DNA of 64,000 nt, taken from Mariannaea sp. PMI_226 (Eukaryota; Ascomycota; Sordariomycetes; Hypocreales; Nectriaceae). The translations under genes were made by a program, and so were the position numbers. Below are positions 1-64,000 of the stretch, piece after piece. The DNA lies in NCBI GenBank assembly GCA_024336345.1, contig JANFOG010000020.1, positions 310,001 through 374,000 on the forward strand. Reading direction: 5' to 3'. Numbering within the stretch: the first letter of the stretch is position 1; each line of letters opens with the position of its first letter. The notes below the pieces were generated by a model. That model was given only the letters and a program-made list of their open reading frames with translations. It had not been told where the DNA came from and searched no databases.

Positions 1-636
1 AATGTGCCCATTTACAAGCTATGGATAACTATCGGAAACGCCACTCAGCGCTGCCACGTTGCACGAGGAACCTGGTCAGCGCGTGCATAGTACAGAACCG
101 AATGTTGCCCGCTGTTCCTGGAACGTTTTATTGACAACCAAAAGTGGGCAATTATTACCATCTTCTAAGATACGACATTTCATAATTCCTCTTTTCGTCA
201 GGAAAGTAGCCATAGGAAGTAGAAGATAGTAAATGCCTCATTGGAACGGCCCTGAATTAATGGTGCGCATGAAGTATTGTGAGCCATTGCTGACCGACGT
301 ACTGCAAGATGCATTAGCTCGTCAACCAGAAACCAATCGGATGGTCTAACGCTGTCTTGCATAAAACAATAAGGATTCGGTCATTTTAACCATATAGAAG
401 CTTCCGACTTTTTATTCATGCGGGGGTAAGTAAGATAATGTGCGAATTTGCATAGCTATAAGACTGCACTCGCCTCATTTTTCATTTATAATGAAGTTCG
501 TGCTCTCACATCTTTATCCTATCCTTAAGACAGAGAGTTTCTGTCTCGTCAACCTGTTAGTTTTTGTCAACCCATAAATTACGCAATTTCTAAGACTCAA
601 ACACTAGCTCAACATATATCCTCCACCACTCCCAGG
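1..636. other. Left-edge intergenic DNA
   Basis: No reading frame or RNA gene could be supported here. The last 150 bases before 637 are pyrimidine-rich with CAAC and CACC runs, as expected for the promoter and 5' leader of the small gene that starts at 637. Confidence 0.5.
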
Positions 637-1080
637 ATGCCAACCAATCGAGATTATAAGGTTTACACTATTGTCTATAGATCGACACCTCTGGACCTCC
701 AGATGTATAGACATGTTGCCTTGTTATTTAAGCCTAGTGGCAAAAGCTCATCTTATTACTTTAATGTGGTTGGCAGCACGGGGGAGTTTGAGTTCGAAAT
801 GAGAAAGGATTTTGACCCTACCAGCTCTGGGAAGTTTGAAAAGAAGATCAAGGTGGCTAAACTTTCAGCACAAATAACATCAAGCTATCTGAACCAGTTG
901 ATGGAAGGGGTTCCAATTGTAAACGAAAACCCTGAATTCAACTGCCAGGTTTGGGTTGATTATGCCTTATATGTACTATGTCAGCAAGGATATATAACAA
1001 ATGATGAGTATGTCAAGGGGAGAAATGAAATGGTAGATGCAACCATGGAAGCTAGGGATGATGAACATTATGTAGCTTGA
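637..1080 (+). CDS. Small fungal Cys/His-motif protein (DUF6914-like), kinase-linked
   Basis: This 147-residue single-exon protein has a His in the motif YRHVALLF (about residues 24-31) and a Cys in FNCQVWVDYAL (about 101-111). A second member lies at 12724-13292, where YHWGFL and WRCRSWVADAL sit in the same order and at similar spacing, so the two are homologous. His-before-Cys order with a trailing Trp resembles circularly permuted papain-fold (NlpC/P60 or LRAT-like) proteins. I think of the fungal domain DUF6914, but this is recall and inference. The ATG follows CTCCACCACTCCCAGG and there is no upstream in-frame start nearby. It ends 57 bases from the stop of a convergent APH-type kinase, the same arrangement as the second pair. 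Function unknown; activity untested. Confidence 0.72.
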   Translation: MPTNRDYKVYTIVYRSTPLDLQMYRHVALLFKPSGKSSSYYFNVVGSTGEFEFEMRKDFDPTSSGKFEKKIKVAKLSAQITSSYLNQLMEGVPIVNENPEFNCQVWVDYALYVLCQQGYITNDEYVKGRNEMVDATMEARDDEHYVA

Positions 1081-1136
1081 ATTGATCAATCCTTATTTTC
1101 TTCTTCAATCGAACCTAAACTAATCAAATAAATGAG

Positions 1137-2081
1137 TTAAGGCAGTTGCCATTTAGACATTGCCAGATAGTCAACCAGTTCGTTAGGATACTTCTGAGGA
1201 AAAATATGATCTGCGTAATCTAGCCAATCACCTTCCTTGCGATCTGAGCGCTCAAAGAATTTGACATATTCCCAATACTCCGGGTACCACCCAGCGAGTT
1301 CCCAGTCAATTAGGCCCTTTATTTTACCCTCCTTCACAATAATATTTCGTGGTGAAAGATCACAATGTGAGAAAACAATCCGGTGATTGGTTTGTAATCG
1401 TTGAGCAAAGGCCTTGTAGATTGATGAAGGGATGCTTTGGGAAAGACTAGAAAGGATATATGCATTAAAACCCTCTTCATTAATGCATGATGGAGCGCGG
1501 TGAATAGAGCGAACATGTAAATCTCGAATCTCTTCTCCATCACACCCACCAATTAAATTAGGTGGAGGCGGGATAGATTGCATAATCTCGAGTAGGGTGC
1601 GTAATTGTTGGGCAATATCCTTCTTTTCATTGGTAGACATATTGGGCCATATTTTATTGAGTGTTTCACCCTCAATATATTCCATTTTCAAATGTTTTGT
1701 TCCATCTTGTGTTGTTTCCGTATTGTAAACACATGGTACTGGTAGCTGGGCCTTTCTGGCGACTTGAAGTGCGTTGACTTCTTGGAGGTTAATGCGTTTG
1801 CCGGATTTTGTAACAATTTTATCAGGCGATAGTGTAACCTCCCGGCCGAAGAGTTTGTGCAAGAGAAGAGTATCTAGTAGGAACCAACATCAATACCACT
1901 GGATTGAATGACATACTAGGGGCTCAAATGGAAGCAAACCTTCATCTAGTTCATCTAACTCATCCTCATCGGAGGATCTTGCTTGGCCCCTCTGCTTTCG
2001 AACTTGTTTGAGCCTCTCAAAAACACCTCGAGAATTGAATGCGGCATCTAGCTTTCGGTGCGTCGGAGATTGTGCGTCCAT
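1137..2081 (-). CDS. APH/choline-kinase-like phosphotransferase (copy 1)
   Basis: The protein-kinase-like APH fold is shown by the catalytic loop HCDLSPRNIIV and the metal-binding segment GLIDWELAGWYPEYWEY near the C terminus, both standard in fungal APH proteins. The continuous frame at 1137-1862 has no ATG (it opens at TTG), so an upstream exon is required. I propose exon 1 at 2081-1940 (starting MDAQSPTHRK, acidic Asp/Glu-rich end) joined to 1873-1137 over a 66-bp intron ending TACTAG. Frame is kept and the product is 292 residues, close to the other two copies (288 and 293). The donor (GTTTGC) is not ideal, so exon 1 is less sure than the rest. Substrate unknown; fungal members of this group are mostly uncharacterised small-molecule kinases. 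Convergent with the gene at 637. Confidence 0.8.
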
Positions 2082-2929
2082 TTTCTTCTCTTGCGATGGG
2101 TTGCCGCTGTTTGGGACTGGAGTTCGGTGTATATGCGTTTTATATCTCGTAGGGAAATCCAGAGCTGCCTCTCGAGGATGGCTTCGAATGGATAACTTTA
2201 GTGCAAGCTTGGGCAACAGTAATTGGTTGTTCAGCAGATGAATTTATTAAGCTCTTGCGACAGAAAATATTGAAGGGCTGTGTGGGGCGACCGTACACGG
2301 TGCGTTGAGGTGCTCAGCGTTCAGCTGACCGCGTTCCCAAAAGCTTTCTCCGAACCCCGCAAAAACCTACGGGCCGAGCTAGCGAATGAAGTCAGTCAGT
2401 CACACTTAGCGTGTGACCTTGTTCCAGACCAGCTTAGCTTTGCTTCGTTTGATCCCCTGCACTGTACCCAACCACATTGTGTTCCGTCGCTACTTTAAGT
2501 GGGGCTACTTGCTACCCAACACAACCTTTTCGTCCGTGCACGCCTGATGGTCCTTTTTTCTACTAAAAGCAATTATATAAATGACATCCAATCAAGAAAG
2601 CTCGCAATCTTACTAACTACTCAGTAATGCACAAGTGAAGTGCGGCGCACTTCTCTTTTTAGGCCAATCACCGTGCTTAGATTTCTACCCCGATTTTTCA
2701 CTCAGAAATGCGCCGCACTTCTAATTCTAGAGTGTTTTTCTCTATTACGAAACGCGCCGCACTTCTAATTCTAGAGTGTTTTTCTCTATTACGAAACGCG
2801 CCGCACTTCTCTTTGAAGAGGCCTGTGCCATCCTTGTAGAGCTCATTTTAATGACCACCCCCTTATACACGTAGACTGAAGATATTCCATCTACAGATTA
2901 GATAATTACACAATTAATATCGTCATAAC
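2082..2929. other. Intergenic DNA with tandem repeat
   Basis: This stretch lies between the kinase promoter and the OrsD-like fragment. Short open frames on both strands have no recognisable motif. It holds the 44-bp tandem repeat listed separately and an AT-rich leader just before 2930. Confidence 0.5.
2710..2811. repeat. 44-bp tandem repeat
   Basis: Units begin with GCGCCGCACTTCT at 2710, 2754 and 2798, giving a period of exactly 44 bases. Two full units are almost identical and a third is partial. A related inverted start (AAGTGCGGCGCACTTCT) occurs at about 2637, itself a palindrome around GCGGCGC/GCGC. The origin is unknown; it may be an expanded promoter element or a transposon end. Confidence 0.85.
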
Positions 2930-3361
2930 TTGAGTATGTCTGATCTTACAATCTCTGCAGGAGTTACGGCCGCACCATCGCAGAGTCAGACCCGAAAACT
3001 CAACAAACTTGGTCTGCTATATAATCAACCTGAGCCCGCCATCATATGCAAGCAATGCGGCTTCGCCATCAACCCCAAACGCGCATCACGACATCCAGGT
3101 GATAAGCATGAAGTGGGCAAATCCAATCGCTGCGGAATCAAAGCCCTCATTTGCTCGCTAAACTTACCAGCTCCAGAGGACCTTCCTTTGCGACCCGATG
3201 GCTCTGAGCCTCATCCGCACCTAGCAATCCAACATGGTTCAGCTTGTAGGCACTGTGGCCTACGTTCGACAAGCGAGAAGGTGCTTGTCGCACATATAAA
3301 AGCAGAACACAACGACGAGATAAACCTTGCTATCAGACAGAAGCACCACTGGGTCCGATAG
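2930..3361 (+). CDS. OrsD-like (DUF3505) zinc-binding domain protein, probably truncated
   Basis: This 143-residue frame carries two Cys/His clusters. The first is IICKQCGFAINPK...H...H at about residues 39-60, and the second is CRHCGLRSTSEKVLVAHIK about 40 residues later, with the linker LPAPEDLPLRPDGSEPHP between them. That layout is what I know from the fungal OrsD domain (PF12013), named after a protein beside the orsellinic acid cluster of Aspergillus; its molecular role is unknown. Family members usually carry this domain at the start of a protein of several hundred residues, so a 143-residue product is probably only the N-terminal piece. The 3' end abuts a protease fragment on the opposite strand, suggesting a breakpoint near 3370. 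The start could be the second Met. Confidence 0.68.
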   Translation: MSMSDLTISAGVTAAPSQSQTRKLNKLGLLYNQPEPAIICKQCGFAINPKRASRHPGDKHEVGKSNRCGIKALICSLNLPAPEDLPLRPDGSEPHPHLAIQHGSACRHCGLRSTSEKVLVAHIKAEHNDEINLAIRQKHHWVR

Positions 3362-3847
3362 ATGGAATGTGACTAGCACTGGGCGCCGACGCAGCACCGC
3401 CTGGCGAGCACCATCTTCGTCGACTTGTCGATAACGGAGGGGACGGTACCAAGCACAGGCGACTTGAAGCACCTTTTTAGTGGATTGCCCATCTTCTCTC
3501 TCCGGAAATTCTGATTTGATCCTGGTCCGTATGTCATGAAGAGGTGGGACGCCACCATCACGGGAGACAATGCGGTATAAAGCCATGTGTAACACAGATG
3601 CTACGGCATGCGCATAGCAAACTCCCTCTCCATCCTGATCAGATGGCTTTCTTCGAATGCCCATATGTGTTTTGTTAATATAGTCGTCGAAATTTATTCG
3701 GCCGACAATATCCAATATCGCGTCCGCTGATCCAAAGTGCGCGGAGAGTAGCAGTGAACAGAATTCATCTAACGTCGTAGCACTGCATACCATGGAGAAT
3801 AGGGCAATCTCTCCGGCCGAGGGGATTGTCCAACCAACAGAGGCCAA
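3340..3847 (-). pseudogene. Papain-like cysteine protease fragment
   Basis: The minus-strand frame holds the papain-type active-site segment DGEGVCYAHAVASVLHMAL (about residues 72-90 of the frame), followed by IRTRIKSEFPE, WYRPLRYRQVDEDGARQAV and LRRRPVLVTFHLS. This order is familiar from peptidase C1-like domains in fungal proteins with ankyrin or similar repeats. The catalytic His and Asn would lie further downstream and are absent: the frame instead runs into the antisense of the OrsD-like gene and ends without further homology. No convincing upstream exon was identified. I read it as a fragment left by rearrangement. A working gene would need missing 3' exons that I cannot find. Confidence 0.62.
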
Positions 3848-4096
3848 GACTGGAATCGGATGCGTCGCTCCAGATACCCGGTCTGAAATTTGAAAGAGCG
3901 TCTAGCAACCCTTATCCCAGGTTGGAAGCGCCTCATAGTACAGGGCCCGCTGAGCTGGAGCTTCTTCATTTACCCTACCAACTTTGTGTATGGGACGCTT
4001 TCAATATAATTCCTCGCCGTATGGACCTTACTCCCTGCTAGCAAACGAACTGGCTTCATGCCTGTCCGGGAATCGGACATATTGGTCGTACGTACC

Positions 4097-5303
4097 ATGG
4101 CGCTGCCACCTCCGCCAGAGGGTTTGGATCTCACAGAAGACAGAAGTTTGACCGTCATCTGTGCAGCATCAATCACCTGGGGTTTCGCTGTTGCCGCTAT
4201 TTTCTCTCGAATAGCTTGTAGGAAGCTGACGAGAAATAAACTGCTGCTCGATGATTGGCTCATCATTGTATCCCTGGTAAGCATTGCCTCCTCTGAGTTC
4301 GCATAAAATGTCGTCCCCGGTACGAGAATCTAACCGCAGGAAGCTCTTCTCGGGAGGCTCAACGCTTTTGCTCGCGATATACTGTACGTTTTCCGGCCAC
4401 TGCACCCGAGGAAACTAACTCTCTTGTGACAGTTGTTCATATTGGCTTGGGAAAGCATGTTTGGAGCCTTCCGCCAGACGCCATCAGGTCATTAGCAATA
4501 GGTCTATTTGTTGGCGAGATCACTTACACCTTGACTATTGTCTTTGTGAAATTATCCCTACTTGCCTTCTACTGTCGCATTTTTTCCGTCCACTCTATTA
4601 AGATCCCGGCTGGAATCTTGGCTATTAGCGTCATTATGTGGGGAATTGCTGTTGTAAGTTGCCTTCAGATAAACCCAAAAGATACTCCCTTTTATATATT
4701 AACACTCGCTAAGCTGGTTGTCACATTCACGCAGTGCATTCCCTTAAGGGCATTCTGGGAGCGCTTCGACACTACAGACCCCATGCTGCCATCTACATAC
4801 TCCTGCGGCGTCGATGTGAGACCCTTCTTCTATGGCATTGCCATTCCCAACATTGTGGTAGATATCTTGATGATAGTATTGCCCCTACCCTATATCTGGA
4901 AGCTACGCGAATATCGCAGAAAATTACTCTTATAATTATATTTAATTTTGGATTTTTGTAAGTATTTTTATGAGAATCTTAACGACTCCCTTTAACCAGC
5001 TCATACGAATTTCGCAGTCTAATAACTACATCGATTATCCGTTTTATTTACTTACTTGGTGTCAACCTTGGAGGCCCTGACCTGAGCTGGAGTTTTGTTA
5101 GTAATACAGTGTGGACTGGTATCGAAGGTAACATTGCTACCATTTGTGGTATGTTGAAGTCCCATTATACGCATTAATTAAAGATAAATCTTGATAGAAA
5201 TGCTCTAACTAATCCAGCTTGCCTTCCTTCCCTCCGGCCACTCCTTAACCTTATCCTCTACTGTACTATTCAACCCAGCCAACAACAATTGGCACGCACC
5301 TAA
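4097..5303 (+). pseudogene. Fungal rhodopsin-like integral membrane protein, frameshifted
   Basis: The start MALPPPPEGLDLTEDRSLTV, then LDDWLIIVSL, GLGKHVWSLP, a run of hydrophobic helices, and WTGIEGNIATIC before a C-terminal CLPSLRPLLN match the Fung_rhodopsin (PF20684) layout of seven-helix fungal membrane proteins of mostly unknown role. Introns are visible at 4277-4339 (GTAAGC...CCGCAG), about 4958-5017 (GTAAGT...TTCGCAG) and about 5151-5218 (GTATGT...TCCAG). Two faults block a clean model. The exon after 4340 does not join the exon at about 4434 in frame, and near 4919-4923 one base seems missing from an A run, after which the expected helix continues in another frame. The second fault could also be an assembly error. 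No transcript support is possible here. Confidence 0.72.
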
Positions 5304-5310
5304 GCAGCAA

Positions 5311-5610
5311 GTGGCTGAAACTGTCTATAATGATAGGTGTGAGCAGGCTAGTAAGCCGGCCTGTCATAGCTGGCCTTTGCGTCGATGCCAAGAATGGACT
5401 TCAGAGACGGTAGACACTTTAATCGCAAGTGGCATACTGCAGACTGGGGCTTCAGTTGCTTCCTTTAGTACCGAAGCGTCATATTGGATCTGGAGTGATG
5501 AATATCAGCAGTGGTACCATGACAATGGTGATGGGACGGTAGAATGGTCTCAGTCGGGTAGTGGATCTAGTAAATCAGGAAGTGGGAAAGGAAAAGGGAA
5601 GAGAAAGTAG
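5311..5610 (+). CDS. Hypothetical Ser/Gly/Lys-tailed ORF, possibly a fragment
   Basis: The frame has no ATG at its left end (it opens at GTG just after the rhodopsin-like stop). It ends in WSDEYQQWYHDNGDGTVEW followed by a low-complexity Ser/Gly/Lys tail. Aromatic and acidic segments of this kind before a basic tail occur at the C termini of several uncharacterised fungal proteins. It may be the last exon of a gene whose earlier exons are lost, or chance. Function not assignable. Confidence 0.35.
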   Translation: MAETVYNDRCEQASKPACHSWPLRRCQEWTSETVDTLIASGILQTGASVASFSTEASYWIWSDEYQQWYHDNGDGTVEWSQSGSGSSKSGSGKGKGKRK

Positions 5611-5964
5611 AGGCCGTTTGCATGGCGACCGATGGTGGTTGTAATTGCATTAGTATGTACCTAAAAAGCCAATGATCGATAATACAGGCCCCACCCCCAC
5701 TCTTTAGGGAGGGCGCTTAATGCAACCAACACTATATATATGTGTCTTAAAGCCCACAAAATATCCTTGACCAACTTAAACTTTCAAACTTCCATTTAAT
5801 TCAATCCACATACAAAGTAAACAAGCAACCTGCAAATTACAATTATATACAGTAAGCTAAAGATAGTACCTAATACTATATTAAAAAGGATAGTACATTA
5901 CTAATGCACAATCTCTAAATAGATTAAAAAAGAGTCACTAAAAAGACTGAATTACGATAGTATT
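5611..5964. other. AT-rich promoter region of the second kinase
   Basis: This stretch has no coding signal. It is AT-rich with a TATATATA run near 5733 and a purine-rich leader, consistent with the promoter and 5' leader of the kinase gene at 5965. Confidence 0.5.
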
Positions 5965-6831
5965 ATGTCAGAGGATTTTGAGTTACCGTATTTCGCACCT
6001 GAATCTCGGTTGCCGGCTCCGCTTCCTAAACTAGAGGCAATTAGCGAATATGGAGAAATTCTCCAAGAGTACACTGGGCGGTGTGTCGTCCGATTTGCGA
6101 AGTGCTACATTATCAAATACGGACTTAATGTCAGTCTCACGGAGGGGTTAAATATGCTCTTTGCACATAGGAAGCATATAACTATGGTGCCAGAAGTATT
6201 TGCCCTATACTCGGTGAAGAATAAAGATGGGAGATGTATTAATTACATTATTATGGAAAATATTATTGGGGAGGGTCTTGATGTAATGTGGAATGGAATG
6301 GGATGTGAAGAGAAGGAGCAGGTGTTAGGTCAACTTCGAGATGGCCTGGATGTTTTGCGTGGGATTCCGTCGCCAGGATACTTTGGTTGTATTGGGAGGC
6401 AGCCGTTTGAAGAGTCTATGTTTTGGACGTCGGCGGAAGGTGATGTCAAGGATGGATCGATTAGTGGGCCATTCGATACAGAGTCGCAGTTGATAGATGC
6501 TTTTGTGAAGAAGTATCTTTACTACAGCGGTCTGGTGCACAAGGCAGAATATTATCGTCGTGTGCTTCCGTTGGTTCTGAGTGGACATAGGTCGATATTT
6601 AGCCATGGGGACTTGCAGAGAAAGAATATTATGGTGAAGGAAGATGGAGGTTTAGTAATAATTGACTGGGAGGCAGCAGGATGGTACCCGGAGTATTGGG
6701 AATACGCATTGGCTATGTTTGCTTGTGGTAGTTGGGAGGATGATTGGCATGAGAGTGTGGGTAAAATTCTGGATGAATATCCAAATGAGTATGCATGGTT
6801 TGAGATGCTTCGGCGAGAGCTATGGTCATAG
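5965..6831 (+). CDS. APH/choline-kinase-like phosphotransferase (copy 2)
   Basis: A complete single-exon gene of 288 residues. It carries the catalytic loop FSHGDLQRKNIMV (His, Asp and Asn of the APH active site, about residues 212-224) and IIDWEAAGWYPEYWEYA (about 231-247) with the metal-binding Asp. Unlike copies 1 and 3, no small Cys/His partner gene lies at its 3' end; the next 3 kb has no clear gene. Base use is more AT-rich than in copy 3. Substrate unknown. Antibiotic phosphorylation should not be assumed: the same fold serves choline, homoserine and many other small molecules in fungi. Confidence 0.85.
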   Translation: MSEDFELPYFAPESRLPAPLPKLEAISEYGEILQEYTGRCVVRFAKCYIIKYGLNVSLTEGLNMLFAHRKHITMVPEVFALYSVKNKDGRCINYIIMENIIGEGLDVMWNGMGCEEKEQVLGQLRDGLDVLRGIPSPGYFGCIGRQPFEESMFWTSAEGDVKDGSISGPFDTESQLIDAFVKKYLYYSGLVHKAEYYRRVLPLVLSGHRSIFSHGDLQRKNIMVKEDGGLVIIDWEAAGWYPEYWEYALAMFACGSWEDDWHESVGKILDEYPNEYAWFEMLRRELWS

Positions 6832-7000
6832 GTTAAAGGAAGGGAATGGGATGTAGAGAGGGTTTAAATTAAGGGTTATAATGCTATTGATAGCTATACT
6901 AATGAATGCAATATATAGTATTAATAATTAGGAAATGCTTCTTAAAAGTAATAAAAGTAAAGACAAAATAAAAAGATATATTTAAGTTTAATGCCTAACT

Positions 7001-7099
7001 CCGACATTAGGGTTGTCGCGAAGCGAGGGTTAAGGTTTGAGACTAACCTCTGACGTTAGAGTTGTCGCGAAGCGAAGTTGTGCGTTATAAGACTAACCT
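7001..7099. repeat. Two imperfect ~49-bp direct repeats
   Basis: Both units contain TTGTCGCGAAGCGA (at about 7013 and 7062), preceded by GACATTAG or GACGTTAG and followed by GACTAACCT. They differ at several transitions, as expected of an old tandem duplication. Each unit holds the self-complementary stretch TCGCGA. Confidence 0.8.
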
Positions 7100-7659
7100 A
7101 CTGTACAAAGGATCGCTTGTAATTTACTAAAATACACACTTTCTGTCTGTGCGCTACATGTTGGGTGGAATGTATAAGCTGCCTAGGAAAATGCCTCCAC
7201 GCCACATTCTGCCGTCACACCCAACCAAATGATCGAGTTTGCGCACAGACCATTTCTTATAGGGTGCTCCACTACCCGGCTGTGAGGTTATGCCCAAAGG
7301 CTTCTGTATTCACGCTAGATCCAGGCAGCTCTCGCAATCGGGCTAAACGCACATATTTGGCCAGTCGGGCCATTTCATGGAAAAGATATCTTTTCCACCC
7401 TTTCGGTTTCCTGACCTTCAAAACGTCCTATCCTATATTGATATGCTTCTTGCTTGCTTTTGACTGGCGTCCCGGTTGTTCTTCCAATATCCACTATCCC
7501 CCGAGTCCGGGTTCACCTTGGAAGCAGCAAGCCGCACGGCCTCCTCCTGCTGTGGTGTCCGGAATTGAGCATTGTCATCTCGGATAATGCGTAGTTCACA
7601 GCGCCCGTAGGACAAGCTGGTCCTTGTTGTCCGTGCTAAAAACCAGCGTCTTTTGTCGC

Positions 7660-7775
7660 AATAACCTTTTCTATTCGTCCAGGAACAAAAGGACAAACAG
7701 TTGTCAGCAAGTGGGGGATGATGGACGAGTCATTTCCCGGGTCTTACAAACTTTACGTCTTGCATAGTGTGGTCG
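7660..7775 (+). repeat. Dispersed repeat, copy 1
   Basis: The segment containing TTCGTCCAGGAACAAAAGG, then AAGTGGGGG and GCATAGTGTGGTC matches, with gaps, the segment at 10855-10990. A shorter match is at 11365-11440. They are probably remnants of one old mobile sequence. No ends or coding part could be defined. Confidence 0.6.
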
Positions 7776-9762
7776 ACTATTTTTCGGTATTTCGGTCGAA
7801 TTCGCCAAAAAAGAAAAAAAAAAAGGACACAATGTTATCCCGGTAGGTACTGTAGTTTAGTCAGGAAAGCTTGAATTGCAGGACTCTAGCTGAAAACTAC
7901 AATATACTTATCGCCAATCTCTGTAGACAATGCTATCATATTTACACCAACAGAACGTCGCATCGTGCATCTCCCAGGCTGCTCTCCAAACATCAATATG
8001 CCGTATGGTACGGTAATGCGCAACTCAATCAATCAATGAATCCAAATTTCCAGTGCCGCAAAGCGGACTCTTGATTCAGGCATCCGTTGCAGAAATTCTG
8101 TTGAGAAGTCTCTGAATCCAGGTCATATACTCGCCTTGCACCCACAAAGCAAGTACTCTCAATACACCAACGATTTTATACAAACCAATCAGGCCTCTCG
8201 TGTCCCCGATAGCAATACCCTCCACAATTTCCTAGACCATATACGTCAGCCGACCGGAAAATCGAAGCCAAAAAGGGACATAGTTACAATCTTATCTCCT
8301 CTATCAACTACAAGTAAAAGATGCCAGTCATGCTTGATAATGAGAATGAGAGGCAGGCTAATAATGTACCTACTACGAGCGGAGTGAGACAAGGCACTGA
8401 CACGCTTATGCCAGGCAGCTACACAGAGTCCCAGTCTAATCCTTGCCTCCTCAATCGCGCCAATTGCTATCTTAGTCTCTATAGAAACGGCGATTAGATC
8501 GAATCTAACGGGCCCTTACTAGGACTCGATGTCGTACATGAGGATACTCTCCCGGAGAGAAGGGCCAGGGATCCTGGCGTAGAGGTCAAGTAAGAGCAAA
8601 CAGCCCCTACTAAAGCGCTTGATAAAAATTCGCCTGTGGTTTCGAGTTCAAAGGAACGCATGCACCTGCGGAAACACTTAAGATCTAGCCACTGGAGACG
8701 TTGCAGCAAATATGCAGAGTATGCGAGCAAACTCTCTCAAGAGTTTCAGGATGGGGAGAAGTAGAGTATTCTATATCATCTAGGACGAAGTTGCACTTCT
8801 ACCTCGCTGCCCGCTTCTGACGATTGCCCTCATACCCGCATGACTCCTGAGAGAATTGCTCTAGCATATCACCGAGTTTGCAATCTTCACAGTACAACTT
8901 CGGCTGCACAGCAAGTATATCGTTGAAGATGAAAGCCGCATACATACCCTTTGCAGAATGAAGCTAGCGCCATGTTTGCTGGCCCAGCTGGTTGTGGCAT
9001 GACGCATAGGGCTGATTGGGAAAAACGGGAACAAGCATTGTAGGCGGAAAGATCGACTGAGGGTAGAGTAAAGGAAATGGCTTGTTTACTTTCGACCATG
9101 CCCTCGTTTGATAGTTGATTCCGTCACCCTACCTTCCACCAAGGTCAGGTTTTTTTTTGGTTGGTTCAGCCTCCGCCTCGAAGAGAGTCTGGTTCAGCTT
9201 CTCAACTGGCCTCTAACCTGAGCCTCCTTTCCTAAGCCAATCATTCCAACCGCACCCAGGCGAGCTGATGATTCGTAATATCTCATGCGACAAGAGTCGT
9301 AGGCAACAAGACGACCGCTTAATGAGTAAAGTGACGCCAACCAGGGCATCGGACTGGCTTAAACAAGAGTCTTGCAAGACTAACGTAGCTGTGGAATTGG
9401 AACCCCATGTCCACAGGAAAACTGACCTCCGGGCCGACTTTTCTGCCTCTATTGGAAATAGCAGATATTTCTATGATGTAAAGGTGGTAGTTATCTCAGC
9501 TATATCGGTAAAGGAAGAAGCACACAAGACCCTATTTAAAGGAAGCAGAGAAAAAACGGATTAAATGTGCCTGCCTAGGTAGATATTTTCATCCACTAGT
9601 CTTTCCTGCTGGAGGTCTAATGGAAAAGGAAACAGCCAAAGAATGCGACACGAGATTACTAAACCATCGATTAATTGGGGAACTATTCAAAAGAGCAAGG
9701 GAGGATACTGTTTTACATCCATGTCGATTTATTTACTTATATGAGACCGTGGGTCTCATCTC

Positions 9763-10278
9763 TCAACATTTACACCCTCGAAATGCTTGATCACAATCGG
9801 AGCATGTATCCTCTAACGAAACACGGATGTTTTCAGACCCAAATCGTACAATAATATCAAACCCATCCAAGGGAGGATCATCTTGAAATCCCTGTAACCC
9901 CTCTTGACTAAGACGAAAGAGCAGAATGTCAATCTTGTATAAGTCAAGACTACACTGAAACGCGATTGGTATCGCTTTCTTCTGCTCGATGTTGCCAATA
10001 AAGTCAAAGATTCGGTGCAATACTTGAGGTGGAGTTTCTCGATCTTTAAGAAGCGTATAGTTGTCGCTGCAAGGAACGCAATAGCTGAAAAATAATGCCC
10101 ATTCAGTAGGCCTGGAGCCGGAAATCAGTTTCCCATCTTTGATTTCCCAGTCAGGCCACCCTGCGACATATGTTTCATCGCAGTTCGGACAATGTATTAC
10201 CGTCAATGTTTGTATTTGAACATCGAGTTTAAACTGGTAGTCAGTTTGATAAGGCAGCAGATCCTTTAATGCATTCAT
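9763..10278 (-). CDS. Hypothetical protein with CxxC pairs
   Basis: A 171-residue frame starting at a good ATG (MNALKDLLPY). It has CPNC (about residue 30), CVPC (about 68), CSDC (about 160) and a CKC end, which suggests a structural zinc site of the zinc-ribbon kind. The centre is predicted soluble, with no membrane segment or signal peptide visible. I do not recognise the family. The long continuous frame, even residue composition and paired cysteines favour a real gene. Neighbouring 1.5-kb stretches have no genes. Confidence 0.6.
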   Translation of the reverse strand: MNALKDLLPYQTDYQFKLDVQIQTLTVIHCPNCDETYVAGWPDWEIKDGKLISGSRPTEWALFFSYCVPCSDNYTLLKDRETPPQVLHRIFDFIGNIEQKKAIPIAFQCSLDLYKIDILLFRLSQEGLQGFQDDPPLDGFDIIVRFGSENIRVSLEDTCSDCDQAFRGCKC

Positions 10279-11930
10279 AATAATCTGGGCTAGTGTGTGA
10301 CACTATAAATCTAATCAGCGAAAGGTACCAGCATATGCACGTAGTGTAAACATACCAGAGAAGCTTAGATTTGCCGATGATGAAGCGGTAAGGAGACACT
10401 TAGTATTATTTGTATACCCTTCGTATGAATGTGATGGCCGTGACATCAATTTATATCAAGCTGGCGTGCTCTTTATAGTAATTATGACTACTTTAATCTT
10501 CACTCTTTACTCTATCATTTCGGTGGTTACCCCAACATTGCCTAATGTCAAAAGGACACTGCATATTGCTTGACGATTGTCAATGCACTACTCAGTAGAG
10601 TTATTTTGCTTTTCCTCGCATATTTTATTGCCTGAGTTGACCTTTTGTTTTCAGCCTCTTGTCAATTTGTTATGGGAGTCCCATTTTGATCCTTGGTAGG
10701 CTGGCGCCCTTCCCTATTGGACGTCAGCTTTATACTCAAGATGACCGCGCTGTGAGTGGTTGTCATGAGCCGACAAGACGGGAAGATTAGGGCATCCATT
10801 CGGTTAGGGTTGGATGCAATGTCTTTTTGTCCAGGTATATAAGCGATCTCTCCTTAGCAGCCAGAACTTATTCGTCCAGGAGCAAAAGGACAAAAGCCAA
10901 ACAAGTGGGGTAATGGAGTGGCTGAGTGGTCACTTTAGGCTCCAAAACGGAACATTATGTCACCTTGCATGGTGTGGTCCTTTTTTTTTGGTTGAGGTTC
11001 GCAAATGGACAGTACAGTACAGCATATGAGATTGACTGAACCTACATTTCCAGATGCTTGCAAGCAGGCTCAGTAATTGAATTAGGATTTAGCTTAGCCA
11101 AATTTTCTCTCGAAGTATTCTTGCTTTATCACTTCGGTGTGAACTCATGTATTGCATGACGACAGAAGGATACTGCTTATTGCTTCATGAATTCGACCGC
11201 ATTACTTGCTGTTCATCTGATGTTTAGTGCTTTTTCCATTGTGGGGTAGCTAGACTGGTGGTTATTTTTTTTTTTTTTTGTCTCTCTTCCATTTGTCATC
11301 AGGACGCCATTGGAAGAGAGCATCTGGGATAGCTGCGATAGTGCAATGCCGTTTTTCAAGTTCAGGGAGCAAAAGGACAAAGGTAAAGCAGGTAAGATTG
11401 CCTTCTGCGGTCTTTTGTTTTGGTTGGGGTTAGCAAAAGGGTAAAGGGCGCTAATATACGAGGACAACAGGACAGCGAAAAAAAGAGCCACACCGAACAA
11501 AAGAACAAGATAGATACGCGCAAGCTTGTCCAAAAGGCCATTGAAGGTGTGCTCATTTGGTCCAAAGGCAGTGGAATCAAAAAGCAGGGGAGAGTCCAAT
11601 AGCGGAGAGAGCTATACCAGATATGGAAACTGGGACAGGACCTGTCCCATGTTAGAAGGATAATAACCGTCCGCCTCTTGACCGCCTCGGGCCTGGGTTG
11701 GAAGAACAACTGAAACAACCGAAACCTATTTTTGGCCAAACCTCCCAACCGGACGGTTAGAATTGCCTAGACTAATAGTTTTAGTAATTATTTCATTGGA
11801 TGAAAGAGGGGTTGACTTGAATATCTTCGACGATTGGGTCAGGTACAAGAGGCGGATCGGGCGTGAGACATCCAACCCGATTGCACGTATTGGCTGTCTC
11901 TTCGAGGATTCAACCCAAAATAAAGCTTCC
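10279..11930. other. Gene-poor stretch with dispersed repeat copies
   Basis: There is no supported gene. The stretch holds repeat copy 2 (about 10855-10990), a weaker third copy (about 11365-11440), long T runs at 10981 and 11267, and several short frames on both strands that overlap each other and lack motifs. Confidence 0.5.
10855..10990 (+). repeat. Dispersed repeat, copy 2
   Basis: TTCGTCCAGGAGCAAAAGG, AAGTGGGG and GCATGGTGTGGTC are in the same order as in the 7660 copy. The shorter third match near 11365-11440 contains GGAGCAAAAGGACAAAGG. Confidence 0.6.
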
Positions 11931-11934
11931 AGAC

Positions 11935-12395
11935 CCAGAATGACCCTTAATAGCTTGGTCCTTCTTATTGGAGGTTACCCTTATCAATAGCTTCATTTTA
12001 CAGCAAAAGGGCGCGGTTAGTTGGAAGCCTTATAGCAGCCAAGTTAGCTGGCGGCAACGCATTTGTGACGATATATTCGAGGCTTTTTCAGAGGCAGGTT
12101 CGTCACGGAAGAGATTTCGATCCGGCGACGAATTCACGCCTATTTCACAGCATAAACACGTCCAGAGAGGAAAAGTCTCCGCGTGCCACGGCTGCAAAGG
12201 CTTAAGATTTGACCATATTCGTCAAAAACGCCGGGCCCTTGGTGTTGTGACTGGAAATAGCCTCAAGCCCCGGCAGCAGCCACCTCAAAAAAGCCCGTGG
12301 GGCTGTGAGCAATGTGATGTAGCAATATGTTACACAAGGGGATTGCTGGTACTTCTATCATAGGCTAATTTAGGTGGGAAAACAAGTACCTTTCA
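11935..12395 (+). pseudogene. piggyBac-like transposase C-terminal relic
   Basis: The frame carries VTLINSFIL, then a basic stretch with RKRFRSGDEF, and a zinc-ribbon-like tail: ACHGCKG, RRALGVV, SPWGCEQCDVAICY. That is how the C terminus of fungal piggyBac-type (DDE_Tnp_1_7) transposases ends. The usual final CW..YH motif is readable only in another frame just past the GGGGATTGC at about 12339, so there is a small frameshift. The catalytic DDD core is not found upstream. A remnant, not an active element. No terminal repeats were found. Confidence 0.65.
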
Positions 12396-12723
12396 TCCCT
12401 CCGCATCTGATTCGCTAAGAACCCTGCTCAATATACTCCACTTGCCTCAGCACTGTCAAAGGGGTGTGGGGTTCTTGCTCCATTTAAGTACCTCCACCAC
12501 TGGTGTATTTACGTCCCAGTCGCAGTTTAAGACATTGCTGCCTAACTTCCATCATCCAAGTCAATTAATATTCAAACTCAAAATCCCATCTAAACCACTC
12601 AACGTCAATTCCAAAGGTTCACGAATGCCAAGCGCAAACTTGCGCCTGAATGCACTGTACAGAATTAAGACACGAGTCCACATCATATACATCATACTAC
12701 TTGAAGCATTGTCTTGAAGTGGT

Positions 12724-13292
12724 ATGCCTTCTGACAAGAAGCGACTGTATATCGCTCTCTACCCTAGTGGTGTCGTAGACAACGAGGAACGGAAGTAGGC
12801 CCATGAGACAATTCCTCCTATGCATGACCGCGCTGACCACATGATAGGTACCACTGGGGTTTCTTAGTCGGTCCTAAATCCGAAAAGAAAGCTAAGGTAC
12901 CCGGGATGAGATATCATGTTAAAAATCGCCCAAATGGTTGGATCTACGAGGAAGTAGCACTTGAGAATGTTCGAAGCACCAACACTCTTCTCGCGCGTGT
13001 TCTTATTGCAAAGATCGAAGACAACGAGCGGCTCGTGCAAATTCTACGGAGTGTGCCTGTTGTCCAAAACGATCCAAATTGGAGATGCCGATCCTGGGTC
13101 GCCGATGCCCTAGCCAGTATTGAGAGCGATGGAGCAGTGGTTGGTAAAGCGGTACTAGATTGGGAGACTATTGAATATATTGCTAGGGAATATGTAGCGA
13201 GCAAAATAGCTTTAGGGCGTTATAATTCGGGCGACATGCGAAGGCCAAAACCAACATGGGATATGCTTGAAGAGAAAGAGACTACACCCTAA
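12724..13292 (+). CDS. Small fungal Cys/His-motif protein (DUF6914-like), second copy, two exons
   Basis: Exon 1 is 12724-12794 (starting MPSDKKRLYIALYPSG) and exon 2 is 12848-13292. The 53-bp intron has GTAGGC at its start, CTGAC near position 12831 and GATAG at its end. The joined frame is 171 residues and restores YHWGFLVGP, the His motif that the downstream ATG at 12906 would miss. Later motifs VPVVQNDP and WRCRSWVADAL match the gene at 637. Probable permuted papain-like fold with Cys and His; activity is inference only. The stop lies 42 bases from the stop of the convergent APH kinase at 13335, repeating the pairing at 637/1137. Confidence 0.78.
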
Positions 13293-13334
13293 TACAATAT
13301 TAACCACTTCTAATAGATCTAGCTGGCCGCGTTG

Positions 13335-14216
13335 TTACCATTCTCCCCACCACTTCTGCCGTGTGATTTCCATGCTTAGTTCCGGAGGCATTGGGTCAAG
13401 AAATCTTTGTAGTTCACCACGCCAGTCGGTCCGTAGGACACTTCCGCACCATGCTGAAGTATACTCCCAGTAGTTAGGATACCACCCGGAGGACTCCCAG
13501 TCAATAATACCCACAACCCTTTCACCACGAACAAGGATATTCGATGGGTTAAGATCGCCATGAGTAAAAACAGGGAGCGGCCAGGGTCCATCTTGCCTCG
13601 CAATCATATCTTTAATATCTCCCCAGCCCTCCGTGCCTTCCTTATCAGGATAATCAGATGGGTCAAATTCATGCCGAAGCCACTGGTGAAACTCCTGGAT
13701 GGTTTTGAACGGACCAAAGCGCGGCCATGATCGGGGATTGCGAGCATCCCGTAGTGAACCGTTAACGCAGCTCTCCACCCCAGTTCCCGGCGGTGGGGGA
13801 AGAGCGCGTATTTCTTGGAAAATTTGTCTCAAGTCTGCAAATAATTTCTCCCTTGATTCTAAAGACAATACAGGCAAAGCCATTGAAATTTCCTGGCCAC
13901 CTATTCTCTCCATCACGATGTAGGCTGTGTTCTTGCGAACGAAAGCGCAATAGACTTTCGGCACCGGGACCGACGTCCTTTCCGCGATGAACTTCAGAGT
14001 AGCAGCTTCGGTCAGGTGGACAACTCGCCCTGTCTTGACAATCTTATGCCGAGAGATGGGGATGCACACTCCATCACGCGAGAAGAGTTTTGCGGTAGTG
14101 CGTATTGCCGCAAGAGTCAAGAATCGTCGAAAGCGGGTATTGTTAATAGCAAGATGCTCTGTTCCTTGATGCTGAGTGTTGGTTTTGTCCTCTGGCGTAC
14201 TGTGCCCGGATGGCAT
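13335..14216 (-). CDS. APH/choline-kinase-like phosphotransferase (copy 3)
   Basis: A complete single-exon gene of 293 residues starting MPSGHSTPED. N-lobe signs are HKIVKTGRVVHLTEAATLKF and AYIVMERIGG; the catalytic loop is FTHGDLNPSNILV and the metal site is GIIDWESSGWYPNYWEY. All key residues of the APH fold are present. It shares the WYPxYWEY signature with copies 1 and 2 but is clearly divergent in sequence, so the copies are not recent duplicates. Convergent with the small Cys/His protein gene at 12724, which suggests the two are kept together. Substrate unknown. Confidence 0.87.
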   Translation of the reverse strand: MPSGHSTPEDKTNTQHQGTEHLAINNTRFRRFLTLAAIRTTAKLFSRDGVCIPISRHKIVKTGRVVHLTEAATLKFIAERTSVPVPKVYCAFVRKNTAYIVMERIGGQEISMALPVLSLESREKLFADLRQIFQEIRALPPPPGTGVESCVNGSLRDARNPRSWPRFGPFKTIQEFHQWLRHEFDPSDYPDKEGTEGWGDIKDMIARQDGPWPLPVFTHGDLNPSNILVRGERVVGIIDWESSGWYPNYWEYTSAWCGSVLRTDWRGELQRFLDPMPPELSMEITRQKWWGEW

Positions 14217-14840
14217 CGTAAATGAAGGAATATAATTATGTCTTGTCCTGAACGCTGGATGGCAATGTTTAGATGAAGCTGTCTGATCATTGGCGTAAAT
14301 TCTATGTAATCATTCTAGGAGGTCTGTGCGTTCGCACGGACGTTTACGTAATCATGCTGTTGCTGCCCACACTACTAACTACTACTACTACTATTAAACA
14401 ACCTCGACCTAGAGCTCAAATCCGGAAAAGTTTAAGGTCTATAATAAAAAAGTCATAGAATAATGCACTTTAGTCCATGTTATGTATTTATTAAATGACT
14501 TATTTTCTCGTTGCTGCTATATTCGTCTTGCAAGTTGTCGACCTCGTCGTCGATTCAGTGTCTTGTAGCCAATCATAATTGCCTGGACAAAACTAAACCA
14601 TGTTTGGTTTTATAACCAGATCTAAACTGTTTTAGGGGTTAGCGTGTTTTTTAACCGGACTCTAGACCCCATCTAGCTTATATTGCTTTTGACAATCATC
14701 AGAATGTTGCTCTATGGCAGGACGCCTCCGTACACTTGTATTAAGGGATCGTGGCGGGTTTCATATCGAGATAATAGATGCTGCTCCTCTACGCCGAACT
14801 TGTCCCTAGAAAAACCTGATCGAATTCAGTTGTAGTTCCT
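14217..14840. other. Intergenic DNA with a TAC microsatellite
   Basis: No gene signal was seen. A short ACT/TAC triplet run lies at about 14374-14394. Confidence 0.5.
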
Positions 14841-15075
14841 GACAATCCTCTTTCAGTAACGGAACACCTGATCGTTTCATCAGGGAAAATCAGAATACCA
14901 GGATTATTCCACCAAAGCGTAAGCCTGGCCGGCCCCCTAAATATGTCACGCAGCAGGAAAAGGCCAAAGCGAATGAAGCAAATACGAATAAGAAGACGAA
15001 TGAAGCGGCAACAAGAGGCCGCCACGAAGCGCAATGCGATACATGCTGATTTCTACAACCCGTCATTTCAGCAAG
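14841..15075 (+). pseudogene. AT-hook protein fragment
   Basis: One frame reads IPPKRKPGRPPKYVTQQEKAK, an AT-hook core (GRP) with a basic flank. The continuation matching the next gene (HADFYNPSF) is in a different frame. There is no ATG and stops lie on both sides. It is a degenerate relative of the gene at 15415, which has KRGRPRKYATAKDK and NFYNLHLPP in the same order. Confidence 0.6.
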
Positions 15076-15414
15076 ATTTAGGCGGTGGTGCTGGATGTTG
15101 GAAAATCCGGGGATCCCCCTTCTCTTCAGGATTCAGACTGTTAGTCTGAAAGTCCTAGATTTGAAGTTCAAAGTCCTAGATGAAATCAACTAGAGATATA
15201 AACCCGAGAAGAACTCTCATCTCAATAATTAACAATCAAGTTCAATAAAAAAAAATATATATATTTTCACCCAGCAATACTGCGCAATATAAACAACACG
15301 CTATAGCAACCGCAAAAGCAATAAAATAATTAAAGGGATATCAAGAAACAATCTCCAGCGTCAACACCAAGTGATTCTTAATACCTCCTGCTACTACTAT
15401 ATACTAGAGTTACT

Positions 15415-15885
15415 ATGCAGAGACCAACGAAGCGTGGACGACCACGCAAATATGCAACAGCCAAGGACAAAGCGACAGCAGATACTCAACGCAAGCGGGA
15501 CAAACGGCGGGAAGTAGCAGCTAGAGATATGGGCTTACCATACAGCAATTTCTATAACTTGCACCTTCCTCCTATTATGCCTTTGGTTAATTACGACCGT
15601 CCCATCCAGCAGTTGGATAACTCAGAGAGCAGTCTAGCCGCAGGGCTAGATAACGACCAAGATATTAGCAACTTTCTACCTCCACCTAGTCCTCCACTCC
15701 AACCCACTACAGTACCGACGGGATATCCTTCGACGATGATGAGCCCGTTAGAGCGGCGTCAATCATATCATCGAGTGGTGCGCCGGAAGTGGATAGCCTG
15801 GACAGCTCACAGTCCCTACTCACAGCTAATTCCGAAGCCGTTCGCCAATAGACTTCTTTTTATCCCAGAAGCGGAAGAACATTAG
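15415..15885 (+). CDS. AT-hook protein, N-terminal part of an unknown fungal family
   Basis: A 156-residue frame starting MQRPTKRGRPRKYATAKDK, so an AT-hook (RGRPRK) lies at residues 7-12 and would bind the minor groove of AT-rich DNA. After it come a basic helix, SNFYNLHLPP and a proline-rich low-complexity middle. The N-terminal design is like that of the large gene at 54974 (RRRGRPRNAASEEER). Large proteins of this kind are repeated in many fungal genomes, and this copy may be only the first exon of one. No downstream exon was found before 16600. Function unknown. Confidence 0.5.
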   Translation: MQRPTKRGRPRKYATAKDKATADTQRKRDKRREVAARDMGLPYSNFYNLHLPPIMPLVNYDRPIQQLDNSESSLAAGLDNDQDISNFLPPPSPPLQPTTVPTGYPSTMMSPLERRQSYHRVVRRKWIAWTAHSPYSQLIPKPFANRLLFIPEAEEH

Positions 15886-16629
15886 TCCTTGCTACACTCC
15901 GCGAGAAACTTGATCGGCTTGTCCGTTGCTGCCTTGACTGACGGAGACTCTCACATTTCCCCTAGCGCGACTAGAGCATAGGCGCTGTAATTTGAGTAGA
16001 GTAAATGTTAAGGCGCAGTAGATTTGCAGCAGCCATAACCACATCCTCATAGCAAATCTTTAACTTTCAAGCTTCTTCAGCAGTATTCGAACTCGGCTCG
16101 TCCAACAATATTTCTCTTGGTATATTCTCATTATACCCGAAATAAGAAGAGATTCTCACCACATAGCGTGCTGTATTATTAGGAGTAGGGGATTCGAAGC
16201 ATAGGAACGCTGGCACTACTCATGGAGAACGTCGACAAAACAAGCGATCTCATTCGGAAAATATGGACGCCCGCTGCGGTGGATATTCATCAAAGTGAAA
16301 ATATATTATAATGGAAAAATTCCGAAGAAGACGCAGGATGGGAGTGAAGATGAGCAAGATGAATATCAGGAAGAGTCTATTTTTCACCCTTGACCTAATA
16401 TTCAGCAAGCTAGGTCGTTTTGCGAATAGTTGAAAGGCCGATAGCATGCGAAGAAGCTAAATATAGAATTGCCAGATTCGGCTGAATGACATCAAAGGCC
16501 CTCCACTTTCAGCCTTGATACTATGCTAAAACGTTTAATCCAGGTTTCAGCCTCCTTTGTGAACTTGTATATAAGTCTGGCTTCCTGCCACCGCATCCTG
16601 GCCTTAAATGTGCAACACTCTTCAGAAAT
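15886..16629. other. Intergenic DNA
   Basis: No supported gene. The last 130 bases contain a pyrimidine-rich tract and ATATAAG near 16567, a plausible promoter for the gene at 16630. Confidence 0.5.
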
Positions 16630-17379
16630 ATGAATCTTGGCTTTAATCCACCTGAGATCGTATTAACCGTGACGCCAGAAAGGAAGTATTCGCGCCCTGC
16701 GGTAGAGTTTTCGGTTACGCTACGTCTTTCGAGAAGGCCACAAGGAATTACACAGCTGCGATTTCCTCAAGCTTTACTTTGGGGGGAGAAAAGGCACTCC
16801 ATGCCTGCTCATTGCTCCTCTGATACTCTTCGACTACAGGTTTCACTCAGTCGCGCCAGCCACAGCGAAAATATAAAGTATGAGGCAAGCACGTTTAAAA
16901 TTTGTGACGTATGCAAAAAACGTGAGGAGAGGCGTGCAAACCGTGGACGACAACAAACCATTACTGACAGAGTCCTTGTTTTGAACACTGCCGTGACTCA
17001 GCCATGGCAGAATTGCTCACCATCGCATGATACTTCTAACGGATCGTTATTTGTAAAGTTTAAAGCACGCATTTTATGCGAATGTAGGCACCACAGCGAA
17101 AGCCTTGGATTCAATCTAAATTGTAAGCTTATTGACTACAATGGTGCTGTAATTGCCAGAGGCCGTTCCTTCCCAATCATGATTAAGGATAGTGCATTTC
17201 CACGCTCTCGTATTAGGACCCATCCATTTTTACGCGTTCTTGAGCCTCAACCAAAGAATCATATGAGAGATGTCGACAGGAAAATGCTCTGGAGCTTGAC
17301 TCATTTAAAGTACTGGAAGCCTTCAAACTTAAGATGGATTGATAAGGTCCAAGATTACAGTACAGTAGAACAACAATAG
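16630..17379 (+). CDS. Stand-alone SPT23/MGA2-type DNA-binding-domain protein
   Basis: The 249-residue frame follows the order of the N-terminal domain of SPT23/MGA2, the ER-bound regulators of OLE1 desaturase. It starts with a hydrophobic Val-rich segment, then FKICDVCKKREERRANRGRQ (about residues 88-107), then VLVLNTAVTQPWQ, KARILCECRHHSESLGFN and FPIMIKDSAF. The usual family protein is over 1,000 residues with IPT, ankyrin and C-terminal membrane parts; none is present here, and a stop follows at 17377. The gene therefore looks either truncated or evolved into a soluble short regulator. The start ATG follows AGAAAT and is the first in frame. I am fairly sure of the family, not of function. 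Confidence 0.72.
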   Translation: MNLGFNPPEIVLTVTPERKYSRPAVEFSVTLRLSRRPQGITQLRFPQALLWGEKRHSMPAHCSSDTLRLQVSLSRASHSENIKYEASTFKICDVCKKREERRANRGRQQTITDRVLVLNTAVTQPWQNCSPSHDTSNGSLFVKFKARILCECRHHSESLGFNLNCKLIDYNGAVIARGRSFPIMIKDSAFPRSRIRTHPFLRVLEPQPKNHMRDVDRKMLWSLTHLKYWKPSNLRWIDKVQDYSTVEQQ

Positions 17380-18369
17380 AAGACTATCACTGAAAGGCAG
17401 ATAAGACGAGGGGCGAAGGCCTAACGCAGCTGGCTGGCATACAGAGTGAATTTCTGCACTTTTATTTCTAAATATCGCCTGCCCCCCACCCCCCGGCTTT
17501 CTTGCTTTCGGAAATATTATGATTTATCAAGCGAAATAATACTTATGTGACTAAAAAGCGAGTAGCAGCAACGACTCCGGATGCGGTTTATCACAAATTA
17601 TAAATATTTATATATATATCCGTCCGAACCAAAAGGTTCGGGTCAGTGTGATCGTCCAACCGGTTTTGTGGAGCCATAGCCAATAAAATCAAGAATAAGA
17701 TGAACAGCCCCCTGTCCATTAAGGTACAGCCAATTAAAATAAATATAAAACGAACAACCCCTCTCAAGCCCCACAGAGGCTAGTGGTTGCCAGACTCTCG
17801 GGCGATGCTTGTTGAGATCTCTGGCATAACGGATCAATGGCTATTCCGATCCATTGGTGGCTAGGATGTAGATGCCTTCTTGTCAATAGTTCTCGCTAGT
17901 TAGCGCTAGTCTTTTTCTCCTTCAATCAATACAAGATGCTCATTTTAACAATAATAATGCAAGTATTGTGGGTTTTTAGGCTAAGGGATTATAGCGTTTT
18001 TTTTATTAGGGGATACTACATCCCTATGCGCTGTCCCAATTTCCGTGAAAAAGGAGATTTACTCCCTCTTATTGGTCCGTGCTTATTGTAGATTGTAGAT
18101 CCTTTTTCAGCTGAAAAGGGACTTGGGCACGAGGGTGAGAGCATTTTGGCAATTTACGAAGTTTTCTACCACTCCATTCTTGTTGCTGGTCTTAATCTTC
18201 GATGAGCCTGTGGCAAGTCTTGCCACGCTTGCGTTTTTGCCGAGACTTCCTTCAACATTTGCATCCTGGTCGTCATCAGGTTCGATTGATTTCTGCACGT
18301 TGAGGTTCCTAGTAGTCATTGGATGAACTTTCATGGGGATGGAAAGATAATATTCCCATTGAATTCACT
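17380..18369. other. Intergenic DNA
   Basis: No gene supported. A C run is at 17481-17494 and a TA-rich stretch at 17606-17620. Overlapping antisense frames at 18107-18334 and 18123-18326 have no motif and cannot both be real. Confidence 0.45.
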
Positions 18370-19104
18370 AGACTGGCTGGTTGAGCGGTTGGCTGATCAG
18401 GAGCGGCAATACCAACACCACATTTAACCCACAAGCCTCATTCCCACAATGGCAGAACATCCTCTCCAACCAACCAGCCGAGTCGCTCTCTTTCCGCAAG
18501 ACCCAGGCAGCCGTGCCCGAGCGTTCGGTGACGATCACTAGGCAATGGGATATTGACAGCATCTGGCTTGGGGCCAACAACCTATCGGCCATCCGGAGCT
18601 CAGGTGGCTTCCGCCTCTCCTTCCTACCGCCCCACAGCCGCAACCTGAGCAGCGACCAGGTAGTTCAGCCTCACGGGATTGACCTGATGCACACACGACA
18701 TATCCAGCTCGGCACCTTCACCACTGCTAACGTCCGCTTCTCCGTTTTCCTCTTCTTCCCCCAAACGGCAGCGGGGAAACATAAGGTCAAGGCATCGGCC
18801 AATAGCCTCTCTCTGGAGCGCCAACGGGACCTCTACGATGGTATCATCCTCCCGGCTGCCTATGAGACCCTCCCGGACTATGCGCGGCAGGAGATTCCCA
18901 GTTCATTTGACCTGCTCTATGCGAAGTCTCACTCCTTCCAGGAAAAGCCGGGCACGGGTCGGTGGAAGGCAGAAGATGACGGGAGGGCCTACTACCTGAC
19001 CTACCATGTTCCCACCCAGGCTTTATCAGGTTTCTGGTCCTCGATTGTGCAGAGGGCCAACCGCTTTACTATTACGAGCCGGCAAGGCGAGGCGTTTCCT
19101 TACT
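18370..19104 (+). pseudogene. Fragment of an unknown fungal gene cut by a hAT element
   Basis: An open frame begins right after a TAG at 18369 with no ATG and runs to the hAT end at 19105. Its codon use and composition look strongly coding: DGIILPAAYETLPDYARQEI, SFDLLYAKSHSFQEKPG, YYLTYHVPTQALSGFW. I have seen similar proteins in fungal genomes but cannot assign a function. Because the frame lacks a start and is interrupted at EAFPY by the terminal repeat CAGTGAAG, both ends are missing. The GC content is higher than in its neighbours. Confidence 0.6.
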
Positions 19105-19565
19105 CAGTGAAGTAAATAGTGCAAAATACCGTATACGATATTTTTTCGACCCCACACTGCACTGGATTGTTTAGGAATTCGGTGCACTGCACGGTATACG
19201 GTATTACACCATATTTAAGCAATATCGTATTGTAATATCATATCGCACGGCGTGCAAAGAGCCGCATGGCCTAAGCATAAAACTAACCAAATTAAGCAAG
19301 GTTGAGGTTCTAGATCGTCTCGCGGACCATAGCAAGATGAACCTATTCACAGCTAACATATAAGATTATACTACTGCCAGAAAGCAAGAACGATCGGGAA
19401 AACGTTATCCTAGACCTCACTCACGTTAGATTAAGGGTTTACTTAAGCTACATATTTGACTAATATAACATCACTCCTATTGCTTAGATGTGAGAATAAA
19501 GTAGATCTAAAGGTCAAAAGAAAACTGCACAAATTCGAGCATTTTGAGCTTAAATTGCCTGCATA

Positions 19566-22034
19566 CTATCTATTGCTCGTAATATCAGGTATAATATTAG
19601 AAGACCCCTGCTGTTCATCCTCTCCAATGATAGCTATGTCCAAGACAAGCTCAACGTCGTCAACCCAAGCCAAGTTATGTGTCTTCGACCAGGACTTTAT
19701 ACACTCAATTGCCTCAATTATATCAATCCCTAACCTGTTCCTGCGATCTTGGAGGGTGATTTTTGTATCAGAAAAGAGACGTTCTGGCTCAGCAGACATC
19801 ACAGGAATTAACAAAAGATCGAGTGCCATTTTGGAAAGGTTTGGATATAGCGTTTGTTATATATCCTCAAGCCACCACTTTCGTACATCCTTGACCTTGA
19901 TTCTTGGGGCTGATATATAGTTCTGATACTCATCAAATAGGGTAGGAAGCTCGGGATCCTCATGTTCGTCTTCCCATGCAAGAAACGAGTTCTTCACGAA
20001 TGGCCTTTCAACCAAGGACTGGGCTGAAAACTCCGCTGACTTGGCGACTGGTGCGTAACGAGACTTCCAGAGATCTTCTACGGCAGTCTTATTGCTCTCA
20101 ATCCACTCAGGATGTTCCTCCCAGGCGGTGTCAAAGTAGTGCCACTTTCGATAAGGGCTGAGGACAATAGCTGCAACATAAGCAGATAACCGCTCTGTAA
20201 GTATGTACTATACGTCGAGTTTCGCCCATCTAGCATCAATACAAGGCGCCATAAAAGCGTCATCTGCATACTCAATTCGTGCAGCCTCAAATTTGCTAAG
20301 CAGGAAGTCCATTATTGGTAGCGTTCGATCGATTATATGCACGTGACCTTCTGCAGCCTTAGTGGCATCGCTGAATGATTTGAGGAAATTGCAAATTTTT
20401 TTCAGCTTAGCCCAATCTTACTCAGAAACTAGAAACCATTAGCATTATTCTCTCAATTGGATATATAATATATATAAATCAAGCTTAAGGTCCTTCTCCT
20501 TTGAGCAGTAATAATCAATTTGATCTATAAGCTCAATAGCTCTCTCAATTATATAATACTTTAAGTTCTATCTTATATTGTTGTTATAAAGAAGACTCTT
20601 TTTTTTATTAATTTCTTTAAATCTCTATATTTATTATGGACTACATTAGATAAAGACAACAATGTTGTGGAGCTTATTAAGAGGACCAGTCTTCCTCCAC
20701 TTCAATATATTAGCATCTAAAGGCTTAATATATTCACTTATGATATCCTTTTTAATCTAGTTTTTCTTAGGGGGTTCGTCAGGTGTGATTTTTAAGAATA
20801 TAAATGCATGCACTGCTAGATTGATGGTATAACTATCATAACAAAGGCGGTGATATTTCGTGTTGTATATGATATTGTGCCTCTCGTTCAACACTATTAA
20901 TTATTTATATCCTTCTCTTAATAAAGTGGTAAAGATGTACATTTCTGTAGAGAATTCATTAATGCATCATTCGAGTCTGCATTGTCTGAAACAAAGTATC
21001 CAATTTGGGTAACAATTCCATAGTCCTCAACGGCATTCATCACAATATAGGCCTGATTCTCTCCTGAATGCTTGCCCTATACCTCTCGTAAAGCAACACA
21101 ATATGAAACCAGCTCGCCGTTACTATCAATGAAGTGTGCAACAATACCAAGGATACCAAGCTTATTTGGAGACGACCATATATCGACGGTGAAGTGTATT
21201 CTCGAGATAGCTGATTGAAGAACTTGTCGTATACGTCGCTTTTGCGTCTCAAACGTTCGCATCACCCACTCGCGAATCGTTTGATGTGATGTAGGTAAAA
21301 TCGAGAGGACTCCAGGATTGAGGAATTTGAGCAAGCTAAAAGGGCATAAGATTTGTCACGGAGAGCCCAGCTCTATGTAGATGGATCCTATAGATACCTC
21401 AAGCCTCCTACTGTAATATACCCATAGGGTGATCTTAGTAGCCGGTCTCGGAGCCCCCTGTGGGGGGCCCCCGGCCCCTCTTCCCCTATTCAGGGGGGCG
21501 TCTTCAGGGGAAATCCCCTTATATAAACCCCTCATAGGATTAGGTAGTCTGGGGAAGTCACTTATCGTCACACCTACATTCCTGACCCTACGTTCCGTGA
21601 CAAGATTAGTATATGAACCATTAATATTAAGCATATTCGAGAACTTACACTCGAAAGGTTTCTCTTGTTGCCATACGAAGTGCAATTCCGCAGTCTGCAA
21701 TCCACTCTACATACAGTTGCTCATACTTATCAGCATCAAGACCTGTCGGTTCGTCATCGTGTCGACGGCGTTTGAGGGGATTCGCATTCTGAGACATCCG
21801 TAAGAAGGCTTCCTCAAGGTGATTCTTTGTCTTAGCAGCCCTTTCTTCATTCGGCGTTAATATATCGAGAGTAGTGTGAGATTTAAGGTGTTTGTAGATG
21901 TGTGTCGTGCCTCCATTTTCAAGATATTCCGCAGGCTTCCCTTTACAGTACTTGCAACGCCATATAATCTGGCCTTCTGTATTACAGACAATCTCATTTC
22001 TTCCGAAGGGCATATGATCCCATATTTTCGACAT
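19566..22034 (-). pseudogene. hAT transposase pseudogene
   Basis: The N terminus at 22034 has a BED-type zinc finger (WRCKYCKGKP...HIYKHLKSH, about residues 25-52). The centre has HFTVDIWSSPNKLGILG and the C terminus has the dimerisation block MSAEPERLFSDTKITLQDRR near 19780. An intron is visible at 21648-21336 (minus strand), with GTAAGT, TACTAAT and TTTTAG. A TAG at 21079-21077 sits where related transposases have Gln, and the segment 20400-20930 is very AT-rich with many stops. C-to-T type decay such as RIP fits, but was not measured. Confidence 0.82.
21354..21602. mobile_element. 249-bp MITE inside the hAT intron
   Basis: Ends are TGTCACGGA and its complement TCCGTGACA (9 bp, perfect), flanked by 5-bp direct repeats AGATT at 21349-21353 and 21603-21607. 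The centre is GC-rich with a GGGGGGCCCCC palindrome, unlike the AT-rich host. There is no coding capacity. It lies between the branch point and the 3' splice site of the hAT intron. The superfamily is uncertain. Confidence 0.85.
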
Positions 22035-22719
22035 ACACTTCTTCTTCTTAAATTAAGAGGTTGACAACGGCGAAATAGATGTCTCTCCAACGTCGGAATC
22101 TCCGTTGTCGCTGATAACCGACGAATCAGGGCCTAGGGAAGTCTGGGATGATGTAGCCGCGAAGGAAGCCCTAATACCTGAGCGCTGCGAAGTTATTTTT
22201 TCATAGAATAAGACTTGTTGATGCAGTAGGTGAAAATTCAGGAGCTGACACGCTTCATGTAAGGGGCACAGGCCTTATTTAATCCAGAAACGTGCTTGGA
22301 AACTAACAAATCGATTGCATTGAACAAAAGAAGAACTGAAAGCTCTCGGAGACCTGGCTAGCTTATTACATATTCAACGCTCAGGAGTTTGTGGCGAGGC
22401 CTTTATTTAGTGGTGTTATTAGCATCGGCATCAGCTGAGAGCAGATCAACGGCCCAACCGGGTTACATTTCATTAGTAAAAAGTCCTGTAAATTGGGATC
22501 TTCATAATGCCTCATATATGGGGAGAGACCTCGTATTAGTTGGATTACACAGTACTTGCACTATATTTGATATCATATTTATACGATATTTGAACGACCT
22601 TGCACCGTATTACACGGTTTCCGGTTGGACTTGCACTGCACGGTATTTTTATACCGTGCAGGCAATACGATATTGAATATGATATCGTCTTATTTACGGC
22701 CACACTATTTACTTCACTG

Positions 22720-23876
22720 GCCGCGACGCGCTCTTTGAAGACATGCTCACTTGGTGAGCTTACTATTGAGTGCCAAAACTGAAAGAATTCAGTCCATTTG
22801 TCTGTTGTTGAAGAAAGTGAGATCGAATCATCGGTAGAAGAAGTCTTAAAGGCGGGCTGACATCGGTGAAGAACAGCCTTGTTTGCATGCCAAAGACAAA
22901 GGAGTGAATGAGCAGCAGGAAAGACAACTTCGACAGCATTCATGCACGCAACGCAGCGGTCTGTTAGTATCACGGACGGCAGTCTAGCTTTGCAAGTCTC
23001 ATAAAGGGACCCCAACCTGTCCAAAGCCCAACAGAAGTCTTCCTCTGTCTCACCGCTAAGAAATGCAAACGCAATGCAGAATGAGCGTTGGCAGGCATCA
23101 ACTCCAATCATGTCCAGCAAAGGCATCCTGTATTTGTTTGTTTTGTAGGTGCAATCTAGCAGCAGCACATCGGGATAACTCTGCAGATATTCTGGCGAGC
23201 CTGGGTGTGCAAATAATACAGCAGTGACCCGTCCACTTTCATCAAATCGCATTCGATTCCAGAATCCTTCCTCGTCAAGATGATTAGCGAGCGCATGGAT
23301 GCTGCTTTGACCAGCACACATCTCTCTTCTCACTGCGGCAATGCGATTGTAGACGTCTTTTTGTGTGGCCGTAGATGCAGAATGATGCCGCAAGTATGTC
23401 CTGATGTCCCTAGGCGCGATGCCAGCATTGGCAAGATTCATAAGCAGAGTAGTGTCCTCATCATTGAATTTGCGATGGACTGGGTGAGCCGTTGAGCACT
23501 GACTTGGCTCATGATTATGCACCGAAAAACGCGGGTCTTGCCGATGTCGAAGAGTCCAGGTCTTTTTGTCGAGTGATTCCTTAGCCAACACGGAGAAAGG
23601 ACAGTTGGTTCCACGACTTGTCGTCTTGCGTTTTCGCTCTGCGGTCTCACTTGGCGGTCGGCAAGATCGATCGCACGCGCACGTGACAGTCCGTTTCCCG
23701 CTCCTCTCCTTTGTTGACTTTCCAGTTGTGAAGGCATACCCCCTCGTCACAGCCCATGCATTAATGGAGCTGAAAAGTGCATCGCGCGACGGGTAATCGG
23801 CCTCTGGAGGAAGACAGTCACTGGGAAATGATGCAGCAGACGCCAAACTATGAAGTTGGCTCGGCGCTCTACTCAT
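22720..23876 (-). pseudogene. MULE transposase, truncated copy
   Basis: Starting MSRAPSQLHS at 23876, this frame is nearly identical to the first 386 residues of the intact transposase at 48833; only a few substitutions were noticed, such as Cys for Tyr in VTCACD and Pro for Leu in SPEYL. It includes the first two catalytic Asp segments (LLLDCTYKTN and ILTDRC). The frame then runs into hAT sequence and ends there. The C-terminal SWIM-like and zinc-knuckle parts are lost. Near identity means the insertion that cut it is recent relative to the MULE expansion. Confidence 0.85.
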
Positions 23877-23981
23877 GAGTAGAATAGAGGAAGACGTGTT
23901 TGGGTGGAACAATGCAAACTTTTGTAGGCGGGGTCCCGCGAAATTCTAAAGTCGCGGGTCCCCGCGAACCTAGGCGTTGCC
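22720..23981 (-). mobile_element. MULE element, 5' half, cut by hAT
   Basis: It carries the same terminal inverted repeat as the intact element at 48719-51760 (end GGCGTTGCC at 23973-23981) and the first part of the same transposase gene. At GCGGCC (matching 49985-49990 of the intact copy) the sequence stops and the hAT end begins. The rest of the MULE, including its other terminus, is not present on the far side of the hAT element. Confidence 0.85.
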
Positions 23982-24920
23982 GAGGAATCTCCGTTGATGA
24001 ATCAGCATCTCCTGTCGCGAAGTCATCAGACTCTGACGTATCGGCCTCGCTGAATTCCGACGGGGAGCTGTTGCTGCCGTCGTCGCGATTTTCACCGTCG
24101 CTACAAGCATCACTGCTGCAATCGGTGCTTTCTTCGTCGTCGATTATGATCGGGTTGTCTCTTGGGTTGTCTATTAAGAGTTAGCCGGAAGTCCTAGCGT
24201 TATAGGTGCGATACGCTGCAACTACATACCGAAGGTATTTTCATGGTTGTGGCTTGCTTGTGCCGATGACGAGAATGGGCTGTAATTTATTTAATTAAAA
24301 ATTAGGTAGTTTGTCGGGAGAAAACCCCACGCCCAAGACCTTCTGCCTGCGTAGGTCTCGTGATGCGGAAGAACGTCGTGCGAAACAGTCACGACAGGCG
24401 GCTCAGAACAGCCACACCATAAATCTGGGAAGAGGAGGAAATCAGCCAAACAAATTATATAGAAATGAAGAGAACCATTTGATCAAATGGAAACATAAGT
24501 CACAAGTCAAAAGAAATATCAAAAAGTCAGGGCAAAAACAAGATGTATTCGATGGTGTCCTCCCCCTTTGTCCGTGATGTTTTGCGGTTGTTTTATAAGG
24601 CCTACGACTACATATATGAGCCAATCAAATTGTGACAAGCAGAGTAAAAAATGAATTAGGTAATTTAAGTGGTGTATGCCAGAGAAGTGAATTTTATCCC
24701 CAACACAGTAGCTTATTTTAATTAGTTAGATTAAAGATAGATAACTTATTCGCTTTATACATATATAATTTTTACTAGATTTTAGATTGAAAATAACTAT
24801 GGAATTGATGTTAATGAGTTCATCGGAATTGGCCCTATGATCATTAGTGCCAATTGGAATGTATGGCGGTTTCATTGATATCAATTCTGCAGGCCACCTA
24901 TAACACTCTTCCCTTAGCAT
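23982..24920. other. Intergenic DNA between MULE half and Rep relic
   Basis: A Ser/Asp-rich open frame on the plus strand (to about 24184) and a basic frame at 24311-24577 are too weak to call genes. The region from 24590 becomes AT-rich. Confidence 0.45.
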
Positions 24921-25264
24921 ATACCGTTTAAGGTGCAGAACTGGCTCAACGAGGCTTTGTCCAATATAAACAGCACTAATCGTGGTCATCACTCTTCACT
25001 AGTCCTTATCCTCATCGGGCCACCTGGTTGTGGGAAAACTACATTTGCCTTGACCTTCGGCTGCCCGGTCCTTATGACAGATCGCTGGGGCGGTGCGGAC
25101 GAGCTTGAGAGGCCTGGCATGACATGACCAATTTTGTCCTGAAGAATGTGGACTTAAAGGACTTGTCCTGCAAACGGGCGCTGGCTGGTTGTCAAATGGA
25201 TCTTACAATCGATGGAAAGACTGTCAAGTTTGGGCGTCCGGTGATTTGGGTGTGCACTCCATAG
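24921..25264 (+). pseudogene. Endogenous CRESS-DNA-virus-like Rep helicase fragment
   Basis: The first frame has a segment before the P-loop (PFKVQNWLNEAL) and a Walker A motif GPPGCGKTTFA followed by LMTDRWGGADEL. After a stop at 25125-25127 the homology goes on in another frame with VDLKDL, ALAGCQ, a short Lys/Gly loop and RPVIWVC, then a TAG. This order is that of the superfamily 3 helicase domain of Rep proteins of single-stranded circular DNA viruses. The Asn normally ending motif C is Thr here. The N-terminal HUH endonuclease part was not found. It is a broken relic inside the fungal genome and the source virus group is not resolvable by eye. Confidence 0.62.
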
Positions 25265-25492
25265 ACAAGTCCTCTAAACAACCCGTACGTAAGGTCATAT
25301 ATGAGAGATCCGGGCTCTGGGACGGTCATTGTGGAAATCAAGAGCAAGATATATGGGTAGCTCTATAAGGTTATTTACTTAATCTATATTTACATTAACA
25401 TTTACATTGAGAATATAGTTAATTATTTAATAAGATATAACTAATAGCAATACATTGTTAAAATTTCTGTATACAGACAAGCCGTCTTAAAT

Positions 25493-25687
25493 AATACCCT
25501 CAGAATATTGCATTAACAAATCCAAGGGAGGGATGGCTCTGATGTTGACTGCCTTCCGATTTACCTAGTTTTTCGGGATTAAGATGGATAAAACCATACT
25601 CCCTGAGCAAAATATTCACAAGACCGTTAACAGCTCCTTACTAAACAGCCACTGAAATCCGATGCCTATTTCCATACCTTATATATC
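25493..25687 (+). repeat. Left copy of the ~195-bp inverted repeat
   Basis: Read forward, this segment (TACCCTCAGAATATTGCATT ... CCATTTCCATACCTTATAT in part) matches the reverse complement of 37123-37317 along its whole length at roughly 85-90% identity. Long exact blocks include GACCGTTAACAGCTCCTTAC and CACTGAAATCCGATGCC. It has no coding capacity. The two copies lie just outside the P450-to-SDR gene set. Confidence 0.88.
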
Positions 25688-25840
25688 TCTATAAGGGTTG
25701 AAGTGGGGAAAGAAAATCAACTCTAGTCTAGATGTAAATACCTTTGATTACTAGAATTAAGTATCTCTTTATAATATAGTTATTTTAAGAGCTAGGTCTC
25801 TTTATAATTCTAGGAAGTCTATATCGCTCCTTTCTTAGGG

Positions 25841-27457
25841 CTACTTAGCTTCTACCCCTCCAATTATTTCCCTATATCTTGTTGTCCTCGGTCTAATTTC
25901 ATAGGAAAATTTCTTAGGTTGACTATTTACAGAAGGTGTAGGCTCAACCCGGACTTCGATTTCTACTCCTCTTTCATCAACAGCCTTCGAGATCGTGAAA
26001 CCAGCTAAGATTTTAGCAATACATATAAAGACTGTTGAGTCAGCAAGGTATCGGCCGGGGCAGAGTCTGCGTCCAAAGCCAAATACCACGGTCCTAGAAT
26101 CAGGCTCCTTACGGGGCTCCAGATACCTATCTGGATCAAACGAGTCTGGGTCCCGGTATACTTCAGGATCATGGCAGAACCACCATATAGCAGGAAGTAT
26201 ATATGCTCCTTTTGGAATAAGATAGCCATTATAGGGAATATCATCTTCTGCTTTATGAGGAACGCCCATCGGCGCGACTGCAAACCACCGATATACCTCT
26301 GTGACCAAGTTGTTCACATACGGCATATCTTTCCGATCGTCAAAAGTAGGAAGCCTATGTGCGCCAGTCACGCGGTCGATCTCTTCCTGGGCCTTGCACT
26401 GCACTTCGGGGAACATGACCATGGCCAAGATAAAACTGTTTAAGGTTGACCAAATGGTCACTGTGCCTGCAGCATTGAGTGTTGCTGCAGTCCATTTGAC
26501 ATCGTCCTCATCTTCTTGAGCAGGCTTCTTGGACTTCTGCGCAAGAAGCTTAGACACGTAAGATGGACAGTAATCGTTTTTCTCCATCTGCTGTTGAACG
26601 AAACTGTAAGGCATATTTGCCATGTCCTGGTTGGTTTTGTGCCACTGTCGAGCTTTTTCTTTGAATGCCGTTCCAGGGAAGCCGTCAGGCAAATATTTAA
26701 GGGCGGGAATAGCATCGACGAGCCAATCCATGGGCATAAGCGCAGCTAGAATATTATCCAGCATATGTCCGACAGTGAGGACCAGAGGATCAGTCCCAGT
26801 AGGTCCAACTGAATATCCGTACAAGATTTTCGCCATCAGAGCAGTTGCGAGACTGTCATACAAAGTTCTGTCAGTTTATACAAAGGCTTTGCTCCTCCAT
26901 AGTAGATCTGCAAAAGGTGGACACTAAGCTTACGTTTTCGTGTGGACAAGCGAATCTTCCGGCCGATTCAACATCCGTAGAATCAGCCGTCGCGATTCCA
27001 CTTCCTGAATATCTTGGAATTGGGTGACTTTAGTTTGTGTACCTATTTCTCGATCTATAATCTTGCGTCGACGGCGATACTTGTGGTCATAGGGTTGCAG
27101 TGGTAGAAGATTATCGTAGCCACACAAGTTGTGGCTAAACTCCAAGAGCGGCCGTGAAGAAGTGCGCAAGGACTTCTTTGCCAACAGATCATGAGTGGCT
27201 TCCCTATCATGAGTTATGATAAAGGTCTGATTCAACACGCTCATTGAAGTGATCGGACCATAAATTTCGTTGTACTTCTGCCAATGTAGAAAATCTGGAA
27301 ACTCATTGGGCGGGAGATCCGTCACATTTCCGACCATGGGCCATCGCTTAGGTCCTGGAGGAAGGCCCAGTTTCTCCTTCTTTCGTAAAAACCGTCGATA
27401 ACAGAGCAGGGCTAATATGAGCAGAATGCCCGTCTTGGTTATGAAGTACTGTGACAT
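25841..27457 (-). CDS. Cytochrome P450 monooxygenase
   Basis: Two exons, 27457-26934 and 26867-25841, with a 66-bp intron (GTAAGC...CTGACAG); the joined frame gives 516 residues, the usual microsomal length. There is an N-terminal membrane anchor (residues about 8-20), proline hinge LPPGPKRWP, an I-helix with AAGTVTIWST in place of the common AGxxT, the K-helix EVYR, the PERF-region DPDRY and the heme motif FGFGRRLCPGRYLAD with the Cys thiolate. The layout resembles fungal clan members such as O-methylsterigmatocystin oxidoreductase-like P450s in secondary metabolism. It would sit in the ER membrane and need a P450 reductase. It is divergent from the dehydrogenase gene at 28461, sharing about 1 kb of intergenic DNA. 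Confidence 0.93.
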
Positions 27458-28460
27458 GGTGTGGTGAAATATGAGAGTGCAGTGAGGACAATTAGCTACA
27501 GGAGTGGCAGTGAAGTTTGAGTCTAGAGCTAACCTAGAAGTTATTGAATAACTTCCACGGTGTTTGACCGAGGGTTTAATACGACCATTTTCAAAGGAAC
27601 ACTCTCTGCGTGGTTATGACGTATCTGTCAAGTCATCAAAAACTACGCTCGCAGTCTGGTATAGCGCCACAAGAAAGGGAGGATGGTGGGGAGCGTAAGG
27701 GAGATGCTTGTCTCGTTCGCGTTTGAAACAAATTCCTCCCTGCGTGGCTCCGCTTTGCATTTTCACTGGCTCTACTAAGGGTATGAGTGTGAATTCAAAT
27801 TCGATTTATGCATCTCGGATGTTTGTTCCACGGAGATCTGGCTTTAAGCTCCTTTCAGCAATGATGGTTGGAAACTTGGAGGCTGATGTATAAGTCCAAA
27901 GTGAAGAATAGTGCGGTGGTAGCGTCGAAATATGGCACAGATGTAATGCAAGTTATTCGTACATTCGGTAGCTCTAAAGCTTTGAGGAGTATTCTGTCTT
28001 TGAGTTCTAGACATGTCTTGTACTACTGAATGTACCGTTGACCAAGGAATTCACAACAGAATAGGGATGTTCAGATTGCTATATCAATGAGTGTCACGAT
28101 CGGTGTCGGATATGGCAGCCACGTTAGAAATGATGACATTACATACCATGGAGTACGTTTCTCGCTCAATAATCTTCTGTGGCGCGTAAGCCTTCTACCA
28201 CACACGCAATGGAATTCTGTCTACTGCCTGATGGAATGTATTGATCAAGGATAAGTCGTCGGACTGACGGCACAAGGTCGTGAAACATTATTGAGCATGT
28301 CTGGAGTCCGGAAAGGAATCTCCAAGATGTGGGTGTATGCAGTGAGGGAGAGACGGCTATAAAGTGTCACTCCATAACCTAGTGACCAAGATGGATGAAC
28401 AAAATTGAGCACACCATTCCATCTAGCAAGCTGCAAGTGAGAAAAAGTAAACCGCATACA
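27458..28460. other. Divergent intergenic region between P450 and dehydrogenase
   Basis: No gene seen. It probably holds promoters for both genes. I looked for paired zinc-cluster sites (CGG inverted repeats) and saw none convincing. Confidence 0.5.
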
Positions 28461-29661
28461 ATGACAGCAGCCCATAAATTTGAGGGATGGATTGCACAGA
28501 ATCCATCTGCAGCCGATGGCAAAATGGTCTGGGGTCCTTTCCAGCCCAAGGCTTGGGAGGAAACGGACATTGATATCAAAGTCACGCATTGCGGTGTTTG
28601 CGGTTCGGACCTGCACACCCTTCGGTCCGGCTGGGTGAGTTCGTCACTCCGCCGGATGAAAGACGAAGTTGGCATTACTAACACGAATCTCTCTTTAGTG
28701 GCAGACAGACTATCCTTGCGTTGTGGGTCATGAAATTGTTGGCATTGCCATTCGGGTTGGGTTAAATGCAGAGGGCAATATACAGCTTGGTGATTTAGTC
28801 GGTGTCGGTACGCAAGCCGACTCCTGCAGAGACTGCGATGGCCTCTGCAAACCTTGCAGGTCCAACAATGAACCTTACTGTGTCCAAGGTCCGATTAACA
28901 CATATGGCTCCAGACACCATTGTGGAGACAAGACATATGGCGGATTTGCCTTGTACCATCGTGCTGTGTCGCACTTTGTTGTCAAATTGCCTGATGGTAT
29001 AGCCCCGGAACACGCAGCACCAATGCTTTGTGCTGGTATCACGGTCTATTCACCGTTAAAGAGCTGGGGCGCCGGACCTGGTAAAAAGGTTGCTATTGCT
29101 GGTATAGGTGGTCTGGGCCATTTTGCGGTGCTTTTTGCTAGAGCAATGGGTGCTGATGAAGTTATCGGCATTTCACGAAAGGCATCTAAGCAACAAGAAG
29201 CTATCGCTCTTGGGTGCGATGATCATATTGCTACTGAAAACGGGCAAGACTGGTCTCGTCACAACGCACAGCGATTTGACCTTATCCTCTCGACAGTCTC
29301 ATCTAACGAGGTGATATTCTCATGACCAGCATAATGCCGACCTCGTTGTTAATGCTAACTCTGCGGTCATTAGATGGATTTGGGACAGCTCCTTAGCACT
29401 CTATCGTTTGATGGCACTCTTATTCAGGTCGGTCTACCTGAGAAAGCTATTCAATTGCCTGTATTTCCGCTCATGCTTGGCCGGCGCAAAATTGCTGGCT
29501 CTGCAATCGGTGGACCGAAGGAAATTAGCGAGATGTTGCAATTTGCTGTTGCTCAAAACATCAAACCGTGGGTGGAAAAGCGCCCCATGAAGGACGCCAA
29601 TCAAACGGTTCTTGACATGAGGGAAGGGAAATCCCGCTTTCGGTATGTGCTAGTGAATTGA
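28461..29661 (+). CDS. Zinc-dependent alcohol dehydrogenase, ADH6/cinnamyl type
   Basis: Three exons, 28461-28634, 28699-29310 and 29374-29661, with introns GTGAGT...CTTTAG and GTGATA...CATTAG; the joined frame is 357 residues with no break. Catalytic zinc ligands are seen in THCGVCGSDLHT and GHEIVG, the four-Cys structural zinc site in CRDCDGLCKPCRSNNEPYC, and the nucleotide fold in GIGGLGHFAVLFARAMGA. The family reduces aromatic or aliphatic aldehydes, usually with NADPH, in the cytosol. The start MTAAHKFEGWIAQ matches known family starts; an ATG 66 bases upstream would add a Lys-rich tail. Next to the P450 it may reduce or oxidise an intermediate of the same route (inference). Confidence 0.93.
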
Positions 29662-30448
29662 ATACTCCAAAGTTCGAAGCTTCGAGGAATCACCAGCGGA
29701 TAAGGATCCAAAGGATGCATTGGTAGTGACTTAATAGTGTCATTCGTAGTGTATCCAGTCGAATGTGTTTAGTTCAATACTGCCAGTCGAACGTTTTACA
29801 GCAATTGTGATCATGCCGGTTTTGCGCCAACTTGCGGGGAGTGCCAGGACAGAGCTTCATAATAAAAACACTCTTAGCCAGTCGTCGCAGAGCCGTTTCC
29901 TCCGGATTTTAACAGAATAAATTGATGGTGAATATTTACGATGAGATGACGTTTAAGCCATGATAATTTTTACTATTGCGTTGAGAGGAAACCAAAGCTG
30001 TAATGAAGGTAGCAATGCCTCAATTTTCCTGCTTCATCATTGCCATTTTAAACATGTGATCTACAAAACACATATCATCCACTCTCTTTGAGAGGAAATT
30101 CTTTTGATATACAGGGCCTTGTCTACCATCTCTATTTGAACTGTGACCTAAGGGAATTATCTGCTACTTGTGATCCGTACATAAATCTTGTAATGCCCAC
30201 TGCAATAGTGCTTAGAATTGCGACCACTTGCCCCTTGTATTCTGTCATACAGTCCAGCCGCGGCGAATCATTCTTTTACCCTATACGGTGTCTACAACCC
30301 TCCTGACTAACATATCGTTAAGCGGACGAAGTGCATCATCTATGCTGCCTTCACCTTGTATATACTTCCCAGCCGTCATATGTCTCCTCTCAGGTGCTGG
30401 CTGTTTCAAATAAGGCATAACCCGCTTTCTATGTCCTAATCGGAAGAA
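29662..30448. other. Convergent intergenic region
   Basis: This is the 3' side of both the dehydrogenase and the IDO-like gene. No motif-bearing frame was seen. Confidence 0.5.
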
Positions 30449-32003
30449 CTAAAACAAATCAGTTGAAGAAACCACTAAAATATATTTATATCGTACCTTC
30501 ATCTGCTGTACAAGCCTCTCCATCTCGTTATAAATTTCTTCATTTGTATCCTTATCAATCTTGAATCTAAATGAGTGCCTTCGAACTTGATTGCTGAACT
30601 CTCGTTGCTTAGCAGGCACGTAGCAGCTTAGTTCTTGTTCAGATAGATAGGGTTTCAAGTTGAGAAAGCTATCCAAGATCTGAAATGCCAGAACATGACT
30701 GCCAGATACTCCCTCGTACTCCATTAATTGGGCGTCTACTACTTTGCCTGCGCCCCAACCATGGAACCCTTGCGTATACTGCAACCAAACGTCCCGGGAA
30801 ACTCGTTGATGTACAAGATTTTTGTAGAAAATACTGAAAAGTTCGCGAACTAAGGCGTTGATTTTTCGAACACCGTTGGCGCATGCTTTAATCTGTCCTT
30901 GTTCGAAAGCGATAACTGCACGTACGATTTCGACATATATGGGAACAGACTAGGCATCAGAATTAATAAGATGCACAAATCCTTGGAACATCAACTTACC
31001 TTGACTTCCCAAATGTAAAATAGTAAGAAAAAATTGTGCTCGGTCGATGTGATCCTCGCTGATACGCCTATATTGGTTCTTATTATCTGACTTCCAGCTG
31101 TGTCGAAAGCCAGAAGGACATTTGCAGTGTGATTTCCGCTGTCAGCAACGCAGCCAAAAACCTTTTGCAAAGTTTGCCACGGAATCTCTAACTGGTCTGG
31201 AAATTTCACAAATCTCTCAAGTTGTGCAACTCGAACAACTGGGTTGGCCGCCCACCTGGTCCGGTCATTAGCATGATGCTGCAGGCTCTGCGTCTCACTG
31301 GAAGAATGTACCTATAAGCGTGACGAAGGTAAGCTATAATAGAATAGAGTGCGTTGAATTGTAAGCGGGGCATTATGGACCAATTCCCTTGCTCAATCGA
31401 TTTCATGATCTCTCCGACCTCTGTTAAGTCGACTTTTTCATGTAGCCTCTTTTGCATTAAGGCTCTGAACTCGTATCTCTTTTGGCGGTTGAAATCATCA
31501 CACAACGAAGGTTCTTCAACAGTGAACGAGCGAAAGAGCTCATGATATATGTTCTGGTAACACTGAAGAGACTTTGGCCACGAAACAAAACTCGCTGACG
31601 GCGGCCAGCTTCCGGCTCCATCCTGTTCGACTAGCTGAGCTAGAGCATACGCAGCTTTGTGTCTGTCCTGTAGGAGATTTAATTCAGAGATCATATGACC
31701 TACAATTCCATCTTCCATTTTGGGTTGGCTCTGGGTAAGCTTAACGCATTTTGTCATGTTCTTGGGTTTGATCTGATAAAGAATTGTAAGTATCACCATG
31801 AGGCATGTTGACACTACCAAGACAATTGCATCAATATTTGTGATCATATCGGCGTAATGCACGGAATACAATACTTTGCGTGGAATGATGTAGATGTGTT
31901 TTCTGGATTGAAATTTAGAAGGCAATCGGGAGTAGGGCGTTAGATGATAAATAACTTCCTCAGAACCCAATGGAAACACTATCCGCCATGTTTGGCTGGG
32001 CAT
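30449..32003 (-). CDS. IDO-superfamily (PrnB/DUF1864-like) heme enzyme homologue
   Basis: Three exons, 32003-31312, 31255-31000 and 30949-30449, with introns of 56 and 50 bp; frame is kept and the product is 482 residues. Diagnostic stretches are LRHAYR, WAANPVVRVAQLERFVKFP, VFGCVADSGNHTANVLLAF, QYTQGFHGWGAG, YEGVSGSHVLAFQILDSF and CYVPAKQREFS. I recall this order from fungal proteins of the indoleamine-dioxygenase/PrnB (PF08933) superfamily; PrnB rearranges chlorotryptophan in pyrrolnitrin synthesis. Substrate here is unknown. Residues about 52-72 are hydrophobic and may be a membrane anchor, which is unusual, so a start nearer MTKCVKL or MEDGIVG is also possible. It lies within the P450/dehydrogenase/regulator set. 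Confidence 0.7.
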
Positions 32004-34409
32004 GTCATGCAGATTCCTTCATGATTTCCTGATGACCGGCATGAATGCTGTAGAATAGAAATGGTATTCAGTCTAAAGCGCCAGCTTAGTCGAACATTTA
32101 CAAATTTGACTCAGCTACGTCTTGGGAAGCCTCGCTCAAGGTGGATAGAAAAAGATAGGAATGAGGGGAGAGCGCAAGACATCTTGTTGTAAAAGCCTAA
32201 CAGAAAAACGCTAGTTTACCCTGTTCTTCCGAAGACAGTAAGTATAGCCTCTTTGATTTACTAGATCCTAGTATCTGTGATGTAAGAAAGGAATTGTGAT
32301 TCTTCTCCAGAACTTTTGAAAGTATTCCTGAGACAAAGAGTGCCAATTATCGCCTACTTTCACGCAATGTCCTTTTTTTTTGAGAGAGAGAGAGAAAGAA
32401 AGAGAAGGGGGTGGGTAAGGGGATGCTGTACTTGGCGAGGTTCCAAACACTCCATTTGCGATCATCCGAACTATCAACAGGAGTCACATTTTCTCAGTAG
32501 CAGATGAAGATCGTGATAGGCTATGGCATAACATGCGTACTGATGTAGATTGATGCGTCACACAATAGTTAATTACCTAGCTGTAGCAATCCAGTCACCA
32601 CACCAGGACAAATGAGGTGTAACGTGATGCCGCTGGGTAAGACGGATGGAGAGCGCACCGGAAATTAGTGACGGAGACTATTCCAGAATAGCTGTACAAA
32701 TACTAGATGACCTTTTCCCCAAATCGCAAAGAGAGTTATGGGTACGGTGTGAGATTGGCGCATGCTATACCAGCGGTAGAGTGGCAGAAATAAGCAGAAC
32801 AGTGCTTGAAACACTAGGATTGCTCGGGGTCCAGGTTTCTCTAATAGCAATGATGATAGTAGCAGCAGCCCAGCATTGATACGTATCGAACGCCCGCAGT
32901 AGGGCAAGTGGGGCGAGCAATTATTGAGACTATATCAGATTGAAGGAAATTCGCAATGATTCCAAGCTCCCAAGGATTTAGCGTGTGGTAATAACAGTGG
33001 CACAAGATAGGTTAGGAAACGGTACCACTTCATTACAATTGGACTGTTTAAGACGACTTTCACATTGTATATCTTCCATCTACACAGGACTGTATTAGGC
33101 GGTATGATTTGTCTCAGAAGGATTGATCGACGGGCGATTGAATCACCAAGACATTCCATGAGTAGGGCCGATACGACGACATTGAATTGTTTCATCAGAT
33201 GTGGCCGAGGTATTCTCCGGAGCAAATCACCCACGTATGACTCAAAGCATCATGTACCTTACCTTGCCTTCAGACAGAAGATCATGCATGGAATGATTAT
33301 CTACTAATCGATGATTGCTTGTGTGATTGTGTTGTCGTTTAGTGGAAATACAATTGAGTATGAGGTATTCCAAACCCAGGTTTGAAGAGGATCGTAGAGT
33401 AACCGTCATAATGAAGTGGAAAATGGTATGGGCCTAACCTGAGACTGATCGACGTTTGACCTACTGTGGATGCGTGTCTAAGTAGTGTCTGGTCATTGCG
33501 ATAGCAGCGGTGTATACGGCTCTACAAGTCACTCCCAGAGATTACGGGTCATGGTGGCGATGATGAAGCCAAAAATCGTGAAAGATAGCTCAACAAGTGA
33601 TAGAGAACCTTGGATCTTGGTGATGCTGTTGATGTAGTGAGATGCGTAAATTATACCACCACAAAGAGCTCTGCAATATGCTATCACAGGATACGAAGTT
33701 ATAGCAAGTAAGACAACACAGCGATACCATCAATCAAGTTATCATTTCGCAAAACGCCTCCTATAAATTTAATGGGCTAAGCAGACAGCATGGCAAGTTC
33801 TTTCGCGCCTTGAGCTAGTATACTATCATAGTGTGGATTATGTTGCCTAACGCTCCCACAAATGGCTCGTCCATCGCGATCAACACAAAAGAATAAATCC
33901 GTGATACGCTCGCTAGCTGATCAATGTCTTAGAGTTGTATGTTTTGGAGTTATACCTTTGCATGTGTACGTCTCCCTTTTCTCCTGCTGATATCTGCGGG
34001 CTATGACGCTACTGATTACGACTATTTAGCACCTTACGTATTTGAGTATATATTGATCAGTGTATCTCAGTTGCATTTGTCCCATTTTTTCCTGTGCCAT
34101 GCCATTTTCGAGGCATAACATTCGCAAGCGTTAAATATCCGCATTCCAAAATTATCCGGCGAAATACCACACTGCAGGCGCGTCCATACCAACCCTACCA
34201 TTACTGCTGTTCCCATGGCATCATAGTTCTATAATTTCAAAGTACGTGATGAGTTAAGGTGTCTCCAAGACCCTGCCAGCAGGCCCGGGATAGCGTCCTC
34301 CGAGCAAGCTGAATCAAGTTATTTTGAATGGCGTAACCCTAAGGCGACTAAATTTATCATGCAACGTTTCTAATATGATAATAGGCAAAATTAGCTACTT
34401 GGGGGCAAA
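32004..34409. other. 2.4-kb intergenic region with GA microsatellite
   Basis: No motif-bearing frame found on either strand. A GA-rich microsatellite lies at 32380-32407. The size is unusually large for a compact cluster and could hide a lost gene or long regulatory DNA. Confidence 0.45.
32380..32407 (+). repeat. GA/GAAA microsatellite
   Basis: A run of GAGAGAGAGAGAG followed by AAAGAAAGAGAA, preceded by a T8 tract. Simple repeat. Confidence 0.8.
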
Positions 34410-36085
34410 ATGGAACAATCTCCATGTTCCAGCTCTCCCGTTGACATTCATATCCAAGCATCTTCAATGTCTGCATCACGATCCAAGACTGATTTGCGCA
34501 TCAAACCCACCTTCGACCAGACATCTAGGGAATCGCTTCTGAGTAATTTTCGTTCAATGTTGACGTACTTTCCGTTTATAACCCTGTCTCCAGAAGTGTC
34601 CATCAGAGAGCTGACTTTATCGCAACCTGTGGTACTCTTGGCTATCTTATCAGCTACTTCAAGCTTGCAGACTCCGGGTACCCGTTCTTCATACGATGCA
34701 GAATTCACAAAAGAATTGGCCATCAGATACGTTACAAATGGTGAAAGAACTTTAGAGCTGCTGCAAGGCATCCTTATTTACTGCGCTTGGTACTACACAA
34801 AAAAACATCAATGAGGGTCTGGATTGACGCTTTCTAGGTACCCTTTCCATCTGAGGCCGAAAAGCAGGCATGTGCTTCAGTATCTTCGTATGGCTACTGA
34901 CATAATTCTTGAGTTGGAACTGGATTCGTCGCCCAGGATTGCAGACCAAGGGCTGGATCTATCTGTCCTTTCTGGAGAGCAGCAACTGAGTATGAGACGC
35001 GCCTATCTAGCTTTCTTTTACTTAGCTTCAAGGTAAGTCTTGCATCACATGCTTTTAGGTATAATACTAATAGTCTGGAGCTTTGTTACTATCTGGGGAT
35101 GTGACAGAGGCATTCGAGTTTCATGGAATTCTTGGACTGCCAGAAATTGTGAGCTTCTCCAGCTTCATGGTTCGGGGGAAGGTGACCGTATTCTTGCCAC
35201 TCAGGCACGTCTAGCAGGTCTATTGCTACAAACAACAGAGATGCGCGTTGATCCTATCATGTGCCAGTCTAATGACGAAAGACGGGCTATGTTCAATCTC
35301 GTGAAATCCGAGCTGATGCAAATTGAGTCATCATTGCCCAGTGGGATTGCTTCTGCAGGTAAGATCCAGATCATTCCACAGCGTGGACCCAGGAAACTAA
35401 GTACATGTCAGTTACCATCAGACAACAAATCATATTTATCGCTACATACCTTGACATTGATACAGTCTTAAATATGCCAGAGATACCTTTCAGGCCCTCC
35501 ATATATGGTACCCACTTATCTACCGATTTAAACCGGTGTCTAGGGAGCTTGAGTACCCTATATAACGATATCATGACACTGGACGAGACACATTTCATCT
35601 GCTTCACCTTCGCGGATTGGTTACGTCCTATAATGGGAACCAGGCTGGGAATCCGGTTGTCGTGTATGATGTCAGAATATCCTGAGCATGATGATGCTTG
35701 GGGTAGATTGCAACTTAACTTGGATAAGTTTCTGTTATACATGTCTCAAGATTGCAGAGAGAAAGAGGCTTCAGTATCTCCAAATCAGATGAACATTGTG
35801 TCCGCGAGTTGCGCTATTATGCGTACAATACATCAAAAGTACCGAATGAAAGTAATGAACTTGGAGCAGAGTTCGCACGACTCAAAGCTAGCTGATTTTG
35901 GTTGTCCTATATTTGACGGTAGTTTGGATGGCTTTCTTCCACTGTGGGATGCACAGTTGAGCCCCTTACCACTGTTAACGGAGGCAAATGTTGAGGCAGC
36001 AAAAAAGCAGGAATTCCATGGCGTTTGGGATACCATTACTCTAGACTGGGCATGTCGGGAAACAGAGCGTGGTGGTCCCGATTAG
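34410..36085 (+). CDS. Fungal-specific transcription factor lacking a zinc cluster
   Basis: Four exons, 34410-34789, 34838-35032, 35108-35358 and 35412-36085, with introns of 48, 75 and 53 bp (all GT...AG); the joined frame is 499 residues. The middle homology region is shown by LTLSQPVVLLAILSATSS, LLQGILIYCAWYPFHLRPKS, AYLAFFYLAS, GDRILATQARLAGLL and, after them, long alpha-helical segments. The N terminus has only a short Ser-rich stretch and no CxxCxxxxxxC zinc cluster, and none was found in the 400 bases upstream. It may act as a co-regulator, or its DNA-binding exon may be lost. By position it is the likely regulator of the P450/dehydrogenase/IDO-like genes. Confidence 0.85.
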
Positions 36086-36610
36086 TATCAGAAGAAATCA
36101 ATAGGAATGCGTACCTGCGAGTAATGAATGGGTTGAATACCAACATCAAGGGAAACATGCACTTCTCCACAATATGCAGATTGCTCACTCTCTGAACTGA
36201 TTTGACTCAGGGGCCCGCGACTTTCGGAAGGCTGCTCGGCTTATGGCTCCATGTTTCATAAGCGCTCGAGTTGGGGGATTATGATCGTGAGCAAGTCGTA
36301 ATGAAAAAGCAAGAATAAAAGCCACCGCATATGGAGTGCTCAGACCGCTAGTTTTTGCGGAAAAGGAGCGAAGTATAAAGGGTAGGGGAGGGCGTGCTTT
36401 CGCGGCAGGGAGACGGGAGAGCAACGCCGCTAAGTTATATCAAGTCGCTGGGAGGTCCTAATCACTCCTTTATCAGTACCTTCGTGGCCCCTCGGCAGTA
36501 AAGCCGTTAGCAGATACTTTTTTTTGCATATAATAGCCCATATCAGCATATGACACTAGGCGTTTTACAACATAAAATGCGACTAGAGGCATACCGTACC
36601 AATCTCAACC
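36086..36610. other. Intergenic DNA before the SDR fragment
   Basis: No supported gene. The last 100 bases carry a T run and CATATAATAG as a possible promoter for the frame at 36611. Confidence 0.45.
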
Positions 36611-36985
36611 ATGGAGTCCCACTACTTCGATGCCTATCCAGCACTTGCGATAACACTGGAGAACGTTTCTTTGCGGGGGAAATCCGTTCTAATTACTGGC
36701 GGCGGCTCTGGAATAGGGTTTGAAATTGTACGATCCTTTATTTCTCGCAACATCTCCAACGTTATCCTCGTTGGTCGTACTGCTTCAAAACTCGAAAATG
36801 CTGCCTCCTCTCTTACTACAGGCAGTACTAAAATCATCTATAAAATAGCAGACATCTCGTCTAAGAACGACGTTGAGCGCATGTTCAGCTCCCTAGAAAC
36901 ATCTCCTGACTTTTTAATTAATAATGCCGCATATTTACCCGATTTGGAGCCTTTCGTGGACGCCGACCTCCAAGGGTGTGCTCAA
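36611..36985 (+). pseudogene. Short-chain dehydrogenase/reductase, truncated
   Basis: The frame starts MESHYFDAYPALAITLENVS and has the NAD(P)-binding motif VLITGGGSGIGFEIV (about residues 26-40), VGRTASKLE and FLINNAAYLPDLEP with the structural NNA. It ends abruptly at about residue 125 and is replaced by repetitive AACGTCAA/TTGAATGGATTGA sequence. The catalytic YxxxK and substrate part are absent, so no active enzyme is expected. The breakpoint lies about 140 bases inside the right copy of the inverted repeat, so the insertion or rearrangement that brought the repeat probably removed the 3' half. Confidence 0.85.
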
Positions 36986-37112
36986 CTCAACGTATTTCAA
37001 TATGTTGAATGGATTGACGATCAACGTCAACTCAACGTCAATCAATATCGAATATGGATTACATAAACTTCAATCCATTTTGAGTTATCATTGATTGAAT
37101 GGATTGAAGGTG
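36986..37112. repeat. Small inverted-repeat-rich insertion
   Basis: Contains ATTGACG...CGTCAAT and a hairpin CTTCAATCCATT (about 37069)/AATGGATTGAAG (about 37098), plus repeats of TTGAATGGATTGA. It separates the SDR breakpoint from the ~195-bp repeat. It resembles a MITE end, but no complete element with target duplication could be defined. Confidence 0.6.
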
Positions 37113-37122
37113 GTGGATTTAG

Positions 37123-37317
37123 ATATAAGGTATGGAAATAGGCATCGGATTTCAGTGGCTGTTCAGTAAGGAGCTGTTAACGGTCTTGTGAATATTTCGC
37201 TCAGAAAGTATGGTCTTATCCATCTTACACTCTAAAAACTAGGTACATGGGAAGGCAGTCAACATTAGGGCCATACCTACCTGAGATTTATCAATGCAAT
37301 ATTCTGAGGGTATTTTA
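37123..37317 (-). repeat. Right copy of the ~195-bp inverted repeat
   Basis: Its reverse complement matches 25493-25687 from end to end, including CACTGAAATCCGATGCC and GACCGTTAACAGCTCCTTAC. Differences are mostly single-base changes. It lies just beyond the truncated SDR gene. Confidence 0.88.
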
Positions 37318-38659
37318 TTCGTGTTTCAGAGCTCGTCGTATTAGCAGGTTCGTGATGATGGTCCATGCGTTGGGACGACAATGACAGCGAGCGTTACATC
37401 CTGGTCAACAAAGCGTTACACCCCTGCTCGCAAACATGGGCTGCAACCAATCACTTCGGGTCTTGACGGTAACACTGTTGCGGAGCCAACCCAAGAAGGT
37501 CTTCGTGGTAACGCACCCCATCTCTACACACAAACCGTAGTCTATCACCTGCTAACTTATGAACCCATCAAGATGACTCCTCTTCCACCAAGCTCATCAC
37601 AACCTCGACAGCACATGCATTAGTTAGTTGTCGTAGATTCATCGGAATCTCAATGGGATATGGAAGGTAGAGAGTCAACAATCGAGGGTCTTGGCGCCCA
37701 GGCGAATCAAATGAATGCTTCAGATCACACTTGTCTATATGCAACTGATGATCCTAGGTGGACCCAAACATGTATCAAGCCAGGAACAAGGTTTTTCATC
37801 CGTCGATCCTGCTCTCATACGGCGTCAGCAGGTGCGACTTCGAGTACAGCGATACAGAGAAAGACAGCATCGATTGCGAATAGGCGCAGCTACTTTACCG
37901 TCCCGCCAGACTTCCATGGTCACGGTGATGACATTTTTGACGTGCAAAGAATTTCGCGCTTGATGGCGTATTGCAGTCGAATCTGTCGAGTCTCGGAGGC
38001 GAAAACATTGGATACGAGGCAGACTGGTCACCACCCATTCCAGGCGAAGACGAAACTTCATTGAACCTGGCCCAGATCTGAATGAGCTAGAACCACTACA
38101 AAGGATTGATACAGTTCCAACTGGTTGCCATCAAACTTGTTCAGGCCGCAATCGTTTCATCCAAGCAGCGAAGGGTGAAGGACATGAAGCTAGGATCGGA
38201 TCAATTGATACCTTAATCGCAGTCCATGATCGCATTTTTTGAATCGTTCTTGAGCCTTGAGTGCGACTGTAGGTCCAACTGCCGAAGTTTATTCACGTTG
38301 AATTGATGATCAGCTGATATGGAAACAGGTACTACCCCGCCAGAGCTTGACGAACCTTCAGAGGTCCACAGCCTCGTTGAAAGAACACAGCATCTGCAGT
38401 CTATACTCCCGAGTTTGATAACCATTTTTGGGGAGACAGTCTCCTATGATCCCAGCACATACTTTTCGCAATGGAAGCGTCTTCTCTCCGAATCGCCAGC
38501 GGAGCCCTGTCGTTTCGAAAAGCGCCGGACATAATGCCAATGTTAAAGGAGGTTTACTGTAGCCCGAAATGTTCGGTTCTACTACTGACCCCTTGGCCTT
38601 TACTAATATATAAGAAATGGTTCCATTGAGGTGCACCGCATAGAGTACATTTTGCGTGA
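37318..38659. other. Degenerate stretch with short unassigned frames
   Basis: Frames of 60-134 codons on both strands (for example 37660-38064) show switching coding character but no motif I recognise. This may be a decayed gene. No function is given. Confidence 0.4.
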
Positions 38660-39400
38660 TTATCGATTCTTTTGCTGCTCCGAGGGAATGAAGGCATTGA
38701 TGTGCGTGCTATCTACAGCGCCGATACAACCCTGAAAGGAACACAGCCCGGGCTTTAGAGTCTCCTCAGCGAAAAAGGCGTTATCTGGCTGCTTTATGAA
38801 GGCAAAAAATATGTGACGAAAAGCCTCAGCTGTGAAATGCACAACCGACGATACAGTGCTCTGTGAGATACCAAAACAATACGCCGTATTTTGCTGTGAG
38901 GAGCCTTGATTAATAACATATAGGAAGATCATAACCTTCTGCTGTACGGACTGGTATTTCGTGCTTTTCATGAGGTTATTCTGATGAAGCCAGGCGATGA
39001 GGGCATCAAAATCCGGCCTTTTCATGCGAAATATCTCCTCAAAGGCATGACTGCTGCCGTGGAGGAACATATCTGCCCGTTGCAACGCTGAAGCTGGCCC
39101 GCCGGGGTTGATGACAGCCCTGGGGTCATGCCCACCAATTTCCGGTCTGTGAGATTGACTTCGCGTTGATATAAAGCTTCCAAAGACTAACTGTATGACA
39201 ATAGCATCTTTGATATCCTCCATCAAGTCTTCGAGCCAGTTATTTCCGTTATACGACCCCTTTCTTGGTGTTGACGGCCGTGATGTTGTCTGACGGTCCC
39301 ACCAGCTATATATTTGGCCAGCCTTTGTGACTTTGTCAAGAGACTGTGCCTTGGTCCAGGCAGGTACAAAAAAACTGCCAAATTTACTGCCAAAAGTCAC
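38660..39400 (-). pseudogene. PIF/Harbinger-type transposase, 3'-truncated
   Basis: The frame has RPDFDALIAWLHQNNLMKS, a helix-turn-helix region FGISQSTVSSVVH (about residues 176-188), and CIGAVDSTHINAF with the first Asp of the DDE_Tnp_4 catalytic triad (about 227-239). It ends directly after this at KNR, so the second Asp and the Glu are absent. The frame opens without a clear exon structure upstream. Terminal repeats were not found. A dead fragment of a PIF/Harbinger element, whose relatives insert at TWA or TTA targets. Confidence 0.78.
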
Positions 39401-39697
39401 AAATTTGACGTATTTTCGTGGCTTTTTTTACCTATTCAGGTACTCGGTCAGAAACGGCAGAAAAAGTAACCTGAAGTTACCTTGCATAACTTCCTGTCGC
39501 GCCGCTAGACAAGCATTCGCCTTGTTTACTAGCAATTTACTATGCTACGAGGGGGAAGGCTCGTATTTTTAGCGACAAAATCATTTTGCGTCACAATTAG
39601 TGACTCGAGCCGATCAGGGCATTAAATGCAAAAATAATAGTCAAGTCCATTAGTAGCGAAGTCAGGCATATAGTTGTCATGCTGTAGCTCGTTTGTG

Positions 39698-40072
39698 TTA
39701 AAGTTGAGGTTGTTGGAGGATTGGGGCAGTCAAACTCGCCATTAGCCAAGCTCGACCCATTGATAAAGAAGCCAGGGACAGAGCTATTAAGATTTGATCT
39801 ATCAGGGGTGAGGCTAGGCTTGCTGATGAAGATACACCCGTCCGTGTTGATAGGCTGATGAATCCTTTGATGTGCTCGTTAAGATTGTCCTTTCTCCAGA
39901 ATGGCCGTTTTCTGTTGCTGTAATTTTCCCTCCGCCGGCAGCTATGCACTGAACACCAGTAGGGTTGTCGAGCGTGGATCGTCTTGCGATGACGAGTCAA
40001 ATCGGATGCCCTCGAAAATGTTCGGGTACAATTTGGCCGATCACATGAAAACTGCCGACACATTATCAACAT
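39698..40072 (-). pseudogene. C2H2 zinc-finger gene fragment
   Basis: The frame has one normal C2H2 finger, FSCDRPNCTRTFSRASDLTRHRKTIH in pattern, at about residues 8-33. A second begins YWCSVHSCRRRE and continues through FWRKDNLNEHIKG; its final His is missing because the expected continuation gives way to unrelated sequence. The spacing is as in fungal C2H2 regulators. Only about 65 residues look genuine. Upstream and downstream exons were not found, so this is probably a fragment. Confidence 0.65.
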
Positions 40073-42140
40073 GCGCCCGTGTTGCTGGGCGTGGCTTGTT
40101 TACCTGCTGGTTTTCAGTTGGCGGAAACAGGAGGCATACCCTGCGTTGTTGTTGAATTCAAAGGGGCCTCGCGCATCAGAAACATCAGTGCCAGCCGTTA
40201 GAGAGTGAGTCCTAGCCTGGAGATTGAATCTTGCTTCAGCGTTGTGTCATGCCGCAGGTCTTTCAGATATTACTGACGATTTGATATTAAAGGGAAGAGG
40301 TACGCCAGAAGAAAGTTCGTAAATCGCGCTGTTTGTAGTGGGTGCGAAGCCTTGTGCAGATTAGTAGAGTCAATAAAATGCCATAATAGGTGATACCTAA
40401 ATTTGAAGAAGTTATTGTAGTCAAATAGAGAATTATGATTCTTGCTACACAATTGCCTCATGAATCATCTCGAGGGTTTGCAATTAAATCATAAAACAGG
40501 AGGACAGTGAGAATGGTTCCCTAGTTATAGTGCGGGGTAATAACGTGATTGCAATCAGTAAGTCCAAAAGAATTGGTTCGGGTTGCAATGGAGGACCAGT
40601 ATGGCAGGACATCTATTGTAACTGGCCTTGATCTAACAGACAACGCGTAAGTATAGCCAATAATATGTAATTGTGTTGTGTCCACAGTTCTCAGTAACCT
40701 GAGTTGGTTACTGTCGATAATTGTATGTATACAGAGCATACGCCAGCAGTTCGAGTTATTGGCATCGACAATGCTTTCAGAAGCATTGAAAGGGTCCCCT
40801 CCCTAGGTATTATGTTCTTCGGGACCTCCGAGCCCCTATATGTGATCATTAGAGTCAAGTCAAACATTGAGCAGTTGCTGAAGCCAAGTTGCGGCACAAC
40901 GACAACGTCAACGGTCACATCAAGAGACGTTGAGTACAAGATACAGCTGAAACGAGCGTCCGCCTTTTTGTTTCATGACAGAAATGAACATGGCGTGTTG
41001 TAGACCAAAATGGCTGTGCCCAGTAGACTATTTCCTTCCTGGCCTACAATTGGCCCCCATAGGAGATACGCCGGGGGTATAGTTGGGGGGTTGTAGTGAC
41101 CCACATAAGCCACTCGCCCAACTCTCCCATTCCCTGGAACGTTTATGTGATCCAGTGATCGGGAGGTTGCCGATCGAGATACGCAGAGACGAGAGCTGAC
41201 GCTGGGCGTTGAGAGCTCGCCGACTATCTTCGGCCACCCCCAGCAGCCAGGCCCTCGCGTCTCTTCCTCCTGCCTCCGAACGTCCCCCGGTTTGCTTGCA
41301 AACAGCCGGCTCCATAATTGCCTGCCTTTCGTCCCTCCTCTATCAAATGACTTCTCTTCAGGCGAGCCCAGAACCGTGGCCAGACCGGCACTGAGACAAG
41401 CGTAAGCGTCACAAACACTTGCAAAAGAGCCGGTTCAATGAAATTTCGCAAATTCTTTCCTAAGAGTTACTACAGTAGACTTCAACTAGTTGTAGATGAG
41501 TGAAATTAGATCCGATTTGCCAGTCCGTACGTGAAATAGTAATACAATGAAGGAAAGAAAAAACATCAACACATTTACTCTTTTTTGATTTATTGTAGCA
41601 TACTGTATTGGCTACCCTGAAAGGAGCAAAAAGAAAGAATTTCTTTTATTTCTATAAGTGCAAATACAATATTTAACACTAAAAGACAAGTTATAGCAGG
41701 TCTGTGCTCGATGTGGCAAACTAACAATATTTCAGGGGGGGATCATAGTATAGGCCACTTGCAGGCAGTAGCTGGTTGAGCTCATCACGGCACTAACAGC
41801 ACCAATTGAGGGATTTGGAGAGTTGACCTCAGTTGCACTGCCTTGCTAATACCGACCATATCTAACTTCAGAACCAAGTTATTGGACGGTAGGAGGAGGC
41901 AGCTAGTGGTAGTAGGTTTTGTCCCCCTTTTGCGGTTTTTCCTACTACTATGCTTTGTGTTATGACGCCTTGGTTACTGGAGGCTCGGAAGGCTACGGCT
42001 GAATCACAAAGAGAGGATAATTCCCAATGGTGCAGCAAAAAGGGGGTGTATACAGCCGCAAATACGGTCCTGCTTCATCGGCAGCGTCTATTAGAGGAGG
42101 AAAATACACAGAACAAACGCACAGATCAAAGCAGGGTTAA
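40073..42140. other. Gene-poor stretch
   Basis: No gene could be supported. Short frames at 40704-41003 and 41028-41451 lack motifs and overlap on opposite strands. The DNA is AT-rich from 41460 to 41720. Confidence 0.45.
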
Positions 42141-42149
42141 CGGAGTATA

Positions 42150-42358
42150 AGGGGGAAGGGATCAAGACCATTGATCGAGAATTCATTGGGGACGCTACCT
42201 TCTTTCTTGTTCTTCGGGAGGGGTAGATGGTCCGTTAGGGTGAAGTAGAGAGTCAAGGCTCTCTGGTTACCCGCTCCGCCCCGTCTCTCCGGACATAGCT
42301 AATGCATTGATCATGCTGGCTGCAACCGTGTAGGATACAATCAATCAATCAATCAATT
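42150..42358 (+). repeat. LINE/SINE-like 3' end with AATC tail, copy A
   Basis: GATGGTCCGT, TAGGGTGAAGT, TCTCCGGACATAGCT, GGCTGCAACCGTGTAGGA, then a tail of five AATC units at 42338-42357. The same order occurs at 45507-45660. A short simple-repeat tail at one end, with no inverted ends, is the sign of a non-LTR retroelement. Confidence 0.7.
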
Positions 42359-42624
42359 ATATATTAATATTATAATTTCTAAATAACCTGCTAAATTGCT
42401 TTTAAAGGGTCTTTAAATAATAGCAAGCTATCAGATCTCTTTCTTTTGTCAGTATAAATGAGATGATTATGATTATGATTGTAAGAGGCTTATTGGAAAT
42501 AAAACGGGCATGAGTAATAATTTTGTCACAATAGGAACAGGGGTTTGCCAACAATTCGAGGGTGCCGCCAATTGGGAATAGAAGAGTAGGGCAGCAACTC
42601 TATCTAAATTAAGGGCCCTCCCAT

Positions 42625-43068
42625 CTAACAATTACAGGCTGATGGATTCTTTGCATTGGAAATGCACACATATCCAGAAATTGTCTGACCAGTGTACATA
42701 ATGTACTGGCCTGATTCCTTCGCATTTGAATCCTGTTGCTGTTGGTTCCAGCAAGTACCCAATATATCCCAGGCTATGTCCCCAGCCGTATACCAATCCA
42801 AGCGGTCACCATGGCCATAATCACAGTACGTTAAATACGCACCATCAAACCCATAGGCGTTCTTCTGGCCGGAGTACAAGTCGCCACCCCCGCCTTCATT
42901 AATTGACGACACCATTGAGTATGCTGAAGTCCATGCGACACTATTCCCACCAGGACATTTAAGAACATCGCGTTTCTCAATAGACGTCTTCATCTCCTCA
43001 GGAGCACCTAATGCCAGGCCAAGTAACAGGCTTGCCCCAAAGGCGCCCTTTCGCTTGTATCCCATCAT
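42625..43068 (-). CDS. Small secreted cysteine-containing protein
   Basis: A 147-residue protein with a signal peptide (MMGYKRKGAFGASLLLGLALG, cut near residues 21-22), a short acidic-to-basic propeptide ending KR (about residues 32-33) as for Kex2 processing, and a mature part with six cysteines: one in LKCPGG, one each in TYCDYGHG and GTCWNQ, and three in the last 15 residues (YVCI, ACNC). Gly, Tyr and Trp are common. I do not recognise the family. The features fit a secreted effector-like or antimicrobial small protein, but function is not shown. It starts with two Met; either may be used. No introns needed. Confidence 0.75.
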   Translation of the reverse strand: MMGYKRKGAFGASLLLGLALGAPEEMKTSIEKRDVLKCPGGNSVAWTSAYSMVSSINEGGGGDLYSGQKNAYGFDGAYLTYCDYGHGDRLDWYTAGDIAWDILGTCWNQQQQDSNAKESGQYIMYTGQTISGYVCISNAKNPSACNC

Positions 43069-44511
43069 TTTGGCCTTGCTGCTAGAAATCAGTTTCTTAT
43101 ACCTTATTATTTAATGCTTTTAACCGAAAAAAACATACAGTATTGGACCAATATGGTATTTGTGTAGAATGTGTATAGGATAGTTTATTATGAGACTGTT
43201 GGTAGAGAATGCAGTAGTGGAGGATGGAGGATGGAGGAATAGATATATCTCATAGGTAAACAAAGACCCACAAGGAGGAGGTTATGGAGATAGCTATAAA
43301 TTGGTATATCATACGTTACATAAATACTAGGTAAAAAAGGACAAGCATTGTGCCAAAGTTCTTCTCTAATGCTAGTCATTAAACCTTGAATCTCAACAAT
43401 CTTCTGGGTTGTAACTTGCAAGTTTGCTCTTCAATATTAGCACTAGGAACTTTTGTCCATGTTGGGTTCATAGAATGTGAATGAACCTAGCAGGCGCAAG
43501 TTGCGGTGTAGAATACCTTTATGTTGATGTAATCAAGTATTAAGACTTGGACCAATTCTACTATAGTACTGTACCCATTGGCATAAGTGCCGGCTGGCAG
43601 AAACCCCTTCTATGCCAATGAATAATGACGGGTTCTATTTTTACCACAGTAATTATTAATCAGCTTTCATACATCCATATTTGGGATCACGCGAAGGGAC
43701 TTAAGACCGGATATGAAGCGTGGCCTCAATACCTTCAGTTCAACTTAATATACAGATTACTGATTAATATAATACAGGCACTTCAACCTTGGGTTAAGTA
43801 AGCCTGGCTTACCATTTATTACACCGGCTCAAGTATAACATAAAAATATATGTTAAATGCACTACAATAATATATTTAACAAAAAATACACCAAATGATA
43901 TGCTCACGCAGCGGTGGACTTCTCCGAACCGAATACAGAATTGTAACAGGTGTTTTTCCTGGCTTGTTATCTGTATGCTGGAAAAGCCAAGAAAATTATT
44001 GTTTTCAGTCTAGTGCTCTAGTGTTATTACAGCATCTATTAGTACAGTGGGGTATTGTAAGCAAGAGGCGACCTACAGGGGTGTTTACTTTCATTAGGAT
44101 TATATTGATCTTAAGGTATATTAGGAAAGATAGTAAGGCAAGGGTCTCGCCGAGGAGACTGGGATGCTTGGCTACATCAAGCTACAGCACAGAAGCCTTC
44201 CCTTTAGCCGTGGAGCGGAAGTACTTTGTGATCAACACCCAACGCTAGTCTGGAATCTTGAGATACGTGGCGTGCATTTTTGAGATGACCAAAGCCGTGC
44301 TTCGCAAGTGCAGTAAGCTTTCGTTACTCCCCAAACTTTGGTTTTAGTGTTGACCTTATGCAGGAAGGCCTAACGACAACCTTCCCTTGCCAGAGCATAA
44401 AGTCCCTGACGCGATTCTAATTATTTAGTAGTTGCAGTAGGTTCCTTCAGTGCATTAGGTAGTCAACTTCAAAGCTTAATTGACTAATCAGTTTGAGGTG
44501 GGCGGTCAGTT
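43069..44511. other. AT-rich intergenic DNA
   Basis: The region upstream of the secreted-protein gene holds AT-rich DNA and GGATGGAGGATGGAGGA repeats at 43220. A frame at 43895-44248 has no recognisable motif and was not called. Confidence 0.5.
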
Positions 44512-46740
44512 TTGCCCCCCGGGTTAACTGGCGATCTTCCTAAGCTCGACTCGAAGCGTAGCCACCCTGACGACAAGGATGTCTCCAGTATCCCCGGCAA
44601 GGATCCCATGCGCTACAGGAGCACGAAAAAGGTTCCTAAGAAGCCTGGTCGTAAGGCTCTTACCTCAGAACCCCTCTCGGTATGTTTTGCATACCTTTAA
44701 CTCATTTGGTTTGCATAGTTTATTATAGCTAACACCCCACACAGAAGCGCAAGGCCCAGAACCGAGCTGCACAGTGCGCTTTCAGAGAACGCAAACATAC
44801 ATACCTAAAGGATCTTGAGGGTAAAAACTTCCCACAAACAACATCAGGAATTTTTGGAATCACACACAAAGCCACAAAATACACCGACCGGAAGCTGCAA
44901 ATAGCTTCAGAGGGCCGGAAATGCCTCCTCCAGCATTTCTGGCATCTCCAGAAGTTATTTGCAGCCAAGGTCGGGCCAGCCACACCATGCAGAACGAGCA
45001 AGCTACGCACACGCACAGAATTCAAAACCAACAACAATAGCGAACCCTTTTGCAAGGGGTAGCCAACCGATGCGCTCGAGACTCTTTAAAGTAACGAAGC
45101 CCCAGACGTTCAATATACAAATTCAACAGCATATAGCCTCAGACAGAACTAGTCCCTCTGTCGCCGCCCACGACAAGGTCTGCGAAACTGAAATTTAGGG
45201 CTCGAGCCCAGAAAGAGGAAGCTACGGATTGCAAGAGCTATTACCTATTGCTTGTACACACAGCCACATCTGCCACGTAGCAAGAGATCAAGAATACGTC
45301 CCTGGGGGGTCGCGAAGGATAGGAAAAACCGATTCCTAGGTGTTTTTCGTAAGGATGGTCGCAGATATCAAGAGCCAAAGACAGAGAGCATACATACAGA
45401 TCAATGGCAAGGTTAAGGGGGCTTCCAAAAGGGAAAAGGGAGAACAAGATCAATGATTGGGTCTTCATTGGAGGCGTTGTTCTCTTGGCTTTTTTGGATA
45501 TCCTAAGGAGGGGGGATGGTCCGTGTTAACTAGAGCAATCAGTTAGGGTGAAGTGAAGGGCCTTTAGGGCTCTTCGGCTTCCGGCTCCGCCCTGCCAATC
45601 CGGACATAGCTGCGGGTCACGCGGCTGCAACCGTGTAGGGATAAATCAATCAATCAATCAAAAGGATCTTGAGGCAAAAGCTGACGAGCCTGAGAAGGCC
45701 TTTGGGGCCGCTAATTCCGAAAATGGCTTGCTATGTGTTTAGGTTGGGGGCATGACGTCCGAGCTTGACCAGTATAAGCAACAAGTTTCTGTAATAACAG
45801 ATATCAAACCACTTCCGCGTAAGAAGGCACTCTCTGTCGGTAGTATTGCCGTCAATAACCTTAGTGATGCCAATTTTCAATTTGAGTTTCTAAAATCTGG
45901 TGCGCTGTTAGATACCCCCAATAACAACTTACAGAAGTCAGGCTTGCTGCAAACAAGCCCTTGCCAAATGGCCACTGCTACAAACCCATCTACTGTCTTA
46001 AGCAATAGCAACTCCCCACAAGCCCAATTCAAGGATGATCTCGCAAAGGTCTCTGACGTCTCCTTACATGTCCAGCTTAACCACTAGTGCCTCTTGCACC
46101 AATATGGACTCTGCCAACTTCAGTTTTAATGGCGCCACCAGCTCTTCCTCAGCATCAAATCGCTTCAATGGCAATCCCAGCTTATCCCGTGGTACTTCTC
46201 CAGAACCTTTTAGTCAGTCTTTTATAAGATTTAAGCCAATTGAGGCAATTACAAATATTATTGAGGAGCAATTAGTTATTCCCTCTGGTACTTCTGTTTT
46301 TTACTTATTTAATGTTGACTTAAGTAGGATACATTTTGACTGGCTTGCTCACCAGAATGGTGGCCAGTTTGATGCTTAGCCCTTTGGCGACTATAGAGAA
46401 CCTCAAGAGAATTCTTTAAGCAATTCATTGTCTGATAACTTATTCAAGGATTCTCTTGATTCCGATTTCTTCACTCCTTACTAGCTGGAACCTAGCCTCA
46501 GTATTTCCGAGATTGCGTGGTTAAGAAGCTGGCTGTTGAAATCAGCCCTGATGACAAAACTTGCAATCTACAGCTGGTGTATTGCGGTGAACCATGCAAA
46601 TAAAATGTTCGGCCTGAGCGTTAGAATATTCGACGAAGCTTAGGGTAGAAGAAACAAACCTCCCAGGGACCGAGCAAATCTTATTGACACCATGAAAGTT
46701 CGATCTTGTCTCCGCAGTGACACCTTAGGAGCATCGACGC
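44512..46740 (+). pseudogene. Yap1-type bZIP transcription factor, broken
   Basis: Yap1 landmarks run in order: DSKRSHPDDKD, KKPGRKALTSEPLS, an intron (GTATGT...CACACAG, about 44688-44743), KRKAQNRAAQCAFRERK, KDLEAKADEPEKAFGAANSE, DANFQFEFLKSGALL, SASCTNMDSANFSFN, FDWLAHQNGGQFDA and FGDYREPQEN. Known family: oxidative-stress AP-1-like regulators with a C-terminal Cys domain. Breaks include an 840-bp insert at 44821-45660 inside the bZIP, TAG in place of Gln just after ENGLLCV, stop codons near 46085 and 46378, and loss of the Cys-rich end. The first conserved Arg of AAQRAFR is Cys. The 5' end before 44512 is also missing. Not functional. Confidence 0.85.
44821..45660 (+). mobile_element. 840-bp retroposed insert in the Yap1-like pseudogene
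   Basis: Flanked by 14-bp direct repeats AAAGGATCTTGAGG at 44807-44820 and 45661-45674, one of which is duplicated bZIP coding sequence. The insert ends in four AATC units directly before the right repeat. Its last ~150 bases match the 42150 copy. Long target duplication plus a simple-repeat tail is the outcome of target-primed reverse transcription. No reverse transcriptase motif could be read in the 840 bases, so it is 5'-truncated or non-autonomous. Confidence 0.85.
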
Positions 46741-46816
46741 AATCCCTCAACTATCCAACATATGGACTAACGAAATCGTTTATGAGCAGTCAGAAAAGAT
46801 GGGGTACTAATTACAT
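46741..46816. other. Short spacer before the F-box-like gene end
   Basis: Nothing recognisable. Confidence 0.4.
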
Positions 46817-48394
46817 TTAGGTGCCCAGTCCAAGTGGGTTACGCATTAGTCCCTCCCAACACTCCTCGTCCAGTGCTCGGGCCCGCTCATCCCAGTCATG
46901 TTTGCGCGCAGAGCAGTCTTTAAGAGCTTGTGACAACGTTGTGAGATCGACGCACGTCTGCAAAAGATTGTCAATGTCTGATGATTCAACATCTACGGGC
47001 GGTGCGAGACAGAGCGTCTCGAGACGGCTCGCTTGTTTGCAAGCTTGCAGAACAGCCCTTCCAACTCTCGTGAACCGTCCACTATTGATGTCGAGACGCT
47101 GCAGCGTAGAGGAGTGTGAGCGAATGAGCCTGATAAGGCTATCATCCAGCTCTGCCTTTGCTGTGGCAACATTTAATACTTCTTCTGGATCAGATAAATT
47201 GGGAAGCTCGATCGAGATGAAACGCTGCTCTGGGAGTGCTCTGGAAATGGCAGCAAGGTCCCTAATTGAGGTCTCGAAACCGAAGTCTAATGTGTTTAAC
47301 ACCCTTAGAAACGGCATAACTCTTGGGATCCACTCAGTACTATCGCCAATGTTCGAGATGTTTAACTCTTGAAGTGTTTCTCCCCACATCACGCAAGCAT
47401 CCGCCAGATCTGTTGGACTGTCCAATGGGCAGCGTACATCCAGCTCTTGCAGTTGAGGACATTGGCGAGCTAGGTCTGTGAAGAAGCGTGGGTTGTAACT
47501 GAGATATAGAGTCTCTTGGCCGAGGTAAAGAGACGTGAAGTTGGAAGACAAATGCGGCGACAGAGCCTGCAAGATCCATTGAACCTGGCAGCGCAGACGC
47601 AGGCGAGTCAGCTGCGAGGCAAACTTGACAAATCGGTCATCGCTTGTGGCTAAATCAACAGTCTGCGCAAATGACATGTTCCCGTAGCGCTCTTCTTCCG
47701 GAGAGTACCCCAGAAAGGTCGCATACATGAATTCGGTGACCTTCGGACTGGCGTCAAAGATGGCTGCCAGGTCCAACAAATCTTCTTTCAAGATCTTATT
47801 GGAGTCCTCATAGCTGCTGCCTCGTTGAATGACAAGCTCCTCATTGTTTGGACAGGCTCGAATAATGTCCGTCAAGAGCTTGCCGTTCTCCCCGGTAGGA
47901 AGCCACAGAACACTAAGGGACTTGACAAGACTACCTAGATGAGGCTCTATCTTCAGAGCGAGTAAAAACTCCCACTGCTTTTCTACAGTATCAAGGTCAC
48001 GAGGACGGGTGTAAAGGCGTGGTTCCGCAATGGCCCGGAGTGTGCTGTTGGAGGCAGAGAGCGCGACCATGGTCTTCTGTCTAGATTCGAGGTCAAAACT
48101 GTCCACCTTGTCGACAATAAGTAACAGAATCTCAGTAGGCAGCCGGCTCAAATCGGGTTTGGCATGCATCTCAAGGACAGGGTCAGACGATGACAATGAT
48201 GATGGCGTCGTTGGGAGCTCACTCCCAGTTCTCTTTGGGAAGCCTGGCATGCTGTTGTAAAAGGCATTTGCAGCTTGGGCTCGACGCTGGGCCTCTTGGT
48301 CATCTAGGCGTTTCAAGGCGATAGATTGAAGCAGCTCCGTCAGCCGGGCGAGCCTTTGTGCAACTTGCGAGGTCGTCTGTTGAAAATCACTCAT
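46817..48394 (-). CDS. F-box/LRR-like protein
   Basis: A single-exon gene of 525 residues. The N terminus is helical and Gln-rich; an F-box-like segment follows, LSRLPTEILLLIVDKV (about residues 82-97). The rest reads as irregular leucine-rich repeats (LQELDVRCPL, LQELNISNIG, LQRLDINSG, LETLCLAPP). Known fungal proteins of this type bring substrates to SCF ubiquitin ligases, but the partner here is unknown. No stop or frameshift is seen and composition is normal, so it is one of the few undamaged genes in this part. The start MSDFQQTTSQ is the first ATG. Its promoter lies against the palindrome and the intact MULE at 48719. Confidence 0.85.
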   Translation of the reverse strand: MSDFQQTTSQVAQRLARLTELLQSIALKRLDDQEAQRRAQAANAFYNSMPGFPKRTGSELPTTPSSLSSSDPVLEMHAKPDLSRLPTEILLLIVDKVDSFDLESRQKTMVALSASNSTLRAIAEPRLYTRPRDLDTVEKQWEFLLALKIEPHLGSLVKSLSVLWLPTGENGKLLTDIIRACPNNEELVIQRGSSYEDSNKILKEDLLDLAAIFDASPKVTEFMYATFLGYSPEEERYGNMSFAQTVDLATSDDRFVKFASQLTRLRLRCQVQWILQALSPHLSSNFTSLYLGQETLYLSYNPRFFTDLARQCPQLQELDVRCPLDSPTDLADACVMWGETLQELNISNIGDSTEWIPRVMPFLRVLNTLDFGFETSIRDLAAISRALPEQRFISIELPNLSDPEEVLNVATAKAELDDSLIRLIRSHSSTLQRLDINSGRFTRVGRAVLQACKQASRLETLCLAPPVDVESSDIDNLLQTCVDLTTLSQALKDCSARKHDWDERARALDEECWEGLMRNPLGLGT

Positions 48395-48660
48395 GACGAC
48401 AGCAAGACGTATTGCACTGAGGCGTTGGAAAGACCTTGGATCTTTTGTGTGAGAATGATTGGTGTGCTTGCAGCTGTAAACTTTAAAAAGGAATACTCCA
48501 CTTGAAAGAACTTGGGTATTCCTGTGATAATTATATCATTGTTTACAGTCACTGATGCATGTACTAGCCTGTGGGAGAGTGTGGAACAAATAAGTTGTGG
48601 CTTCACTGAATGATCAATCACGTGCTCCCCCCACAATGTCTGACTGACAAAGTACTTACA

Positions 48661-48707
48661 CATAGATGAGATCGCGTCGAAGGACCTTCGACGCGATCTC
48701 ATCTATG
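48661..48707. repeat. 47-bp perfect palindrome beside the MULE
   Basis: Two 23-nt arms separated by a single A at 48684 are exactly complementary; the left arm begins CATAGATGAGATCGCG and ends GTCGAAGG. It ends two bases before the MULE target duplication (48710). It would form a strong hairpin. Origin unknown. Confidence 0.92.
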
Positions 48708-48832
48708 GCGCCTGGGCGGGCAACACCTAGGTTCGCGGGGACCCGCGACTTTAGAATTTCGCGGGACCCCGCCTACAAAAGTTTGCATTGTTCTTACTGG
48801 CTGCCACCCAAACGTCTTCCTCTATTCTACTC

Positions 48833-51559
48833 ATGAGTAGAGCCATGAGCCAACTTCATAGTTTGGCGTCTGCTGCATCATTTCCCAGTGACTGTCTTCC
48901 TCCAGAGGCCGATTACCCGTCGCGCGATGCACTTTTCAGCTCCATTAATGCATGGGCTGTGACGAGGGGGTATGCCTTCACAACTGGAAAGTCAACAAAG
49001 GAGAGGAGCGGGAAACGGACTGTCACGTACGCGTGCGATCGATCTTGCCGACCGCCAAGTGAGACCGCAGAGCGAAAACGCAAGACGACAAGTCGTGGAA
49101 CCAACTGTCCTTTCTCCGTTTTGGCTAAGGAATCACTCGACAAAAAGACCTGGACTCTTCGACATCGGCAAGACCCGCGTTTTTCGGTGCATAATCATGA
49201 GCCAAGTCAGTGCTCAACGGCTCACCCAGTCCATCGCAAATTCAATGATGAGGACACTACTCTGCTTATGAATCTTGCCAACGCTGGCATCGCGCCTAGG
49301 GACATCAGGACATACTTGCGGCATCATTCTGCATCTACGGCCACACAAAAAGACGTCTACAATCGCATTGCCGCAGTGAGAAGAGAGATGTGTGCTGGTC
49401 AAAGCAGCATCCATGCGCTCGCTAATCATCTTGACGAGGAAGGATTCTGGAATCGAATGCGATTTGATGAAAGTGGACGGGTCACTGCTGTATTATTTGC
49501 ACACCCAGGCTCGCTAGAATATCTGCAGAGTTATCCCGATGTGCTGCTGCTAGATTGCACCTACAAAACAAACAAATACAGGATGCCTTTGCTGGACATG
49601 ATTGGAGTTGATGCCTGCCAACGCTCATTCTGCATTGCGTTTGCATTTCTTAGCGGTGAGACAGAGGAAGACTTCTGTTGGGCTTTGGACAGGTTGGGGT
49701 CCCTTTATGAGACTTGCAAAGCTAGACTGCCGTCCGTGATACTAACAGACCGCTGCGTTGCGTGCATGAATGCTGTCGAAGTTGTCTTTCCTGCTGCTCA
49801 TTCACTCCTTTGTCTTTGGCATGCAAACAAGGCTGTTCTTCACCGATGTCAGCCCGCCTTTAAGACTTCTTCTACCGATGATACGATCTCACTTTCTTCA
49901 ACAACAGACAAATGGACTGAATTCTTTCAGTTTTGGCACTCAATAGTAAGCTCACCAAGTGAGCATGTCTTCAAAGAGCGCGTCGCGGCCTTCGAGAGGA
50001 AGTACGTCCCAAATCACGTCGGACAAGTTGCATACATCCAAACCCAATGGCTTGATCTGTACAAAGAGAGGCTGGTGAAGGCGTGGGTTGATCAATACTC
50101 TCATTTCGGGAATATCGCCACATCGAGAGTAGAGGGTATCCATGCGCTTCTTAAGGCTCATCTGAGGAAGTCAACTCTAGACCTATTCGAAGCCTGGAGG
50201 GCAATTAAGCATGCTGTACTCAATCAGCTATCGGAACTCACGTCCAATCAAGCGAAACAGCAGATCAGAACACCAATCGAGCTCTCAGGGTCGCTGTATG
50301 GTGCTGTTCGTGGCTGGGTTTCTCACGAAGCTCTCAGAAAAGTGGAGGAACAACGCAAGCTGCTCGATAAGACATCACCTCCGCCTCCGCTTATTTGCAC
50401 TGGGGTTTTCACAAAGTCATGGGGTCTTCCATGTGTCCATACGATCAAATCACTAATAGAAAGCCATGGCGTTCTTTCACTGGAGCATTTCCATACTCAT
50501 TGGCACTTGAGACGAAAAGGTTCGCCACAGCACTTACTCGAGCCGTTGCAACGCGGAGATTTAGCGAACCACACATCTCGCGTCCCTCAGCAGAGCACGA
50601 GAAGAGAGCCTAGTTTGTTTGAGACGATGGAGCCGACGAGGGCCCCTCCAACTTGCAGCAGATGCCACCAAATCGGGCACACAAGAGCTGGGAACAACTG
50701 CCCTCTACGGCATGACGAGCTCCTGCAGCGGCTAGCCGCTCCTGCCGACCTACTGGGAACGGAGGTGAATAAAATGGATATTACTTCAGGTAACAACCCG
50801 GGTAAGGTCCTATCGAGTCTAGCATTGGCTCCAAGAGAAGCCGGACTGCGACACGGTATTGCACCGAAAGCGGTGCCATCCTTACCGACAGGAACAGAGA
50901 AAAGCACTGAAAGCAGACGAAGCAATGAACTCACGTTAGAGGTAGAATTGCCACCTGTCAGCGAGTCTAACTCCACGGAGAATGTGGAAGAGGACCAGGT
51001 GCCGGAGGCAGGAGAACCATCATATTCGCCAGGTGTTGCAATTATACCGCCGTCGTTGGGACCTTGTCCAGAGGACACAGCTCATCCATCGCCTTCAATG
51101 CTAGAGGAGTCAACATCGCAAACCTCGAGATACGACTCGCCTGCAGCTATATATGCTCGCTATATTGCCGCAAGGGAGGCGTGGTATGCGGCACAGCCCA
51201 AAGGGTGCATCAAGACTAATCAAATGTATCGTAAGGCAAACGGGCTACCTTTGCGATATGACAAACAAAGTTATGCCTGGTGTTTAGATTATAAACAAAT
51301 GTCAAGACGTTGTGCTTCGCCATCGGGTATAAGGGATTGGACAAAGGAAGAAATGATGGCGTATCTAGACTGGAGCAAGCAGGAAGATGATCGGGTTGAG
51401 GCTAAGGTAGCTGCAGAAATACGTGATGATCCTGCAGCACAGAAAAGAAGAGGCGTGAAGCACGTTTGGAGGAGCATAGAGAAGGATATGGCAGAGCAGA
51501 AGGCACTGTATTTGCTTGATGGACAGGAACACGTCGAGGACTGTATAGTTGTCGAATAA
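48833..51559 (+). CDS. MULE transposase
   Basis: 908 residues from the ATG at 48833 (MSRAMSQLHS); an earlier TTG in frame was not used. In order: a FAR1/WRKY-type zinc-binding N terminus with VTYACDRSC and HNHEPS (about residues 40-120); the MULE catalytic domain with LLLDCTYKTN (first Asp, about 240) and VILTDRC (second Asp, about 304); LVKAWVDQY and IATSRVEGIHALLKAH; a SWIM-like CTGVFTKSWGLPCVHT (about 522); a zinc knuckle CSRCHQIGHTRAGNNC (about 608); and a C-terminal domain with RYDSPAAIYARYIAAREAWY and WTKEEMMAYLDW. It would cut and join the terminal repeats in the nucleus. No stops: a probably functional gene. Confidence 0.93.
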   Translation: MSRAMSQLHSLASAASFPSDCLPPEADYPSRDALFSSINAWAVTRGYAFTTGKSTKERSGKRTVTYACDRSCRPPSETAERKRKTTSRGTNCPFSVLAKESLDKKTWTLRHRQDPRFSVHNHEPSQCSTAHPVHRKFNDEDTTLLMNLANAGIAPRDIRTYLRHHSASTATQKDVYNRIAAVRREMCAGQSSIHALANHLDEEGFWNRMRFDESGRVTAVLFAHPGSLEYLQSYPDVLLLDCTYKTNKYRMPLLDMIGVDACQRSFCIAFAFLSGETEEDFCWALDRLGSLYETCKARLPSVILTDRCVACMNAVEVVFPAAHSLLCLWHANKAVLHRCQPAFKTSSTDDTISLSSTTDKWTEFFQFWHSIVSSPSEHVFKERVAAFERKYVPNHVGQVAYIQTQWLDLYKERLVKAWVDQYSHFGNIATSRVEGIHALLKAHLRKSTLDLFEAWRAIKHAVLNQLSELTSNQAKQQIRTPIELSGSLYGAVRGWVSHEALRKVEEQRKLLDKTSPPPPLICTGVFTKSWGLPCVHTIKSLIESHGVLSLEHFHTHWHLRRKGSPQHLLEPLQRGDLANHTSRVPQQSTRREPSLFETMEPTRAPPTCSRCHQIGHTRAGNNCPLRHDELLQRLAAPADLLGTEVNKMDITSGNNPGKVLSSLALAPREAGLRHGIAPKAVPSLPTGTEKSTESRRSNELTLEVELPPVSESNSTENVEEDQVPEAGEPSYSPGVAIIPPSLGPCPEDTAHPSPSMLEESTSQTSRYDSPAAIYARYIAAREAWYAAQPKGCIKTNQMYRKANGLPLRYDKQSYAWCLDYKQMSRRCASPSGIRDWTKEEMMAYLDWSKQEDDRVEAKVAAEIRDDPAAQKRRGVKHVWRSIEKDMAEQKALYLLDGQEHVEDCIVVE

Positions 51560-51586
51560 ACTAGGGGCTGAGAATTATGCTCTGAT

Positions 51587-51630
51587 GATGATTGATTGAT
51601 TGATTTATTCCTACACGGTTGCAGCCACGT
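51587..51630 (-). mobile_element. 44-bp retroposed scrap with 13-bp target duplication
   Basis: Flanked by ATTATGCTCTGAT at 51574-51586 and 51631-51643. On the minus strand the insert reads GTGGCTGCAACCGTGTAGG followed by AATAAATC and AATC units, exactly the 3' terminus of the elements at 42150 and 44821. It lies just after the MULE stop codon and inside the MULE. An extreme 5' truncation. Confidence 0.88.
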
Positions 51631-51894
51631 ATTATGCTCTGATACAATGTCGGTAACTCCACTTGGGTCCATCTAGCGTTATTCATACTGCACAAAACTT
51701 TTGTAGGCGGGGTCCCGCGAAATTCTAAAGTCGCGGGTCCCCGCGAACCTAGGCGTTGCCGCCTGGGCGCGCCCACTGACTAATCACCCCAGAATGCCTC
51801 CTCCCATTGGTGCGTGTGAGACTTTTTTGCTTCACGTCATGCTCGTAACAACTTATTATGAATAGAAACAAAAAAAAAAAAAAGTAAATTGTAG

Positions 51895-53815
51895 ATATTC
51901 ACATCTTCACGATTATACACTGTTCAGCCCTATTGCTCATAGAGTGCAACGCTTGCTGTTCGTTGCTATCCTTTTCTGCACTTTCCCAGATCTCTTTCAT
52001 GCCCCTCCTCTTATTTGCCAGTGGGTTGCTACCCATTTCTCTCGCAGCTTGGGTTTCAATATGTTTGTCTTCTAAATTACACCAATCTAGATATGCCATC
52101 ATTTCCTCCTTCGTCCACTCTCGGGACCCTGTTCCAGTCACACAATGCTTTGACATCTGCTTAAAATCCAGGCACCATTCGTAGCTCTTTTTGTCGTACC
52201 TTTGCGGAAGCCCCTTCGCCTTGCGATACTGCTGATTGGTTTTGATACTGCCGCGGGGCTGCAGGGCGTACCATGCGCTTCTTGCGGCGATATATCTCGA
52301 ATAAATGGCTTCCGGAGAATCATAACGAGGTGGCAACTGGACTAAAGGATCACAGACAACAGACACCTCTTTAGTCTGAAGTGCTTCGTTGGTAGCGCTT
52401 GGTAAGATCAGAGCTGGGGCGTCCAGCATGGCGGGGGACTGAGGAACAACATCTGTGGACAACAGAGGAGGAGGATGGCCAAGTGCGGTGAATTCAGCGT
52501 TTTCCCTGCGCTGACAGGCTTCCGCAGCAGCTTCCAGGACTGCGTTTGGAGAAGGTGCATGATCCGGTCCTAAGGGTATCTCCGGTTGATCAGTTGAAAC
52601 AGAAACAGAAACTGGCCCCAAGATTGTGCCCGACTGTAGGATTGGATCTGAAGTGTGTGCTGCATGCCTTCGCATTTCTTGGAATCTCAGCGGGCAATTT
52701 TTGGATGTCATTGTATGGCCAACTGTGTGACATCTGCTGCAAGTACTGGGAGCTCTCCTGCTATGCTCGACCATCTCAAATCCAGAGGGCCCGCGTTTGG
52801 TGGCTGTCTTCAGCTGATTGCGCTGTACGTCAAGTTAGTCTCTGGCTCGTGTCGGCTCCAGCACGGGTCGTGGTTGCACTATATCTCGCTTCAAATGCCA
52901 GTGGGGATGGAAATCTTCGAGCAAAAGGGCTCGCCTTTCCTCCTCGAGCTTCTTTAAGGTATGCATACATGGGAGCCCATGTGAATTTGTGAAAGTGTGA
53001 CTGCAGCGAGCCTTGTGTGGTCTTTGAAGTAGCTGCCGTTGCTCTTGCACCTTGCGTAGAGCTTGGTGTGAAACCCAGCCGCGCACCGCCTCAAACAACA
53101 CGCCGGAAACTTCTAGAGGCGTCCGCAGTTGCTGGGTGGCCCGCATGTGCTTAAGTTCCTTCAGTTGGTTCGTAATAGCGTGTTTCATGGCTTGTCAAAC
53201 GTCAAAAAGGTCTAATGTTGAAGTCTTGATATGTGACTTGATTAGTGAATGGATGCCTTCAGCCCTAGAACATGAACATTAGTAGTCTGTTTCCCGCGCC
53301 AAATACCGCACAGCTACCTGCCTCGAGGTCGCTACGTTGCCGAAGTGCAAATGCTCGTCCACCCACGCTTTGACGATCTTCTCTTTATACGGCTCAAGCG
53401 AATACATCTTGATATAACCCACAGACTCGAGGTGTTTATTGCCATACTTGAGCTCAAACTCAGCCAGCCGATCTTCGAATGTCTTTTCATCCGGGGAGGC
53501 AACAATCAAGTGCCAGAACGCATAGAACTCATCCCACACTTTGCTTTCGGCCTGATCTATTGCCCGATCGTCCTTAGAGGCGAAGAACGGTCGGCAGTGC
53601 TGAAGGATTGCCTTATTGACATGCCAGAGGCAAAGCAGCGCTTTGGATGAAGAAAAACAGGCTGCAGCGGCATTCATGGCCGCAAGGCATCTGTCGGTCA
53701 GAATGACCGAGGGAAGCTCACGTTAGTAGAGCGGTCTAAGGTGTTCTAGTGCCCAAGAGTAATCCTCTTCTGATTCACCCGAAAGAAACGCAAACGCTAT
53801 GCAAAAGGAATCATA
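51895..53815 (-). pseudogene. Second, divergent MULE transposase, decayed
   Basis: The same domain order as the intact transposase: a piece of the catalytic domain with ILTDRC near 53690, KIVKAWVDEHLHFGNVATSR, a SWIM-like CSHTFTNSHGLPCMHT, the knuckle CSRCHTVGHTMTSKNC, and the tail RYDSPEAIYSRYIAARSAWY and WTKEEMMAYLDW. It is clearly a different family member. At least three in-frame stops (about 53727, 53185 and 52833) break it, each explainable as Gln or Trp codon transitions. The N-terminal third is missing at about 53815, where unrelated sequence begins. An intron-like 54-bp insert at 53265-53318 is absent from the intact copy. Confidence 0.88.
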
Positions 53816-54973
53816 TCGAGATATGGGGGCTAGGGTTCATGCGTGAGTTCAGAGTACAAAACTTATTCGGAGCAGAATAAAAATGATACATATAATAGAA
53901 CTAGAAAAATATAATAAAATGAACGTAGTTTTATAATTTTGTCTATCCTGTGGAATAAGTTATCATGGTTTGGAATATTTGATGGATTGAAGTTTGACAA
54001 GTTGCTTGCTGACATAAGGAAAGTCTTGGCTCACGATTAATTCAATCGGGTATAGCGTAGAGAGAGAATCTTAGCTAAGCAGCTTTTTTCGAGCCTGAGC
54101 CTAGATTATCGGCCGAAATGGACGACAAGTTGAATGCAGTGAACGGCCGCGTGGGGCATGGCACTGCAAAGCTTCAAACCCGCTACCTGCTTATCACAAC
54201 TGGAATGAAGGAACAGTTTGGGGATAAAAATACTATATTTGGCTATATGGATACTCTACGCTCCTTTTTAAACAATAATAAGCTAATGCACCTCTTTGAG
54301 TCACGACTGTAGCACCTGAAGCAAAGAGTATCTACACAACTAATTTACCAGTATATGTTCCCTAGCGCTCCCCAAGCCTCCTGCCCGTTGAATGGGCAAT
54401 GGGGCTTTCCTTGTGGTCGGGCCCCGCCTGTCAATATAACGTCGTTGCTACCCTATAGTAGGTCAAAATTTTACCATCGGGTCGCAATTCCAATGACAGA
54501 ATAATAGACTTCCAAGATTATCTTGCGCGGAGAATGTTTCCGTTACACTATAAAGGTCCTAGAAGTTATAGAAATTTGCCCTATAATCTATAGTGATAGT
54601 GTTTTCTGATGAGTGGCTCGGTTGATTGGGTGTATTATAACACAAGCGATGATGGGTTGCTCAGCTTACACTTTCCTGCTCAAGCAAGGAGAGGCCTTTG
54701 GACATTATACTCAGGTTAGCGCAATACATTTCCAAGTCCTTGCCCATTAAAAAGATAGCTAAAGGAAAGGGGAAATAAAATCTCCATTGAACGACTCTAA
54801 ACGCAAATGCACAAAGGTAAAGTATCCTGATAGGAAGCTGTTTTTTTTTTTTTTGCTTTTTTAGCAATTATATAATCTTTGATCTCTAAGTCTGGTCGGG
54901 GTACACGTTCCGCGTCTCTTATTTATGATAAACCCCTTTTTGGTGCTATTATAGGTAGAGATCAAGCGAGACA
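53816..54973. other. Intergenic DNA
   Basis: AT-rich from 53870 to 53960. A 64-codon frame at 54118-54312 begins with ATG (MDDKLNAVNG) but has no known motif, so it is not called a gene. A T14 tract lies at 54841. Confidence 0.45.
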
Positions 54974-57474
54974 ATGTCTGCATCAGCCCCGAGACGTCGC
55001 GGTCGACCCAGAAATGCGGCGTCCGAAGAGGAGCGAGGGGCACGGGAACGTGCTTTGCAGCGTGCATGATCACGACGATACTACCAACGACAACACCAGC
55101 AAGCCGTCACCCCTAATCGCGCGCCGACCGACTCCCAAGAAGCGAGATTCGTACATCATTACCATCATCAACCTCATCCGCCCGCTGTACCGTCGACGAC
55201 AGATCCGGTTGTTGGCCTCCACCCAGAGCTTTATCTCCAGCTCCCCACGCCGTTCGAGGACCCACTAACGGCCGAGCCCACCTACAACAATGACGACGAC
55301 GAACAGCCGAACGAGGCCGAAGCGGGCTCATTCGGAGCACCGTGCAACCCACCACCAGTAGGGGATACCGGGCTACATGATATGCCGGCCCAGTATCACC
55401 CGGCTGAAGAAGAACGGGGTCAGCATGGCCAGGAGATACAGGACCTCCTGCAATCAGTTGAGAAAAGCCTTCGCATCTCCGTATCACCAGTCCAAGGTAC
55501 CTATCGATTACTGTATCCAGATTCGCTCAATGTGGTATCCTGAATCGCAGTTATGGCCCACTTAGCTAATTTCAAACTACAGTTGATCATAACAACGACG
55601 ACGACGACGACGAGGCCAACGGCGATGGTGATAAACGCGATAATGATCGCGAACTTATCACCCAAGAAAACCCGCCCATTCTTGAAAACTCGACCGCTAC
55701 ACTCGAGAAGTTTCTTGCGCAAGAATGGGCAACGCATCCGAGCTGCTCAAGCCAAGAACATAAAACAGACCATAATGGCCTGGCCAACACTGGCCACCAT
55801 CACTCCTGTAATTCCCTGGAAGATGTCATCGTTCGGCTAGATGGATTAATTGATGATGACCACGGGCATCATCCGCTTCCATATGTCACCGATCCTTCCT
55901 CTGATCTTCTTAGTCACACCTCTCAACTCGAGACTCTCTACGGCAGCGACCCTCCCTCCGATGTAGAGCAGCCTACGCGCCCGCACTACCGCGATTTCCG
56001 AGTAGCTTGCCAAATCGCTCTTGAAGGGTCCTTGAGTGATGGCGAGCCACCGAGTCTCTGCCTCCCAACCCGACATCGTCTTGCCCAGCCATTTACAGAT
56101 GATTTCATTCAGAAGATCTACGACATCGATAGCATTTGCAGTTTTCCCTCCTCCCTAGCTGTCGCCAAGTTAGGTATCCAATGGTACCCGCAACCGTATG
56201 CCATCTTTAACCACACTGATGATGTACATATCAGCATCGAAATTCCAAGCAAAAGCATTCATCAAACAAACTCTCAATCGCAGGGAACTACCCAACAACG
56301 GCGCCCATTACACCATGTCCCCAACTATTGTTTGGGGCGAGTTCAGGGTTTGGTCGATACATTCATCTGGGTATTCTTCCCAGCCTTGTGCGGTCGCCGC
56401 ACACATGACAACCCGTACATGCAGACCTCTCTCCCCAAGAAACAATACGCGCTTTGGTATGACCAGATCCTACTGCCGGCGATCATTGCCGCAGTTCAAG
56501 ACCCAAACATACTTCAGTACATACCAAAAAGTCGCCGAGTCGCTCAATCTAACTCACGCGCCCGGCAAGAAAGCATCTCGACCGAGCGCGTTAAGGAGGA
56601 GAATACGAATGCTGATGTACTTGGCCAAGGCAGCAGGAGCAAAGCGCTCTCCTATATCCTCCAACACAGACATCTAAGTGCTATATGGCAAGGGATTCAA
56701 TCACGCGCAGCGACGTTCCCACAGTTCGCAGGCATAAGACTCTATATGGGGGCTAAGAACTTGAAGCTTGCCAATATGCATGCCGATATCACCCAGACTA
56801 TCCATGACTGGCGCATTCAATGGAACGCCGCGGTCGATGAGAGCTTACTTGACCCTAGGAGTACCTACGTCGATGTTGGTCGTCAGTATACTCCAAAAGC
56901 TGGATCCGTCGCCGAAGCCAATGTGCTCCTGTGGCGTCGGTGTTGTTTGAAGCGGCTTTGGCGACAGCGACAGTTGTGGAGCCGACGTTATAATAATGTG
57001 ATTGAGCAAAACTCATCCAACCCTTCAGATACACTCAAGCCGGGTGTGGCTCCCCTCCATCGAGCCGAGTATCCGTGGGTCACAATGCGCGACGCGATTG
57101 ACATGACCATCACACCCACACATGAGAGCCGTGAGGTCCTCGAGGGTCTCCTGTACAGCCAGTTTTACAATCTCATAAAGATTCCGTTTGATTCCGCTAA
57201 GCAATGTCCCTTTCAGAATCCTCAGTTCGAGAAGATGGGACTAGATCCTTCATACCTGGCTGATTGTAAAGGTTCTACTCGTGGGAGTCACGCCAATCAA
57301 GCTTCTCTCAAACTCGCATACCGCCTAAGCAAGCTCCGTGTTCGAGCCGGCTTAGTCCCGAGCGGTGAAGATACCATTCCCATACCGTTCACCTATGGGA
57401 TTCGAGCCGAAGATCGCCTATCCTGGGCGCTTCTTCAGCGTATCCTCCCTCACTTGCCCTCTTCTCCGATCTAG
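54974..57474 (+). CDS. AT-hook multi-domain protein of unknown function, premature stop
   Basis: Two exons, 54974-55496 and 55583-57474, intron of 86 bp (GTACCT...CTACAG); joined frame 804 residues in length. Near the N terminus is an AT-hook (RRRGRPRNA, about residues 8-16). An acidic His-rich region with an Asp run (GACGAC triplets) follows, then TATLEKFLAQEW and a long conserved C-terminal part with PNYCLGRVQGLVDTFIWVF, LPKKQYALWYDQILLPAI and CKGSTRGSHANQASLKLAYR. One in-frame TGA at 55067-55069 (codon 32) replaces what was probably CGA, so the gene may be inactive or begin further down. I recognise the family only as a repeated fungal gene; its function is unknown. It may end with a lost 3' exon. 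Confidence 0.65.
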
Positions 57475-57747
57475 TTTCTAACCCCGGAGAGTCTTGGCCT
57501 CGAGCCCGCGTAAAAAAGATTCAATCCGGTGAGTTCCGACTGAATCCCGATGACCCTTCATTTTCATTTTCGCTATTCTACTGGCGAAATCCTCCAAGGC
57601 ACTGATTTGCAGCCATCGAATACTCCGCTAGGACCATCACCAACGAGCTAATTCCAAAACTTTGCCCTGACCTGCTCGTCCTTAGCATCGATCTCAGAGT
57701 CTGCTGCTCCATCACTCTCTAGCGGCGGCTTCAACCACCTCGTACCA
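57475..57747. other. Convergent spacer
   Basis: Between the AT-hook gene and the RGS gene. The plus-strand frame GVLGLEPA-like text could be a further exon of the AT-hook gene, but no splice model could be proven. Confidence 0.35.
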
Positions 57748-58632
57748 CTAACTCCGCGGACAGTATGGTCGAACAACTCTCCCAGGGGCCGCAGTAGATG
57801 GCTGTGAGTTGATGCGGGGGGCGCTTCCTATGAAGCGGCGGCGTTCACAAAGAGTGGCCTCACCATCTTCTCTCGAACCGGAAGTCCGCGACCCAGAGTC
57901 CTCGTAGCCCCGTTCTGACACGGGTGTTGGGATTTTCCGTTGAAGTCTGCCGAAAATTCCCTTCCAGCCACCACCACTGTCTCCAGGTTCATCCAGCGAC
58001 ACATAAGGCTTCAGGAAGCCAGGTAGGATCGAGTCCTCCATGAGCTCAAGGACGATCTTGACGGCATCATCCAATTCCGAAGGATGTGGAGGAAGTGCAG
58101 AAGAAGGTAATCCAAGAAGTCGAGCCCTAACTTCAGAGGGAAGGTTGATCTCGCGATGTCCGCTAGGGAGGATGTAAGTGCCGAGAAGATCTTCCCATAG
58201 GTCCTGCAGGTAATCGTAATGGCGTATTAAATATGCCCAAGGGATTTCTTTATCCTCGACTATCTCTGCGTAATAAGCTTGATATCTCGATGCGTCTTGG
58301 ATGAATTGAAGGGTTTCTAGGCAATGATTTTTTGAAAGATAGGCTGTAAAATCATCAAATCCCCCTGCGTCTGAATTGAAATTAGAGATCACTTCAAGTA
58401 ATGATTGCATTATAAATGTGTCTTCGGTATGGAAGGACAGCTTGTAATCTAACCCTGTCGCAACGTAGGCCTTTCCCTTCTTATAGGATGAATACCCTCT
58501 TCTCCCGCCCACATGCTCGGGATGGCTCAGGCTCCTCTTTATTGGAGGACTGTGTCTTGATTTTCGGGTAGAAAACTCCAGCCCATTTGTTTGGACGCTT
58601 GTCGACGCTCCCACACTCAGGCCCCAGTTCAT
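57748..58632 (-). CDS. RGS-domain protein (copy 1)
   Basis: 294 residues in one exon starting MNWGLSVGAS. The RGS domain is at about residues 91-215: FDDFTAYLSKNHCLETLQFI, DASRYQAYYAEI, WEDLLGTYILPSGHREINLP, and HPSELDDAVKIVLELMEDSI. RGS proteins speed GTP hydrolysis by G-protein alpha subunits and dampen signalling in growth, conidiation and stress; this one resembles the short RgsA type. The C terminus is Ser/Arg-rich without a membrane segment. The N-terminal 60 residues are basic and disordered. A second RGS gene is at 61370. Upstream in-frame stop codons support the start. Confidence 0.87.
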   Translation of the reverse strand: MNWGLSVGASTSVQTNGLEFSTRKSRHSPPIKRSLSHPEHVGGRRGYSSYKKGKAYVATGLDYKLSFHTEDTFIMQSLLEVISNFNSDAGGFDDFTAYLSKNHCLETLQFIQDASRYQAYYAEIVEDKEIPWAYLIRHYDYLQDLWEDLLGTYILPSGHREINLPSEVRARLLGLPSSALPPHPSELDDAVKIVLELMEDSILPGFLKPYVSLDEPGDSGGGWKGIFGRLQRKIPTPVSERGYEDSGSRTSGSREDGEATLCERRRFIGSAPRINSQPSTAAPGRVVRPYCPRS

Positions 58633-59335
58633 AAACTCTCAAGGGATTGTCTCCACTGGACCCGCTCTTCGGAGATGATCTTTTTAAGCTGTCGAGAGAT
58701 CTCCATGGTCAATGCCCTTGTTTGCACCGGAAGCCAAGGTATCGATAGGAAAATACATCGATAACCAACCAAAGCTTGAGCGTATGTCACCGCCACCATC
58801 ACCACTCCCACCACCTACCTTAACGCCCAGTTAGCGGCCGCTCCAGCTCCAGAGATCTCAGGCCTGGATGCGTTACATGAAAAAGGCTTGTCCAGCTAGG
58901 AGCCACTTCATTACTCAGAGCGTGGGGAGTTCCGCATCAAGCCGAGACCGGAGATGCGCCGCTCTGTCACTTGATGACCGGAGCTTGACGTGATGGTGAA
59001 CATGGCTTGCACTGGATATATGAAGGAAACCTAAAGTTCATTTTTAACCCGCACATGTCAAACTCCGCATCAGACCATGCCTCTCCCTACCGGGTGGTGG
59101 CAAAGCAAAAATACCCTTCTTCCCATCTCCGGGGGGCGCGTTTTTCCGACAGGTGTTATCTACAACTAGCAAGGCGTTGAAAGCCTAAAAACAAGCCACC
59201 ACGAGTGCTTGTATCGACCAACCCTACAAGAGGCCGTCAGGCTGTTCCTCCATGTCCGGGAGCTATTATCACATAAAAATATGGTTGAGTACCGAGGATG
59301 TAATTCCAATAGCGCTTCTGGCGGTCAGCGTCGGG
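58633..59335. other. Spacer between RGS copy 1 and RING gene
   Basis: A minus-strand frame directly upstream of the RGS start ends with a TGA before it and is not joined. No other feature seen. Confidence 0.4.
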
Positions 59336-59338
59336 GCA

Positions 59339-60122
59339 TCAGTTGCAACGTACATGGTCGGGTCGTGTCGTGATTGCAATCTGCGTGGCAGTGATGAGCG
59401 TAAAGATGAAATCATCAAAATACACGTCAGCCACAACCGGATCCATTCCATGAGGAAGTATCGTTGGAGCTTCGAGCACCTGGGTGGGACTGCCTCTGGC
59501 GGCTGTGCATGGCATGTAGCAGAATTTGCAAAGTGGACAATTGTCGTGCTGTTTCAAGAACCACTCCGTGATGCAATTCGAATGGAAAATGTGACCGCAC
59601 GGTAAGTGACGGACTATATCCCATTCCCGCAACGGTTGTAAACAAATGGCGCTACCAATCGAATCCTGACGTCAGCGAGTCTTTTTTTCCTTTTTTTTTT
59701 CTTATTATCTTTTAGAAGCCCTACCAAGGAGAAGTGCGCTGGACTGGTCAGCATCCCATTTCTTGTATATCCGGGCTGGAATTGCTTGGTCTAAGTTTTC
59801 AATTTTCAATTGAAAAAGGATGTCTACCAGGCTGTGGATCATCCCGATCAACGTCCCCCCGGTCATGTTCCAGTCGCTGCACGACAAACCTATTATCTCT
59901 GTTAACTGTCGAGTGAGAAATACGCCTGGGGAGCCCATTGGGCATGCGAGGAGAAACAGACCAAGAAAGGAAGACCATTAGGGCTATAACGGACAAAGCG
60001 CTAAACAAGATGAGCAGCGAAAGACACTCCAGCTCTTCAGGTGAGATGTCTTCGCTCAAAGCAATGGTGTTGGTTCTCATGTTCACAGTCCAAGGGGTCT
60101 CCCAGTCGTATTGGATAGGCAT
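59339..60122 (-). CDS. Membrane RING-H2 ubiquitin-ligase-like protein, splicing unresolved
   Basis: The last exon has AICLQPL, HLPCGHIFHSNCITEW and DNCPLCKFC, a RING-H2 order. The first exon starts at 60122 (MPIQYDWETP) and has one transmembrane helix, SLLILFSALSVIALMVFLSW, then a basic stretch. A middle exon, with IPARIYKKWDADQSSALLL near 59740, looks real. I could not join the three in frame: the acceptor TGGTAG at 59653 would supply the first zinc Cys only if the previous exon ended in TG in the right phase, and it does not. Without splicing, Ser (AGC) stands in place of the first Cys. It may be a damaged gene or have a non-standard splice site. Confidence 0.6.
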
Positions 60123-61369
60123 TGTTGTTTTGGGATTTCTGTTATAGAGCGCAGGAAGTGATGGAGAATTCTGCAGGGGTTCCCTTATGTTTTGGGAACA
60201 TTAAACAGATACGTCTCAATATGGCGGTGACAGATGGATGGTTCTCAGTTCCTCAGCAGGCAAACCGTTATGTCTAAGCCAATGACGACTCTGGACCTGA
60301 CATGCCAATGACGCTGAGTCGACGTCTACCTCGCCAACATATGCCGTTATTATGCACTCACTCTTCCATGACCCCATCCAGGTTGGAGTTCTGCTCTGTC
60401 TTCGCCCCCCGAAGTAACTATTGAATCAAATGTTACAAAACGCAATTGTAACCTTTCGTGGTTCGCCATATGAACAGCTCCTCTACTGCACTAAAGTCCT
60501 TCAAGCACCATCTTCTGGCCGGTAAACTTTGGGAGTTTGCTAATCTCAGCAGGTTAAATTATCCTATCGTCTTATCTGAACCTGATTCCTTGCACCGGCA
60601 GGGTTTCAAGTCCATTTCCACATGAAGCTATTGCAAGCCGCAAATTGTCAACGGAACCTTCAAATACAATCGTTTCCAGTGATTCATGTATTAACTGAAG
60701 ATGTGTGCACCAAGGCAAGTCAACTGGATCAGCCTCAGTCTTCGCCGCAGAACACCAATACTTGCTCAGATAATAATGTATGCACCTCATTAGGGTCAAT
60801 TCTGATAAGTGTGGCGGCCGAGACAGGCCGACAGGCCGACAGGCATGCAGGTGGACGGCTCCCCGGAGCTCTTACTCCGGCTTCCTCACTACATGCGCCA
60901 CGTTTTAATACACAGTGCTCTAACCGCGCCTGCTGGGTGGTCCAAAAGCAATCTGGCTTATAGGTACTGCATGCGATTTTGGGATAGCTTTTAAAGTAGC
61001 TTCTTGGCCCATGCCGCAAAAATATTGTACAAGTCGTGATCGGCGCTTCTCGGCGAATGGAATTGAGGTTACCCACGGCACAGTTACCCGTTTGAAGCCC
61101 TTGACGACATAAAAGATGACAGACGGAGTCTCGCGCAACATGGCTTGTTGACCTATTCCAACATTCTGATGGTTCGAGGCCAAAGAGCAGTAAGCCCCTT
61201 TCTAACGACCACTTGCCTCCACTTGCCTCCCCTCTGGCTCAAAATACAAGCTACTTTTCCTAGTGAGATTTTTGTCCAACTTCGCCCCAAGCCATGTTCA
61301 TATGCTTCTGCCGTCTGATTCATGGTCAACTGCACATCCTGCCTACCTCGCAACGCCTGATTAACGCCT
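60123..61369. other. Intergenic DNA with GGCCGACA repeat
   Basis: GGCCGACAGGCCGACAGGC at 60826-60844 is a short tandem repeat. No gene supported. Confidence 0.45.
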
Positions 61370-62017
61370 ATGGATGCCCAGCTGCCGACGCTCGATGATA
61401 TTCTTTTGAATAACGCCTCGCCACCATGGACTTTGCGGGCTTTCGCGGCTCACCTGAACCGACACCGCTGCCTTGAGGTTCTTCAGTTCGTTTTCGACGC
61501 TGATCGTTATGCTACATGCTATGAAGCGTTGGCAACCAACAACAGTATGTCATCCAACAACAGTAGCGCAGCCGATGTGGTATGGCGGAAGCTGATGCAA
61601 CTGTACATCCACCCCTCGGGCGAGCGACAACTCAACATACCTGAACGGGAGCGGGAGCATCTACTGTGTCTCCCATCTATTCCTCCGCCTCATCCTTCTG
61701 AACTTCGTGAGGCTTGTCGATGCTCATACGACCTGCTAAATGACTCATTGGCCGCTCTATTCCATGCCAGGGAGCCGACGAACCACCTACCGCAATCGGA
61801 CCCAATACCACGATCACCCAGCTGTAAAAGTCGCGTCTGGTTGAGGCCATCGGCGCGCTCATCACGTGCCTCAGAGCTAGACTCTCAAGCGACAAACGAG
61901 GACGGAAATTTGTGTTCTTGTCTTCCGGCAGTTCCACCTGCAAGACGGCTTCGTTGTGTATTTGTAACAAATTTTAAGAAGGTAGCTGGTATTTTAAGTT
62001 GTACCCACGCAACATGA
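61370..62017 (+). CDS. RGS-domain protein (copy 2)
   Basis: 215 residues starting MDAQLPTLDDILLNNASPPW. The RGS domain is at about 8-130: LRAFAAHLNRHRCLEVLQFV, DADRYATCYEAL, KLMQLYIHPSGERQLNIP, and HPSELREACRCSYDLLNDSL. It aligns block by block with copy 1 at 57748 and keeps the same order, so the two are paralogues about 3.6 kb apart on opposite strands. A Ser/Asn repeat (SNNSMSSNNSS) is inserted in the domain. The last 60 residues are basic and may be out of the true frame; an intron before 61960 is possible. Likely a regulator of a G-alpha subunit. Confidence 0.8.
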   Translation: MDAQLPTLDDILLNNASPPWTLRAFAAHLNRHRCLEVLQFVFDADRYATCYEALATNNSMSSNNSSAADVVWRKLMQLYIHPSGERQLNIPEREREHLLCLPSIPPPHPSELREACRCSYDLLNDSLAALFHAREPTNHLPQSDPIPRSPSCKSRVWLRPSARSSRASELDSQATNEDGNLCSCLPAVPPARRLRCVFVTNFKKVAGILSCTHAT

Positions 62018-62723
62018 CATGCTACTGTCTCGCCGCTATCAAAGAGCTCGGATTCAAGACGTCTCAACTTTCAGATACCTGGTCGGTATCGTTATTATTA
62101 TGCGGTTTCCCGTTGTTGCGCGCTGCTGGTATAATTATAGTTGTCTTATCATTTCTTTTTGGGAGCTCCGTGAGGATGCCTTGGTGCACGATTCGATCTC
62201 TCCGCGAGAAACTTGCAAGACAGAACTCTCCCCTTTGAGACTGGCCTATACAAAAATTGCAGATTGAGATGAAATCTCAGATTCGAGCGTCCTTACTATT
62301 TAGTTGCTTGAACTCAGCAGACCGTTGGGTATCGCAGTGCGGCGAGAGCTGAAACTCACATCTGGGTCAGCACTTCTTCCTTCCGCACTGGTTGGAATAA
62401 TTTTTATGTTTGGCCCAGAGAGAGAAAAGCGAAACTTGCGACAAGAGGTCATGTTGTCCCTCGCGGGGTCCAGCCTGCCGCAAGGTCTGGCCTGCCACAA
62501 AATCTAGCCTTGACCCAGGAGATGTACCTTACTGTTTAACATGACAGTCTTTACTTGGACGCACCCAATCTCTTTTCGGACGCACCCCCCCCTACATTCA
62601 GCCACAGCAGTCTCCGATAATGCCCCGGTGAAATTTGCTGCAAAGCAGTGTCTCCAGTATTTCCACCGTATCAAGGCCTACTCACAGTGCCTGAGTAGTA
62701 TTTTGCTACTTAATCCGGTGCAA
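62018..62723. other. Intergenic DNA
   Basis: Short frames without motifs. A C run at 62585. No gene called. Confidence 0.45.
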
Positions 62724-64000
62724 CTACAATGCTATCACCAACCTTTTGCGTTGCCTTCCGCTTTTCTGTCCCTTCGCAAGCAAAATGTCCGTGATTTTAT
62801 CGTCCTCCTCCACGTCTGGAGAATGATGCTGTTTAGCTGCATTGTTCCTGCCTCTCTGTCCCTTTGCCTGTTGACGAGTAACTCGAGTTGTGACTCTAGC
62901 AGCAACCTGAGGCCGTTTTCGCCGAGGTTGATGTTGGTCTAGTAGGTCAGCTGCGTCTTCCTCGTCAAGAGTTGACCCTAGCTCGAATTGAGAGTAGTTC
63001 CGACGCGCTGACCTCTGAACGCCACTTCGTGTTGACTTTTGAGGCGCAAGTTGATGATCGGGAATCGCACGTTCGTTGTCAAATGGTTCACAATTATGTG
63101 GTCGACCCTGGGATATTCCCATCGGAGGACGCTGTACTTGAAGAAGAGGGTCGTCAATTTCTCGAGATCGTTTGAGTGCCAAAATGGATCCAAGTCTTCC
63201 CTCTTAGTGGCTTATCTTGACCAGCTAACTCGAGGAGTATGTGAGCACAAGGCAAGCCGTATTGAGCCTTCGTAGAGCCTGTACACGCTAGTAAAGGCTT
63301 CTTGGAGATCCGGACTGATTCCATAAGCCTGTGGATCTCGTTGAGCTGGTCTAGCGCTCAACATGTGACACTTAGAGGCAGCTGGCTAAGCCACTCTCTT
63401 CCTGAGAACTGGTTCCGAATGGTGGTGTTTGCTTGTTGTATTTTGTCTTTATATAGCTGACGTTTATCCACTGTCTGACCGGCTGTGGCTTCTTCGACAT
63501 CAGGGAGGTCAGACCGAAGGGATAGTGGTAGGTCTTCAGAGAATGATGGTTTGACTCGGCCGGTGCTGTTGTAATCAAACCGAAGTTCCGATAATGGCGA
63601 GTATAGCAGCATGCCCATTCTTTCTTCAAGGGTAAATATGTGTTCTTGAGATACCTCAGAATTGGCTCTTGGTGTTCAAAGGTCTCTTAAAGTTGCTTCC
63701 ATGCTTGATCTTCGCGCTCGTAGACGGATTTGCGGCTCTCGGCCTTCTCGCCTCCGCGCGGCCGCGTTGAGCGCCCGTCATCTTGCTTGATACTCCAATA
63801 TCTCTGCTTGGACCCGGTTGCCCATGTCTGTAGATAGACATACTCAAAGAGCCAGATCAAGTTAGCGTAACCAGCGAGTATGGTGTGGTCACGACTGACA
63901 TCGACGCGGTGGGCGGAAGAGCGGCTTGCCCACATGGTTTGGAAGGCGAGGAGCAGGTAGGCGACAGTGCCAAAGGTATAGAATCCTATTTTCTATATTG
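62724..64000 (-). pseudogene. Third MULE transposase relic, runs off the window
   Basis: On the minus strand, fragments in several frames follow the fungal MULE order: YANLIWLFEYVYLQTW (near 63870), KRYWS..., VYEREDQAW, then CYTRHYRNFGLITTAPAES, HSLKTYHYP, then CTGSTKAQYGLPCAH (a SWIM-like site near 63240), and IDDPLLQVQRPPMGISQGRP leading to a basic tail at 62724-63182. Frame changes at about 63650, 63360 and 63180 break it. It is not close to the other two MULEs. The 5' part lies beyond the right edge. Confidence 0.72.

What the first reader, a model, noticed from the sequence alone, without database searches (positions are those of the whole stretch)
25493..37317. Possible metabolic gene cluster bracketed by inverted ~195-bp repeats
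P450, zinc alcohol dehydrogenase, an IDO/PrnB-like enzyme, a transcription factor and a cut SDR occupy 25.8-37.0 kb, and copies of one repeat in opposite orientation lie at 25493-25687 and 37123-37317. The cluster has no PKS, NRPS or terpene backbone gene, so the IDO/PrnB-like enzyme would be the candidate core acting perhaps on an aromatic amino acid. The repeats may be ends of a captured or moved segment.
Basis: partly seen in the sequence, partly recalled or inferred. Interest (0 to 1): 0.78.

Follow-up and report, generated by a model that had tools for sequence, protein, structure and literature searches.

The report
Broken fungal enzyme cluster around IDO
A small group of fungal enzyme genes, centred on an unusual relative of the tryptophan-splitting enzyme IDO, sits among damaged transposons; some of its genes look broken, and the repeats on either side look like local repeat debris and not like the ends of a moved segment.

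Summary
The window lies on contig C13 of Mariannaea sp. PMI_226 (Nectriaceae). Repeats and genes are there as described. The repeat (192-195 bp, 90% identical, inverted) has five copies found genome-wide, all on C13. In the bracketing pair the shared sharp ends face inward, the outer ends are ragged and unequal, and no target duplication is seen, so the pair does not behave like ends of a moved block. P450, zinc ADH and IDO can be read in full. The SDR is cut after about 121 of 291 residues by a transposon end. The transcription-factor gene shows no zinc cluster, which its paralog has. The P450 has Val where 51 of 51 relatives have the I-helix acid. No NRPS condensation or PKS ketosynthase match lies on C13. 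Most interesting is the IDO: a divergent fungal subfamily (57 proteins collected, 39 of 56 with an N-terminal membrane-helix-like stretch) that keeps the haem-ligand histidine but has Gln/Ser where IDO1 has Arg231. Two of its four closest relatives are annotated as fused to a methyltransferase. Best reading: a decaying remnant of an IDO-centred oxidative pathway acting on an indole other than free tryptophan. Substrate and function are inferred.

The parts
25493..25686 (-). Repeat copy C (C13-local repeat, five copies); sharp shared end on the right, facing the cluster; cut to about 195 bp on its outer side
25844..27457 (-). Cytochrome P450, OrdA/CLM2-like (P0026, 511 aa as annotated); Val in place of the I-helix Asp/Glu
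28461..29661 (+). Zinc-dependent alcohol dehydrogenase, ADH6/CAD type, spliced by eye (357 aa)
30284..31847 (-). Divergent IDO-family gene (P0001, annotated start 31694); an in-frame ATG at 31847 adds an N-terminal membrane helix
34410..36085 (+). Regulatory part of a fungal zinc-cluster-type transcription factor; no zinc-cluster sequence found upstream
36611..36973 (+). SDR fragment, about the first 121 of 291 residues
36970..37122 (+). Truncated end of dispersed transposon X, which interrupts the SDR; other copies on C11, C9 and C13
37123..38211 (+). Repeat copy D; first 192 bp pair with copy C; resembles C13:303847-305422 in two blocks
22719..23981 (-). Truncated MULE copy, inverted relative to the full one
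48719..51760 (+). Full-length MULE with terminal inverted repeats, 934-aa ORF and 9-bp target duplication

Best explanation
This is the remnant of a small oxidative gene cluster in a repeat-rich part of contig C13. Its core was probably a membrane-anchored, divergent IDO-family haem protein that opens the 2,3 bond of an indole other than free tryptophan (shown: IDO fold by model, conserved haem-ligand histidine, changed substrate-pocket residues; inferred: reaction and substrate). The P450, ADH and SDR would have oxidised and reduced the product (inferred), and in sister fungi a methyltransferase takes part (inferred from two fused gene models). Transposon X cut the SDR, the regulator shows no DNA-binding domain, and the P450 lacks its I-helix acid, so the pathway here is probably no longer complete. 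The 195-bp inverted repeats are fragments of a low-copy, C13-local repeat and play no part in moving the cluster.
Against: P450 haem motif and ExxR are intact, and it departs at only 2 of 53 highly conserved columns; the IDO departs at 1 of 39, so these two may still work. A zinc cluster split by an intron could be missed. No expression data. The Arg231 alignment is not firm: HMMER places it on the Gln for IDO2 but differently for IDO1, and hhalign gaps the region. Gene order in the sister fungi could not be read; P450 hits in the same species as IDO hits show no sign of adjacency. The canonical PF01231 search of the genome missed the C13 gene.
Confidence: 0.55

Rival explanations
1. A working backbone-free cluster: IDO, P450 and ADH are functional, the SDR is dispensable and an outside regulator drives it; the product is a small tryptophan or kynurenine derivative.
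For: IDO, P450 and ADH read through; IDO keeps 38 of 39 highly conserved positions. Fungal IDOs are known to serve secondary metabolism (PMC7448278, passages).
Against: SDR cut, regulator without zinc cluster, P450 acid lost, pocket Arg replaced. The known IDO clusters have an NRPS; none is on C13.
Confidence: 0.25
2. The genes are neighbours by chance in a repeat-rich region and never formed one pathway.
For: P450 nearest relatives are 44-52% identical and none shows adjacency to an IDO hit. The closest SDR paralogs are at C13:483175 and on C5. 28.4 kb of 194 kb is covered by local repeats.
Against: Redox enzymes of tailoring type plus a regulator-like gene within 11 kb is the usual make-up of fungal clusters (general knowledge).
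Confidence: 0.17
3. The block between the two repeats was captured or moved as a unit by an element with these repeats as ends.
For: 90% inverted repeats lie close outside the first and last gene; tight bracketing of a random interval is rare (0.0017).
Against: Sharp ends face inward, outer ends are unequal, no target duplication, transposon X lies between SDR and repeat, five copies on the contig; an inverted pair this close is expected in 0.41 of trials.
Confidence: 0.03

Closest known systems
Fungal secondary-metabolism IDOs: TzpB (terreazepine, Aspergillus terreus) and NanC (nanangelenin), PMC7448278
   Same: An extra IDO beside the ordinary ones, next to tailoring genes; Mariannaea has three other IDO genes.
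   Different: TzpB is reported 41-45% identical to IdoA/IdoB and works with an NRPS. The C13 protein is far more divergent, has no NRPS on its contig, and its subfamily often has a membrane helix and an altered pocket.
Human IDO1 / IDO2
   Different: Arg231 position Gln/Ser, Phe226 position Trp in 51 of 53 aligned members; the C-terminal GTGGT stretch of the canonical fungal IDOs is a MTAGKS-like motif here.
OrdA/CLM2-type fungal P450s
   Same: 44-52% identity, haem motif and ExxR.
   Different: No acid in the I-helix.

Membership tests
Indoleamine 2,3-dioxygenase family (PF01231) | Pfam match over the curated cut-off | tested here: met
   P0001 36.2 bits against 26; 5 of 6 subfamily members tested are over the cut-off, P0002 is under (22.4). 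My own 386-aa splice without the last exon gave no hit.
Indoleamine 2,3-dioxygenase family (PF01231) | IDO fold | tested here: met
Indoleamine 2,3-dioxygenase family (PF01231) | Proximal haem-ligand histidine | tested here: met
   His in 48 of 49 members aligned there; 8 of 57 have a gap.
Tryptophan-cleaving IDO (functional class) | Substrate-pocket Arg231 and Phe226 of IDO1 | tested here: not met
   Gln 47 / Ser 6 of 53 and Trp 51 / Phe 2 of 53; the alignment here is not firm. Role of the residues: passages of PMC6072487.
Tryptophan-cleaving IDO (functional class) | Turns L-tryptophan into N-formylkynurenine | not testable with these tools
   needs enzyme assay
PrnB family | Pfam PrnB match | tested here: not met
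   No PrnB hit at E 1 for P0001 and five relatives.
Classical fungal biosynthetic gene cluster | Backbone gene (NRPS or PKS) | tested here: not met
   0 of 64 condensation and 0 of 46 ketosynthase matches on C13. Terpene and DMAT synthases not tested.
Classical fungal biosynthetic gene cluster | Neighbouring tailoring genes | tested here: met
   P450, ADH, IDO and SDR fragment within 11.2 kb.
Classical fungal biosynthetic gene cluster | Same neighbourhood in relatives, co-expression | not testable with these tools
   no fungal genome collection or expression data at hand
Zinc-cluster transcription factor | Zn2Cys6 sequence | tested here: not met
   None on the + strand of 32000-34900; present in the C19 paralog.
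Mobile segment bounded by terminal inverted repeats | Sharp outer ends with target duplication | tested here: not met
   Sharp ends face inward, outer ends unequal, no duplication seen by eye.

The most novel reading that the evidence does not exclude
The IDO here stands for an undescribed branch of fungal haem enzymes: membrane-anchored, without the amino-acid-binding arginine, paired in some fungi with a methyltransferase, and oxidising an indole (or other aromatic) intermediate of a pathway without NRPS or PKS.
Probability: 0.35. Interest if true: 0.6.

Novelty: new variant of a known kind. Interest (0 to 1): 0.4.

Why it matters
IDO enzymes are known for splitting free tryptophan. A widespread fungal branch with a changed substrate pocket and a membrane anchor would mean that this fold was turned to other chemistry, and that pathways built on it may be passed over by cluster finders that look for a backbone gene. 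The survey that counted 118 IDO clusters in 1,037 genomes used antiSMASH 4 clusters (PMC7448278).

Tried and rejected
Rejected: PrnB (no Pfam hit). Repeats as transposon ends. Repeat as part of a known coding element: four short ORFs, three in 37345-38239 and one at 38361-38708, gave no Pfam hit, so the nature of the repeat stays unknown. Known RNA: no Rfam match in the window. Chromosome ends: no TTAGGGx4 anywhere in the assembly, so I cannot say whether C13 is an accessory chromosome. Methyltransferase in Mariannaea: best matches 31% on C10 and C20, none on C13 at E 1e-10. Papers: (six terms, 14 papers), and one search were meant to find a description of this IDO branch; from the listings none shows one, but most were seen as listing only.

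Full report
Where it is. The annotated protein P0001 (BGZ63DRAFT_368305, Mariannaea sp. PMI_226) sits on a contig of 488,399 bases, the length of C13, on which the window occupies 310001-374000. The fungus is in Nectriaceae.

The repeats. The inverted pair is real: 192 nt, 90% complementary, 11,438 nt apart. The genome search found five copies and scored five of five candidates; all lie on C13, at about 210.8, 263.3, 303.9, 335.5 and 347.1 kb, in orientations + - + - +. C13 is 1.16% of the assembly, so random placement of the other four there has a chance near 2e-8: the repeat spread locally. Copies share one rather sharp end (TATATAAGGTATGG); copies C and E look alike for some 30 further bases, so even that is not a firm terminus. 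The other ends differ: C stops after about 195 bp, A after about 287, E after about 125, while B and D stay alike in two blocks over 1.1 kb. In the bracketing pair C and D the sharp ends face the cluster and the unequal ends face outward, the reverse of what ends of a moved block should look like, and I saw no target duplication. Simulating five copies in the same span, a neighbouring inverted pair this close appears in 0.41 of trials, any close pair in 0.72. A stricter count goes the other way: only 0.0017 of random 11-kb intervals are tightly bracketed by one inverted pair, on a list that contains this pair. In the 194 kb examined there are 42 repeat pairs of 120 bp or more, 27 inverted.

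The genes. P450 25844-27457 (-): OrdA/CLM2-like, nearest relatives 44-52% identical among 51 hits. ADH 28461-29661 (+): best solved relative yeast 1piw, E 4.3e-75; my splicing was not checked against an annotation. IDO 30284-31847 (-): the annotated start is 31694, but an in-frame ATG at 31847 adds a strongly hydrophobic stretch (2.66 on the Kyte-Doolittle scale). Regulator 34410-36085 (+): no Pfam hit; 13 matches in the genome including itself, best paralog on C19, which has CEACRATKIKC upstream, a pattern absent from the + strand of 32000-34900. SDR 36611-36973 (+): 121 residues, cut by transposon X, whose end starts at 36970-36972 and which recurs on C11, C9 and C13. A tblastn alignment with the paralogs runs to residue 137, some 36 bases into X; I take that as chance extension. 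No rest of the SDR is found in C13:190001-404000.

Signs of decay. SDR cut, regulator without zinc cluster, P450 with Val where 51 of 51 relatives have Asp (41) or Glu (10) in the I-helix. Against decay: P450 departs at 2 of 53 highly conserved columns and keeps its haem motif; IDO departs at 1 of 39.

No backbone. The genome has 64 condensation and 46 ketosynthase matches, none on C13. Terpene and DMAT synthases were not searched.

The IDO branch. Two searches gave 57 proteins (25; 41, 32 of them new), in Ascomycota, Schizophyllum, Mycena and a chytrid. PF01231 is matched over the cut-off by 5 of 6 tested. The structure model (22 sequences, pLDDT 81.5, pTM 0.82) matches IDO1/IDO2 in all 50 rows shown by each aligner. 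Profile comparison with three canonical IDOs of the same genome gives 97% probability. Haem-ligand His: 48 of 49. Arg231 position: Gln 47, Ser 6 of 53; Phe226 position: Trp 51, Phe 2 of 53. The placement rests on the HMMER alignment with IDO2; IDO1 rows and hhalign place that stretch differently. RHAYRW is near-invariant (56 of 57 at each checked position). 39 of 56 members have a membrane-helix-like stretch before the GAGSWPP motif; the 17 others include models that look cut short, such as P0001 itself. Mariannaea has three other IDO genes, on C25 (two) and C1; that PF01231 search did not report the C13 gene, exon by exon. In the tree of 52 rows P0001 falls in a clade of five (100/99) with Torrubiella, Cladobotryum, Paramyrothecium and Pseudogymnoascus; the last two are annotated as IDO plus methyltransferase, either true fusions or merged neighbours.

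Precedent. Fungal IDOs in secondary metabolism are known: terreazepine and nanangelenin, and 118 of about 38,000 clusters in 1,037 genomes contain an IDO (PMC7448278, outline and passages). Related listings, abstracts' beginnings only: PMC9598734, PMC11942691. Residue roles in IDO1: passages of PMC6072487. Strain: passages of PMC9258550.

Verdict. Observation confirmed; the moved-segment reading not supported; a candidate cluster that is probably in decay; the IDO branch is the part worth following.

Noticed in passing
48719-51760: Full-length MULE transposon: inverted ends beginning GGCAAC, identical 9-bp flanks GCCTGGGCG at 48710-48718 and 51761-51769, and a 934-aa open frame with a MULE transposase domain. 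A truncated inverted copy lies at 22719-23981.
   Followed up: partly
15300-17619 (C13:325300-327619): 98-99% identical to C13:256445-258674, a recent duplication on the same contig.
   Followed up: no
C13:287174-293884 (L022, L023): Reading frames that look like fumarylacetoacetase, maleylacetoacetate isomerase, homogentisate dioxygenase and a transporter, by reading only.
   Followed up: no
1140-1889 and C13:315923-316828, C13:323338-324309: Several phosphotransferase-like (APH) genes; one confirmed by Pfam PF01636, the others by reading only.
   Followed up: partly
L047 (C13:478400-488399), last bases: The contig ends inside a frame that reads like a RecQ-type helicase of the kind found near chromosome ends, by reading only; no TTAGGG repeats were found in the assembly.
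   Followed up: no
38361-39427: Transposase-like frames with a weak HTH_Tnp_4 match under its cut-off.
   Followed up: no
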